Source: Trichaptum fuscoviolaceum
Taxonomy: Eukaryota; Basidiomycota; Agaricomycetes; Hymenochaetales; Trichaptaceae
Direction: 5' to 3'
Assembly: GCA_910574455.1 (NCBI GenBank)
Contig: CAJSYZ010000007.1
Coordinates: forward strand, 372,001 to 436,000
Length of the DNA stretch: 64,000 nucleotides
The notes beneath the pieces were generated by a model. It did no database searches, was not told the DNA's origin, and saw only the letters and a program-made list of their open reading frames with translations. How positions within the stretch are numbered: position 1 is the first letter of the stretch; each line of letters opens with the position of its first letter. A program made the position numbers and the translations under genes. This document shows, piece after piece, positions 1-64,000 of the stretch.

Positions 1-2893
1 TGCGGGATTTCGTTCGGTTGCAGGAGTCCTACCGGGCGTTGGGATCGGTTCTTCGTGCGTGCACAGGTATCGCATCCCGAAACGTATCGTTCTACGAAGT
101 TAGACATCCCGGGCCACCAGTAGTTGCGGCTTACCATCTCAAACGTTTTCCAACGTCCAGGATGTCCGGCGGGGAGACTGTCGTGGTAATCTTCACCACA
201 TCCCGGCGAATGGTCTCGTCTTTCGGGACGTAAACCTTACCCTGGTACAGGATGAGGCCTTCCTCGGTGCTCCAGTCCTCAAGTTCCTTGGTCAGGACTC
301 GAGGCGCCTTGGACTTGACCAGCTCGATCGCGTCCACCAGTTCGTCTTCATATTGATCTGACTTACGAATGCGTCGTAGGAGGGCCTGATCCCCGTGTAC
401 CTGCGTCATTCCCCGACGAATTGCCTTTAGTCGAAACATTTCGGGGGTCAAGAGGGTCCGTCCCGTGTTGTCTTCGCCTTCTGGTTGAAGATCGACGCGT
501 CGTGACATGGCGTCGGGTTTGCCCCCGAGTCGCCCTGGGCGATGGCGAATCGTAAAATCGAAGCGGGTGAGGAACAGACTCCACCGGGCTTGGCGTCGCG
601 TCAGCGTTCGGGATTCAGAGAAATATAGCAGATTCTTGTGGTCAGACACGATATCGAGTTTATGACTCGCACCTTCGAGATAATGTCGCCACTCGTCAAG
701 AGCTCTAATAATCGCGAGTAGCTCCTTGTCATAAATCTCGTAGTTGCGTTCCGCATCGTTGAGGGATTTCGAGAAAAAGGCGACCGGATGTATCAGCCCG
801 TCGTTGCCTTCCTGGGACAAGACCGCGCCGGTCGCGAAATCAGAGGCGTCGCATTCCACGATGAATTGTCGCGACATGTCTGGCATCATTAGGACGGGGG
901 CGGTCGTGAACATGCGCTTGAGATAGTCGAAAGCGAACTGCTGGTTTTCTGTCCAGACCCAGCGAACATCCTTCTTCAGCAGCGTCGTGAGCGGTTTGAC
1001 GATGTGCGAGAAATCCCGAATGAAGCGTCGATAGAAATTCGCGAACCCGAGGAAGGCTTGAATGTCTTTCACCTTTTTCGGGGTAGGCCAGTCGAGGACC
1101 GCCTGTACCTTGGCGGGATCCATCGCCACCTTTCCCTGCGAAATAATCATCCCGAGATACTCGACGGAAGTCTGTTTGAATTTGCACTTTTCGGGTTTAC
1201 AGAACAAGTCGTTTTCGCGCAGCCGCTTAAGGACTTCCCGTACGTGTTCCTCGTGCTGCGATTCATCTTCGGAAAAGATTAGCAAGTCGTCAAGATAGAT
1301 GATCACGTATACTCCAATGAGATCTTTGAAGATATCGTTCATCATATGCTGGAAGGTCGCCGGGGCATTCGTGAGCCCGAATGTCATCACCGTTGGTTCG
1401 AAATGTCCCGCCTGAGTCCGAAAGGCGGCCTTCCACTCGTCGCCTTGCTTCAGTCGCACGTTGTGGTAGCCCCATCGCAAATCTAACGTCGTGAAAACCT
1501 TCGCCTTTTGCAGCGCGTCTACGAGTTCCATCGTGAGGGGAAGCGGGTATCGATTCTTGACCGTGATATCGTTCAGTCGTCGGTAATCGACTACCATGCG
1601 CAAGGTTCCGTCCTTTTTCTTGATAAAGAAGACGGGAGCCGCTGCAGGGGATTTCGAAGGTCGTATGTACCCTTTGCGCAGGTTTTCGTCAACGAATTCG
1701 CGAAGGGCGTCGCGTTCAGCCGGGGCCAACGGATAGATTTTGCTGTACGGGGGAACCTTCCCGGGTTCTAAATCTATGGCGTGATCATACGGTTTGCGCA
1801 GTGGAAGCCTTTCGGATTCAACTTTCGAGAAAACGTCGGCAAACTCACGAAATTCGGGGGGAACTAGTTCTTCGAAGGTTTTCTCGCCTTCCTTCACTGC
1901 TGACTTCTCAGCGATGGCCTGGGAGTGGGTGTACGAGGCGGCAATTTTGTACGCGAAATGGTCGTCCGTCGTGACGAAGTAGGATTCAGCGTCGTGGTAC
2001 TGGTCCCAATATTTTTCTGAGTACCGAAATCCTGGTGGGACAGCTTCCCATTCGGCTTGGGTCCTGTCGGGCCCCCAGGGGGTCTCGACTTCTTCTGCTA
2101 TGGCGAGGCGGGGAAGCGGGACCAGGCGTTGCTGGTTATCACACTGAGGCGGGCAGCGGTTGAGATCGACCACGTCGTTGGTCCAGTCAATGGTCGGGTT
2201 GTGGTGCCGCAACCAGTCGATCCCCATGATAATATCGTCGTCGCCAATATCCGCGACGGCCATGGTCAACTGTTCTAAGTGTCCCTTCATCTCGACGTTG
2301 AGGACTACTTCCTTGGTGATGCGTCCAATCGCGTTCGGGGAATTGTCCGCGTTGCGCAAAAGTATCGGGATTACCAAGTCCCGGGTCTGGAGTCCGTGTC
2401 GCGAAACGTAGCGGGAATTTATGAAAGTTCCCGACGCACCGCTGTCTAACATTACTGTGGCTAAGGCATCCGTTTTTCCGTCGCTAACCTGTACCGGGAA
2501 CTTCAAATGTCGTCGAAGACGACGGTCTATTGTAGAGATGGTTAAATACAAGGGACCATTATTAAGAGAGTTCTTCGGCCACAAGGGCGGTTGGGTCGTA
2601 TAGGGCGCGACTGAGCAATACGACCCTACTGAAAATCCGCTGGGGGCGGGGCTTCGGGATTGTGAACGTTCTTGGCGGCGGGCGTCATGGCGGCGAATGC
2701 GTTCTGTAGCACGGACTGCTGCACATTCTGGACGTACTGTTCCGCCATACGTTTGAGCGTTTCTTCGAACGACTGGAGCGCGGGGGGCGAGGGGCTCGAC
2801 GGGGACGTGGATTTCGTAGCCTTTAGGTTTCGGGTTGGCGGTCGCGTTGGGCAATCGCTCACTAAATGGTCTTTCTCTCCGCAGTAGTAGCAT
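1..2893 (-). CDS. X pol: protease, reverse transcriptase, RNase H, start of integrase (frameshifted)
   Basis: The long frame runs 2893 to 131, but roughly its first 90 codons overlap gag in another frame; true pol sequence starts about 2625, just after the gag stop. Protease has DSGAS at about residue 150. The RT fingers show KKKDGTLRMVVDYR and the palm shows YLDD near 1285. RNase H has VECDASDFATGAVL and the ending DAMSRR. The frame then goes out of phase near 190 and stops at 131. In the neighbouring frame the integrase zinc domain continues cleanly (AGHPGRWKTFE, then CDTCARTK) to base 1. This is the product of a one-base loss or a two-base gain. The protein would make cDNA and integrate it, but is broken here. 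Confidence 0.9.
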
Positions 2894-3833
2894 AGTCCCT
2901 TACTCCTGCGCTCCCGGCGCACCCTGTCAATCTCCATTGCGTTGGGATCCTTCGTCGAGCTTGCGCCCGCAGTCGGGATCGTACGCGGAACTGAGCTAGT
3001 GGTGCCGGGATTGCTTCGGGGCGTAGCCGCTGGCTTTGATACTGGTCCATAGGCGTGTGCGAGCCTTAGCTTCTCGTCCGTCTCGGAAACCCAATTACGT
3101 AGGCATCGAATTTCATATCCTTCGCCTCTGTGCTGGCGATGTGCTGGCGAACCTGGTCTTTGAGTCCCTTCCGGAACATGTCGAGGTAGATGACGTCCGT
3201 CGTTGCGTCCTTGGGCCACCCGGTGAGGGCTTGGAGGGCACGGAATTGCGACGCAAACTCGGCGACCGTTCCTGTCTGGCGTAGGCGCATCAGCTTGTCG
3301 GCTGCGGCTTTGTCTGCATCGATTTCTCCGTAAGAGGCGCAAAGGGCGGTGAACAGGGCCTCCAGGCTGGCGGCTTCTGGCGGTGTCGGGATGTCCTGGA
3401 GTCGATCTAGAATAGGTCGTGCCCAGTCTTGCGCCGGCCCCCGCAGTAGCATCAGAGCGAATGCGACCTTGCGGGTTTCGTCTAGTCCCGGATGTTGTCC
3501 GAACAGGTAGAGCTTAATCTGGTGAATCCAGTTCTCCAGCTTGGCTCGTTCGCCTTCGAAGGTGTCGGGAAGCTTCATCTTGAGCCCTGCTCCGCCCCCA
3601 GACGGGGAGGCGGGCTGGCTCGCGATTTGGGCTTCTAACGCCTGGTTGGCGTGCTTGAGCTGGGCGACTGTGTTCTGAACCTGATTGTGTTCGTTGACTA
3701 GCTTGGAGTAGCGTTTTTCGAGGGTGTCGAGGCGATCAAGGATGGGCTGGAGTTTGTCTTCCTCCATCGAGGAGCTCGGGGACGGGAAAGCGAAGGTATC
3801 TGCGAGTCCTCCCCATTCCTGGTGGGACGACAT
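2626..3833 (-). CDS. X gag (capsid plus zinc knuckle), one frameshift
   Basis: The ATG at 3831-3833 opens a frame with a coiled-coil-like start (LDRLDTLEKRYSKL), followed by a capsid-like region with FEGERAKLENWIHQIKLYLFG and ALMLLRGPAQDWA, typical of Ty3 Gag. The frame breaks near 3100 just after DMKFDAYV. The next frame continues with NWVSETDEKLRLAHAYG and then a CCHC zinc knuckle, CYYCGEKDHLVSDC, near 2850-2890, and ends at the TAG at 2626. Both X frame breaks need a shift in the same direction, as from a one-base deletion. Pol follows in the -1 frame relative to the gag end. Confidence 0.85.
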
Positions 3834-3909
3834 CGCTGGTCGGCGGTACGGGTGCGGGGGTAGAAGTAAAGAGCGTGAGGGTGTCGAGTCCGAGCGGCGG
3901 TGAGCCAGG

Positions 3910-3920
3910 ACTTTTGACCT
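3910..3920 (-). promoter_or_regulatory. X primer-binding site (self-priming type)
   Basis: Next to the inner end of the LTR the minus strand reads AGGTCAAAAGT. The same 11 bases occur on the plus strand inside the LTR at 4218-4228, so the element RNA beginning ACTTTTGACCT can fold back and pair with this site perfectly. The LTR match lies about 33 nt downstream of a TATA-like ATAAATA on the minus strand, where transcription should start. Self-priming is my inference from this geometry. Confidence 0.7.
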
Positions 3921-3922
3921 AA

Positions 3923-4752
3923 TGTTACGACCGTCGGGAATTGTAGCGGGAAACAGTTTCGGGAAACTGGAATTCGCGACAAGAACCCGCGTTCGGGAAT
4001 CTGGATTCGCGACTGGGAACGAGCGTGGGAATTCAGGCGGGAAACGCGCGGGATTCTATCCAGGCGCGTCGCGGGATTCTCAAGGCCAGCTGGGACTCTT
4101 CACTGCTTTGAACGTCAAGTAAGCGGATCCCTAAGGAAGCACTCCACAAGTAAGTATTGCGCAACTAACTACACAGGAGAAAAGAGAGAGATCGCACCTA
4201 AGGAAGCACTCCACAAGAGGTCAAAAGTGGGGTGCTCCTTACGATGCCTACAGCTATTTATCTACTTCGTAAAGACTGTATAGTTAATCTACGCTAAGTG
4301 TCCTTGCGCAATGCGCACCTATCTACTACAAACGATACATGCTACGACCGCACTGCTAGGCATGTCTATCCCGTCTCTCCAGATGGCTACGGCCTGTCCG
4401 TGGACGTCAGCGTCCGGTCCGGGGCCGCGACTAGCCAGACTAGGTATGCCAGACTGTTGCAGGTCGTCACCTTGAGGTACTAACGGATTAATGAGCGTAT
4501 GTTGATAAGTGAATGTACGTGTGCCGTGGCGGGTCGTCGTAAATGAATGTGTGTATGCGTGCATGGTGGTCGGGACGGTGGTGCGGGATAGGTCACGTGA
4601 GCGGGGGATCTTGCGGGGGATCGTGCGAGTCGGGAAAGGGGTTTCGCGCGGGGAATCCAATGGCGGGATTCTCCCCGCGGGATTGTCTGCTCATGTCGGG
4701 ATCCTTGGCGGGAAAGTGCGGGAAATGAGAAAAGGAGCCCGGGATCTCGACA
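3923..4752 (-). mobile_element. X 5' LTR (outer boundary approximate)
   Basis: The inner end TGTTACGA at 3923 is clear, because gag and the PBS lie directly beside it. The outer end is placed near 4752 only because of a TCTCGACA that imperfectly mirrors the inner end, so it may be wrong by tens of bases. A 20-base motif, CCTAAGGAAGCACTCCACAA, appears twice (about 4131 and 4198) on both sides of a spacer upstream of the predicted start site. Dispersed GCGGGAATT-like and GGGATTCTC-like repeats fill the ends. Confidence 0.6.
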
Positions 4753-5266
4753 AAATCCCTTTCTTCACCTAGTAGCTTGGGCACTGAGTCATTGAGATAA
4801 GCTGTGAAGCAAGAAGTCTAATACTAACGATGATGAACCCAGGAAATTAGAAAGTGTTGCATGTCGGAGACCTGTTACGTCTCAACTTACGGTCTCGTAT
4901 AGTTGGGGAACGCAACGTTAAGTTGCTCAGTGATAGCGGAGCTAGGGCTCGACACTAAGTGTTGTATGGACAAAGGCCTACGATGTAGAGTAGAGAGAAA
5001 CAGATGTATAGCAGAGACTAGAGACGGGGGGTTTGACAAAGGAGATCGAACTTAGAGTTCGATCATGCTAAGTACAGGGGTTTATATACTACAGCTGCGG
5101 AGCAAGGGTCCATCGGAAGATGAGTAAGAAGAGAACAATAAGAAAGTAGACGATAGGCTACTAATAATAGTGTGAGAGCGGTGGGCAGAGGGTTAGGGCA
5201 AAGGGTACATGTGTAACGGCTGAGGGTTGAGGGTTACATCGGAGGATGACTGAGCAGAACAAGAAT

Positions 5267-6913
5267 TAGAGCATGACACGGGTGCACCTGCAGGTGTACC
5301 CGGATCCGCGAAGCGCAGGTACCTGCGCAAAAAAACTGATACCTGGATCCGACCCGGAACCGTGGGAAACGGATCCGGGTCTACCTGGACCCGTTACCTG
5401 CAGGTATTGCAGGTACCTGATAGGACCTGCAGGTAATAACTGTAAGTAGTGTAGTAATAAGATAGAAACATAATTAATAACATACCATGTATCCTGGAGG
5501 TGGACAGCCTTGCATGGACCACGACCAGTCGAAAGGGCTGGCGGAGAGACGACTGCCTCGCCGCCAGAGGATTCGGGCTTGGTCGAATCTGGATGGGCTA
5601 GAAGAGGGCGAGGAGGCGGCGGAACTGGACGATGGCGGTGAGCGCCGAGGGTTTGCGATGGTGGAAGTTGGCCGACGATGCGTACCGCTTGTGGGGCCGC
5701 ATCATGAGTACAGGCGACGGTGGGTGTTGCGGATGCTGGACGAGCGGCATGTCGAAGGCGACGAGCGGGATCAATAGTGAGATTAGTGCGAAGAAGGTAA
5801 GAAAAAAGCAAGAAAAAGACGTACCAGAAGACCAGTTCAACCTCTGCAGTACGAGATTCTAGCTTGATCTTCGCCGCGTCTGCTTTGCGGTCGTCCGCGC
5901 GGACGAAAGACAAGCGCGCAGTTGGCGAGGAGGCGATCATGGCGCATGTTGTCATCGTAGTAGGCAGCTTCGAGACTTTCGAGTTAACTTGCATACTTCG
6001 AGAAAGTGTGTGCTCGAATGATGGGACTGTCTTGCACATGCGCGCTGCGTCAAAGGCACCCTCCGTCTGTTGCGCAGGCACACCGCGGCCATAGAGCAAG
6101 ATGTCGAGCTCAGAGAGGTTGGGACATACGACGACTGCGCAAGCGAAGGAGTGGTGAGGAACCTGATCTAAATGGTTGTAATCGAGTGTGATGCGCAGGC
6201 GTGCAACGGAATCTTCAACGACGGCAGCAGCAGCGGTGGCGACGGTGGCGACGATACACCCACCACTACCAAGAAGACTACAACCGCGCACAAGGCATCT
6301 CCCACTCCGACACCTACGCCGACCCCCACGCCGACGCCAACTTCAACGAAGCACACTACTTCGACACACTCCTCGTCGTCTCAAGAAACGCCGACGTCAA
6401 CGTCGCACAGCAGCTCTAGCCACAGCACCACACCCACTAGCCACTCTCCTTCGACAACGTCGACGGTCGCTTCAAGCTCGCGGCCGTGTTCCGTCTTGCG
6501 GTCGACCGCGCGGGCGAAGGACTGACGGAAAAGCAGACTCTGTGCTGGAGTCGACCTCGCCTGGCAGACAAGCGCGCAGTTGGTGGGGAGGCGGTCATCG
6601 GGCTCGAGGTTGTCGCTGTGGTCGGCAGCCAGTATAACTTCCATAGGGAGCCTTGAGATAGCTCAGAGTTGAGTGGAAAGATGGTGAAAGTAGTGGTACA
6701 TTGTTGCGTTCGTCGCACTCAAGATGAGTGCACGTGATTTACCGGGTACTTGCAGGTACCCGGCCAGGTACCTGGGCAAAAAAAATCCAAACCTGGATCC
6801 GCAGGTAAGCGTGGGAATCAGGTACCTGCGTGCGGGTGCACCTGGAACCGCAGGTATTTTGGCCCAGGTACCTGCAGGTACCCACGGATAACCTGCACCC
6901 GTGTCATGCTCTA
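5267..6913. mobile_element. hAT-type non-autonomous DNA transposon inserted in the A 3' LTR
   Basis: The insert is 1647 bp with perfect 20-bp terminal inverted repeats beginning TAGAGCATGACACGGGTGCA. It is flanked by the 8-bp direct repeat ACAAGAAT (5259-5266 and 6914-6921). An 8-bp duplication and ends of the form YARAG are the hAT signature. Both ends carry many copies of a GCAGGTACCTG-like palindrome as subterminal repeats, the kind of site hAT transposases bind. No transposase frame is present, so it must be moved in trans. Its boundaries are confirmed by the uninterrupted LTR copy at 32400. Confidence 0.93.
5480..6655. pseudogene. Coding-like fragments inside the hAT element (F-box/LRR-like and Thr/Pro-rich)
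   Basis: The minus frame from 6291 includes a stretch (residues about 30-110) resembling the leucine-rich part of mushroom F-box proteins, with VVVCPNLSELDILLYGRG. The plus frame from 6172 to 6525 gives a Ser/Thr-rich protein with a run of PT repeats from a GCCGAC-like microsatellite. Another plus frame (about 6445-6655, ending REP then a stop) shows protein-like codon use, and its DNA resembles 5860-5960, suggesting an internal duplication. None is intact and frames overlap on both strands, so I read them as captured gene scraps. The F-box resemblance is from memory of the family and is uncertain. Confidence 0.35.
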
Positions 6914-7134
6914 ACAAGAATAGAAACAAATAGGGCAAAGGGTTCGGAGTAATGGGGGCCGCTGACATAGTAAGAAAACGTAACATTACCCCGTTCTTAA
7001 ATTGAAGCGTAGTGGAAATCAGTAAAGAAAAATGGCCGTTATAGGGACAAATTAAGTCCAATAGACAATAAGGAAAAACATGCCATATAAGCGAAGTTAA
7101 CGCCAATAGGGTATCCGGGTTAGCAACAGGTACT

Positions 7135-8013
7135 TTAGTTGCTTGCAGGTGGGTTTCTCTTTGTTACGCGTTGTTGAGCAATTCGATTGGATGCACATTC
7201 ATTGTCATGACCATCGTGTTGTCCACATGAGGGGCACGTATACTTGGGGCAGCTAATGATGGTGTGTCCAGGTGCACGTATGTCGCAGTATGAACATGTA
7301 TAAAATTCGCAGGTGGACGCGGCCGGGTTGTAGTGGTGGTCGACAGCAGAGTGTTGTGTGCATTCCTTGGGGTCCACGGACATAGACGTAAAAGGATTGT
7401 TGTCGACTTGCGGGCTGTATGTGGGTGAGGGTGGGGCTGTGTTGACACGATACTCTTGGTCTTCTTGTAACTGTATTGGCGATTGCAGATGAATGGGTTC
7501 GGACAGGCGATTGATGAGTTCTTTGCGTTCTGGGACTTGAGTGCCGACGGAGTGAAGGGGTGGGTGAGGTACTTGGTCAGCAAGGTCTTTAGTGAGGTCG
7601 ATGATGTTGTCATCAGTGGTGAGGTCGATGACCAATGGGGCAAATAACTCTTGAGGCGCTGTTTCGAGGAGTTCCGTGAGGGCAAATCGTCGCATGTCTT
7701 GGAATGACTCTTGAGTCCGTCGCAGGAGATGGAGTGCTCCTTCGATAATGGCAATGGAGGGTTTGAGAATCTCTTGGTTTTGGGTAACAATGTCATAACA
7801 TTGGGTCCAGTTGGCAAGAAAAGGAGTGTCATCATATGTTGATTGACTTAGGCGTTGGTGGAAGGTGCGAGTTGAGAATAATTCAAGGATCCGGCGAGAT
7901 TGCAAGGGGTTATGGGTGTCGAGGCGTAAGGCTGGTGGTTGGAGAGATGATATGTATGAACGGGATAAGGGGTTGTGACGGGATGGGTTGTGTTGGGAAC
8001 GGGCAGGTGGCAT
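7135..8013 (-). CDS. A ORF3d: accessory protein with two zinc-knuckle-like motifs
   Basis: This 292-residue frame is the last one of element A before its 3' LTR. It starts at an ATG that overlaps the stop region of the preceding frame (8017) by a few bases, an arrangement typical of coupled frames. The middle is charged and low in complexity. The C-terminus has CSYCDIRAPGHTIISC followed by CPSCGQHDGHDNEC, two Cys-His clusters of CxxC...H...C form suggesting nucleic-acid binding. Element B has a frame in the same place (15068-15808), also starting MPP, but without these clusters. Function is unknown. Confidence 0.6.
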   Translation of the reverse strand: MPPARSQHNPSRHNPLSRSYISSLQPPALRLDTHNPLQSRRILELFSTRTFHQRLSQSTYDDTPFLANWTQCYDIVTQNQEILKPSIAIIEGALHLLRRTQESFQDMRRFALTELLETAPQELFAPLVIDLTTDDNIIDLTKDLADQVPHPPLHSVGTQVPERKELINRLSEPIHLQSPIQLQEDQEYRVNTAPPSPTYSPQVDNNPFTSMSVDPKECTQHSAVDHHYNPAASTCEFYTCSYCDIRAPGHTIISCPKYTCPSCGQHDGHDNECASNRIAQQRVTKRNPPASN

Positions 8014-8016
8014 GAC

Positions 8017-8469
8017 TTAGAGGGAATGAGTTGGACAGTCGTAGTGACAACAACTGCAGGTGCAATAGGGGTCGGAGCGGCGAGGTTCGAAGTGGCTGAA
8101 GTGATGACGATGTCGGACAATAGGTCGAGTGATTGTGAGTGGGGGTTGAACACGAGCAGATTTGTTGAAATAGTCAATGAGTTGGTGGGCGTAATCAGGG
8201 TTGTTAAAGAAGGTGTGGATGAGAAATACCGAGATTGTTGGGATGTGGAGTCCGAGTCCGTTGGGGGATTTGAAGTACTTGTACTCCCAGTCTGGGTTGT
8301 AGTGGTCTTTGGACCAAGCTCCGGAATATACAGGTCGGACAGCGTCCAGGTAATGGGGGCGAGTTGGAATCGAGGTAGTCGGTAATGCGACAGTATGGGG
8401 TTCAGGTGTGGGTGGCTGTTTGTTCGATGGCAGGCACCTCAGCTCATAAGATGCATCGTATTCTGTCAT
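8017..8469 (-). CDS. A ORF3c, C-terminal part: Cys-rich accessory protein
   Basis: The frame encodes up to 150 residues. Its start at 8469 lies inside the inverted repeat of the kinase-carrying insertion, so the first dozen residues are not original. The C-terminus, DPYCTCSCCHYDCP, matches the end of the B frame 15762-16445 (DPFCTCECCLYCPLHH), and the preceding HTFFNNPDYA matches HTFFNPEHAP there. This conservation between two elements shows the frame is a real element protein. The CxCxCC cluster could bind metal. I know no named family for it. Confidence 0.6.
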   Translation of the reverse strand: MTEYDASYELRCLPSNKQPPTPEPHTVALPTTSIPTRPHYLDAVRPVYSGAWSKDHYNPDWEYKYFKSPNGLGLHIPTISVFLIHTFFNNPDYAHQLIDYFNKSARVQPPLTITRPIVRHRHHFSHFEPRRSDPYCTCSCCHYDCPTHSL

Positions 8470-10899
8470 TACAGTGTATCCGATTCATTCCCTTATTTGG
8501 AAGTTGTATCCGATTCAATACCATATTTGGAAGAATGTTATCATAGTTATTTCAGGTGTCAATATGTAGATATGTACATCAATATACACGTAGTACAGCA
8601 CAGTAAGTAAATTAGTAAAATCATGTCATAAAAGAAGAGGAAATGAAGATAAAGTTATAATAGCATATAAGGAAGACAAAAGGAGAGTTAAAATTAGTTT
8701 AAGTATATATCGAGATATAGATGTATCAGATACTTAACTGAAATCGGATGCAGAGTTGGAATCGGATGCATGAATTGTATCGCATGCTTGAATAGTAATA
8801 AATGTTAGTTGACAGCACCAAAACAGAGCAAAGACAATACTTACATTCGTAGCAAGGTCAATGTCGTCAGAGAATAGCCCAAACAAGAGCTAGCATTCCT
8901 CATAGATGTTAGTGAAATTTGTAGCAGAATAAACAAAACACTTACTAGCACAATGGCGCCGTCGCAGGCCATATTGGTCACTGATGACAGAGGGCCCGGC
9001 ACATCAACCCTTGAGCTTGCACAAATAATCAGAGTCTGTTATATTCAAGAAAGGAAGAAACATTCATTTATGCCACAACATAGGAGAAAAGAGAGAGAAG
9101 AAGAACTTCGTGAATTGTCTTTGGGAGGCTTTAAATGTTACTAAAATCACTATATTTCGGGCAGGCTTCGGCGGGTCTCGGCATACCATAAATGGAATAT
9201 TTGAAGCCTGCCCTCATACAAAGCACATGACTGACGCGTGCTTGTTTGACAATCACAAGACCGTGTTACTCCCACGGTCGTCTGAAGTTGCCTTGCCGCC
9301 TGTGCCAATGAGCACCGGGAGCTCGTGTTTACAGAGAAGAGCATCCTCTCTCTTTTGACGACAACTCACCATATTTTACCCCTTTGATAGAATCTTTCAT
9401 AGATCCGCTCATCTCCTCGATCGTACAAGGTCTTGCTCCCGGAGGCAACCTAAGGGACACCTTGTACTACTATAAGACTTAATTCCGGATGAACAAGGTC
9501 AAGTTCCTCATGGCACAGCTCGTACGTCCTTCCTTTCTCTAATCAAATTTGTTCTTCCAGCTGACTTCCTACATTGTCACACCGTGAGTGTCATGCAGGA
9601 TGACAACATCGTCCACCACGGTTACATTCCGAGAACATCTTTCTGGACGAACACGGGCGGCCGGTCGTTGGCGGTTTTGGACTAGGGCACGTGTACCGAC
9701 ACGTCATGGGCAGCTGTCTCGAGGCAATGAGGACCGAAGACTTCTGGCATTGTACGGCAGGTGAGTGTGGCACTCCTGGGTATATGGCACCAGAGATGCT
9801 TCGCGATGAATACTACTCGTATAAGGCCAACAATTTCTCCGTCGGAGTTATCTTCTACGAACTTGTCTTCGAAAGAGTGAGTCCTTCTTTTCTTAATCCT
9901 CATGGTCTTCATCACTCACTGATTGACCCTCCAGCATCCGTTCCGTGGCCGTGATCGGAACCACCTTCAGGAAAGGGTGCTCTTGGACGACCCTCTTTTT
10001 CCCGATTGGTTCAGCAAAGACTTCTACCCGGCATACACTTTGATGCGAAGGTTACTTGCCAAAAACCCCGACCATCGCATCTCGATGAAAGACGCTAAGG
10101 ATAGCATCTTTTTCAATGATGTGTAAGTAGCTTGTCCTTTGAAATATGCTCGTCACTGAACTTCACTGCAGGAACTGGACTGTTGCGAACAAGGAACAGC
10201 CTATCCCTGCAGGATGGGAGCCACAGGCTCCAAAAATCAAGACTGAAGCCTACATCAGCAAGCGTGTTCTCGTTGACGATCCCTATCAGCTTCAGCGCTG
10301 GCGCCCCATCCTAGCTGACTACGCCTTCATGTCAGCAGTCCGATTCGACAACGAGAAGGAGTCAAAGGTCGAACAGCCCCCACCCATGCCCGCGCCCGCT
10401 GACTCGGTAGACATGCGTATGGAACGCCTCGCCGTCGGTATGCAGATTGTGGAGATGCACAAGCGCGACGGCCAACAGACACTGAGCAATGTTCCATTGG
10501 AGAACCCGACCTCAAGTACATTGGCGGTTCGGGGCGACTGCGAGATGTCAAGCAAAGCAGAGTTCTCGAACGCCTCAGCGGAGCGTCACAGGTTGCCTTA
10601 CGACTCAACACGCGTTGATGATCTATACGCCGACAAAGAGTCTGTTGATATCATCCTCAACTACGACGGCAAAGCAGGTTTGGTCACTGATAAGTAGCTA
10701 GATTCCTGTAAGGCTGTAACTATCTACTTGTATATCTTAAATATATCATTATATTCGACTTCAGACGTGCACGCACCAGCCAATGAGCTGGTTGAGATAA
10801 ATATTTAATGAATGCACATGTTTGTATCGGATACAACTCCAAATAAGGAAATGAATCGGATACACTGTAATGACAGATTACGATACAACTTATGAGCTG
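8440..10899. mobile_element. Inverted-repeat DNA element carrying host kinase sequence (Pack-type)
   Basis: The bases from 8440 inward (CAGCTCATAAG, then a shared TCTGTCATTACAGTGTATCC) reappear inverted at about 10813-10899 with only a few mismatches over some 50-70 bp. Further copies of a TGTATCCGATTCATT-like unit lie just inside each end. It splits the first 3' frame of element A (stub at 10900-10990, remainder from 8439 down). I could not find a direct target duplication: the flanks are themselves near-palindromic (CAGCTCATA / TATGAGCTG), so a TA target is possible but unproven, and the superfamily is open. There is no transposase, and the interior is a spliced-type gene fragment on the plus strand. 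Confidence 0.75.
9375..10697 (+). pseudogene. AGC-like protein kinase C-lobe, catalytically dead fragment
   Basis: Several exon-like blocks on the plus strand spell a kinase catalytic C-lobe. They include APGGNLRDTLYYYK, then IVHHGYIPRNIFLDEHG, GGFGLG, CGTPGYMAPEM, VGVIFYELV, HPFRGRDRNH, and LLAKNPDHRIS followed by an AGC-tail-like FFNDVNW. Introns with GT...AG borders remain (for example after VFE near 9877 and after FFNDV near 10123). The final exon to the stop at 10697 is about 180 residues with no motif. Key residues are lost: the catalytic-loop HRD is HGY and DFG is GFG. The N-lobe is missing, and an in-frame stop occurs after YYYKT unless another splice is used. It is read as a host gene piece captured by the surrounding element. 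Confidence 0.65.
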
Positions 10900-10990
10900 T
10901 GGAGATCGTCGATGGGGAGGGTGTATCGTCGTTTATGATGTTAGATGAGTGGGGATATGAGAAGTGAACGAGTTTTTTGGATGGGGGCAT
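10900..10990 (-). pseudogene. A ORF3a stub: first accessory frame after pol, split by the kinase-carrying element
   Basis: An ATG at 10988-10990 directly follows the pol stop TGA (10991-10993) and opens MPPSKKLVHFSYPHSS. After about 30 codons the sequence passes into the inverted repeat of the inserted element, so the rest of the frame resumes, if at all, left of 8440. Tight spacing to pol suggests translation by reinitiation. Function unknown. Confidence 0.45.
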
Positions 10991-13900
10991 TCAAGTGAGA
11001 TGATGGAGTTTTTTATAGGCTTTGAGGATGGTCTGTGCGTTCCGAAGATGTGACTCGGGTTCCCATGAGTTTCCAGAAGTGGGGTAACCTTTCCATTTTA
11101 TAAGATATTGTCGCCTGGTGCCATTCCCATGGTGGGCTCGGATGGCTTCTACTTCGAATTGTTCTTGTCCTTCGATTAGGTCAGGTGGGGGGTTACTGTG
11201 GGGTGGTCCATATGCTTCCGTCTCAGTGTATCTCACGAGAAGCGCGGCGTGGAATACTGGGTGTATCTTCCATTTAGTCCGTGAGAGATCCAATTCATAG
11301 ACGAGTGGAGATAAGACTTTCTTGATCTTGAAGGGACCATCGCGTTTTTCCTTGAATTTTTGCGATAGACCGGGAATTCGAAGGTTCTTTGAGTCTAGCC
11401 AAACTTTGTCTCCTTTGTTGAATGGTTTGAAGTTTCGGAAGGTGCGTTCTTTCATTACCATAGCAGCGACTGAATGAGCTGCTAAGGCTTCTGATCGATG
11501 TACTGTGAGGTTGGCAAGTTGTTGTGATACGGATGGGACATTTGATTTCGGATATTTCAGGGGTAGTGGAATGGGGTTGTATCCCATGAGAAGCGAGAAA
11601 GGGGTTCTCTTGGTGACAGCGTGGGCACGGTTGTTATGGGCGAATTCAATGTTGGGAATGTGTTTAGACCAGTTCTCAGGTTCCGCAGTACAATAGATCC
11701 GGAGGTATACTTCGATTTCTTGATTGGTCTGTTCGGCTTGTCCATCGGTTTGAGGGTGGTAAGCGGTGGACATAGATGACTTGATTCCTATGATCTTGCA
11801 GAGTTCTTGGAATGCTTTAGAAGCAAATTGGGGTCCTCTGTCGGATATAATGCGTATCGGAAGTCCAAATCGTCGATATACATTGTCGAAGTATAGTTGT
11901 GCCGTTTCGATTGCGTCTACTGTCTTCTCGCATGGAATGAGGACAATAGCTTTGGAGCAATCGTGATCAATGACTAATAGAAGTGTGTCGTAGTCATGTG
12001 ACATTGGTAAGTCGGTGATGAAGTCCATATTGATGTGGGAGAATGGAAACGAGTGTTTGTCGGCGGTGATAGGCATTAGTGGTGGAGCGGTTGGATGGTG
12101 ATTGACTTTCATTTGTTGACATAGTGCGCATCCATGGACATAATCGGACACAAACTTCTGCATCCTGGGCCAGTAATACGTCCTTCGGACCTGTTCCAGG
12201 GTGTTGAATATGCCAGGGTGTGCTCGAACTGGTATATCATGGTGAAGTCGGAGAATAGTGCGCTTTAATTCAAGGTTGTCCGGGATATAGATGCAATTTT
12301 TGAAGTAAAGGATGCCGTCATCATCGAAAAACCAGTCTTTGAGGGCGGTTCGGGCAGGTGGTAGTTTCTTCTTTAGCTGGGCAATGGTGTTTGTGAGGAA
12401 TTCATCTTTCTTCATCGATTCTTTGATGGATTTTGTGAGGCTATCTGTGTCTGGGAGGTCGTCATCGGATTCGTAGTCTTCTTCTTCTTCTTCATCTTCA
12501 GAATTTTCTTGATCCTTCTGTTCCTGAAGAGTGGAAATGAATAGGTCCTTCGGAAGCATAATCGATGATTCGTTGAGATTCTCCCCCTGTTTAACATGGT
12601 CCGCCCGGCGGGATAGAAGATCGGATTGAATCATTTGTTTGCCGGGGACATGTGTGATATGAAGGTCGAATTGTGATAGCAACAGATGCCATCGTGCTTG
12701 ACGGGGTGAGAGTCGTCGGGCCTCTCGCCAGTAGGTAAGGTTGCGATGATCACACCAAAGTGTAACAGGGTGTGGGGATCCAAGGAGATAGTGTTTCCAA
12801 GTGATGAGGGCACGGATAATTGCCAATAGTTCGCGATCATAGATCTCGTAGTTCCGTTCAGCAGAGTTTAGTGATTGTGAAATATAACCGATTGGCTTGA
12901 GAACACCGTTGTCATCATGTTGACGAAGGACTGCTCCGGTTGCAACTTTGGAAGCATCAGTTTCAAGGAAGAAGGGATTGTGCGGGTTGGGCATGAGAAG
13001 TAACGGATGTTGAGTGAACGCGGCCTTGAGATCATCGAATGATTTTTGTTCTACTTCAGTCCATTTGAAAGGTTGATCTTTGCGTTTGAGGTTGTCCAAG
13101 GGTTTGGTGATTTCGGCGTAGTGTGGAATAAAACGGCGGTAGAAGTTGGTGAATCCAGTGAATGAACGGATATCTTTGACATTAGTCGGAGTGGGCCATT
13201 TAGTGATTCCTTCGATTTTTGTTGGGTCGGTTTGGATGTGATTAGGTGTAATAATGAGTCCAAGATAGGGTAGTTTCTGCGTATGAAAGAAGCATTTGGT
13301 GGGCTTGAAGTAGAGGTCGTTCTTTTCAAGGATAGTGAAGGCACGTCGTGCTCGAGAGATGAGTTCCGGTAAGGTTGGGGCATGTATGAGGATGTCGTCC
13401 ATGTAAACCAAGAGATGATTTAGAAGGATTTCTTCGCCAAGAATATCATTCATAAAGTGTTGAAAGGTGGCAGGTGAGTTGCATAGGCCGAAAAACATAA
13501 CTGTTGGTTCGAAAAGTCCTCGTTGAGTGGTAAATGCGGCTTTCCATTGATCTCCATCCTTGATGCGGATGTTGTTGTATCCCCATCGGATGTCTAGGGC
13601 GATGAAATAGTGAGATCCATGTAACTTGTCTAATAGATCCTGGACAAGTGGTAATGGGTACGCATTCTTGATGGTTCCATTGTTGAGGTAACGGTAATCT
13701 TGAACGGGTCGTAAGGTACCGTCTTTCTTGTCAACGAAAAAGAGAGGGGATGCCATAGGTGACTTTGAAGGTCTGATATATCCATTCTTGAGGTTCTCAT
13801 CGATGAAGGCATCGAGAGCAGCTTGTTGTGGAAGTGAGAGTGGATAAGGTGAATGTCGTTTAGGAATAAAGTCGGGTTTGAGATCAAATGCATGGTCATA

Positions 13901-14326
13901 TGGACGACTTGGAGGAAAGCGATGTGCTTTTTCTTCGTCAAAAAGGGATAGGAATTGGTGGTATTGATGGGGTACCAAGGCAGTAAGTGGTTTAGCGGGT
14001 TGGAGTCCTTTTCGAGCTTGTTGTGCAAGTTGTGTTGAGATATTAACGCGATTGAGCTGTATTGATCCAGTTTCCCAGTCGATTTTGGGTTGGTATTTCT
14101 TGAACCATGGGAGTCCAAAAATGAAGTTCTCTTTTCCAAGGGTGGTAACATAGAATCGCATAGCGTAGTGGGCATTTCCGAGTTTGACACGAAGGGGGGC
14201 ATAGGATGTGATGTGTCCGGCATTGTTGAATGTTCCGTCAACATTGCGTGGTCGAAGTGATTGTCGCAGTTTGATAGTTTTGATCTGGAGATTTTCTACA
14301 AGTGTTTTGTCAATGAATAGACCTTC
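10991..14326 (-). CDS. A pol, main part: protease remainder, RT, RNase H, integrase, chromodomain
   Basis: The frame continues from the protease piece at 28495-28647 when element B plus one copy of CCTTC is removed. The joint is AEG | LFID, in phase. In order it carries the protease remainder (FGLPWFKKYQP), RT with KKDGTLRPVQDYR and YMDD, RNase H with LETDASKVATGAVL and EIYDRELLAI, and the integrase zinc domain (HH...H...CALC). The integrase core with DFITDLP, ISDRGPQFAS and YHPQTDGQAEQTNQE supplies the D,D35E residues. A C-terminal chromodomain (YLIKWKGYPTSGNSWEPE) ends at the TGA 10991. Chromodomains steer such elements to marked chromatin. Apart from the B insertion the frame is open, so A was probably active until recently. 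Confidence 0.95.
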   Translation of the reverse strand, partial: EGLFIDKTLVENLQIKTIKLRQSLRPRNVDGTFNNAGHITSYAPLRVKLGNAHYAMRFYVTTLGKENFIFGLPWFKKYQPKIDWETGSIQLNRVNISTQLAQQARKGLQPAKPLTALVPHQYHQFLSLFDEEKAHRFPPSRPYDHAFDLKPDFIPKRHSPYPLSLPQQAALDAFIDENLKNGYIRPSKSPMASPLFFVDKKDGTLRPVQDYRYLNNGTIKNAYPLPLVQDLLDKLHGSHYFIALDIRWGYNNIRIKDGDQWKAAFTTQRGLFEPTVMFFGLCNSPATFQHFMNDILGEEILLNHLLVYMDDILIHAPTLPELISRARRAFTILEKNDLYFKPTKCFFHTQKLPYLGLIITPNHIQTDPTKIEGITKWPTPTNVKDIRSFTGFTNFYRRFIPHYAEITKPLDNLKRKDQPFKWTEVEQKSFDDLKAAFTQHPLLLMPNPHNPFFLETDASKVATGAVLRQHDDNGVLKPIGYISQSLNSAERNYEIYDRELLAIIRALITWKHYLLGSPHPVTLWCDHRNLTYWREARRLSPRQARWHLLLSQFDLHITHVPGKQMIQSDLLSRRADHVKQGENLNESSIMLPKDLFISTLQEQKDQENSEDEEEEEDYESDDDLPDTDSLTKSIKESMKKDEFLTNTIAQLKKKLPPARTALKDWFFDDDGILYFKNCIYIPDNLELKRTILRLHHDIPVRAHPGIFNTLEQVRRTYYWPRMQKFVSDYVHGCALCQQMKVNHHPTAPPLMPITADKHSFPFSHINMDFITDLPMSHDYDTLLLVIDHDCSKAIVLIPCEKTVDAIETAQLYFDNVYRRFGLPIRIISDRGPQFASKAFQELCKIIGIKSSMSTAYHPQTDGQAEQTNQEIEVYLRIYCTAEPENWSKHIPNIEFAHNNRAHAVTKRTPFSLLMGYNPIPLPLKYPKSNVPSVSQQLANLTVHRSEALAAHSVAAMVMKERTFRNFKPFNKGDKVWLDSKNLRIPGLSQKFKEKRDGPFKIKKVLSPLVYELDLSRTKWKIHPVFHAALLVRYTETEAYGPPHSNPPPDLIEGQEQFEVEAIRAHHGNGTRRQYLIKWKGYPTSGNSWEPESHLRNAQTILKAYKKLHHLT

Positions 14327-14871
14327 TGTTACGTTCACGGCTTCGGAAGACTTATCACGGAAATGATAAGTGACAAAAGCGTTGTTTGTGAACAAACAAG
14401 TGGTGAGATAAGAGTGGGCGCTTTAACGAGGCTCTCTTAAGCTCGGAAGTCGTGGGTGAACAGAGTCTTTGGCACGATGGTGTGAAAGACTATAGGAGGA
14501 TTGACTTAAGTGTCATCCGAAGGCCTATGTACAGGGGTTTATATACTACAGAGGGAGAAACATAAATAGAACGCGCTTCTGGGGCTAGCTGGGGCTAACT
14601 GGGGCTAACTGGGGCTAACTGGGGCTAACTGGGGCTAACTGTGAAACAGGGGAAATGGGGCTAACTGGGGCTACGTAGGGCTAACTGGGGCTATGGTAAA
14701 GCGAAGGGGCAATGTAAGCAAAGAGGCAGTAAAAGGGGGCTACCTGGGGCACCGAAGGTTAAAGGTAAAAAGGTTAAATGGTAAAGTCCGAGGGACAAAG
14801 GTAAGCGTAGCCTAATCGGGTTACGTGAGGTAAACAAAGGTAAACATGGTCCGTATGCTTGATGCATAACA
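14327..14871 (-). mobile_element. B 3' LTR
   Basis: It starts TGTTACGTTC and ends GATGCATAACA. It is identical by eye to 27945-28489. It shares a core-promoter stretch, GTACAGGGGTTTATATACTA, with the otherwise different LTR of element A. Confidence 0.95.
14581..14640. repeat. 10-bp tandem repeat GGGGCTAACT in the B 3' LTR, G-quadruplex-prone
   Basis: Six head-to-tail units (the first GGGGCTAGCT) with a strict 10-bp period, followed by looser copies to about 14690. Four or more G4 runs with 6-base loops meet the usual quadruplex pattern on the plus strand; the element RNA (minus sense) would carry the C-rich strand. The other LTR has the same array at 28199-28258. Confidence 0.9.
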
Positions 14872-15067
14872 GTACCCTGTCTCTAAGCTTGAAATTCCGT
14901 AGTAGCAAGACATTGCGAATGCGAGAATTTCAAAGACAAATACAATGCTTATAGGATCAAGTTAAGATCAATAATAGATGAAGCATGAGAGAGATAGAGA
15001 TAGAAATCGAATGCTATAGGGTCAAATTAAGACCAATAATAAGAAAAGCAAACGAATAAGTAGACCA
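14872..15067 (-). other. B region between last frame and 3' LTR
   Basis: This is non-coding. Two short look-alike stretches, ATAGGATCAAGTTAAGA and ATAGGGTCAAATTAAGA, lie about 65 bp apart. The purine-rich GAGACAGGG (minus strand) just inside the LTR may serve as the polypurine tract for plus-strand priming; this is inference. Confidence 0.4.
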
Positions 15068-15808
15068 TCAAGAGAAATGAAAATCGGAAGGTAAGGCTGC
15101 TGCGATAGCAAGCCAGTCTATGCCGGGTTGGGGGTCAGGTCGATAGAGTGGAGGAGAGGGATGTTCGTTTGGTCTAGGTGTGTGTACAACATAAGGGGGT
15201 GAAACCGGGGTTGGAGGTTGCTGAGGCTCTGAAGGCTGTTGAGGCGCGTTCTGAACATCAAACTCGTTCCGTTTTGCTGGATCAATGATAGGCATGTTTT
15301 CTTGATCATGGTAGGCGGTGGGAAACTCGGGTGGGGGTAGAGCAATTGGTGATGGGGGAGGGAGGGGTACTGGGTCGACAAATCGAGGGGGTTCTTCAAG
15401 GTGTCCATCGTCTAGAGTGTAAGCCAGTAAACGTTCAAATTCATACTCCGTGAACTCATCAGCTAGTTGTCCCATCATCACTTGATTCAGTCGACGAATG
15501 ATCACTTGAACGAAGCGAAAGTTGAATCGCTTATGTCCGCCGCGATGCTGATCAATGTAGTCTTGCAGTTGGGCGAGTAGTTCATGCATGACGTTGAGAG
15601 TGTAGACTGAGTGGTGAAAGGGGCGCTGAGTCGAGTCGAGGACATATGGTAAGAGTCCGCTGTGAAGGAGTGTGGCCGAGTACTGTTGACGAGTAGGTTC
15701 CGAGAGGGTAAACGCCTGATTGGGGAGGAGGGATTCGGTAGGGCAACGAGGAGGAGGGGGACTATTCTCCTTCGTGAGGGTTCCGCGCCGGGTTCGGATG
15801 GGCGGCAT
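15068..15808 (-). CDS. B ORF3d: last accessory frame
   Basis: An ATG at 15806-15808 opens about 246 residues, overlapping the end of ORF3c (15762) by about 47 bp. The first half is predicted helical (VYTLNVMHELLAQLQDYI, FVQVIIRRLNQVMMGQL) and the second half is a Pro-rich tail. It sits in the same position as A ORF3d (7135-8013) and also starts MPP. No known domain was recognised; the helical start might mediate protein contacts. Confidence 0.55.
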   Translation of the reverse strand: MPPIRTRRGTLTKENSPPPPRCPTESLLPNQAFTLSEPTRQQYSATLLHSGLLPYVLDSTQRPFHHSVYTLNVMHELLAQLQDYIDQHRGGHKRFNFRFVQVIIRRLNQVMMGQLADEFTEYEFERLLAYTLDDGHLEEPPRFVDPVPLPPPSPIALPPPEFPTAYHDQENMPIIDPAKRNEFDVQNAPQQPSEPQQPPTPVSPPYVVHTPRPNEHPSPPLYRPDPQPGIDWLAIAAALPSDFHFS

Positions 15809-16445
15809 GGTGAAGGGGGCAATACAGGCAGCACTCACAAGTACAGAAAGGGTCTCCTGGGTAGGGTGCAAAGTGAGCGTGCAAAGATCCCTTGTGGCGA
15901 ATTCTCCGGGTGATGTAGGGCGTGTACGGAAGGTCAAGGACGATTTTGAGACCAAGTAGAAGAGGGGGGGCGTGCTCTGGGTTGAAGAAAGTGTGCCTAA
16001 GCACTAACTTCACGAGTTCCGGGAAGGGTGAGCAACGTCGAAGTCGTTCAACGTTGACGTGGGGGGTGAGCTTCGGATCGAACAGATAGTGTTGTACCAG
16101 ATCAACAGGACCAAGAGGGCCGTACTGGGGGTGAGTGGGGCGTGGGCTTGGTGGAGGTGAAGGGTACTGGAGGGGTCCGGTGACAGTGTTGTGTCGGAGG
16201 AGGTAAGTGGTGGGCCAGTCGTCGGCGTTCCAACCGGGTTCGTCGGCCGGGAGGGACCAAAGATTGGAACCGAATTCCGAGTCGGCTGGTCCAGGCTGGA
16301 GTTCTTCTTCTTCTTCTTCGTCAAGGAAATCAAATTTTAAGGGGGAGGGATAGAAAAAGGGGGCAGTGGCTGCGAGACGTTGTTCAGGTGTTTCGGAAGG
16401 CGGTAGTTGATAAGTTGGGATGGGAGTGTTAAAATTGAAAGGCAT
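15762..16445 (-). CDS. B ORF3c: Cys-rich accessory protein
   Basis: The first ATG after the ORF3b stop is at 16445 (MPFNFN). The 227-residue product has an acidic run (DEEEEEEL), a folded-looking part (VDLVQHYLFDPKL, LVKLVLRHTFFNPEHAP) and ends with DPFCTCECCLYCPLHH. The last two blocks are conserved in element A (8017-8469), which supports selection on the protein. The frame is open upstream to 16916 but overlaps ORF3b there. Function unknown; the Cys cluster suggests metal binding. Confidence 0.6.
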   Translation of the reverse strand: MPFNFNTPIPTYQLPPSETPEQRLAATAPFFYPSPLKFDFLDEEEEEELQPGPADSEFGSNLWSLPADEPGWNADDWPTTYLLRHNTVTGPLQYPSPPPSPRPTHPQYGPLGPVDLVQHYLFDPKLTPHVNVERLRRCSPFPELVKLVLRHTFFNPEHAPPLLLGLKIVLDLPYTPYITRRIRHKGSLHAHFAPYPGDPFCTCECCLYCPLHHAAHPNPARNPHEGE

Positions 16446-16488
16446 AGAAGGTAAAGGAATAGTTCTGGGTCTGGGGGTAGGTGGGGGA

Positions 16489-17169
16489 TTAAACAAGGTT
16501 TGTCTGGTCGAGGTGGGACTGTTGTAAAAATATGGGAAATACGGATGCGAACGAAAATCGGGGGTTACTGTTGGCGTCGTCGTCGTAGTCGGTTGAGGAA
16601 GAGGAGGAGGAGGAGGGTGAGTTGGAGTCGGTGGAGGCGTTGACAAGTGTGTCGTCGCTGTAATTCGTAGTGGTGAAGGTAAAGGGGGTGCTGGTTGCCA
16701 GAGGGGGGGAGAAGATGTCCCGGGGGTTGACTGTTGTTGGGATGGGGCTAGGATTTGGAGAAAAGGGTTCGAGGTCTGGCAGGGAGTCGATAGGACTGGG
16801 TGCCGGAGGTGGTGGAGTCTGCTGGGATTCCAGGGGGGTGCTAGAGGTGAGAGGTTGCTCTTGCTTGTGGTCACGAAGTTTTTCGATGGTGATTTTATAG
16901 AACTCGAGGAGTGCATACAGCTGGAGTGCGTATCTCACTTTGGTCGGACCGGGGGAGTTTCGGATGCGGTTATTGATGTCTGGGATGAGTATGTCCAATG
17001 GTTCCTTATCAGGATGATCGTCCTTAAACACAAAATAGAACAGATGAGAATTGAGAATAATCTGTTCGTCATGCGATGACTGGTTCGCTATCACTTGGAG
17101 TTCCGTCAGCTGGCGTTCCACTAAGCTGGAAATGAGAGGTGGGATCGACTCCTGTGATGAAGAACTCAT
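16489..17169 (-). CDS. B ORF3b: accessory frame, helical start and disordered tail
   Basis: The ATG at 17167-17169 gives about 226 residues. The N-terminal 110 residues look folded and helical (LISSLVERQLTELQVIANQ, KVRYALQLYALLEFYKITIEKL). The rest is Pro/Ser/Thr-rich with a poly-Ser run. It overlaps the end of ORF3a by about 100 bp. I know no family for it. Part of the matching region in A is destroyed by the kinase-carrying insertion, so no comparison is possible here. Confidence 0.5.
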   Translation of the reverse strand: MSSSSQESIPPLISSLVERQLTELQVIANQSSHDEQIILNSHLFYFVFKDDHPDKEPLDILIPDINNRIRNSPGPTKVRYALQLYALLEFYKITIEKLRDHKQEQPLTSSTPLESQQTPPPPAPSPIDSLPDLEPFSPNPSPIPTTVNPRDIFSPPLATSTPFTFTTTNYSDDTLVNASTDSNSPSSSSSSSTDYDDDANSNPRFSFASVFPIFLQQSHLDQTNLV

Positions 17170-17419
17170 TATTCGGCCCAAGGCCAACGTAAATATGAGT
17201 GCTTTGTCCTAGATAGTGTAGTTCTAGATCGTGTATCCAGAAGGTGGTGGGTCGGCGTTCTGGGAAGATGTACCAGATGAGAAAGAGATGGAAGAGTCGG
17301 AAAGAGGTGCGTGTGATGATAGGGTGGATTTGTAAATGAGCTATCCAGATGAGAAGTCGGATAATGTCATAGAAGGTGTGCATGAGAATGGGGAGAAAGT
17401 GGGGTGGCTTCTGGTGCAT
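17069..17419 (-). CDS. B ORF3a: hydrophobic accessory frame
   Basis: The ATG at 17417-17419 gives 116 residues. Residues about 14-55 are strongly hydrophobic with interspersed His and Arg (YDIIRLLIWIAHLQI, FRLFHLFLIWYIF) and might contact membranes. The C-terminal half is soluble-looking. It begins about 230 bp after the pol stop. An env-like role is conceivable by position but unsupported, since there is no signal peptide and no Cys pattern. Confidence 0.35.
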   Translation of the reverse strand: MHQKPPHFLPILMHTFYDIIRLLIWIAHLQIHPIITRTSFRLFHLFLIWYIFPERRPTTFWIHDLELHYLGQSTHIYVGLGPNNEFFITGVDPTSHFQLSGTPADGTPSDSEPVIA

Positions 17420-17651
17420 TTATACGAAGTTTCTAGTTGATCATGTGGTCGTTGAATCAGTAGAAAGCTTCTGGGGCACAGTGGGGCATGTTGGTTCTTC
17501 GATATCAAACTTCGGGGGCAAGAAGTCTTGTTATCTAGCCGCAGTGGGGCAAGAAGTCTGAGGAGGGGGCTAAGAAGTTGTGCTTGTAGGTCCAAGGTGT
17601 CCAAATCGGGTTAAGTGGGTCGTGTTGTGTGTCCGCTTTATCCAAATCAGG

Positions 17652-19063
17652 CTACTTCAGCTTGTGCAACTCCTTGTATGCTGATAGAAGTTCTTCTGAA
17701 TGCTTTAGTGCGTCTTCGGAGGCCCATGTGTTGTTGCTAGTTGGGTATCCTAACCATTTGACAAGGTACTTCCTTCGATTCGGGGTTCCTTTGTGCTGTA
17801 GAATTGCTTCTACTTCGAATTCTTCTTCTCCATCAATAAGGTCAGGTGGAGGTTTTGAATAGGCTGGCCCATGTTCTACTGTCTCGGTGTTGGGAGTTAG
17901 AAGGGAGGCGTGAAATACAGGGTGAATCTTCCAAGTTCTAGGCAGTTCGAGTTCATAGACATTATCCCTGAGTTTTCGCTTGATAACAAAGGGTCCTTCG
18001 CGTTTTGATTGAAACTTTGAGGGTAGTCCGGTTCTTCGGAGGTTCCTTGCTTCTAACCATACAGATTGTCCAATGTATAGTGGCTTGAATTGGGTAGATT
18101 GAGCTTCGCGTTGATATTCCTGTGCGAGTGTTAGAGCCGCTTCTGCATCATTTCGGAGTTCTAGTATCTTTGATAGTCGATTCTTGAGGGTCGGAATGTT
18201 GCTATCAAGTTCCGATTTTTCCGAGGGGAATGATGTTGGATCATATCCCATTAGTAGTCGAAAGGGGGTCTGTTCCGTGGTTGAATGTTTCCGATTGTTG
18301 TGTGTGAATTCCATGAGGGGAATGTATTTGCTCCAGAGGTGGGGGTGATTTGCTGCATAGATCCTAAAGTATGCTTCAATCTCCTGATTGCTGCGCTCTG
18401 CTTGTCCATCAGTCTGTGGGTGATATGCTGTAGACATTGCTTGCTTGATGTGAAGCAATTGGCATAGCTGTCTGAACACCATGGATGCAAACTGTGGTCC
18501 TTGATCCGAGATTATTTTTCTTGGTAATCCGAATCGTCTGTACACATTGTCAAAGTACAGTTGTGCAGTGTCTAGTGCAGTGATTGTCTTGGTGCATGGA
18601 GTGAGTACAATTGCCTTGGTGCAGTCATGGTCCACGATAACACATATGCTGTCGAATCCATCAGATTCTGGGAGGTCTGTGATGAAATCGATGTTGACGG
18701 TTGCAAACGGGTAAGTGTCTTTATCTGCAATGATCGGGTTGAGTGGAGGTACAAGAGGATGGTGGTTGATCTTCATCTGTTGACAGATAGCACATCCTTG
18801 GATGTATTTCGTCACGAACTGTTGCATTCTTGGCCAGTAATATGTTCGTCGAATTTGTTCCATTGTATTCGCTACTCCAGGGTGGTTTCGAGTCGGTAAG
18901 TCATGATATAGTCGTAGAAGGTTGCGCATGATTTCCGTGTTCCTTGGCACATAGATCTTGTTCCTGAAGTGTACCAATTGATCCTTGATTGTGAAGTCGG
19001 TCATTTTGGGTTTGGTGAGTGGTAGTTCTTTCTGTAGAAGGCTCATCGCTTCCTGAATATCTC
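17652..19063 (-). CDS. B pol, 3' part: integrase and chromodomain
   Basis: Joined to 22187-24203 once C and one GAATATCTC are removed (3123 bp, a multiple of three, so the phase is kept). It has the zinc domain (LYHDLPTRNH...CAICQQ), the integrase core with DFITDLPE, ISDQGPQFAS and YHPQTDGQAERSNQE, and then a chromodomain (KYLVKWLGYPTSNNTWASE) near the stop TAG at 17652. In the chromodomain an Ala replaces the Glu usually found after NTW, as in the A element (SWEPE). The integrase residues D, D and E all appear present. Confidence 0.93.
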
Positions 19064-22000
19064 ACTGCTACCAGCAGACTGCATACATGAGATACAGCCT
19101 TGCTGTGCATAACAGGATGTCAGTTTTTGCATTTTACTCAGCCATTGCTAGCATTCTCATGCATGAGATTACAGCAAATGGCTGAGCAAAATTAATCCTT
19201 AACTAGGGTACATACTGCATATTTAATGTGCAAATCTAATAATCTAATGCATATTACTTTAATGTCTTTGTATACCCACCGCTTTTTTGAGCTAATTATA
19301 ACACTCAGGCACTGCTGATTGACAGTATGCTGTAATAGATTAGAATTTAATAATTTCCATCCATTTTGGGATTTGAGGCACACCAGGGTCCAGGACCCTG
19401 AGGTCCAGGTCACTTGGTGCCTGCTGCTGCTTTGGGGTTGTGGGAATAAATTCAAATTAGCCTTTGCAGGCCCTACAGGCCTTTAAAAATAGCGCAAAAA
19501 TAGCCAAAAAATCAGAAAAATATTCCTGGGCACTGCCGCTTCGCCCTAGCGTGGGAACTACGCTTCTGGACGACCATATTAGGGTACCATTATGTTCTGG
19601 GCCCCACTGGGCCCTTCCTAAAGCGGTAAAAATCATCATAAAATAGATAATTATATTCATTTGCACCTGCATATATGCAGGCTTCCCCTGGGCTTACCAG
19701 CAGCAGATAAAATATGCTAAAATCGGATTATATTAGTAGAAGCATACTTAAGATGAATTGGATAGCTATATATGGTAATACTAGCTGGGAACATGTATAG
19801 AACAGCAAAACATGTTCTATTTATAATGCTATTCAAATGGGGCTTATTTCACCATATTGGGGTACCTCCGGAATGCAAATTTTGATGGGAATCCAATGGT
19901 GCATACTAGACGAGCTGAAACGGGCTTTGACGGCGCCAAAATACGCATTTTTCATTTTGTTACAGATTATTCTTTTATTTAAATGTTATTTTTGTTACAG
20001 CACTTCTACTGCATGTAATGGCACGTATAGATAGCCGAGATGGTAGAGAATGACGAGGAGAACAATAATATGAGCTTAGAATAGCTACGCGGCGGCTATA
20101 TATAGCTGTAGCACACCAACTCGTTTCGGAGTGCATGCAATTATTGTTTCTCTCTCATATACATATACACACAGTATCTACGTGTTCTAATAGGTTTGAA
20201 TAGCTCTCTATATATGCCTTTCATGCTGTACGAAGTTTCACGGCAATCGGAGCTCATTCTGAATTGATATAAGGCATACAATTTTCGAAAAGAATGGTTA
20301 ATTTTAATTTATTGGGAGAGTTATAGGTCAGGCACAGAGTGCCAAACATTCACTATAAGTATCCTAAACATAATCCAATTGCATGTTTGGGATGCAGGTG
20401 GAATATGGAAGTCATATCTAACATTGTAGGATGGGATGCTATGTGTGATATTAGAAGGTACATGTCTTATCAGAAACACATATAACTTACAGTTTCCACC
20501 TGCATCCCAAACATGCAATTGGATTATGTTTAGAGTACTTATAGTGAATGTTTGGCACTCTGTGCCTGACCTATAACTCTCCCAATAAATTAAAATTAAC
20601 CATTCTTTTCGAAAATTGTATGCCTTATATCAATTCAGAATGAGCTCCGATTGCCGTGAAACTTCGTACAGCATGAAAGGCATATATAGAGAGCTATTCA
20701 AACCTATTAGAACACGTAGATACTGTTTGGGATGCAGGTGGAATATGGAAGTCATATCTAACATTGTAGGATGGGATGCTATGTGTGATATTAGAAGGTA
20801 CATGTCTTATCAGAAACACATATAACTTACAGTTTCCACCTGCATCCCAAACATGCAATTGGATTATGTTTAGGATACTTATAGTGAATGTTTGGCACTC
20901 TGTGCCTGACCTATAACTCTCCCAATAAATTAAAATTAACCATTCTTTTCGAAAATTGTATGCCTTATATCAATTCAGAATGAGCTCCGATTGCCGTGAG
21001 ACTTCGTACAGCATGAAAGGCATATATAGAGAGCTATTCAAACCTATTAGAACACGTAGATACTGTGTGTATATGTATATGAGAGAGAAACAATAATTGC
21101 ATGCACTCCGAAACGAGTTGGTGTGCTACAGCTATATATAGCCGCCGCGTAGCTATTCTAAGCTCATATTATTGTTCTCCTCGTCATTCTCTACCATCTC
21201 GGCTATCTATACGTGCCATTACATGCAGTAGAAGTGCTGTAACAAAAATAACATTTAAATAAAAGAATAATCTGTAACAAAATGAAAAATGCGTATTTTG
21301 GCGCCGTCAAAGCCCGTTTCAGCTCGTCTAGTATGCACCATTGGATTCCCATCAAAATTTGCATTCCGGAGGTACCCCAATATGGTGAAATAAGCCCCAT
21401 TTGAATAGCATTATAAATAGAACATGTTTTGCTGTTCTATACATGTTCCCAGCTAGTATTACCATATATAGCTATCCAATTCATCTTAAGTATGCTTCTA
21501 CTAATATAATCCGATTTTAGCATATTTTATCTGCTGCTGGTAAGCCCAGGGGAAGCCTGCATATATGCAGGTGCAAATGAATATAATTATCTATTTTATG
21601 ATGATTTTTACCGCTTTAGGAAGGGCCCAGTGGGGCCCAGAACATAATGGTACCCTAATATGGTCGTCCAGAAGCGTAGTTCCCACGCTAGGGCGAAGCG
21701 GCAGTGCCCAGGAATATTTTTCTGATTTTTTGGCTATTTTTGCGCTATTTTTAAAGGCCTGTAGGGCCTGCAAAGGCTAATTTGAATTTATTCCCACAAC
21801 CCCAAAGCAGCAGCAGGCACCAAGTGACCTGGACCTCAGGGTCCTGGACCCTGGTGTGCCTCAAATCCCAAAATGGATGGAAATTATTAAATTCTAATCT
21901 ATTACAGCATACTGTCAATCAGCAGTGCCTGAGTGTTATAATTAGCTCAAAAAAGCGGTGGGTATACAAATTAAATATATGTCTATCCATTTAATACATT

Positions 22001-22177
22001 TAAGTACCCACTAAATAGAATATACTGGCTGTATCTACACTCTCATGTATATGACTGCTGTAATGGCTGAGCATAATGCAAAAACTGTCATCTAAATATG
22101 CACAGCAAGGCTGAATCTCATACATCAGATCTATCAGCAAATGCTGCATGTGAAGCATTTCATTTGCTGGTAGGACT
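19064..22177. mobile_element. Element C: MULE-like long-palindrome transposon inserted in B pol
   Basis: It is 3114 bp, flanked by the 9-bp direct repeat GAATATCTC (19055-19063 and 22178-22186). The ends are ASTSCTACCAGCA inverted repeats with two mismatches. A 9-bp duplication and long inverted arms point to the Mutator superfamily, though a foldback origin is also possible. It has no transposase, only short frames repeated on both arms. Because it sits in the young element B, its own insertion must be very recent. Confidence 0.85.
19265..21972. repeat. Near-perfect inverted arms of C with a duplicated loop
   Basis: Arms of about 1.13 kb (roughly 19265-20401 and 20836-21972) mirror each other around 20618.5 without indels; I noted a single mismatch near 20230/20995. 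The outer 200 bp (19064-19264 and 21973-22177) are only loosely similar. The 434-bp centre contains a 340-bp tandem duplication (20385-20724 and 20725-21064), each unit a loop core plus a piece of the right arm. Transcripts across it would form a very long hairpin. Confidence 0.9.
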
Positions 22178-22186
22178 GAATATCTC

Positions 22187-24203
22187 CAGTTTCTTTGCGT
22201 ATTTGGAGGTGAAGGTCATCGACATCGATGATGTTCCTGTCATCTTCTTCGGCTTCTTCAATTCGGGTGGCTAGGAGTTCCATTTCTTTGAGAAAAACTT
22301 TCTCTGGTAGAAGTGTAACTTCGTTGCTAAGTTCTCCTTCCGTTTTAAAATGGTCCGCACGTCGGGATAGGGCATCGGATTGGATCATGTGTTTTCCTGG
22401 TATGGCTTGTATCTTGTAATTGTACCTTGATAGTTCATTCTGCCATCGAGCTTGTCGAGGGGTCAAGCGTTGGGGTTGTCTCCAATAAGTCAGATTCTTG
22501 TGGTCGCAATGAATTGTAACTGTATGCGGGCTTCCAAGTAGATAGTGTCTCCACATTTGGAGTGCTCGGATAATAGCAAATAATTCTCTGTCATATATCT
22601 GCCAGTTGCGTTGTGTCGGGTTGAGAGCTTGCGAAATATAACCTATGGGTTTGAGTTGACCGTTTTCGTCATGTTGGCGTAGTGCTGCGCCGGTAGCTAC
22701 GGCTGAGGCGTCCGTTTCAAGATAGAATGGTTTGTGTGGGCCGGGTTGCATAAGGAGGGGTTCCTTCGAAAAGAGTTCCTTGAGTGTCTGAAAAGCCTTT
22801 TCACATTTGTCTGTCCAGACAAAAGGTGTGTCCTTCCGTTTAAGTTGATCGAGTGGTCGGCATATAGTTGCATAGTTTGGAATGAATCTGCGATAGAAGT
22901 TGGTAAAACCTGTAAATGATCTAACGTCTTTGAGACATTTCGGAGTGGTCCAGTCAAGTATCCCTTGTATCTTGGAGGGGTCTGTCTTGATCTTTGATTC
23001 CGAAATAATGTAACCAAGAAATGGTACTTCGAGTTGGTGAAATCGGCATTTTGCTGGTTTGACGTAGAGTTTATTGTCCTTTAGGATTTGAAAAACTTCT
23101 TTGGTGTTTTCAATGAGCTGCTTGAGAGTTGGGGCATGAATGAGTAGGTCGTCCATGTAAACAATGACCTTGTTCTGGCGTATTTGCTCTGATAGAATGT
23201 CATTCATGAAGCGTTGAAAAACCGCAGGTGAGTTGCATAGACCGAAAAACATAACGGTTGGCTGATAGAGTTTCCTGTTGCATACGAAGGCTGCTTTCCA
23301 TTGATCAGATTCCTTGATGCGAATGTTGTGATAACCTTGTCGGATATCGAGGGTAGTGAAGTATTTGGATCCTCGGAGTTGATCAAGTAGTTGCTGCGAG
23401 TTTGGCATAGGATATGCATCTTTGACTGTATGCGAGTTGAGGTATCTGTAGTCCTGTACTGGTCGAAGTGTTCCATCTTTCTTATCAATAAAGAAGAAAG
23501 GTGATGCCATTGGGGAGTTAGATTCCTTGATAAATCCTTTGTTGAGCAAGTCGTCAATTAATGTAGTGAGAATCGGTTGTTGATGGTATGGGACCGGGTA
23601 CGGTTTGTGAATTTTCGGCACAAAGCTTGGTAATGTTTTGATCTCCATATCATAGGGTCGGGCAGGGGGGTAGGTTTGGATTTCATTCTCTGAGAAAATG
23701 TCCGCATATTCCAAATATTCGTCTGGAATATTAAGTTTCTCCTTTGGCTTTTGGTTTTGTTGTTCGAGTCGAGTAGAGACTGTGATCTTGTTGATAGTGA
23801 TCGTGTCATCATTCCAGTTAATCTGGGGCTTTGCCTGTTTGAACCAAGGTAGTCCTAGAATAACATCGTCGCTTGGAATGTGTGTCCGATAAAAGATTGT
23901 CAAGGTTGAATGAGGGTGGGTGAGATTCAATCGAATCCGTTCTGAAACTGTTCCATTCTTGTTCAGAGTTCCATCAGCATTGCTAACTTGTAAAGCTTTA
24001 TCAAGTTTATGCATTTTGATGTTGAGCTTATCAACTAAGTCCGAGTTGATAAAGTTCAGTTGTGCTCCGGTGTCAAGAAGGGCATTGATAGTGATGAGGC
24101 GTCCGTTAACGAGTAATTTGACCGGGATTCGAAATGATGAGATGTTGCCATTCAGAACAACAGTGTTGAGTTGAACCGGGTTAACCAACTCTGAGCTGTT
24201 CAA
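22187..24203 (-). CDS. B pol, 5' part: protease, RT, RNase H
   Basis: The frame begins in the -1 phase at the gag stop (see the slippery site at 24203-24209). It carries protease ALLDTGAQ (Asp near residue 44), RT with KKDGTLRPVQDYR and YMDD (near 23155), and RNase H with LETDASAVATGAAL and QIYDRELFAI. A tether with an acidic stretch EEAEEDDRN follows, and the frame is interrupted at DIQ by element C. No frame break is seen apart from C, which fits the identical LTRs. Confidence 0.95.
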
Positions 24204-24209
24204 AAATTT
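24200..24209 (-). promoter_or_regulatory. B gag-pol -1 frameshift site, A AAT TTT TGA
   Basis: The gag frame ends GCA AAT TTT TGA. A AAT TTT is a canonical X XXY YYZ slippery heptamer in the zero frame, directly before the stop, and pol is open in the -1 frame from the next codon (TTG AAC). Element A has the same ten bases at the same place. A stop immediately after a heptamer is a common trigger for slippage. Confidence 0.8.
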
Positions 24210-25684
24210 GCAGCATCGTAGTTGCCATATTCATCGAAATCTTCATTGTCGAGTTCATCCAAAGTGTTGAATAGTTCCTCTCGAGACTGATCATCAAGAC
24301 TGGTAATAATCTCGTTGATTTGATATGCCTTGTCTTCCAGGGTGTCCGTTTCATCATAGTCATCGTCATCCACTTCCATTGCATTGATTCGGGGCTTGAA
24401 TCTGCGTTTAGCACCTGGGAAGCGTCCTTGGGGTTTTCCTCTAGGTTTGAAAGAGTTCCTAGGACGGGATGGGCGTTTGGGACATTTATTCGCCATATGA
24501 CCGGGTTTTTCGCAATAGAAACAAAGACCTTTGTCTCTAGCTTCCTTCTGCTTCTCTGGGGTGAGCTTGTTGAAATACATAGTATTGATATTGAATTCTT
24601 CGAGCTTGTCTTCGAGTGAAGGTTCCGGTTCCGGTTCCGGGTTGGAGTCAACTTCCATTTCATGAATTCGATATCTGCGATTGAATCGGCGTTTCGGATA
24701 GCTGTACTTTCTCCTAAAGAATTGTGAAGGTTTCTGTTGATGAGGGGGATTCATCCTTTCGTATTGTAGACCAAATTTGAGGGCATTCTCGTAGTACGGG
24801 TCCATGAGAGGTTTGCCTGATGTATCCTTTGTCATATTGTCTTCAATTCGGATTAGTTCCCTTTGGATCGAAATTGGAAGGCCTTTCTTGAACAAATTGG
24901 TAAGAACTGTGGTGTCTTCAATTCCTGCATCGTAAGCTAGTCGTTGGAATTCATAGACATATTGATCTGTGCGCATGCCGGGGGTTTGCTTGAGTTTCAT
25001 AAGTTCTTCATATGCGTCTGCAATGTAGTCTGCAGATATGAAGTGTTCTCGGAAATCTTTCTTGAATTTTGCCCAAGTATAATCCCATGGTTTTCCGTCG
25101 GCTAGTCTCTTGTTTCCTTTGGTAATGATGCTGTTTATGAAGGTACCAGCTGATCCTAGATTGCAGAATGTGGCTGCAAGTCGAACCTTGTCTTCATCTG
25201 TAGTGTAACCGGGTGTGAGAATGATGTAATTCTCCATGAGATCGAGCCATCGTCTAGCATCCTTGCGACTGCCATCGAAGTTGAATGGTTTATTGGCTCC
25301 ATTCCTGCGTTCTTCGATTTTGTCCGGGGGTCCGGATGTGTTGACTGCTCCTCCAGAAGTTCCCATTGGTGGCGATGGAGGTGGAGGTGGCGGTGGAGGT
25401 GGCGGTTCAGGGGTCGGAGATTTAGACTTTTTGGGTTTGTAGTCAGGGTCGAAGGGATCGACGTAGTCTAATTTGTCTTCTTCCTTCCTTGGAGGTTCTT
25501 CTTCCTGCTTCGGAGGTCTTTCTGGTGCTTTTCCTTTGTCTACAGATGGGGGTGTATCTGTTACTCCTCTAAGTTTGAGGGCTTCGAGTCGATCTGTTAG
25601 AGACTTGACTGATCGCTTGGATTGCTCAATTTCAACGTCAACTTTAGGTTTGTCCGTGCCTAAGATGGAGGGTCCTGCAAGCAA
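24200..25684 (-). CDS. B gag: capsid and CCHC zinc knuckle
   Basis: The capsid domain starts about FNFDGSRKDARRWLDLMENY and includes ADAYEELMKLKQTPGMRTDQYVYEF. The CCHC knuckle is CFYCEKPGHMANKC, with basic stretches around it and an acidic C-terminus ending AANF. The first ATG in frame is only at 25366 (MGTSGG), after a 10-residue proline run. The same frame is open upstream, without any ATG, to 26236. That upstream part encodes conserved-looking sequence (ERCWYRARGFHSEY, FYRRYNTNYQAVDPEDAEERY), so a longer Gag may be made by shifting from the frame ahead of it. Confidence 0.9.
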   Translation of the reverse strand: MLAGPSILGTDKPKVDVEIEQSKRSVKSLTDRLEALKLRGVTDTPPSVDKGKAPERPPKQEEEPPRKEEDKLDYVDPFDPDYKPKKSKSPTPEPPPPPPPPPPSPPMGTSGGAVNTSGPPDKIEERRNGANKPFNFDGSRKDARRWLDLMENYIILTPGYTTDEDKVRLAATFCNLGSAGTFINSIITKGNKRLADGKPWDYTWAKFKKDFREHFISADYIADAYEELMKLKQTPGMRTDQYVYEFQRLAYDAGIEDTTVLTNLFKKGLPISIQRELIRIEDNMTKDTSGKPLMDPYYENALKFGLQYERMNPPHQQKPSQFFRRKYSYPKRRFNRRYRIHEMEVDSNPEPEPEPSLEDKLEEFNINTMYFNKLTPEKQKEARDKGLCFYCEKPGHMANKCPKRPSRPRNSFKPRGKPQGRFPGAKRRFKPRINAMEVDDDDYDETDTLEDKAYQINEIITSLDDQSREELFNTLDELDNEDFDEYGNYDAANF

Positions 25685-26232
25685 TTGGCTGTGTCTATGC
25701 CGGGTGGAGCTTGCGAGTAAAGGATGAGCAACTGGGGAAGTTTCTTCCTTGGGTAAATGAGTAGAAGGTCGGGGAGTATTGGGGTCGGGTTGGGTGGTAG
25801 GAGGTGGGGTACTTGGGGGTGCAACTGGGGATGTGGCTGCAGTTAATGCGGTAGATTGTGAAGTGTTTGTATCAAGCGGTGAAGGGGGGAGTAAGTGGGT
25901 AAGAGTAAGAGGGGATGGTCTGGACTGGGGTTGATTTAGTCCGTGTAACTCTTGGTAACGTTCCTCAGCGTCTTCCGGGTCAACTGCTTGATAATTTGTG
26001 TTGTATCTGCGGTAAAATTCTCCGGGGTGGTGTCGATATCTTTTTGGGATAGCTTTCCACTCTCTTCCTTGCTTGCTGAAGTAGATGTATTCGGAATGAA
26101 ATCCTCGAGCTCTATACCAACAGCGTTCCGAGTAGTCGAAGTGTGAATTTTCCGGGGGGTAGGGAGGTAGTGATTCAAACGAGGTGTCGAGGTGAGGGGT
26201 GTCCGGTAGTTGTGATCGAGGTGCCAGAGTGT

Positions 26233-26760
26233 CTAATCAGTAGTTTGGATTCCGTTTGTCTGATACTGTGCCGGAATCGGGGGTACTGGAGGAATGGGGG
26301 TGGCTTGTCGAATGGGACGGTTCAGAGGTGAAATGAGTGGAATGTCACTTGGGGATAGGCTAGGTTGACAACCGCAGCGATTGATGTAGGTTTGAACGTC
26401 TTCTTCAACGTCAGGCCAATAGCAAACGTAATCTAGATGTTCCCTAGTGGTTTGGACTGTGTAATGATAGTTGGTTTCCGGATGGATGTGGGCTGCGTAT
26501 ATGAGATCGTTCCGAAGGGCTTGGTTGCTTCCAACGTAGGCTCGTCCTTCTGTCCAAAGTAAGTCTACCCTTAGTTTCCAATTGGTGGGGAATCGACGGT
26601 TTCGGATAAGAAATGCCAATGATGTGATTACTGAATCTCCGTCATAGCTTTTCTTGATTCGTTGATCTAGTCCGTTGAGTTTCAGAAGTCTAAAGTTCTC
26701 TGCAATTTCTGTCTTGTCTGATATACCAGGTTGGATAGGGTGGAGTCGACTAGTTCTGGG
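26233..26760 (-). CDS. B pre-gag ORF2: diverged integrase-type zinc domain, no ATG
   Basis: This frame is open from about 26760 to the TAG at 26233-26235 and contains no ATG. Its middle resembles the region before and across a Ty3 integrase zinc domain: LLWTEGRAYVG, then HIHPETNYHY, REHLDYVCYWPDVEEDVQTYI and RCGCQP. The final CxxC of integrases is CxC here. No catalytic core follows; instead the gag frame takes over in the -1 phase right at the stop. Element A has the same domain in the same place. Entry could be by frameshift from ORF1, by an unrecognised intron, or by non-AUG initiation. Confidence 0.6.
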   Translation of the reverse strand, partial: PRTSRLHPIQPGISDKTEIAENFRLLKLNGLDQRIKKSYDGDSVITSLAFLIRNRRFPTNWKLRVDLLWTEGRAYVGSNQALRNDLIYAAHIHPETNYHYTVQTTREHLDYVCYWPDVEEDVQTYINRCGCQPSLSPSDIPLISPLNRPIRQATPIPPVPPIPAQYQTNGIQTTD

Positions 26761-27373
26761 GATGATTAGATTTGCCAGGTTGCCTATTTGATTTATGAAT
26801 AGAGCTGCTAAGTCTTCTTCTGATCCTTCTGAGCTGGGATTGGAATGGTCCAGGGGTAGGTGTGTCGAGCTGGATAGGTGAACCTAGAAGGGGGATGGGA
26901 GTTCCTTCGCGTTTGATCTCTTGTTTGATCGGAGGGGGAGGGGGTGTATGCTGTTCCTGGATCCTTTGAGTAACAGGTGTTACAGGTGGTAATTGCCTGT
27001 TATATGTTCCTATTTCGCTTGTCCAATAGTGTTGAGGATCTTCGAAGTTAGATGATACTGAGCTAAGGTAGGTTTCCCTTGTGAATTCTTGTCCGAGTCG
27101 AGGGGCTGGGTACGAAGTAACAAATGGATTGGTTACTATGCTTTCTCGAGCTTCGGATGGGGGTTCTGCTCTCGTTGTCTGCTCTGTATCAGATAGTTCG
27201 AGTTCGGATGGGGTGTGGGGTGGGGTAGAGTTGGTAGGGATGTCTGTGATGCGGATGGGGTCAAAGATAAAAATCTCCTGCACGTCTTCCAACAATCTTT
27301 CCGTATGATTGGCGACTCGTATTAAGACCTTCAGGTTGGGCACTTCCTTGGGTGATCTCTTCCCTTGAGCTAC
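26750..27373 (-). CDS. B pre-gag ORF1, no ATG start
   Basis: The frame is open from about 27373 to the TAG at 26750. It begins near KVLIRVANHTERLLEDVQEIFIFDP and continues as a Pro/Glu/Ser/Thr-rich linker. The start resembles A ORF1 (IFFIYHTNPNAFFYLEEFLPDRIRL), so I take it as the element's first coding block. The first start-like codon is GTG. A short frame in another phase (27261-27491) lies just upstream and may hold the true beginning. Function unknown. Confidence 0.45.
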   Translation of the reverse strand, partial: VAQGKRSPKEVPNLKVLIRVANHTERLLEDVQEIFIFDPIRITDIPTNSTPPHTPSELELSDTEQTTRAEPPSEARESIVTNPFVTSYPAPRLGQEFTRETYLSSVSSNFEDPQHYWTSEIGTYNRQLPPVTPVTQRIQEQHTPPPPPIKQEIKREGTPIPLLGSPIQLDTPTPGPFQSQLRRIRRRLSSSIHKSNRQPGKSNHPQN

Positions 27374-27499
27374 TTGTTGTTACAACACGAGTGGGTTCTC
27401 CTAACTCTCTTCTCGAGTGCTCGTCCGGTATGTTACTTCGGTTCGCTGGATAACAACTTCCTGTTGTGTTCACCGGTATTTCTGTCGTCAACGAGTGAA

Positions 27500-27944
27500 G
27501 CTAATGTCTCTCTGGATCTTCGCTATATGCGTCTAGCAGTTTCACTAGGTGGATCGGACCGTTCCTCTGCTTGCTTTCTTCTCTTCAAGTTACCTGGGCT
27601 GGCTCTGCTTTCTGATCGGGTCGCGAACCTCAAATCCCGCTTACACCAACCTTAATGTAACAAGGACCGTTAATTCTGGGCGTGAACCTGCTTAATGCTT
27701 TGGGTCTGTTTCGAGTGTCTGTGTAGATGAATACACAACACAGTTATGTGTCAATCGTATGTCGTTCAAGTTCTTTCTTTCCTACTTTGAAAGGTTAGCA
27801 ATCAATGGCCAGTTGTTCACTTACTTTGAAAGTATTCCGGATTAGTTCTTGTAGGGTGGATTGTTTAATTCCGATGGTGGAAAGTGGAGTCAAGTGCAAT
27901 AGTCTTGGCTGCTTTCCAGGTTATGGAAAGAAGTCAATCCTAAT
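27500..27944 (-). other. B leader between PBS and first frame
   Basis: This is an untranslated leader of about 0.45 kb. The PBS is at 27931-27941 (minus strand AGGATTGACTT), three bases from the LTR. I found no long frame with an ATG here. Confidence 0.5.
27931..27941 (-). promoter_or_regulatory. B primer-binding site (self-priming type)
   Basis: Minus strand AGGATTGACTT is perfectly complementary to AAGTCAATCCT of the element RNA, encoded in the LTR at 28115-28125. That LTR site lies 38 nt downstream of TATATAA (28157-28163), as expected for the RNA 5' end. Confidence 0.75.
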
Positions 27945-28489
27945 TGTTACGTTCACGGCTTCGGAAGACTTATCACGGAAATGATAAGTGACAAAAGCGT
28001 TGTTTGTGAACAAACAAGTGGTGAGATAAGAGTGGGCGCTTTAACGAGGCTCTCTTAAGCTCGGAAGTCGTGGGTGAACAGAGTCTTTGGCACGATGGTG
28101 TGAAAGACTATAGGAGGATTGACTTAAGTGTCATCCGAAGGCCTATGTACAGGGGTTTATATACTACAGAGGGAGAAACATAAATAGAACGCGCTTCTGG
28201 GGCTAGCTGGGGCTAACTGGGGCTAACTGGGGCTAACTGGGGCTAACTGGGGCTAACTGTGAAACAGGGGAAATGGGGCTAACTGGGGCTACGTAGGGCT
28301 AACTGGGGCTATGGTAAAGCGAAGGGGCAATGTAAGCAAAGAGGCAGTAAAAGGGGGCTACCTGGGGCACCGAAGGTTAAAGGTAAAAAGGTTAAATGGT
28401 AAAGTCCGAGGGACAAAGGTAAGCGTAGCCTAATCGGGTTACGTGAGGTAAACAAAGGTAAACATGGTCCGTATGCTTGATGCATAACA
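27945..28489 (-). mobile_element. B 5' LTR with promoter
   Basis: Same sequence as 14327-14871. On the minus strand it has TATATAA at 28163-28157 and a predicted start site near 28125. The GGGGCTAACT array is at 28199-28258, upstream of the promoter in the direction of transcription. Confidence 0.95.
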
Positions 28490-28494
28490 CCTTC

Positions 28495-28647
28495 TGCTCC
28501 GGTGTCGAGTAAGGCGGTGGCTTTGTGGGTTTTCTGATTATATAGGAACGTGATTGGGATTCGTAAGGCGTGATTGTCGTTAATTGAATTGATGAGCAGC
28601 CTGATGTTCAACGAGAGAGAGGGCTGCGGGAGCTCTTCGTTGTTCAA
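28495..28647 (-). CDS. A pol, 5' fragment: protease with the active-site Asp
   Basis: It starts in the -1 phase at the gag stop and reads through IRLLINSINDNHALRIP to ALLDTGAEG, where element B interrupts. The rest of pol is 10991-14326. The insertion lies two codons after the catalytic DTGA. Confidence 0.9.
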
Positions 28648-28653
28648 AAATTT
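28644..28653 (-). promoter_or_regulatory. A gag-pol -1 frameshift site, A AAT TTT TGA
   Basis: The gag frame ends GGA AAT TTT TGA with pol open in the -1 frame (TTG AAC AAC). The slippery heptamer and stop are identical to those in element B. Confidence 0.78.
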
Positions 28654-30026
28654 CCTTCTTCAACTCGATCGAAGACTTGGTTGACTGCGTCATCATCAAG
28701 GCCAATAAGGAGTTGTTGAATCTGTGCGGCGCGATCTTCGGCTGAGAGTTCGCCTTGATCTTGGTCTTCGTTCTCGGGTTCAGAGTATTCATTTTGATCA
28801 TCGGCTGAAGTTAATTGGCGCATATTTTTGGACCTTGGTGTGCGGGAGTTGGGCCATCAAGTTTTTGAGGTACGTTTGGGATGAGGTTTGGGACACTTGG
28901 CGGTGCGATGTCCGGGTTGATGGCAATTGAAGCAAAGGTTTTCCTTCATATGACGTTGGAATTCTTCAGTCGAAAGTCGTGATATAAAGAAGCTGTAGAT
29001 GGCTAGGTCGACCAATTCTTCTATATCATCGTTGTCATTGGAAGGTAATGTTTCATTTGTGTCATTTGCATTGTTTGAGATGGCTCGAATCTGACGATTG
29101 TATTGTCGCATAGGTCGTCGTTTGAAGCGGTTCTCTCCGGAATAGGATTGGTGGGGTTGGGATTCCATTGAATGAGCTATCTTGTAATTGGTGTCCAGTC
29201 GAGTGGCAAGCGAAAACCAATCTTCCATGTTGGTCGGTTGTGGACTACATGCAAGTAGTTTCATTCGAAGATTGTCATTGAGTCCCATCCAGAATGCATT
29301 GCGTTGGGAAAGGTATTCTGTGATACGAGCTTGCATGATGAGTGTTTTGAATTTGAGAATGTAGTCTTCAATAGATCCTCGCTGTTTGAGCTTGGCAAGT
29401 TCCATGGTAGCCTTGATTGTGAGTTCGGATGTTATGAAAGTGCGGTGGAATTCTTCAAGGAATTCTTCAAATGTGTCGGTTTCAAAACGTCCGCTGGCCA
29501 TGTATTGCATTGCAAATGGTCGGGATCCGCGAAGACTGCAATGGGCAAGCACAAATTCGATGCATAGCTCATCTGTGTCATAGATGTGTCGGTTGGCTCG
29601 TAGATGGATTTGGACTTGGAGTAAAAAGCGATCAGCATCTTCTTGGGTTCCGTCGAAAGGTTGAATTTTAGCCATGGTTATGGGTCGATCGTGTGCGGGT
29701 CCGTCTCCTTGGTTGTTATTGTCTGCTGCTCCTCCACCTCCAGCTCCTCCGCCTCCTCCTCCTCCTTCATCGTCTCCTCCTCCTCCTCCGTTGTCATTCA
29801 GGTTTCCTCCGGGTGGTCCTCCTCCTCCTCCTCCTTCATCTCCTGCGGGTGGATCACCAAATCCCCATCCTCTCCATGCAGGATTTTGTCGGCCTCCTCT
29901 GCCTCCTCTTCCTCCTCTGCCTCGACCTTGGAGATGTCTTAAGTGGAAAAAGGTACTGATACTTTCTTCTCCAGGTGGGGGTCGGAACATTGAGCGGGTA
30001 GTTTCCGTGACAGTTTGGGTGGCCAT
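28644..30026 (-). CDS. A gag: RGG-rich start, capsid, CCHC knuckle, one in-frame TGA
   Basis: The ATG at 30024-30026 is followed by an RGG-rich segment and long Gly runs, then the capsid (PFDGTQEDADRFLLQVQIHL, TMELAKLKQRGSIEDYILKF) and the knuckle CFNCHQPGHRTAKC. A TGA at 28857-28859 stops the frame, but the same phase continues with coding character (EYSEPENEDQDQ, LLIGLDDDAVNQVFDRVEEGNF) to the TGA at 28644. That ending corresponds to the B Gag C-terminus. The 28857 stop is therefore probably a point mutation of CGA. Upstream the phase is open with two more TGA codons, near 30165 and at 30546. Confidence 0.85.
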
Positions 30027-30780
30027 AGTACTAATGGATAGAGGTTCGATGTGAGGGCGGGTGTAAGAGAGATATGGTTTCGATGGGATAGGGGGAAGTG
30101 TGGGTGTTCGGCGTGAGGGGGTAGGAGTTTCTGGAGCAACGGAGCTGCCTGATTGAGAGGATCATCTGAAGAGGTTTCGATCAAGAAGTCCGTGAGTGGG
30201 TGAGTCTGAACGAGATCGATGGTAGTCGCTGGGTTGAGGGTCGGAAGTGGAAGTTGGTTGGGGTTCTTGTGGTGGTTGTGGTAGCCGATTGGGATGTCGG
30301 CGATAATACTCTTCTTTAAGCTTTTTCCAGTTTGGAGTGTGACCTTCGTATATTTCTCGTAATTCTGGACCAAGTGTATGAGCTACTACCCAGGAATCAG
30401 CAGTTGGGTTGTAGATCCAAGGGGTTTCGGTAGGTTCTCCGTTGGCGTCAGGAAGATGGAAGTATTGTGTTGCTTCGTTGAAGATAAGAGTGGTTGGGAA
30501 CGGTGGTAGTGGGGGTTGGATGTGTTTGAACTCTCCTGCTAGACTTCAACGAGCAAGGTCTTCCCAGTTGGGGGTATGAGTGACGAAGAATTGTCGAGCT
30601 TCCTCAGCAGAGTTTGCTTCGATTGGGGTCCACCGTTGTAGTATTTGATTATATGACCACGATCGATAAGTTTTGTTACCGATCTTATAGTAAAAGAAAT
30701 TCTTTTCGGTGTCAAAGAAGAGTCGATTGTGTGGTGGTGGAGCGTCTGGATACTGAGGAACAGTAGTCTGTGTAGGTATT
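30027..30780 (-). pseudogene. A pre-gag frame in phase with gag, two TGA stops
   Basis: In the gag phase upstream of its ATG, the sequence encodes two similar modules. One ends FFVTHTPNWEDLAR (before the TGA at 30546) and the other contains LREIYEGHTPNWKKLKEEYY (ending before a TGA near 30165). The repeated HTPNW core and the match in style to the B frame upstream of its gag suggest real former coding sequence. No ATG was seen. Both stops are TGA, compatible with C-to-T change at CGA. Confidence 0.5.
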
Positions 30781-30883
30781 GGTTCTTCCGTGGTTTTTGA
30801 AGTGGTTTCTTTGTTGGTTTTGCCTGTTGTAGAAGATGAGGCTGTGTTTCGAACCGTCTGTTTGCCTTTGTTCGCCGTGGTGA

Positions 30884-31492
30884 TTAATCGGTTCCGGATT
30901 GATATCCGTAACTGTCTGAATCGTAGTTTGTAAGGGTGTAGTCCGTAACACTAGCAATGTGGGGTGAATCTTCCGGGGGGTCAATTGGTGGTGCAAGATA
31001 GTTGTGAACTATGTTTTGCGGAGTGGGTTGGTGGTGTTGGCAACTACACTGATAGATGTAGTGGTTGACGTCTTCGCTGATACTATTCCAACAGAAATGT
31101 CGGGTTACAAAGCGAACAGTTTCAGCTTTGGTGCAATGAAGTTGTTCTCCGTGATTGTCAAAATGGACGTAGTTTATGAAGAATCGGCGTAGGTGAGTTT
31201 CTCGAGGGATGAATAATCGAGTGTGGTTCCAGAGGAGTCCGTATTTGAAGATCCAAGGTTGGTGGTTGTCGCGTGAGTACTGCAGGTATCCAACTGTTTG
31301 GGTGTAATTGTAATACCGGTCGTCGAGTATAGTTCGGATTTGGTTTAGGATGTCGTCGAACTCTTCGGCAAAGGCGAGGAATCGGTTTCGGATGAGGTCT
31401 CTGGTTGAGTAGATGGGATCGTCAAGGGCTGGAAGTGATAGGGTGTTCGCCACGATTGTGGTAGTGTGTAGTGTATGCGTAGAAGTCGGCAA
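30884..31492 (-). CDS. A pre-gag ORF2: diverged integrase-type zinc domain, no ATG
   Basis: The frame of about 200 residues starts at a TTG at best. Residues about 80-155 follow the integrase zinc-domain plan: WIFKYGLLWNHTRLFIPRE, VHFDNHGEQLHC (His 110 and His 114), FVTRHFCWNSISEDVNHYIY, then CSC (Cys 149 and 151). As in element B the Cys pair is CxC rather than CxxC, and no catalytic core follows. The gag phase is -1 relative to this frame, again as in B. A second zinc domain in the leader protein might bind element RNA or DNA or partner with the pol integrase; this is inference. Confidence 0.6.
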   Translation of the reverse strand: MPTSTHTLHTTTIVANTLSLPALDDPIYSTRDLIRNRFLAFAEEFDDILNQIRTILDDRYYNYTQTVGYLQYSRDNHQPWIFKYGLLWNHTRLFIPRETHLRRFFINYVHFDNHGEQLHCTKAETVRFVTRHFCWNSISEDVNHYIYQCSCQHHQPTPQNIVHNYLAPPIDPPEDSPHIASVTDYTLTNYDSDSYGYQSGTD

Positions 31493-31830
31493 TCGTCTCC
31501 ACAGATATGGACTAGTCGGATTCGATCGGGGAGAAACTCTTCTAGGTAGAAGAATGCGTTGGGGTTGGTGTGGTAGATGAAGAAGATAGAGTCGGGTTGG
31601 ACAATTAGACTAGCAGTTTTTGTGATGGACCAAACTGTATCGTCACAGTACTTGGTGAAACTGTATGTGTCGAATTGATAACAGTTGGCTACAGAGTATT
31701 GGACTTGGTATATGTGTCTTCCTGCGTTGTCGAGGTGGTTGGTGTCGGTGTGGGTAAGGAGCAAAGCGTTTTGTGGGATAGAGGGTGCCGTGATGGATAG
31801 ATGTTATGACGTAAAGTGAAGTGGTTTTCT
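31345..31830 (-). CDS. A pre-gag ORF1, no ATG start
   Basis: Open from a TAA near 31800 down to 31345, with no ATG in frame. It overlaps ORF2 by about 150 bp in a different phase. It encodes NAGRHIYQVQYSVANCYQFD, SIFFIYHTNPNAFFYLEEFL and a Ser/Thr/Pro-rich tail. The middle resembles the B ORF1 start. ORF2 is again reached by a -1 shift from here. Function unknown. Confidence 0.45.
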
Positions 31831-32399
31831 GTTTGACCTTTGTTTAGTCTTGAGGGTTGTCAAGCAATAACGTTATGAGATGATCGACGGTGGGGCAGTG
31901 TTTGTGATGCTTTGTTCAATGTTAACAGATGAACTGTTCTTCGATTTCTGGATCGGTCTCCCTTCGATTTCTGGATCGGTCTCCCTTCGCTATTACCAAG
32001 CGGCATGTCTGCGAGTTATGCTCGTTGTCCAATAGGCGTCCCAAAGACTAGGCTAGCAGCTTTATGCCTTCTTTGCAGGTACTGAGTCCTCTTCCTGTGT
32101 GCACAGCTACGGTCCCGTTTGGTATGACAGAAGTTGGTTCCTTTGTAACGCTACTGTCCGGGGTTTAATCAACCAATGAGCTGGAGCGGTTTTCTTAATC
32201 TTCGGATCACGACTCTCGAAGTTTTCCTTGGCCTCCCTCTTGCAATCGATGAGCACCTTGCTACACTGAAGGGATTACCTCAAGCGGATGTTCTTCTGGA
32301 CTAGATGGGCTTACAACTGGTTAGTAGTAAGTGGAGCTATGGCTCAACACCTTAGTCGTAAAGACGGATGTCTTCGACGGTAGATAAGTTTGATCTAAT
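31831..32399 (-). other. A leader with PBS next to the 5' LTR
   Basis: About 570 bp without a supported frame. A 17-bp unit, CTTCGATTTCTGGATCG, is repeated in tandem near 31938-31985. The PBS occupies 32386-32396. Confidence 0.5.
32386..32396 (-). promoter_or_regulatory. A primer-binding site (self-priming type)
   Basis: Minus strand AGATCAAACTT pairs with AAGTTCGATCT of the element RNA (LTR 32570-32580) at 10 of 11 positions. The one mismatch is a CG-to-CA change. The LTR site is 35 nt downstream of TATATAA, and the PBS is three bases from the LTR, as in B. Confidence 0.7.
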
Positions 32400-32866
32400 T
32401 GTTACGTCTCAACTTACGGTCTCGTATAGTTGGGGAACGCAACGTTAAGTTGCTCAGTGATAGCGGAGCTAGGGCTCGACACTAAGTGTTGTATGGACAA
32501 AGGCCTACGATGTAGAGTAGAGAGAAACAGATGTATAGCAGAGACTAGAGACGGGGGGTTTGACAAAGGAGATCGAACTTAGAGTTCGATCATGCTAAGT
32601 ACAGGGGCTTATATACTACAGCTGCGGAGCAAGGGTCCATCGGAAGATGAGTAAGAAGAGAACAATAAGAAAGTAGACGATAGGCTACTAATAATAGTGT
32701 GAGAGCGGTGGGCAGAGGGTTAGGGCAAAGGGTACATGTGTAACATCGGGATTGGCTGAGGGTTGAGGGTTACATCGGAGGATGACTGAGCAGAACAAGA
32801 ATAGAAACAAATAGGGCAAAGGGTTCGGAGTAATGGGGGCCGCTGACATAGTAAGAAAACGTAACA
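32400..32866 (-). mobile_element. A 5' LTR
   Basis: 467 bp, TGTTACGTC...AACGTAACA, uninterrupted, with AGACC just outside (32867-32871). It carries TATATAA on the minus strand within the stretch shared with the B LTR and a predicted RNA start near 32580. It serves as the reference that fixes the hAT boundaries in the other LTR. Confidence 0.95.
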
Positions 32867-32871
32867 AGACC

Positions 32872-33655
32872 ACTGGCACAGCCTGAGTGGGCAACGCGTC
32901 ATTGGATACCAAGGGCCCGGGTCCGATACTGTGACAGCCACTCCGGAAATAGTTTATTCAGAAGTTCAGGTATCGTTTGACTTCAGTAAGATCAATTTGG
33001 CACTTACAGGTACTTACTAGAAAACGGGCCGAGCTTTGCCGGCAAGTCCCTTACTCCCCATTTGCTGAAATGTTCGCACGGGTGGCAGATTTCCCTGAGC
33101 GTTCTCACGCAATTCCGGACTGCAGTGCCCTTCCTCCCAGAGGGAGTAAGGGAATTTAAAGTTAAGCGTAGCTTTCGGATTGAATTGGAAAATCAAGTTG
33201 AACGGGTACTACTTGACGCCGAGACCGCCCTGAACAATGTTTAGCCTTTCGGTACTCTGATAACTTGAACCCATTTTTAAAATCCATTTGCTTGCTGTGC
33301 GTCACATGAAACAATCACGCTGGCTTGTCTGCTGTTTCCCATTTGCTGTTTCACATCCACACCGAATCAAATGCACTTTGCAATCATCCGGTGATTTCCC
33401 AATCTCGGCACGGTCATTCGGTGCCGACACCTTCCGCGCTCAGAGAGGTTATAGGCATCAGCGTTCAGACAAATATAAAGGGACTTGGCCAGATGTTGAC
33501 TTCGAGACTCAGAGGAGGGAGATACTGAGTGAACAAAATGAAGACTGGCCGCATCGGCATTCCTTCTGCCAATGCATTGCTGATTCACTATGGCAGTCCC
33601 CTAACTGCTTACAGGACAATCTGTATCGAGCCATAAGTCATGGCTTCATAATCTT
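32872..33655. other. Flanking DNA between element A and the next transposon
   Basis: Several medium plus-strand frames exist (for example 33288-33656) but none has recognisable domains or consistent introns. I see nothing I can name; it may be a decayed element or host spacer. Confidence 0.3.
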
Positions 33656-34674
33656 CCGGCTGTACGAAAAGGCCGCCTACAAGTGCCGCCGCTGCCGCAT
33701 GCAGCCGCCTACAAGTACCCCCGCTGCCGCATGCAGTAGGCGGCACTTTCTATACAGGACCGCATGCAGTACTGGCGGTCATTGTACAAAGTGCCGCCTA
33801 CGGTCTTGTAAGTGACCGGGTGCAAGAGCCCCGATAATATCTCAGATCTATCTAAGACCAAATAAATGTCACGAGACTATGGTCTGGGTCACTCTTTAGT
33901 AAATATATTCTCATACACTTTACTTAAGTCAATATTGGGTGTATTAAGTTAGTTGAAAGTATTATATTAAGTGTTGTTAAGTTAAAATCAGGACAAATAT
34001 ACTGTGTGACTTGGTGTCCGAGAACAGCCTGAGGGGACAAGCGGACAACTTGAAGGATTACCGAAAACCGGGTAACGGGCATTGACAAGTTTTACGAAGA
34101 CTTCCCATCGACTTCCTACACCTTCTATACATGTGCCATTTTGGTCTCTATTTCTCGTAGTTAATTATCATTTATCTTATATCTTATTAGTACATTACAA
34201 TAAACAGTACTGTGATTGTTTTATATCTAAACTACTTCTGCTATGCAAGTAATCATATTGTTGTATGCAAGATCTACAATTTGATGAGTGGCTGTGGGAA
34301 ACTGAATGCATGGCTGTGTTTGTACCTGAGTCTAGTACGCTTTGGGAAGGTTTGGGACCCCGTTGCAACTCTGCATGCGGCTTGACTGCAGTCTTCAAGC
34401 CTGTATGCGGTAGTGTATGCGGCACTTCAGTGGCTGTGCCAGGGTTTGCATGCGGCACTTTTGACAGGTAGGCGGCAGTTTTGACAGGTAGGCGGCACTG
34501 CATGCGGCAGTTTTGACAGCTGTGGCACATGCAATGACTTCATTAATTTCTACAGTATTTTATCTTATTTATCATTGGTTCCGTGTCTGCAGTCATGCAT
34601 GCGGCAGCGGCGATACTTGTAGGCGGCTGCATGCGGCAGCGGCGGCACTTGTAGGCGGCCTTTTCGTCAGGCCG
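33656..34674. mobile_element. hAT-type non-autonomous element (1.0 kb)
   Basis: Flanked by the 8-bp direct repeat ATAATCTT (33648-33655 and 34675-34682). Long inverted ends share ACGAAAAGGCCGCCTACAAG and continue with repeated GCCGCCGCTGCCGCATGCAG blocks. Subterminal GCGGCACTT/TACAAGTGCCGC motifs recur many times on both sides, as in other hAT elements. The outermost 8-10 bp of the two ends differ by small indels. There is no transposase; the AT-rich middle is non-coding. Confidence 0.82.
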
Positions 34675-34682
34675 ATAATCTT

Positions 34683-34927
34683 GTCTGCAAAGGAATGAAG
34701 AGGAAAATTGGCAAATAGTAAGTTTTGTGTCATTCTTGTTGACAACCCAGAAGATTTCTAATTGACATAGTACATTGGGGTGCAGTGCAAGATCAAGTGA
34801 AATTGGGCCCAAAAAAGCATCTCCAAGCGTTTTATCTAGGAGCTCCAGGACATAGCACGGATTGCTATCCGCAAGCTGAATACAATTTAAACTCGCAATG
34901 ATCGAAGTCCGTGTATTGGTCTCCGTG
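34683..34927. other. Short spacer between the hAT element and the first DUF6533-like gene
   Basis: Once the hAT element is removed, this joins 32872-33655. Nothing recognised. Confidence 0.3.
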
Positions 34928-36657
34928 TCAACAAATGTCTCCTGCCACTGAACGTGTGTCTGACCATTGAACGGAGCTGAACTCTACGATGGAGGAGGAT
35001 ATTTCTGATTGGTGGGGTTTGTAAGTGGTTGAGATGGCGTCGACATGCAGGAGAAGGCGCGTGCATAACATACTCTGCAAAGCGCACTGCACACTATAAA
35101 CACGAGAAGAAATAGTAATTAGGCGGTGCTCAGCTTCGGTGCAACACTTTGGTTATGGGAGGAATCTGACTGACTCAATGAGAGCATGGTTTATGAAGGG
35201 CTAACAGCAGTCAGTCTCGGTATGGCAGGTGGGGGCTGGCTATGCATGTAGTACAACTCAACTCACGTTCATTGTTTTGATAGCCACCAAATTTGTCACT
35301 GACAACCCCGTGTTGCACATGAAGTAACCTATGCCTGTATATTAAAATTTAAAGTTTTTCTGTGAGATCAATGCTGACGAGTAGATCGGGTAAGGGTTGA
35401 GTAGCGACAGAGTCTGCTCACCGTCTCGAATCATGGTCTGCATTAAATTTGAGTGCACGGAGCGGGCTATTAAGCATGTCCCCTGGGGGACTTAAGTTGA
35501 GCTATTTCGCCATCCTAACAATGAATACTCTCACAGTAAATGTAGTTTTTGAGGAGCAACAGACTAAACGCAACTACCAAACAATAAGTTAGTCCAGAAT
35601 GGAATGAATGTAAGTCGATTAGCCAACCCATACTTACAAGAGTCAAGAATTACAACATTGACCATCCCGACCCAGAGCGAGTCGTCCGCGGCTACGATTG
35701 CACATATCAGATTAGGTGTCGGCGTTGCTGTGACTGGATAGAGTTACGAGTGTAAATATTGGCTTTCTGAGGCAGGTTGATGAACCGTATACTGGTAAAT
35801 GACATACCTTTGACGCCCAGGACGAAACGGTGGACTAGGTAGCTCGACTCTGCTAAGGACAACTGGCAAGAGTGATTAACGTGTCGGTACAGCTTCAATT
35901 TGGGAGGAAGACAAGTGGTCCATACAACTAGTGCAAACAGTATCAGCGCCCCAACTTCGATACGTCTCTCCCATACCAAGAACGCACGACGAAACAAGAT
36001 CACTATCATCAACGATCACACGAGTCATTGACGCAATCCAATTATTGCATTCTTGCAGATAGATATTGCTTACGTGCGGGGGATAGATAGCAGACATGAT
36101 TGATATCTATGTTTCCTTCTTTAAGCCTTCGAGCCTACGTATGCAAAGGGGGCAGGGGTATAGCACACACATGATACATCTATGACTTGCACTCGGCATC
36201 TCTGCGCAGTTGACCTGAGCGTCGTAAAAATATCTGGACCACCCGAACTTGTCCAGCTCACATCTATCATTGTTTCAAAGAAGTATCCTATAGAAAATCA
36301 ACGAGGTGAACAGTGCCTATTTCAAAAAGCTTACCATGTATGAATATTGGAATCAAGCAGAATGTAACATATCGGTTCATAAAGAACAGAATCTTCCCCC
36401 ACGATAAGGGTCTCCTCCAGACAGACTCGACCTGGAGGAAGATCAGTGTGAAGAAAGATCCTGAAGTAGGATGCTGCATACCTCTCGATCAAGTGTGAGG
36501 AAGTAATCATAAATCTATATGTATCGCATGTTATTGACAAGGTCCTCTGCAGCATCAAAAATCTGACCAGAAGGACGATCACTGAAACTATAAAATGTAG
36601 AATTGCGGGTAAGTCATAGAGTATGAATTGTAAGAGAATTCGATGTACCTCCGACAT
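34928..36657 (-). CDS. DUF6533-like multi-pass membrane protein, gene 1
   Basis: Exon pieces on the minus strand spell the family's N-terminal module: IYDYFLTLDRE, intron, VESVWRRPLSWGKILFFMNRY, then TFCLIPIFIHG at a GT donor. Further in come ECNNWIASM and VILFRRAFLVWERR followed by a hydrophobic helix. The last exon begins SMLCTRLLLHVDA and ends at the TGA 34928. A likely start is the ATG at 36655-36657 (MSEVHRILL). Short exons with short introns are usual for the family. Exact middle exon borders are not settled, and the phases around 36000-36250 are awkward, so a disrupted gene is possible. Function of the family is unknown; it is expanded in mushroom-forming fungi. Confidence 0.6.
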
Positions 36658-37958
36658 ACTGAGTATGACAATAAGAGAAAGTAGGTTCAATCTGTACATG
36701 TACGAGGAACGATATACATAGTAGCGGACTTACAGGATACAGGAGCGAAGGTACCACAGCTTCCGGAAGGTCATCCGGCTCTTCGACTTGCCAAAGTGGC
36801 ATTTCGATTCTCCACTCTCTTAGGCAGACTAGATTGTTGAGAAGACACCAGAATCTAGGATATAGTTAAATACCGTTGAGACGCGAAGCCCTTCCGTTAC
36901 ACGAATATAAGGGGAGAATCTGTTCCGACGATTCGCCGGGAGGAAAAAAAACAGCCCGCAGTCTGCAAGTACGATCATCGGGACTTTTTGGCGCCGACCG
37001 TCACTGAATGAAATGTCAATGCACACAAACTTGAACGGTCCCAACGCCACTTACCTTACAATAGCTGATCGTCCCCACGTTCGCTCACACTGATGGTAGC
37101 TGTAAATTTTCGCCCTGTAAAGGAAAAAAAAACAGGCGAAAGACGCGAGACCTCCGACTCTGGATTGCATGGTATGAAGAGATCGACCGCTTACAAGAAA
37201 AAGATAAGCTGTGCAGTTTCCGACAGGAATGGACTCGATTACCGATTTGCGTCCGAGAGCGCGGCATGGTAATTCTTGATCACTCAACCATCCGTGCAGA
37301 TCTAATCTAAGCAGGGAAATCCAACGCATTAGTCGAACGCTGTGAGTTTGCTGACAGGAGCGTCGAGGTGCACCAAAAAAAAGAAGTGCTTCAGGCCGCT
37401 AGCGTCCAACCTTCAAGTTGCTCGGGTTACGGAAAGGCTTGCTTAGCGAGAAGCTGCAACAGTTTAAAAAATCTGGTTGCAATGAAGTAGAGCGGCTGAG
37501 TGATGAAAGATGAAGTTAACAGCAGAAAACACTCACAGCAGTAGTACGCTGAGCCTGGGCCGTCTTTGTTTGTGGGTGTTAGGATTCCTACAACGAAGGG
37601 CCTTCGAACATAGCTTCTGGAAAAAAGCTCGTCCAATCGCACACAAACCATTGTTCAGTTCCATGAGAATTCATATTATATATCGTTCATTTGAAGGCAA
37701 GCGGTTATTGAATACACCCTTCACGTTTACGAACTGCTTGGAATCGGCTACTGAACCTAATCCTGCAGGCTGCCCGATAAGTACATGTATGACTTTACAT
37801 TGATGTCAACGTCGTTCTCAGAAATTGGTATATTCTGCCCGAGGGTGTCGGGTGGACACATTCTTGAATCCGATTTAACGAACGTTCAATCGGCACTGAG
37901 CTGCGACGCGCACCTTTGATATTGTACTACAGAGGGACAAGCATCGCATATCCGGTGG
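36658..37958 (-). other. Gap between DUF6533-like genes 1 and 2
   Basis: Three minus-strand frames (36829-37050, 37051-37329, 37427-37651) are open but show no motif I recognise and no convincing splice pattern. Several runs of eight to nine A or T occur. A small unknown gene cannot be excluded. Confidence 0.3.
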
Positions 37959-39544
37959 TTAGATGAAAGACTGGTTAGCAATTGCAACGCTTCCAACCGT
38001 TTCCGGTAGGACGATGGTGCTGAACTCCATTGCTGTGGGCTTCTCGGGAAGAGAAGCAGTCACGACGTGAAGATGGAGGATAAGGCGTGTGCATAGCACA
38101 CTTTGCAAAAGGCTCTGTACTCTGAGGCAATTAAATTAGAATGAAACGAAGAACAAGAGAAAGAGGGCTGTTTCCTCACTGGTTGAATGAATGATTTATA
38201 AGAGTCTGAAACAGTCATTCCCTTAGTTCTGTACGATTACGAGCATTCCAAACCACTTACGTTGGTCGTCTTGAGGATGATGAGGTTGATGATGGTCAGA
38301 ATGAAGTTGCAGACAAAGTATCCTATACCTACAAGGCTCTTAGGCCTAAGATATTGAGAGGAAATAGCGAGGTTTTCCTACCATCTTGGACCAAGCTACG
38401 CATTAATTTCGAGCGTAAGGACCGATCTATATGATACATTTGAATTTAATCTCACCACTCATAAATATGCAGAAAGAATCTCACGATGCATGTAGCTCTT
38501 GATGAGTATCAATCCTAATGTCACTAGATCATAGAGTCGGTCACCAGTTGCTTTCTCCCTATATCCACAATTTATGTACTCACCAACATCCAAAACAGCC
38601 ATGTTCACCATGCTCAGCCACAAAGTGTGATCCGGAGTCACTATTGCACAAGGGAGGATCGTCATAGGCATGCTGATGACTGTATAAGAAATTTTCAGAA
38701 TACGCAGAGGCCCAAGGGCTACAAGAAACATACTCCCAATGCTGGTTATAAAGTTGTGCATTGTGTACGCAGCTACAGCTAGCGAAGTCTATCCGCATGT
38801 GTCTCAATATTTCTTCAAAAGTAACTTACGAAAACGTGAACGTACGAAGAACATAAATAATACTAAGCAGCCAACTGAGCCGCGTCTTTCCCATGCGATA
38901 AACGCACGCCGCAGTAGGATGACTAGAGCAAGAACTATATCAGATAGATCAGAGATACGAGCAAGCGACAAAACATACTAGCAGCGATGGCATAAGTAGT
39001 GCATATGATCACTGCAAATTCTCGTATCATAAGATACAATATGTTGCATAGTGTCGGGCTACACACTTCCTCGTATGATTACTTCCTTCCGGCAAAGCTA
39101 ATCATTCCATCAGCTCCGATGTCATGATTGAAACAAATCTAAGATTTATCTCACATCAGGATTCGACTCAAGGAAAAAACCTGATGGTCGATAGTCGCAC
39201 TTGTCAGTGACGCAATACCAGATACATATATTTAGGCATCCCACCATGCAAGAAAAGTGGCACTAAGCTAAACGGAAAATAGCGGTTGAGCAAGAATAAT
39301 ATCTTTCCCCAAGATAATCTCATAGTCCAAATATATTTGACCTCAGAGAAGTGAAGAGTCAGACAAAAGCTTTTATATATGAGAATCAGAAAGCGCTTAC
39401 TTCGCGATCAAGAGTGATGAAATAGTCATAAAACTAGAACGCTATGATCTTCAATCAGCGAGCTCATTCACGAAATAAGCAACGAACCAATAGTGCCGAC
39501 ATTGCAACTGTGCATTCGGTCTTGTTTGTCAACGGGATACTCAT
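37959..39544 (-). CDS. DUF6533-like multi-pass membrane protein, gene 2
   Basis: The start ATG at 39542-39544 gives MSIPLTNKTECTVAMSALL. An intron with a GT donor follows, then FYDYFITLDRE, a 59-bp intron, and VKYIWTMRLSWGKILFLLNRYFPF with LVPLFLHG. Later exons include LVILLRRAFIAWERRGSVG and a hydrophobic helix. The last exon starts SVLCTRLILHLHVV and ends at the TAA 37959. The intron after FYDYFITLDRE falls exactly where it does in gene 1, so the two are tandem paralogues. Middle exon borders were not all resolved. Likely in a cell membrane; role unknown. Confidence 0.7.
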
Positions 39545-42117
39545 ATTGAGGAAACTAATACCTACCAGCAGTGTGCTGTGATGGAACGCCGTAAATCAGT
39601 TCATGATGGATGTCAACAAAAAAGAGACCGATTCCACGACACCGTGACACACCGGATAAATGAGTGATTGAGACACAATTTCTGAAGCCTCCCGCGGATT
39701 TTCTGCAAATCCTGTCGATTCCATGGCAGGCCGATGATGTCGCCTGAAGAATGTGCAGCGTGTACATATATGTGGGTGAGGATGAGTTGGACTTACCACC
39801 TTTATACGTATAATACGCATCTGAGGGAGCACCGGTTTCTTGGAAAGAAACGTTTATGTGGTTTGCCCGCTCCACTTGTATTCAGTCATCGCGATGGTAG
39901 GCTCTGGCTGGCCTGTTGGTCCTAGCAACTGAAATTTGGGTAAGCGTTGAGTGGAGCTTGATAACACATGCCAGGATAGTAAGGGTGGCCACTGGCCCAC
40001 CATCTGTCGACGTATTAAACCAGTGCAGTTCGTTCATAAAAGGATTGATGCCAGTGGCGAAGACCAGTCGCTGAGCTATCATCTATCAGTGGCCGGGCGA
40101 TGTACCTCTACCGTGCAAGATAGGTTGAAGCAGCTCACAGCTGGCGACGCGATGACACGGCCGTGAGCATATAGTTTGCTCACATTTGTTCCGTAGTCTT
40201 AGGTTCGGGTATTGATTCGGTGTATTCTGATACACGAAGCTGCACAGTACCACGAAAAATGGTTACTATCGCTAGAGCTTAGAGACCATGGACCGTAAGA
40301 TCACAAACAGTGTTCTTCAGATTTACGTCTTTAAGATGTAAGATTCCGAAAGAACCATATTCCGAAGAACGAACATAGCGAGCGGGAGGACACAGTCGGT
40401 GGCAACAATCGTCGGCATGACCTTTCCGGAAATAGCCCTGTCTCCAGCGAAGAGTCTGCAGCTGAGAAGGTACGACTCGCAATAGGAGTAAAAAGTTCAG
40501 AATGCACCCAGTAGACTGGCTTCCAGCTGATTGCGCCATCGAAAACCTCTGTTATCCGCTAACCCGACCACGGTCCACGGCTATAATCTGCCTCAGACGA
40601 AGATGTGTCCCGAGTATTGCCAAAGTCCTCTAAAGTGCACCGTTGCAAAAGGGATCTTGTCCACGGAGCTATATTTGAAGAAAGCGAAAGTGGATGCGAT
40701 GGACAAAGAAGTTCTTGTTGGTCCAATGTGAAGAAGCGGAACTATCAATCCAGAAACCGATTCGCTTACAAAGCTAGGGCACAGCCGGCGAGCGTCGTCC
40801 AGCCCGATCGTTGCCGTAACCGATCCCAGCTATACGTGCAACCGCTTCCCTTCTAGTACGAGCCGCCACTCGCGGGTCCTCTAAATTCTTGACGAGGAGA
40901 CGAAGGTGGTACGGTAGACGCCGAACAATGAAGCAACCAGGTCCCCGTCCGAGAACACGCGAGAACATGATGAGGTCTTGACTCTCGAGACTTCGGCATC
41001 TTCGCTAGCTGAGATGTCCAGCATCCGGCCTAACATCTGGTGCACGCAAATGCCGCGGAGGAGCATTTCTGGCAACCGCTTCTACCGTCAACAAGGCGAC
41101 GAACGGAGGAGATAAATCCTGAGGACAATGTAAGAATCAGGAGGAGATTCAGATCGGTTGTGATATACATACATATCTTTCAGGTTAGATCTACTCCCTA
41201 ACACGGTGCAAATTCTGTCTTGGTACATCTTCCCTATCCTCCGGCAACAGAATAGATAAATATGCATGTTCGAGAGAAATTATAAATTATGCAAAGGGGC
41301 TATAGAAAGCAATAAGTAACAGGCATGAGGAGGTTGAGGCAACTGCGCACGGAACTGTGGTTTCCCCCGCACTCTCCGGTTACCAATGCCTGACCCCTAA
41401 TAGTATCCGCCCTTGATAAACGCAGTATATTCTCGAAGTTCTGATCCCATTCCAGAATTCGTTCTATGAGGCGGGAGGACTCTACTTGGGTATGGGAAAC
41501 ATCAACCAGTGCCGCTGCCTGAACGATTTGGATTTTGGACGTGTGCTGTTCCTCTTGAGCCTTCATGTCTGTTGCTTCCATTGTCAATCTTTCTTTTCCC
41601 ATGAAGTTCTTCCAGGCAAAGGAATATCAAGTAGACCATGGCTTGACCCATCGAATGACGATTAACGAAAAGGATTGCAGGGAAGAGGGGATGAGTAGAT
41701 ACAGGAAGTTGTATGATGGCCAATCCTTTTATTGCACGGCTCAATAGCTGTTAGGGCCAGTTTCATGCTCTACCATCGCAAGAGGTTAGTACCACGCAAG
41801 AAGCTTGTTTGTGTTAGTCTGCAACTCTTACAACAAGCATTTTGGCGACGTACCAGCACAGACCTCCATTCAGTTTCCAGGTACCTGAGTGACTAATAAA
41901 TATTTCCGCCTTTGCCATTCCAGATTCTTATCAAGAAACAGACAGTACAGTCGAGGCTGTAGTTCTTTCAGGCAATACACAACAAGTTCAAGGAGTTGTG
42001 AAGTAAAGCTGAACTTGAAAGGTCGGAACTTGAATATTCTGTGTCGACCCACCCAGACAGTCCCACGGCCCGAAAAGGCCGAGGCTTCAGGGTCCATAGA
42101 CGATCATTTACATAATA
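39545..42117. other. Gap between DUF6533-like gene 2 and the TA element
   Basis: Minus-strand frames at 39882-40082 and 41300-41602 (the latter with RLIERILEWDQNFENILRL) have some protein-like character. I cannot place them in a family or build a gene. Nothing else recognised. Confidence 0.3.
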
Positions 42118-42888
42118 CAGCCGGTTACTAAAAATGATCGTCACCACCCTGATTTCTGGTTTTTCGAGTTTTATTACTTCCACATAGCAGTAAAAATCCT
42201 ATAAATATTTGTGTATAGCTACTTATTCAATCTACGTATAACAATGTAAAAATAAAGGACATTCTCAACCAAAGTAAGAAGATGACGAGGACTTTCTGTG
42301 TTCTCGGGGTTACCCAATTTGGCATCATTTTCGTCATTATATGCTGTCGGAATCTCTCATCTCGAAACCATGCAGCTTCAAAATTTAGCAGCATATAGCT
42401 ATATGTCTGCTTGTCCTACTATATGAGTTTCATGCCTGGTCGTTGCCTGCATGGCTCTTGAAAGTGCCGAGTACCCCAGAAATGCCAAATAAAGCCAAAA
42501 TTTGCTTTTAATTCATGAATCTGGCATTCTTTCTGTAATATCTTCTAAACTACTAATCAGATGCTCTTCATAAATTTATGATATATAATAGGATATCTAA
42601 AAAAGCTTTCTGAAAAGTTATGATGGTGAATGCACTGTGCATTCTGTTGTAAAAAAATCAACATATCCTGTAAGTCAGGCCTTTTGAGTAGTTTCCCACG
42701 GCACTGGCACTAAAACACTCATTTCCCTTGACTGCAAGGTTGGCTTTGCATGCTTTTTCATGTTTTCTAAATAACACAGGCCTTTAATAACATTGTGCAG
42801 ATACCGAAGGTATATTAACAAGAAGAATGTTTATTCCGAGAAAATGGGTCACAACCGGGGGGTGACGATCAATTTTTGTAACCGGCTG
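42118..42888. mobile_element. TA-flanked inverted-repeat element (Tc1/mariner-type MITE)
   Basis: 771 bp bounded by CAGCCGGTTAC...GTAACCGGCTG. The inverted ends extend about 30 bp (to GATCGTCACC) with two mismatches. TA occurs on each side (42116-42117 and 42889-42890), the usual target duplication of Tc1/mariner elements. There is no coding frame; the interior is AT-rich. Confidence 0.75.
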
Positions 42889-42890
42889 TA

Positions 42891-45059
42891 CATATGTACA
42901 CTTTACACGGACCCTGAGACATCGGCCTCATCCGAATGTGGGGAAACTGGACTTCGGCGCGGACTCTGAAAGTCTGCCGGCCGACTTCATCAAGATCTGC
43001 GTAAATTCCTGACGATGTCACTTCATTGAATAGTAAATATGTGGCTCATAAGACCAACAGTTCGATCAGAGAGGGATGTTGTAGAGTAAGATGTACATAA
43101 CATGGGATATAGGAGTGCAAGCGAACATGTCTTGGAAAAAGCCCGGTAATGCTGCATATCTCCTCTGGTGCCCGGGCCTATCTCCTACGTAGTCATTGGA
43201 GATCAAACACAATGAGCACCGTTTGATTCAAGTCCGGAATCAGCTGCACTGAGACGTGAAGTATCCCTGATGTGAGTAAAAAATGGATTCAGATTAATGT
43301 GAGCTGATTGGGGAAAGTAGTTCAGATCATACGAAGTCCCTGAAAGCTATGAAGGAGGAAGTCGGCTTCTACGAGAGGTTACTTGGATCTTGTGGTAGAA
43401 GACCTCCCGAAGATGACATCCGTGATCTAGCAAGAGAAAGAAAACGGAGAGCCAAATCCGCGTTGTGTAAGAAGCCCGGTACAGTGTAGTATGTATCCGG
43501 ATTCCGGCGATTTTGCGCCTGTCGCTCAGAAGGACTTGCGATCCTCCATCAATGCGGAGTGGAATGCAGACTTCAAAGAAAAACAGTTGGTCTTTCCCGC
43601 GTCTGACAAGATTGGCAGAATCATATCACTGCTTCGCCCACGACGCTCAAGGAGTCAAGTCTAATTCGCTTCCTCATCTTGCCCCGGTGCCTGCCAAATT
43701 CTGTCACTTGTCGCCTGTCATCGCTTGGTATGTCTACACATACTGTATATCAAGTAGACGGTGATTGCGCTTGGGAGATAGGCAACCTGTTTCTGTTGGT
43801 TTACGCTCAGGCTGTAGCGCCGCCGTCCGGGCATGCGTTACATACCGGACCCGGAGATGGGGAAACCGGGTGAATGTCCCCGGAGGGCTGGCGTGTAAAC
43901 TCCAATCTATCAATACTGGGCTCAGAAACAAAAAGGTAATGTCGACAAGGGGCAGATAACTAGGCGGTCCTTGATAGGCGCCGAGCACCCCTGATAGATC
44001 TGCGGTGGAGTTTGCGCAACACAGACCTGGAGGACATCAAGGGCTGTCATTGAAGGTAGTGAGAACGTCCGAGACCACAGCAAAGAAGCACGTCTTGTAA
44101 TAGCTCATATAAGCGACATGCAAACCGAAATTGGCGATGAATGGATGGAGATATCGATATGGGCGGCGTTCCGGCTCTTCGTAATGCAGTGATTGCAGTG
44201 GTGAAGTTCGTGTGGATGCTCACTGGTTTCTGCGATGCCGAAGAAAGGATGTTGATTTCACAAAGAAAGATCGGAACAGATGTGTAGTCCAGTGGATCGC
44301 AATAGACACGAGTCATGGTGGTTCCATTCCACTGGCAGCGCCCATGCCAGAGGTCACCCATTCAATATACAGTCTTTAGACCTTTTGTAGTCTGTTGCCT
44401 TGGAAACAAGCTTGTTCGTGGGTTTTGCGAATCTAATGTCCAGATTATCTCTGTTCGATGAGTTGAAATCGGGTTGTTGTTGTTGTGCGATGCGTGTTCA
44501 GAAAGACACGCGTTTTTCGCATTTTCGTTGCGTGCAAGCCAGACTGGCCGATGACTCGACCCATCGATAATCTGCCTGAGCTGCCGTGGGATGACTGCCG
44601 CTGCACATCGTATCGTCGTGTAAGAAGTCGCAAAACCAGAAGATTGTAATGTCTTTTATGCGGGTTTGTGTCAAGTTTATGTACTAGCCTGTCGTTAGAT
44701 AGCCTATGCCTTGTAGACAGTCGTGGGCGATATGATGGAAGAGCGAACTAAAGGAATCGGGAAAGCAAACCCCTAAAAAGGAAGCTTGAGGATCATGACG
44801 CGAATTTTCATTTAAAGTTTATTCCCTCCGAGTCCGGCCGGGCTATCTAGACAGAGAGCATTTCTAACGATGAGAGGCTCTCAGTAGGAATTTAATATGA
44901 AAGAAAATAGGAGAATGTGTGTCAAAGCTGCATTACTTGGAAGACAGGTAATATCGACTGAAAAGGTTTGTTAGAATAATTAGTTATTTGGTGCGGTCCG
45001 GACCACACAGACTGGAAGCGGAAATGTGCTTGGGCCGATGTGGCTGTGCCGGATTTCCG
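42891..45059. other. Gap with a possible coding remnant upstream of the cdc2 gene
   Basis: Around 43334-43663 plus strand, two blocks look coding: EEVGFYERLLGSCGRRPPEDD up to a TAG, then DSGDFAPVAQKDLRSS up to a TAA. I cannot connect them or assign a family. The remainder, including 44047-44361 on the minus strand, holds open frames without recognisable motifs. Confidence 0.3.
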
Positions 45060-45065
45060 ACGCGT
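45060..45065 (+). promoter_or_regulatory. Possible MCB element (ACGCGT) upstream of cdc2
   Basis: ACGCGT is the MluI cell-cycle box bound by MBF in yeasts. It lies about 300 bp upstream of the CDK1 start codon, a plausible promoter position. A single 6-bp match can be chance. Just upstream, at about 44995, is the palindrome GGTCCGGACC. Confidence 0.3.
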
Positions 45066-45366
45066 CTGGTCCTGCCCTCTCTCTTCCATTTCTCCTCCTC
45101 ACGACCACATCCTTTCCCTCGTTTCCCTACCTCATCAAGATTCCATCAGCTTTCTTCACCGCTCACGACAGCCACGGCGCCTGCAGACAAACCTCGACGA
45201 CTTCTTTGACGACAAAATTCTGAACGTGCGTATGTTGTGTCTGTGTCTACTGAGTGCCGCATTAACGAAGGTCTGGCCTTCGCAGGACACGCGCATCACG
45301 ATCTCCGACCATCACTGTTGATAGCTCAGATAACGAAAATTTCGCAGAGAAAAGGCATCTGGAACT

Positions 45367-48210
<2,844 letters not shown>

Positions 48211-51200
48211 TCAATCCGGCATATTGTGACCATATTATGCGTCATGACGCGAACGTTGTATGATGCTGAGCTAGGTCGTTGTATACCCATCTTTCAATCT
48301 ATCCTCGTCCATCCGACTGCTTGCTGTCATGATTTATTCCCACTTTTACGCCAGTCTCTCCCACTCTCCATTTCCGTCGCCTTGCATTGTTTCCATCTTC
48401 TCTGTTCTTTCTCACTTTTAATCATGCCTCATGTTATACCGATACATTCAATGAATCAACCAACGATCATCCACGAACGTCTGTTCTCGTATTACATCCC
48501 TTTTTTTGTGTTTCTTGGGTGTGATTTGTGGTCCTCTGTGTCTTCTAGTCTCGCATTATTTTTTCCCTCCCCTCCCTCGATCAAGTAGAAAGAAGAAACA
48601 ATGTCTTGTAAGATTGGTGTTCGAGTAGGAAACGATGATGGCTATTAGTTACGAACTATAATGGTGGGGAATATGATTCTTCAGCTTCACCGTTGCATTG
48701 GTCAGATCATCGAAGAGTCGGTAGGTCAAAGGCGGTCAGCGGAGTGAAGTTTGTTCACATGCATTTGGGCAGTGCTACATAGTACGCGGCGGTGGAATTG
48801 CTCACTGCATTGATATGACGGCAGGAAAAATTTCTATACATTTGATGATCCCGACAGTGATCAGGCGTCTTCTTGTTACGGAGTCAACGTCTTTTCTTCG
48901 ACTTCCCGCATATTCCTCCCTACAGTTCGAGCTCGCGGATAAGCCCGACCATACATCATGTACATACATAGCTCAAAGACTCCCGGAGTAAACGGAATGT
49001 GTCCACGGCACCATCATGATGTACAGATGTATGGATTGTCAGATCTCAGAGTTTAAAGCAATGAGTGCGGAGAAGTCACAGTTTGCGATAGGGGTGCTGT
49101 TAGGTCGACGGAGAGAAAAGAAGGCATGAGTAATGCAAGGCGCACCAGGTGACCTTGATGTGAGGAAAAGCGAACTGAAATGGTTAGTTGTCAATGGAGA
49201 ATCAATTTGATGATACATGAATAAGTATTGCGTACTTAGCCCATATTTAGTCCAAATTTAAGAGTTTAGCTTGTACAATGTGCTTTGAGCTACTGCTATC
49301 TCCAGCCCAGCCGCCGTATCTGACTCCGATGAGATTTTGGAATATAACCTTGAACGACCACACGGATTTTAGGTTTTTGTCTCCATTCACATATTCACAG
49401 GATAAACTTTAAGACTATCATCCGGGTGCTTTGCATAATTGATATAGACCGTGTGTAAATGAAGTGAGCTTGTCCCGATCAGCACGATCCTTCCAATCGA
49501 ACACGAAATGATTCGTGCCTCACTTTCACTTCATATTGGAAGATTATTGGGACGCGGGAACACGATAGGAAGGTGCTCGTCGAACATAATCTGAATAGGA
49601 TCAGTGGAAAGAGCATTGTGTAATAATGGGTGGTAATCGAGGGTGACAGGGAAAGGGTGTCTAGACTTACGTTGAACGCAAAGTGACCAATGTAAATGAG
49701 TCTTGTTTGTAGTAGTCATTACAATTGATCTTCATTCGTATGGAATAGATGCGGAGAAGATAAGGTTCATAGGAATGACGTCAAGTCTTACTATTCCTAG
49801 TAATATAGCACGTGATATAAAGTGAGCATGTTGGACACAAAATCGCGAGGTTCTATCGCACCTGCTCTTTCTTGCCAACCACGACGACTGATCTTGGATG
49901 GCTATAAACGCACGACAGCTCCACCATAAAATCCTTTTCTTGCTCGACGGTCATCTGTGAGGCCTTCAGTTTCTTTCTTGGCAACACGCTTCTGAGTTCA
50001 GTACCGTCAAGATGAACGCGGGAAGACGAAGTCGCTCATGGGTGCACTTTAACCGAGGATACCTGGACATTCTCGGGAGTTGCCTTTAATGAGACTGTCG
50101 AGCTCTTTCTCCGATATGAATGAGGGGCAGAGGCTTCGCTAGCCTTCCATATGCTCATCAGGGGCGTGTCGATGTTGTTCCCTGCAGAACATACCTATCA
50201 CACTCAGCTATGTGCGTATATGAGTCTTCCCACAGCCGACAGATAGGCGGGTTTGTTAACAACACCCACAGATTGCCTTGAGCTGGCCATCTTCCTGGCT
50301 ATCAATATCGCACTATGATACGGCCTTGCTCCATGGTTATAGATTCCTCATTGCAGCTTAAGAAGCTACTGCGGGAAATCACTTACTGCATACTCCTGTG
50401 TTCTGGACTGTTTCCCACTTGCTCGTAATTACGTGTGCTTTGGCCTTGCATCTGGGGTACTCAGCTCTACAGACCAACTGCCTCGCGCTCTCTTATCGTG
50501 TATCCTCGGATGCTTTACATCTGTTGTCTGACCATCGTCTTCACGCGGGTCAATGTCTTTCTCCAATGTTTTCCCAGTGTCTGACGTCCTAGTCTCACTA
50601 CGACGTCGCCCCAGCCCCGTCGCCAATCGAGCATTGCAGACCAGAAACAGCCTATAGAGGCCTACGCCTTCGTGGAAACTGATTGATGGCTTTGGGGATT
50701 TTTGCCTTTTGACTCACGACGTCTCGCTTCGCAAAATGCATATCCGACGCCTCGTGGATTTAGGTTTTTTCTCCGCCGTTCCTGCGGGGTATTTTATGCC
50801 CACCACAGGTCCGGGGCATGTTGCCGGATCCGGGGTACGATTGCTGCTTTGAGCCTTAACCGTGATATTTTATCGTATTATCTTGAGCCAAGCACCGGGA
50901 GATCGACCCGTATCCGACACCTTTTCCCTTCCGTTTAGGCGTTTCTTCTGTGGACCGGGACCGGGTCTGGATCGGGAAGGTGGGTTTGATTAGAGGAGAG
51001 AGACGCCCAACCCCGGTTTGTTATCGTTGTCCGGTCTTCTGACCATCGACGATCGATATCGTTCATCATCGACGGAGGCGGAGAATCCCATTCATTTGAC
51101 TTCCGATTCGCAATTCGGACGGCTGTGGTTGGTGGCATGAGGAATGGGGGTGGTACGCAGATGTGTTTGCATTTAACGTATGGTATGTATTACATTATAT

Positions 51201-51365
51201 CATTATCACATTCTGAAGACGCTAGTGGGTGTGTTCTGGATTGGACTGGTGTGACAGTCTGGAAACAATCTTCGATGCCATTCGATTTCGATTCGGGATA
51301 TGACGAGATCTGGAGATGAACAATCGGATCAAGATCCGTTGCCGAGCGATGCTTGCGACGATGGG
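48211..51365. other. Gap between cdc2 and the FKBP gene
   Basis: Includes the cdc2 3' region, with pyrimidine-rich tracts near 48320-48590. A minus-strand frame at 49531-49719 could be two exons around a GTAAGT...CAG intron, but has no recognised product. Frames at 50702-50938 (plus) and 50935-51138 (minus) also lack motifs. No gene can be supported. Confidence 0.3.
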
Positions 51366-51373
51366 TATATAAG
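51366..51373 (+). promoter_or_regulatory. TATA box of the FKBP gene
   Basis: TATATAAG lies about 115 bp upstream of the ATG at 51489, after a run without genes, and is well placed for a start site near 51400. Confidence 0.6.
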
Positions 51374-51488
51374 AGCGCGGCGCGCGTCTTGCTCTTGATT
51401 ATCTGGTCAATCTGCTCTCGCCGTTATCTGTGTCCAGTACCAGCCACACCGCCCTTCAACTTGCTATAGCTTTGAGCACGAGTCCATC

Positions 51489-52168
51489 ATGGTACGCCCG
51501 TCGATCCTGCTGGCTTGTTTTGCCGCGTGCTTCTCAACCATGGGACTGACCATCTATCATTGGACATCCCCGCTTGTTTAGGGTGTTACGGTCGAGACAA
51601 TTAAAAGTGGGGACGGGCAAAACTTCCCCAGAAAAGGAGGTGTGCTGCGCATTGCGTCTGTTTCATGTTCGCTAGTTGAGCTCATCTGTTCTATTATTCT
51701 AGATACCGTAACGATTCACTACCTTGGTTACCTTGGTCCCTACGAACAGCGGAATACAACGAAATTCGACTCCAGCTATGATCGGTTTGTTATGGATTTG
51801 ATTCATAGCTTCCAGTCAGATGCTCACTGTGTTTTATCATACTCAGCAATCAGCCCTTCAAAGTTGAGATCGGCGTTGGGAAGGTCATTAAGGGGTGGGA
51901 CGAAGGTGCGCCTAACCGTTGATCGTATACGATATAACTGTACTCAGGCGTGCTTCATCTATCGATAAGGCGTGCAACAACTATCGTTAGGCACGAAAGC
52001 GGTTCTAACATGCACACCGGACTATGTGCGTTCTCTTCCTTCCATTATCATAGCTAGACCTGTCTTACGCTAAATCATTGGAAGGCATACGGCAGCCGAG
52101 GATTCCCGCCAAAGATCCCCCCGAACGCGACGTTGAACTTTGAAGTAGAGTTGATTGCGATTAACTGA
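51489..52168 (+). CDS. FKBP12-type peptidyl-prolyl cis-trans isomerase, 6 exons
   Basis: Exons: 51489-51491 (ATG only), 51582-51639, 51703-51784, 51847-51905, 51970-52025, 52085-52168; 342 bp, 113 residues. The product reads [75 protein letters not shown], then [16 protein letters not shown]. It holds the FKBP pocket residues Tyr (IHY), Asp (FDSS), Val-Ile (KVIKGW) and Tyr (DYAYG). It catalyses proline isomerisation in the cytosol and, in fungi, is the receptor through which rapamycin and FK506 act. A few extra residues (GPYEQRNTT) follow LGYL where other FKBP12s have a short loop. The ATG-only first exon, introns of 59-90 bp and the phases all fit. Confidence 0.93.
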
Positions 52169-53470
52169 ATTCGATCCGCTCTTCGCTTCACTTTCGAACT
52201 TGTCTGGGATCCGAGAGAGGGACTTCATTTTTTGCCGTGACTCTGCACTTCATCGTGCGCTATTCTCATATCTTGTCCTGTGTACGTTTGGTGTCCATCC
52301 ACTCTACTCGCACATTGTTTCAACTTCTTGTTCATGTATATTTTCTCTTGTAGCAACTTCTGTACTTATGACACATTTTTTCGCTCCTCTACCAAACCGT
52401 GTTGTTGTGCACGATGCATGAACATGAGTATGAAGCCCTCGCGTGAATGACGTCTCCGTGAGCTTGTGGTCTTATCTGCTATCACCTAATCGATGCTGGC
52501 TCGGTGTGAACTGATCCTGAAGATTGTGAATTGTGTGATGCAGGTTGACGTATGCATATGATGGAAGTCCGGGAGAACTTTATGCTGCTGCTGCGCGGAC
52601 TAAAAGTGGGGTTCTGAATAGACCTTGCATCGATGGCGGGGAGCTACAGAAGCTATGTCCAGATAGGCAACATTTCACTTTTGTAATTGTACATATCTAG
52701 AGTCTAGACTAACTCCGGACATGCAATTCTTGCAAACAAAGATTTACATGCGCACGACATAGCGGAGATTTGGTTGCACGCCGAAGCGGTGATCGGAGAG
52801 GTCCTATCGATAAAGCCAAAACCTATTCCGGTGGCACGGCAACGAACGCGAGAGTCTTGCTTGTGATTGACTTGACAGTTTATTAGCCTCTTTCATAATG
52901 GACACATATCTACGTCCAATATATAGTTCTCGTAGAGGGGTCGAGCGTAAATGAATAATGATATGAACATCTTTTTGACATCTCCGAGGTACGGCATTGG
53001 TTCAGTGTGTGGGATGACATCATTCAAGTTCCCTCCGGGCATGATTTAGTATGTACATAAATTACTTGGAAGGCCTAGGTCAGTCAGACTGTCACTAGCT
53101 AATGTCACATTCAGCTTGAAGTCGGCAAGCGTGACTTTACAATCGTGTCACTGACGTAATAATGTACTATTCCTCGCCAAATCAGTACTACTCGGCACCG
53201 CCGGCACTGCCAGTGGTCGGGCAGGATAATGACGTCACTGGCATTCCGGTAAAAACTGAAGTTCATTTCTTGGTACAGCGCGCTGTCTACAAAGCTCGGA
53301 CTCGAAGCTTTCACTATACTATATTTTCACTACAAAGATCTGGTACCCAGGGGTATATGCAAGTTCACCGGAAGATACGAAGCAACATTCTATTCTAAAC
53401 CCCACAGGTTAGTTTGATACATCTTTTAGTACGTGAGGTATGGTACGTACCAAGGTGGGTCGCAATCTAT
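52169..53470. other. Gap between the FKBP gene and NmrA-like gene 1
   Basis: Contains the 3' regions of two convergent genes. Short frames only; nothing recognised. Confidence 0.4.
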
Positions 53471-54768
53471 TCACAGCTTATTGGTGACATCTCTGCGAAG
53501 CCTCAAGAATGGCTTATCTTCGGTATTTTTCAGCACCATACTGCTCCAGACCCCGGTGTACTTGTTGATACGCATCCAGCTTTCAAGCGTTTGACCATTC
53601 GGATTATTCTTCCGGATCCAATCCATATCCCGAGTAATGATGTCGTCCCTCCACTGGCTCCAGAACGCACTAAAAGATGGCGATCAGCGCACTGACATCT
53701 TAGAGCACAACAAGTTGAGCTCTCACATAAAATTCGTCTTCCATGATGTGTTGCCCTTCTCCATATCCAGCGCAACAGGCTCGTCGGTGTGGTCCAGGTT
53801 GTTCATCCACTCGTCCACTGTCTGGCGCACGAATACGGCCTTCTGGCCGGTGACACGCTTGAACGTCTCGACGAGGCCCTCTGGGCCGTCCCAGTGGACC
53901 ATCTGACTCGCGACTTCCAGATCCTTTCCTGATACCTCCGAGCGGTGGTCGAAAGCGTAGCGGGCAAAGAAACCAAGATCAGATAGGGCGATCATGGGGA
54001 CGTGCCCATCGCCGATGGGGGACGCGAAGACGAATGTGCCGTCCTTTCGTTTGTTCAATGGTCCGAACATGACCTGCGTCGCTTGGTTAGCGCTACCTTC
54101 GCTACAATACGGAGATTTTCTCTTACGATGTTAAGCATGTCCATGTAAGGGCCGGACGTAACGACGCTCCAAGTCATACCTTCTGAACTGGTATCCGAAA
54201 CTTGGGCTTTCATCCATTCGGCAACCCGCCCCTTGCCGTCGTAATGCTCGACCTTATACATTGGATTATAGTTCCCTTTCTACAGGAGGAGGTCAGCCAA
54301 AAGCTAGTCAGTAGAGTAAGAAGAATCTCCATGCCTTCGTGCTATAATCCAGATTACTCCAAATATAATGCCGAAGGGTGCCGACTTGTTTCGCAAGCTC
54401 AAATATCCGCATTCCGGCATACACTTCACGCATTTCACCGACGGTGAATCCATCGGTATTGACCCATGCACCGTATGCGCCTTTCAAGGCGTCCAGGACG
54501 GTCGGAAAGTCCTCAAATGACCCTAAGGATATACGACTGAATTAGGTAATCCACATCGAAAAGTAGTAAAAAGTGAGTCACCTTTCACGCACTCGACTCC
54601 TTTCGCTTGAAGCTGTTGAGCGCGCTTCGAGTCGGGGTTACGCGTGAGAGCTCGGATGGTGTATGGTGAATGACTACCATCAACTCCGGGTTCTAGGAGC
54701 GCGTCAATGACGGCTAGTCCCTGCGCACCGGTTGCGCCGATGACGAGGATGAGTTTCTTGTCCGACAT
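53471..54768 (-). CDS. NmrA-like NAD(P)-binding protein, copy 1
   Basis: Exons on the minus strand: 54582-54768, 54335-54522, 54127-54279, 53727-54073, 53471-53669; 1074 bp, 357 residues. The N-terminus LILVIGATGAQGLAVIDALL has the GxxGxxG dinucleotide-binding turn of the NmrA/HSCARG branch of the SDR superfamily. RALTRNPDSKRAQ follows, as in that family. Such proteins sense NAD(P) balance and often lack catalysis. The second intron starts GC (GCATGG) rather than GT, where copy 2 has GTCCGA. The gene is a duplicate of 58117-59410 with identical exon lengths. Confidence 0.9.
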
Positions 54769-54814
54769 GGCAGTGATAATAGTGATTGAGCTAGAACACC
54801 CAGAAATCGGGCCA

Positions 54815-54823
54815 TTTTATATC
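54815..54823 (-). promoter_or_regulatory. TATA-like box of NmrA copy 1
   Basis: Minus strand GATATAAAA about 47 bp before the ATG. Copy 2 has GATATAAAG at a similar distance, each next to a CTTGAAG/CTTCAAA stretch. Confidence 0.5.
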
Positions 54824-56301
54824 TTCAAGACCATCTGGCCATAACCTGAGTCTACAAGAGAAATTGAATTACGGTCAGTCCTTGCTGACAGACATGTTTA
54901 GGTGAGCCTCGGGGATAGTCTCCGGATGGCCGGAAACTCACTATTTCTCGTCCTTTTCCTTGTAAATAGAGGAGACATGAAGGCAAGAATGTCCACAGTA
55001 GTAGTCTACTTCACTCTGGTAGGTTATCGGCGAGTAGTAACTGATAGCAAATGCAACAAGTCTTTGCCGAGCTCAACAGACGACACTGGCATATGTAAAA
55101 GATACCACTGGCCATGGCAGTTCAGGGCCGGGTTCAATATTTCCCTTTCTGGGTTCAACAAACTCCTCACCTCAAGAAAGTACGTGATTTTATTTCCCTC
55201 CCTTGTCTGTCGTCGTCTACCTTCCAAATGGACTACTGGTCTTCTTCAACTCTTCCATCTAAGTGTATTCTGCAGAATATGCGAATAATGAATGTCAAAA
55301 CTTGAAAAACTAAGGTTTTTCCTTTTAATTTATCATGACTAGCAGCTCATGGTGATTGGGTGGTCGTTGTTACTCGCTTCTTCAAGTTAGCTCCCATCTC
55401 TGTTGTAAGAATCAATTATAACTTTGTCAAGAATCGTCCCTGAGAATTATTAATCCCGTTTCCGGAGCAACAACTTGGGGTTTAGACTGCAACTATTTAC
55501 GGAAGGCCTCGCTATGCAAAGAGCTCAAATTTTTTCTCTCGACGATAAGATCCTACTTTCCCTTGCTTAATCATCTGGAGAAATTGTGGACACATAGAAT
55601 TCGCTCTCAATCCATTGAGACCATGATGCGACTTTCGAGCTCATCTCTTTCGCTTATTGCATCAGAAGGGACTAGGAGATGAAGAATCACCGGGAAATTT
55701 GCACCTGAGACAAAGTCGCCTGGTTGCTGCCTTACAATTGGAATTTTGTGCATCACAGGCCAGTATGTTCTTCAAAATCTTATCTGCATCTCTACATCAC
55801 ATCTTTGAAAGAGCTCCTTTCACAGCACATCTGCTTCATTGTACCCCTTCATTTCTGATCGTCTGGACAACAGTACCGTGATCTTATGCTCGCTGCGCTT
55901 TTGCTCGTATGTACTTTTACACCCTCTAAATCTCCTCGGAATGCAACAGATTCCTCCACGTCCATTAGGGCCCGTAGGATGATCTCACTACAATGTATCA
56001 TATTTTAAAGCTTACCTGTGCCATGCTGCAGGATAAAAGGTCATGGGTGTTCAGCGGACTGACATTTTCATCCCCTGCCATATCGACTCATTTATACGTA
56101 ACTCCCCAACGAAGATATATCATGGATATAGACACAACCACAATTGTAAAACATGCTTTGGTTTATCGAGTAAGCACCCATACAGTCTTTCCTTCATCAC
56201 CACGTCTCGTATTCTAATTCAAACTCGCTCATGTATACAGTATACAACTGGTAATGAACCGCACAACAACTGCTTCCTCTTACTAACTCTTTCTAGTTGC
56301 A
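54824..56301. other. Gap between NmrA copy 1 and DUF6533-like gene 3
   Basis: Promoter regions of two divergent genes plus about 1 kb in which I see no motif or spliced gene. Confidence 0.35.
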
Positions 56302-57927
56302 ATGTCAGCCCTCCAGGTATCTATTCAATCACGATTTTCAGACATGTTTGAGGCTTGAAGCTTTCCTGGCAGGTTTACAACTACATTCATACCCTGGAAC
56401 TAGAGGTAGTACCAAAGCACCATTGCACCTTCCTTTGTGCTCGTGGAAAACATCGGCTGACGAACAAAGATTGCCTGTATATGGACGACAAGGACAACGA
56501 GTAACTTGCTGGGCAAGATGCTTTTCCTGATAAATCGCTATTTCCCCCTCTGCGTTATATCCGTTGCACTGCATGGTACATCCGTTAGCTGCTTCCATTC
56601 TTATATTTATTATCAAGCCTTTACAGGGTTCTTCATAGAAACGTCAACGGATGTAAGCTCTTTCAACCTGCTACATACATTCTCTGATGCTACTGATTGT
56701 ACGCTAGGGATGTCAGATCGACCTTATCATAGTTAACAGTGCGTTTAACACTCAATCACTCCGATGGGGAAGAAGTAACTCTACTTACATGACCCGCAGG
56801 CTTATCTTATATAAGCTATGTTAATGTCATAAGTCAGTCATTCTTTCGTTTATAGCCTCATCGATTTCTCAGGCTATGGAACATGCACTTGTCAGTCATT
56901 TTCTACAGGAGAATTCATATTGTGTGGGAGGGCAATAAGCTAGTCGTGGCACTGTTGTGCACAGTTTACTTCGTAAGAAATCCCGCGCAGCTGCTACTCA
57001 TGAATTAACTACTAATCAAATAGTACGCCAGACGGCTTTCAGCATCTCTTTGTACTCCGTAATCCCATTCTGTATGGAAGAGAAGGGTGAGCTGGACGAT
57101 ACTATATCAAGCTATCACTAAAACGGACACACAGCGATGATCGTAGCAAACTTACCTGCGCTTCATTGCATGGTAGACTCTAGGATGACGAATGTATGGA
57201 TTGCGATGGCTGGCCTTACGGTGTGTGACCTCGGTGAGTAATGAGATGTGCTACGTTCTAAGAATAAGTGTTGAAACTGGTCATACCATAGTGGCATTAG
57301 GAGCAATATTCACGAAAGCCCATCTCTACTGTAAGCAACAACCTCGATACCAAACAACTCGCCTAGATATTCACCTCCTCCAGACCACACTTCAAGCTCG
57401 TCTCTTATGGAAACACTGGTATATGACGGTATGTTCACGTCCCATCCGTCACATCGATGAACTCAGTTGGTACAAAGGCTTCGGCTACTTTCTATGCAAT
57501 ACAGGTTAGCCCTGGCGAATATTGATCAAAATGCAGTACAATACTCATTTTCCGTCTTTGCCCCCTTGATATTCAGCGCTGAACATCACAGATATTGCAA
57601 TTATTCTGTCAGCTGAGGTGAGCTTTTGTAAAGGCACAGTCGTCGCGCGTTCTCACAATTTGGATAGAGTTCGTTGAGGAGTTTCTTCTTTATGTGAGAG
57701 TGCCACTGTTAATACAATTTAATCTCTATCCAATTCCTAATCTCCTCATTATATCAAGGATACAATACACGCTCCAGAGCATCCTCTGCACGCGCTTACT
57801 CCTTCACCTCCATGAATCCTCTTTTGCGATTCAGGACGATCTGACTATGTTAAGCCTTAGTCATATTGAGTTCGCAAGTAGTAGAACGGGCCCTACACCT
57901 GTTATCTCTGAATCAGGTGGAGCATAA
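56302..57927 (+). CDS. DUF6533-like multi-pass membrane protein, gene 3
   Basis: The ATG at 56302 gives MSALQ, a 56-bp intron, and VYNYIHTLELE. An intron follows (GTAGTACC to CAAAG), then CIWTTRTTSNLLGKMLFLINRYFPLCVISVALHG. This is the same N-terminal module as genes 1, 2 and 4. Later exons include VWIAMAGLTVCDL (near 57195) and the final exon RIQYTLQSILCTRLLLHLHES, ending at the TAA 57927. The MSAL before the first intron also occurs in gene 2, so the true start may lie in an exon further upstream. Middle borders are uncertain. Confidence 0.6.
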
Positions 57928-58116
57928 TCATAGGATTATATTCATCGCAATTTCGGGAATGGTTAGAGTTTTCAGCATTTATTTATACATTTGATGTAAT
58001 GAAGGCGATGGCATAGAGAGAGAGAGAGAAAGACAGTTGAAAATACGCATCATTCTCATATTGTCTGAGAACATCACGGACCTAGTCCATATGATGCACC
58101 AACTTTCCACACTCCT

Positions 58117-59410
58117 TCAAAGGCTACTGACGACTTCCTTTCTAAGTCTCAAGACTGCTTGATCTTCAGCATTCTTGAGAACTTTACCGCTCCAGTTTCC
58201 AGTGTAGTTGTTTGCACGCATCCAAGACTCGAGAGACTCTCCGTTTGGATTAATCCGATGGACCCAGTCCATATCACGCGTAATGATGTCATCCCTCCAC
58301 TGGCTCCAGAATGCTCTACATCGCAACAATAAGCATGCCATCAAGTTGAAGGTATAAGAGGCCCTTACGTGAAGTTGGTCTTCCAAGTGGTACTGCCCTT
58401 TTCCGTGTCTAACGCAACAGGATCATCGGTATTGGCCAAATTGTTCATCCATTCCTCGACTGTCTGGCGCTTAAAGATGGCCTTCTGCCCAGTGACGCGC
58501 TTGAACGTTTCGACGAGACCGTCAGGTCCATCCCAACCGACCATCTGACTAGCTACTTCCAGATCTTTTCCAGAAACCTCCTCGCGGTGATCAAAGGAGT
58601 AGCGGGCGAAGAAGCCTAGATCGGTCAAAGCGATCATGGGAACATGGCCATCGCCGATAGGAGATGCGAAGACAAAGGTACCGTCTTCGCGCTTATTGAG
58701 TGGACCGAACATCACCTAGGATTCGTCAGGTACTCAGCTTATGGACAAGTCATGTAGTAAGCTTACAAGGTCAAGTATGTCCATGTAAGGGCCTGAAGTC
58801 ACAACACTCCAAGTCATACCATTCGCACTGGTGTCCGAATCCTGAGCTTTCATCCAGTCTGCCACACGTCCCTTAGCGTCGTAATGGCCAACCTTATACG
58901 TTGGGTTATAGTTTGATTTCTGACAACATAAGACTACGTTAGTGATGTACAGTGGTAGGTGGAAAGAGCTTCGGACTTTCGTACTATAATCCAGGTTGCT
59001 CCAGATATAATGCTGAACAGTGCCGACCTGTTTCGCAAGTTCGAAAATCCGGAGTCCGGCATATACTTCACGCACTTCCCCAACGGTGAAGCCATCGGTA
59101 TTGACCCAGGTACCGTATACACCCTTTAAGGCCTCAAGGACTGTCGGAAAGTCCTCGAAAGATCCTGGAAGGGTCTGTGTCAGTAACTCAAGTTGAAAGG
59201 TGGGTAATATACTAGATGCTCACCTTTCACACATTCAACACCCTTCTCCTGGAGCTGCTGAGCTCGCTTCGAGTTGGGGTTACGGGTCAGCGCTCGTACT
59301 GCATATGGGGAGGGGCTGCCGTCAGCTCCAAATGCTAGGAGTGCGTCAATGACAGCTAGTCCTTGTGCGCCGGTTGCGCCGATAACGAGTATGAGTTTCT
59401 TGTTCGACAT
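58117..59410 (-). CDS. NmrA-like NAD(P)-binding protein, copy 2
   Basis: Exons on the minus strand: 59224-59410, 58977-59164, 58767-58919, 58369-58715, 58117-58315. Their lengths of 187, 188, 153, 347 and 199 bp are the same as in copy 1, giving 357 residues. The start MSNKKLILVIGATGAQGLAV has the dinucleotide-binding turn. The end FWSQWRDDIITRDMDWV, through to RLRKEVVSSL, parallels copy 1. All introns are GT-AG. Protein identity to copy 1 is clearly high by eye, but silent differences are frequent, so the duplication is not new. Substrate or partner unknown. Confidence 0.92.
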
Positions 59411-59463
59411 TACTGAACTTGTAACGAGATATAGTGAGATGAGAGCTGTCCAGTCGCACAGCT

Positions 59464-59472
59464 CTTTATATC
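59464..59472 (-). promoter_or_regulatory. TATA-like box of NmrA copy 2
   Basis: Minus strand GATATAAAG about 55 bp before the ATG at 59410. Confidence 0.5.
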
Positions 59473-61017
59473 GTTTGAAGACATCGACCCCAGGGAAAGC
59501 TTAAAGACATGGGTTCAGTCACCGAACGAGCTGACTGATGACTGAACTACCTCAGCGACGGGCATGAACTCACCCTCGCCGAGCTCCGACTCTTCTCTAA
59601 GTGTTGTCTTTGAATAGTCCATAACAATATGTTGCATTCGTGAAAGAAGAGGCAAACACGGCGATAGCATGGTAATTCTGCGAAAGCTGACTGTGGCCGA
59701 AGCACATTAGTGGTAAGCGTAGGCCAAAGGAGAGTTCTTCTGCCCAGTGATGTGAATTGAGTGTTAGTAGAGTGCAATTAACCCAGATGCACCTAGTGAT
59801 TTGATCGCCGGAGCCGACAGAAGTCGTTGGGCGGTTTTTTTTCGTAAATGAGCATAAGAGCCTCTGCACTTCTATTCCATTGGCTAATGGGACTTGATGT
59901 CTGCCATTGATTAGGGGAAAGTGCAACAATTCCACATAGAATATTATCTACGAGATTTGATGCCGAAGTCATATTCTGAATTCGTTAGAAGGCAATAGTT
60001 TTATGGAAATGCAACGCATTGAGGTATAGTCGAGATGACAGTCGGGTTGGCACTGACCCGAGTTTGAAGAAGACGCGACAACAACTTGAAGTTGAAACTG
60101 AGTCAACCTCAGGCTTAGGGCAGGCTTTCACATCATGATGCCACTGCCAGTGAGGCTCACTCAGGCTGCGGCAGTGCGGCACTGGCAACTTGAACAAGTT
60201 TTGTCACTCTGACGAGTCGCGCTCAGCTCAAAGCTACCACCAAAGCTACTACATTGTAGTATAAAACCAACAGATTGAAACTATCTCGCGGTAGCCTATA
60301 ACTTCAAATTTCCGTTGGTGCCAAGCAGCGGAATGCAAAGAATCCCGCCGGTCTGCCGCTTGGCATCGCGGCCACTCAACTCCGCCTACTACGCGCACGG
60401 TCTTCAAGGCTCAGGTTCACTGGCAGGGCGCATCATTTACTGAAAGGTATAGAACTAAACGCCATAAAATATCATGCTGTATTTAAGGTGTTTACGTGCT
60501 CATTGGGCATCGGAGGCTTAGGATGACAGTAACGCGCGATCTCCGGTGGAACTCCAAGTCGTATGTGAGTCAAAGCTAGTGATACTCGATGTACTCTTGA
60601 TATCACGTCGAGGTTCCTAACAGACTCGGTCATTTACTACCGGAGATGGAGCCTCTCAGAGGCTATGCACCATGGAATCTCGACTGTCACTGACAATTGC
60701 ACCGGCAAAGTGTATGGGCGCGGGGCGGTCAGACACGGAGTCGACCCTGCTTGATCGTGAACAAAAGCTCTAAACACTGTATATGTACGTCTTTCGCCTC
60801 ATGTAGCTTCGAGAAGCCTACATAAACGTTGTGTAAGTCGCAAGGCTCGATACCAGTACGTACCGAACGCGCCGTGGTTCTTAAACCGCCGCTCACAGTA
60901 TAGTGGTTATCATACGTGTGCGCCATTCTGCAGTCCATTGAAGGGTGCAGATCTACTAGAATCTGATTGATCTTCCTATCGTACTAAATCCATTCTCAGG
61001 AATTTCATAGGCTCGCT
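59473..61017. other. Gap between NmrA copy 2 and DUF6533-like gene 4
   Basis: No gene recognised. A short GCAGTGCGGCACTGGCA-like inverted stretch lies near 60170. Confidence 0.35.
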
Positions 61018-62745
61018 ATGACAGCTACGACAACAGCCTCTCGCTTGTAAGTAACTTCGTGCTACCTTACGACATGCATAACTCACTCTCGACTCTAGGC
61101 TTTTTGATAGATATTATACGCTCGCTTCGTTGAGTACGAGATACCATCCTAGACTACTTGAGAATCACATGAATAGCTGATTGACAGTTATATTGGCATA
61201 CGATACCCTGGTAACTATTCCAGTCGAGGTCGAAAAGATTTGGAAGCGGAAATACACAGGGTTGACAGTCCTTTGGTTCCTTGTGAGCGTTCTTGTGTCA
61301 TTCTCCTCATCATGACCTCATTAACACTGTTTTGAAAGAATCGATGGTACATACTCCTCGCCATGGTTCCCTTTCTCGCAGGTACGCCAAAGGGAAGCTA
61401 GTGCTACTTATCCTCACTAAGCCTTTACGTAGCATTCTTTGAGAGAACTTGGACAGAGCAAGTGAGCAGAATCGATCCTTAATTCAATTGACGACTAATA
61501 TGACGTTCCTTTTGCACTACGAAGAAGTTCGTTTTACTTCCACTCTTTTCTTATAAACGATAGCTGTCTGAAGAGGCTTGTTCAGCTGCTCTGGATTCTA
61601 CATGTATCCTATCTTCATCGCCGCTTCGCAGCGCCTCATTGTTGGAAGTGCGTTTTTTATGGGTTATAAGGATATTGGACAGACGCGCTAACGAATCCTT
61701 GGTAGCCATATTCACCCTTAGGACGTATTGCATCTATGAGTGTAATATCTGGATTGCTTCTGTGATCGGCACCCTCGCCCTTGGAGATGTTGCGATGAAA
61801 ATAGTACATATGCTTGCTTTATCTATGCTCATGAAGGACGAAACCGACGAAATATCGAATAGCTTTGCGCGACGTGGACAACGCCTCTCCTTCTACCGCA
61901 TAGCATCGGAGGTTGCTATCCAGTAGTCCCTCCCACCCAGTAAGAGGAACATGTCCCCCCCCCCTTTCTTTGCAGCTTACGCTTGGCTATCAGCATGAAC
62001 AAGTTCTACGTCTTTTGGCTAATGGAGTTCATTACTGGTGAGTAAATTTTCAGCAATCTGACTACGAGCTATATACGTAGATTGACTGCCCTACTAGACT
62101 CCACTGTTCTTTTCTTAACCGTATTCCGATCATATGTCGTTTACTGGCAGTCCCGAAATGTGGAGAGGATGCCTTTGTGGGAAGTGATTCTCAAGGATGG
62201 TATGAGCTACGATCACAGCTGGCTGCCATCCAAATGCTAACAAGATGATTAGGTATTATGTACTTCGTCATTATGTTCATATCAAACTTGATGAGTGTCA
62301 TATTCTATCTCGTACGCGACTTCTTATCCTCGTGAATTTGCTTCTCTGACCGATTTACTCCTAGGTCCTCCCGGTATGCAAATTTCAACTGACATTCTAA
62401 ATTCGGAGCGATTACTGAAAAGCGAATTTACTAGGCGGAACAAAAATTTCTAAATGAGATGTTTAGGATAACGTGAGTAAATTCATCCTACAGCAGCTCC
62501 CCCTCTACTCTAAATACTTACGCTGCATGCCCAGGAGCACAAGTATCCTTGTCGCTAGGTTGATTCTCAACTTAAGGGCGGTCGCTGCTCGGCAGTGTCG
62601 AGCTCAAACGTTTTCCGGAGAACTAACGACCCTCACCTGGGCATGGGAAGCTCGGCATCCATCATTGAGCAATGCGATCTTTGGAAATGTCGGTAATGAG
62701 CTCGAGTCTGAGATCGATGCCGATGCCGATGATGAATATCGATAG
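61018..62745 (+). CDS. DUF6533-like multi-pass membrane protein, gene 4
   Basis: The best-preserved member here. The ATG at 61018 opens MTATTTASR, an intron, then LFDRYYTLASL, an intron, and VILAYDTLVTIPVEVEKIW KRKYTGLTVLWFL. Next come an intron and NRWYILLAMVPFLAG. Further exons carry TLRTYCIYECNIWIASVIG, FYVFWLMEF, VLFLTVFRSYVVYWQ with PLWEVILKDG, and IMYFVIMFISNLMSVIFYL. The last exon is TSTSILVARLILNLRAVAARQ and ends acidic (DADADDEYR) at the TAG 62743-62745. About seven hydrophobic helices are expected. Role unknown for the family. Confidence 0.8.
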
Positions 62746-63239
62746 GGAGTCCTGAACAACCTTACTAAGAAAGCACATGTACATACTCTGGAGAATCCTA
62801 TGTCTCTTTATCCACAGTACAACTCCTATGTTACCCTTCTGTTTCGTAGAGTGTAATGACTTCGTTCCGAACTTTTGTTGGTCTCCGCGCGCCCTGCTTG
62901 GAATGTAACGACCATCGAGTACTTGCTACTACATGTAGTATTCAGTTAAGTCCTGTAACATACAGCCATGTACGGCAATAAACTTTATAGAGCGACTGTA
63001 GCCCATCCGTTTGAGTACAAGTCTCCTTACGGTTACGAGATGGTTGTCGAGGGTCGCGCTGTGCGGTCGATGATTAAGAGACGCGACGCGACTTGGAACG
63101 TGCTATACACGTGACTCGGACTTACTAGTACTCCAAGTTCCAGGCTTCCAGCCTAATTCACTCATCCTCACTTTTGTCAAACTCTACTTATCTGTCTCTA
63201 TCAATTGGACTGGACTTACTTCCTTAACTGAAGTTAGAG
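62746..63239. other. Gap between DUF6533-like gene 4 and the F-box-like gene
   Basis: 3' region of gene 4 and promoter of the next gene; nothing else seen. Confidence 0.4.
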
Positions 63240-64000
63240 ATGCCTCTTTACTTTCACGAAAGTCGAGAAACTATTGAAATTCTACAACGTGTAGTCAACC
63301 AGCTGGACGAGAGAGACGGAACCATATGTGCGGACGAACTGTGGGAGGGCGCAAAATAGTACGTGATTAACTTGCTATTCTCCTTAACTATTCTAACTCG
63401 TTGATCTTCTCATGGCTGTGCAGTGCGCCAACTTCTGTTCAAAACGCTAACACCACTGTTGCAAGACAAGGAATCAGACATATGGAAGAATTCTTGGGCA
63501 GCCTCTATCGCTTGGCAACAACATGCGAGGCTCACATTTCCGCCACTCGACTTCGCACCTGTGCTCTGCGCCTCACACTTGATGCCCTTCCTAATGAGGT
63601 CATCCTCTATATTCTTCTGGAGTATGCGTGTACGGACTACAGTATGGACCTACACTTGCTTGTCAAATTCTCGCACATCTCTTCCAGAATTCGTAACGTC
63701 ATCTTGAATCTGCCGTTTCTTTGGGCCCGGATACCGCTGAGCCTCGAATTTCCAGCACCGTTAATTGCAATGATTACACATCGAAGTGGTAATCTCGGCC
63801 TTACAGTGACTGTAGACGCGTACTGGGGTGCATACGACTGCGGATCAGGTGAGGTGGAAGGAATCGGGCTGGGCACGGACTCTGGCCAAGCCTCATTTTC
63901 AGAGCTGCTTAAGCATTTCGATAGATGGGCGGACGTGGCGTTCACGATCATTGACGATTACTCGGCCCAGTACATTCAAGGGCATCTTATACATGTAACC
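63240..64000 (+). CDS. F-box-like protein, 5' part, cut by the window edge
   Basis: Exon 1 is 63240-63358 (MPLYFHESRETIEILQRVV), followed by a 65-bp GT-AG intron; exon 2 runs from 63424 to the edge. After a helical lead comes an F-box-like stretch, LDALPNEVILYILLEY, with SHISSRIRNVILNLPFLWARI. This is the pattern of the very large Agaricomycete F-box family (LPxEI...S..W). Downstream ITHRSGNLGLTVTV is typical of its following repeats. Such proteins usually recruit targets to SCF ubiquitin ligases via Skp1. The C-terminal part lies outside the window. Confidence 0.75.

Follow-up and report, generated by a model that had tools for sequence, protein, structure and literature searches.

An integrase-like zinc-finger frame within a nearly ATG-free leader upstream of gag in chromodomain Ty3 elements of Trichaptum fuscoviolaceum

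Two nested chromodomain Ty3 elements, A and B, both on the minus strand, carry an integrase-type zinc-binding block ahead of gag, as an earlier note on this DNA had observed and as we confirm. The note missed that the block (ORFii) belongs to a longer unit, ORFi followed by ORFii, of which it is the second half, and that the gag frame stays open for a long way ahead of its first ATG. The explanation that we favour, and hold to be reasonably likely though far from settled, is that the block supplies the zinc-finger half of an additional leader gene, ORFi plus ORFii, which is translated from near-cognate starts with leaky scanning. All positions refer to the window, the whole 64,000-nucleotide stretch analysed (GCA_910574455.1, contig CAJSYZ010000007.1, 372,001-436,000).

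Results

Elements and copies

The genome holds 27 near-full-length copies of B and 42 of A, together with 35 full-length C-type entries, C being a third family with a pre-gag zinc ORF. The block thus recurs in other family members and, given these numbers, is not a chance occurrence. The order of pol is protease, reverse transcriptase, RNase H and integrase, with the chromodomain last, as in Tf1/sushi-like Ty3/Gypsy chromoviruses, and Pfam matches are found to RVT_1, RNaseH, H2C2, rve, SH3_Tf2-1 and Chromo (C pol whole, A and B pol in pieces). The 5' LTR of B has the target duplication GAAGG at its flanks. Transcript starts were placed from a TATA box and the self-primer. Complementarity of 11-12 nucleotides that would allow self-priming, judged by sequence, is present in 25 of 27 B copies, in at least 24 of 30 A copies (five A copies lack a match) and likewise in the C-type copies L070 and L071; the A binding site of the window copy (32385-32396) has one mismatch to its self-primer. 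The features, including the pre-gag frames where the earlier note had placed its blocks, are collected in Table 1.

Table 1. Features of elements A and B in the window, in order along each element
Element	Feature	Position	Strand	Remarks
A	5' LTR (aligned part)	32400..32802	-	97.5% identical to 4873-5266
A	Self-primer TAAGTTCGATCT, inferred transcript start	32570..32581	-	
A	ORFi, Met-free	31345..31803	-	constraint reaches to about 31460
A	ORFii open frame, Met-free	30884..31609	-	constrained from about 31453
A	ORFii candidate start GTG	31451-31453	-	A at -3, G at +4 in 30/30 copies
A	Integrase H2C2 domain (HHCC with CxC)	31025..31156	-	
A	gag-frame extension upstream of gag ATG	30027..30878	-	candidate start ACG 30876-30878
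A	gag from ATG (capsid, zinc knuckle)	28857..30026	-	window copy ended early by stop 28857-28859
A	-1 slippery heptamer AAATTTT ahead of TGA	28647..28653	-	
A	3' LTR (aligned part)	4873..5266	-	
B	5' LTR, 545 bp	27945..28489	-	100% identical to 14327-14871
B	Self-primer AAGTCAATCCT, inferred transcript start	28115..28125	-	complementary to 27931-27941
B	Primer binding site	27931..27941	-	directly behind LTR
B	ORFi, Met-free	26750..27379	-	candidate start CTG 27332-27334
B	Candidate +1 shift site CTT AGC A	26806..26812	-	within ORFi/ORFii overlap
B	ORFii open frame, Met-free	26233..26883	-	
B	Integrase H2C2 domain (HHCC with CxC)	26374..26526	-	second Cys 26368-26370
B	gag-frame extension upstream of gag ATG	25367..26227	-	candidate start CTG 26225-26227
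B	gag from ATG	24200..25366	-	
B	-1 slippery heptamer AAATTTT ahead of TGA, into pol	24203..24209	-	
B	3' LTR	14327..14871	-	

Identity of the zinc domain

The blocks had been described as a diverged tether plus HHCC domain of integrase, and both profile and structure comparisons agree with the tether/N-terminal domain (NTD) fold of Ty3 integrase. When compared with Pfam Integrase_H2C2 (PF17921; curated cut-off 25.5 bits), ORFii of B lies above the cut-off (32.5 bits, E 9.2e-8), and those of A (19 bits, E 0.0016) and C (20 bits, E 7.4e-4) lie below it. BLASTP aligns the A and B frames at 31% over 74 residues (E 6e-9), and profile-profile comparison of ORFii with the elements' own pol zinc domains gives a probability of 94.4 (E 8.6e-8, 80 columns). 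A Foldseek search with the model of B has Ty3 integrase (7q5b) as its top match (E 3.5e-4, probability 1.00) and PFV integrase as its second; the model of A finds the same two at probability 0.99, with a best E of just 0.038. Taken as a whole the two models are weak (mean pLDDT 44.5 for B and 51.1 for A) and usable only within the domain; ten-residue means are 54-78 across residues 101-170 of B and 55-86 across residues 71-150 of A. The structure prediction that the earlier note had called for matches both regions to Ty3 and PFV integrase.

The last pair of the HHCC motif is CxC in place of CxxC in A, B and C, as claimed for the first two, and CxC is also common to the database relatives P0001-P0003. 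Pfam gave no match to the rve catalytic core in ORFii of A, B or C, which fits the supposed lack of a core, and ORFii is not classed as a functional integrase. In a search of the genome with PF17921 the 150 matches that were scored were pol-type copies.

Codon constraint

Within families, omega for ORFii is 0.27 [0.16-0.45] in B and 0.17 [0.09-0.28] in A, compared with 2.2-3.5 in the wrong frames, so that the suggested dN/dS comparison points to purifying selection. Values for ORFi (0.45 in B, 0.30 in A) and the gag extension (0.46 in B, 0.43 in A) are also low, and the leader ahead of ORFi is near 1. The first run used all copies; L026, L032 and L051 were left out of later ones because their ends aligned poorly. 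The four zinc ligands are invariant in all 27 B and 30 A copies, ORFii of A is intact from its GTG in 30 of 30, and relatives at 58-71% protein identity retain the frames. Constraint changes frame within the ORFi/ORFii overlap. By these codon patterns ORFii is under strong purifying selection and is a live gene, and ORFi plus ORFii is probably translated.

A leader nearly without ATG

The leader, taken from the inferred transcript start up to the ATG of gag, measures about 2.6-2.8 kb; in 17 of 26 B copies and 21 of 28 A copies it lacks ATG in every frame. Roughly 20 would be expected (resampling means 22 for B and 19 for A, with a minimum of 7 in 500 resamplings); CAT, counted for comparison, occurs 51 (B) and 54 (A) times. 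Changes that create ATG number 7 against 20.5 expected in the A leader and 14 against 11.1 in the gag body. For B they number 14 against 23.8 on the reference background, and there other start-type changes also fall under expectation (CTG-creating 16 against 23.4, GTG-creating 3 against 7.6). The LTRs do contain ATGs upstream of the inferred transcript start.

Three Met-free coding segments lie in this desert, namely ORFi, ORFii and the upstream gag extension, and the first AUG is that of the downstream main ORF, gag, as in rice tungro bacilliform virus (RTBV). Met is absent beyond residue 1 from the database relatives P0001-P0003 and P0005-P0009. A leader nearly free of ATG in every frame is the main oddity of these elements, and one that the earlier note overlooked. 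It alters the view of how the zinc gene is expressed: since a coding stretch is kept nearly AUG-free, the zinc-finger protein is probably made from an unconventional start.

Candidate starts and frame changes

Near-cognate codons of the nine kinds are common in good context, with 37 in each of the two reference leaders (B and A). The sole in-frame CTG of ORFi in B, of ORFi in C and of the gag extension in B is in each case the candidate start. A stretch at the ORFi start (AGGAAGTGCCCAACCTGA) is kept base for base between B and C, and around the extension CTG of B the A at -3 and G at +4 are kept in 27 of 27 copies despite variable bases between them. Where ORFi gives way to ORFii, CTT AG(C/T)A is found in all 27 B copies and CTT AGG T at three C-type places, with CTC for CTT at L070, L071 and L074. 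In A the change needs -1 or +2, and no slippery site was seen there by eye. The lack of a uniform join across A, B and C counts against our preferred explanation, as do the many near-cognate codons in good context and, for B, the shortfall of CTG- and GTG-creating changes and the modest one of ATG-creating changes. An intron at the ORFi/ORFii join was rejected, as codon constraint runs on without a gap at 90-nucleotide resolution.

The gag extension of A has in-frame stops in the window copy (30546-30548 and 30162-30164) and is open in L073. A stable stem-loop behind the gag-pol heptamer was considered and set aside, a further point against our explanation: folding of 90 nucleotides there gave just -10.4 to -14.7 kcal/mol, computed without a control. 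Pfam searches gave no match for the gag extension and none above any cut-off for the 3' ORFs; a protein search with gag gave one remote match among the 7995 candidates scored, those sharing most words.

Discussion

In the mechanism we propose, ribosomes would scan the leader from the cap and a minority would begin at near-cognate codons, the CUG of ORFi in B and C and the GUG of ORFii in A, with a long Gag likewise starting at CUG or ACG. A +1 shift at CUU-AG would fuse ORFi to ORFii as a single protein in B and C. The remaining ribosomes would find their first AUG at gag and make Gag, and Gag-Pol would follow from -1 slippage at A-AAU-UUU. The ORFi plus ORFii product may be an accessory protein of low abundance which enters integrase complexes or modulates them. 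Given that the tether and NTD serve multimerisation and DNA contacts in integrase, the role of the ORFii product is probably integrase-associated; this is the least certain part of the explanation, the domain being the sole link of ORFii to integrase function. We more tentatively suggest a fuller picture, in which a wholly AUG-free accessory block, a long Gag and leaky scanning go together and the zinc module modulates the element's own integrase. As such a modulator it might be an assembly factor, a targeting adaptor or a copy-number brake. The earlier note had suggested RNA binding, targeting or control of the main integrase, any of which may be its function.

The ATG shortage in all frames and the want of an available Met start in the ORFs would also suit a dead piece of integrase sequence lying within a long 5' UTR, purged of ATGs so that scanning reaches gag and yielding no protein. 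We regard this as very improbable, since ORFii omega is 0.17-0.27 with wrong frames above 2, the ligands do not vary, ORFii of A is intact from its GTG in 30 of 30 copies and relatives keep the frames; a non-coding fossil is contradicted by the codon constraint and unchanged ligands. An AUG might instead be supplied by splicing, or by a transcript from elsewhere (U3 or flanking host DNA), which the unusual length of an unspliced leader, the ATGs in the LTRs and the indirect placing of the transcript start would favour. However, most copies are ATG-free from that start to gag, so that an exon within the element's own transcript could not supply one; with constraint unbroken across the ORFi/ORFii join, and the ATG shortage left unexplained, we think this unlikely.

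Equally unlikely in our estimate is a single polyprotein of ORFi, ORFii, Gag and Pol made by serial recoding, with the long Gag having no start of its own. The frames do abut, since in all three families the ORFii stop adjoins the point where the gag frame opens, but the relation of the two varies (-1 in A and B, the same frame past two stops in C), no -1 slippery sequence was seen by eye at this boundary, and the ORFii stop of both B and C is directly followed by a CTG in good context. We give slightly less credence still to internal ribosome entry as the means by which the leader ORFs are initiated without scanning: base-level conservation of the ORFi start between B and C would agree with it, yet internal entry does not need a leader cleared of ATGs along its full length and in every frame. 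Near-cognate initiation with leaky scanning is the reading that we retain.

Among known systems, the N-terminal extension and HHCC domain of Ty3 integrase (7q5b) and the NTD of PFV integrase are the best structural and profile matches to ORFii, which differs in having CxC rather than CxxC, in standing free before gag and in lacking the catalytic core and C-terminal domain. Murine leukemia virus (MLV) uses an upstream in-frame CUG to make a longer, glycosylated Gag. The extensions described here would resemble it as a longer Gag frame upstream, though one without a Pfam match. In petunia vein clearing virus (Caulimoviridae) an integrase sequence is described upstream of gag in direct frame (PMC2774666); that virus is a pararetrovirus, whereas A, B and C are LTR elements that also keep a complete pol integrase. 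Ogre, a plant Ty3/Gypsy element, has an ORF of 550 codons between LTR and gag whose function is unknown, and the available text of that paper mentions neither an integrase domain nor an ATG shortage (PMC1142308). Among the open-access papers searched on pre-gag integrase domains and non-AUG expression in retrotransposons we recognised no report of this arrangement, which does not prove that none exists. The CTT AG(C/T)A of B and CTT AGG T of C resemble the +1 sites given for Ty1, ABP140 and EST3 (CUU AGG C or CUU AGU U; PMC5009743), with a different seventh base, and the candidate shift would join leader ORFs instead of gag and pol as in Ty1.

If our explanation is right, these elements form a group of LTR retrotransposons with conserved proteins invisible to AUG-based gene prediction, and it raises the question of why a separate integrase N-terminal domain should exist alongside a complete integrase. 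The leader would be a natural test system for the limits of eukaryotic ribosome scanning, and for near-cognate starts and frameshifts combined on a single RNA. The nearest parallel is that of RTBV and the badnaviruses, which have long ORFs without internal AUG ahead of the main ORF; for RTBV an AUU start and leaky scanning across 900 nucleotides are reported as experimentally shown (PMC5902531). Here, where we infer the mechanism, the AUG-free coding leader belongs to an LTR retrotransposon and, compared with that published distance, is about three times longer.

Results

An integrase-type zinc domain encoded before gag had been proposed in the earlier note for A and B, the two chromodomain Ty3 LTR elements of the window, with CxC in place of the usual CxxC and no catalytic core. 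We surveyed the genome (59.1 Mb, 12 contigs; the window is C7:372001-436000) for copies, and all three points hold. The domain lies in a Met-free ORF (ORFii) in both elements and also in a third family, C (locus L069); the CxC is common to the three, and a Pfam search of their pre-gag ORFs gave no core match. Profile-profile comparison with the elements' own pol domains gave a probability of 94.4 (E 8.6e-8), and among sequences of solved structures the ORFii profile matched Ty3 (E 0.002) and then PFV integrase (0.47). Folded models of the B and A domains, poor beyond the domain, both match Ty3 and PFV integrase first (best E against Ty3 integrase 3.5e-4 for B, 0.038 for A).

In a tree of 11 sequences, built on a short alignment, the four pre-gag domains are separated from the seven of pol (support 0.967), which fits a single early origin of the domain before the A/B/C split. 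Within the pre-gag domains B groups weakly with C (0.69), as it does in pol. B and C are 34% identical in ORFii, 40% in ORFi (the Met-free frame ahead of it), 32% in the part of the gag frame that precedes the gag ATG (hereafter the gag extension) and 47% in gag, all more diverged than pol at 79%.

B is inserted within the protease region of A, and both integrases terminate in SH3_Tf2-1 and a chromodomain. Pol follows gag in the -1 frame in all three families, which have A AAT TTT TGA at the change. A self-primer of 11-12 nt, taken as the inferred transcript start, lies 34-40 nt behind the TATA box. Its complement stands directly behind the LTR in 25/27 B copies, with another 11-nt match in one further copy and none in the last, and in at least 24 of the 30 A copies, five having none.

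Coordinates of features in the window and, where marked, in locus L069
Feature	Position	Strand	Remarks
LTRs of B	27945-28489 and 14327-14871	minus	545 bp, 100% identical, target duplication GAAGG
LTR parts of A	32400-32802 and 4873-5266	minus	97.5% identical
Leader ATGs of A	32006, 30165		
Leader ATG of B	26645		
Direct repeats, B LTR	about 28208-28311		run of CCCCAGTTAG-like repeats upstream of TATA box
Gag regions	24200-26236; 28857-30950; L069 3605-5779		
ORFs between pol and 3' LTR, B	15068-17208	minus	
ORFs between pol and 3' LTR, A	7135-8484	minus	
Inverted repeat	19220-22017		arms 1198 nt, 98% complementary, 402 nt between; breaks B pol between 22134 and 19061
Ordinary Ty3 element	131-4055	minus	third element, past A 3' LTR
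Four repeat families	53470-59410		72-84% identical, each at about 4.64 kb spacing

The inverted repeat looks like a fold-back insertion. The ORFs between pol and the 3' LTR (155-390 aa) gave no Pfam match above cut-off; those of A and B are alike by eye, for example in a Cys-rich end (CTCECC... / CTCSCC...), and are possible 3' accessory genes. The gag-protease-RT ORFs of the ordinary element resemble those of an element inside the C-type locus L071, and the four repeat families are probably a tandem gene duplication. One match above cut-off to PF08015, the mating-pheromone family typical of basidiomycetes, which gave none in 14 control genomes, fits a basidiomycete source.

Codon constraint was estimated as omega from distinct changes relative to a real reference copy, the expectation for each being that of the same base change in the same CpG state and stretch; L026 and L032 (of 27 B copies) and L051 (of 30 A copies) were omitted. 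The pre-gag block proved to be constrained, with ORFii omega of 0.27 (0.16-0.45) in B and 0.17 (0.09-0.28) in A, against 2.2 to 3.5 in its two other frames; all copies with slightly different borders gave 0.27 and 0.19. Values were 0.45 (0.26-0.75) and 0.30 (0.14-0.52) for ORFi and 0.46 and 0.43 for the gag extension, and 1 lies inside all six intervals for the leader before ORFi. Gag from its ATG gave 0.74 (B) and 0.71 (A) with all changes, 0.31 and 0.37 with those common to at least two copies. The four zinc ligands are invariant (27/27 B, 30/30 A). In 23/27 B copies ORFii has neither stop nor gap (the other four have a stop), and in A the same is true of 30/30 copies from a GTG onward; the C-type frame is open in 33 of 35 full-length rows, the other two, one a 54% relative, having a stop. 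The gag extension is intact in 16/27 B and 20/30 A copies, with losses mostly by indels. As read from its copies, ORFii is a translated gene.

In B and C, ORFi passes to ORFii by +1, inside an overlap with zero frame CTT AG: CTT AG(C/T) in 27/27 B copies, and CTT AGG at three distinct places in C (L069/L036, L037, L038), with CTC instead of CTT at L070, L071 and L074. Constraint switches frame within or near this overlap in B, and near position 1650 of copy L040 in A, where no slippery site was found at the frame change (-1 or +2). In A that region has a GTG in the context A(-3), G(+4) in 30/30 copies; the ORFii frame has a stop in 14 of 30 but in none past the GTG, so that the frame would be entered near it. 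Near the supposed shift site, single-base deletions that differ between L070 (minus strand) and L074 fuse ORFi and ORFii in one Met-free 368-aa frame, which would be tolerable if the two make one protein.

Measured from TATA+30 to the gag ATG, the leader spans 2767 nt in L020 (the B reference) and 2569 nt in L045, an A copy. Among copies with a recognised TATA box, 17 of 26 B and 21 of 28 A leaders lack ATG in every frame and the rest contain 1 to 5; one B and two A copies in which no TATA box was recognised are left out of these counts. First-order Markov resampling predicts means of 21.9 (B) and 19.4 (A), with a minimum of 7 in 500, and CAT, the same letters on the opposite strand, occurs 51 and 54 times. 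ATG-creating changes number 7 against 20.5 expected in the A leader and, on the reference background, 14 against 23.8 in B. No such shortage is seen in the gag body, with 14 against 11.1 in A and 16 against 15.9 in B, or for leader changes that create CAT, with 25 against 23.3 in A and 24 against 28.6 in B. Real ATG sites number 7 among 25 B and 8 among 29 A leaders. The B leader is also short of CTG-creating (16 against 23.4) and GTG-creating changes (3 against 7.6), which counts against a clean picture; in A neither is clearly below expectation (19 against 21.3, 4 against 4.7).

In both window elements and in L070 the self-primer comes after the last ATG of the LTR. Eight database relatives (P0001-P0003 for ORFii, P0005-P0009 for ORFi) have no Met beyond residue 1, which we take to be a start set by the gene caller; four are only 58-71% identical to the window families' proteins over the aligned part. 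In contrast, an ATG precedes the gag ATG by 358 nt in the one ordinary element considered, that inside L071.

Candidate starts in the context A(-3), G(+4) recur in the gag extension: a CTG directly after the ORFii stop in 27/27 B copies, its context kept although intervening bases vary; a CTG at 6/6 C-type loci (five distinct places); and an ACG in 30/30 A copies, its surroundings without variation. CTG is seldom used for leucine in these elements: it makes up 7 of 121 Leu codons in B pol and 2 of 106 in that of C, though 3 of 21 in B ORFii. Yet the sole CTG of B ORFi (14 Leu), C ORFi (21) and the B extension (23) is the candidate start, and the C extension (21) has two, one of them the candidate. 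Near-cognate codons in the context R(-3), G(+4) occur 37 times in each reference leader (A, B), so context by itself is weak ground for choosing any of them. The extension also has a short aromatic-rich motif common to A, B and C (e.g. NRAWYR / ERCWYR / NRLFFD), seemingly twice in A, which matches no Pfam family.

Discussion

For RTBV, leaky scanning past a near-cognate start and on through ORFs free of AUG is described as established: about 10% of ribosomes use an AUU, and 900 nt lack an internal AUG (PMC5902531). The A, B and C leaders, likened to it from sequence, most likely work by analogy: some ribosomes would start at a near-cognate codon and the rest would scan on. Such passage would account for the lack of ATG in all three frames and of Met in the coding leader ORFs. 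A main weakness of the leaky-scanning reading is that the ORFi/ORFii join is not uniform across families. The ORFii protein may act on integrase, as its domain suggests.

Several features have counterparts in known systems, as far as the cited sources describe them. The complementarity behind the LTR is, in sequence, like the arrangement named self-priming in Tf1 and Tj1 (PMC4600332), and the candidate +1 sites in the B overlap and at three C places resemble CUU AGG C and CUU AGU U, the shift sites of Ty1/ABP140 and EST3 (PMC5009743). Extra ORFs ahead of gag-pol are generally known (PMC8220671), Ogre has a long ORF at the same pre-gag position (PMC1142308), and in PVCV an integrase precedes gag in direct frame (PMC2774666); thus neither a pre-gag ORF nor a pre-gag integrase is without precedent. 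A core-less pre-gag integrase domain together with an AUG-free leader was not found in the open-access literature searched.
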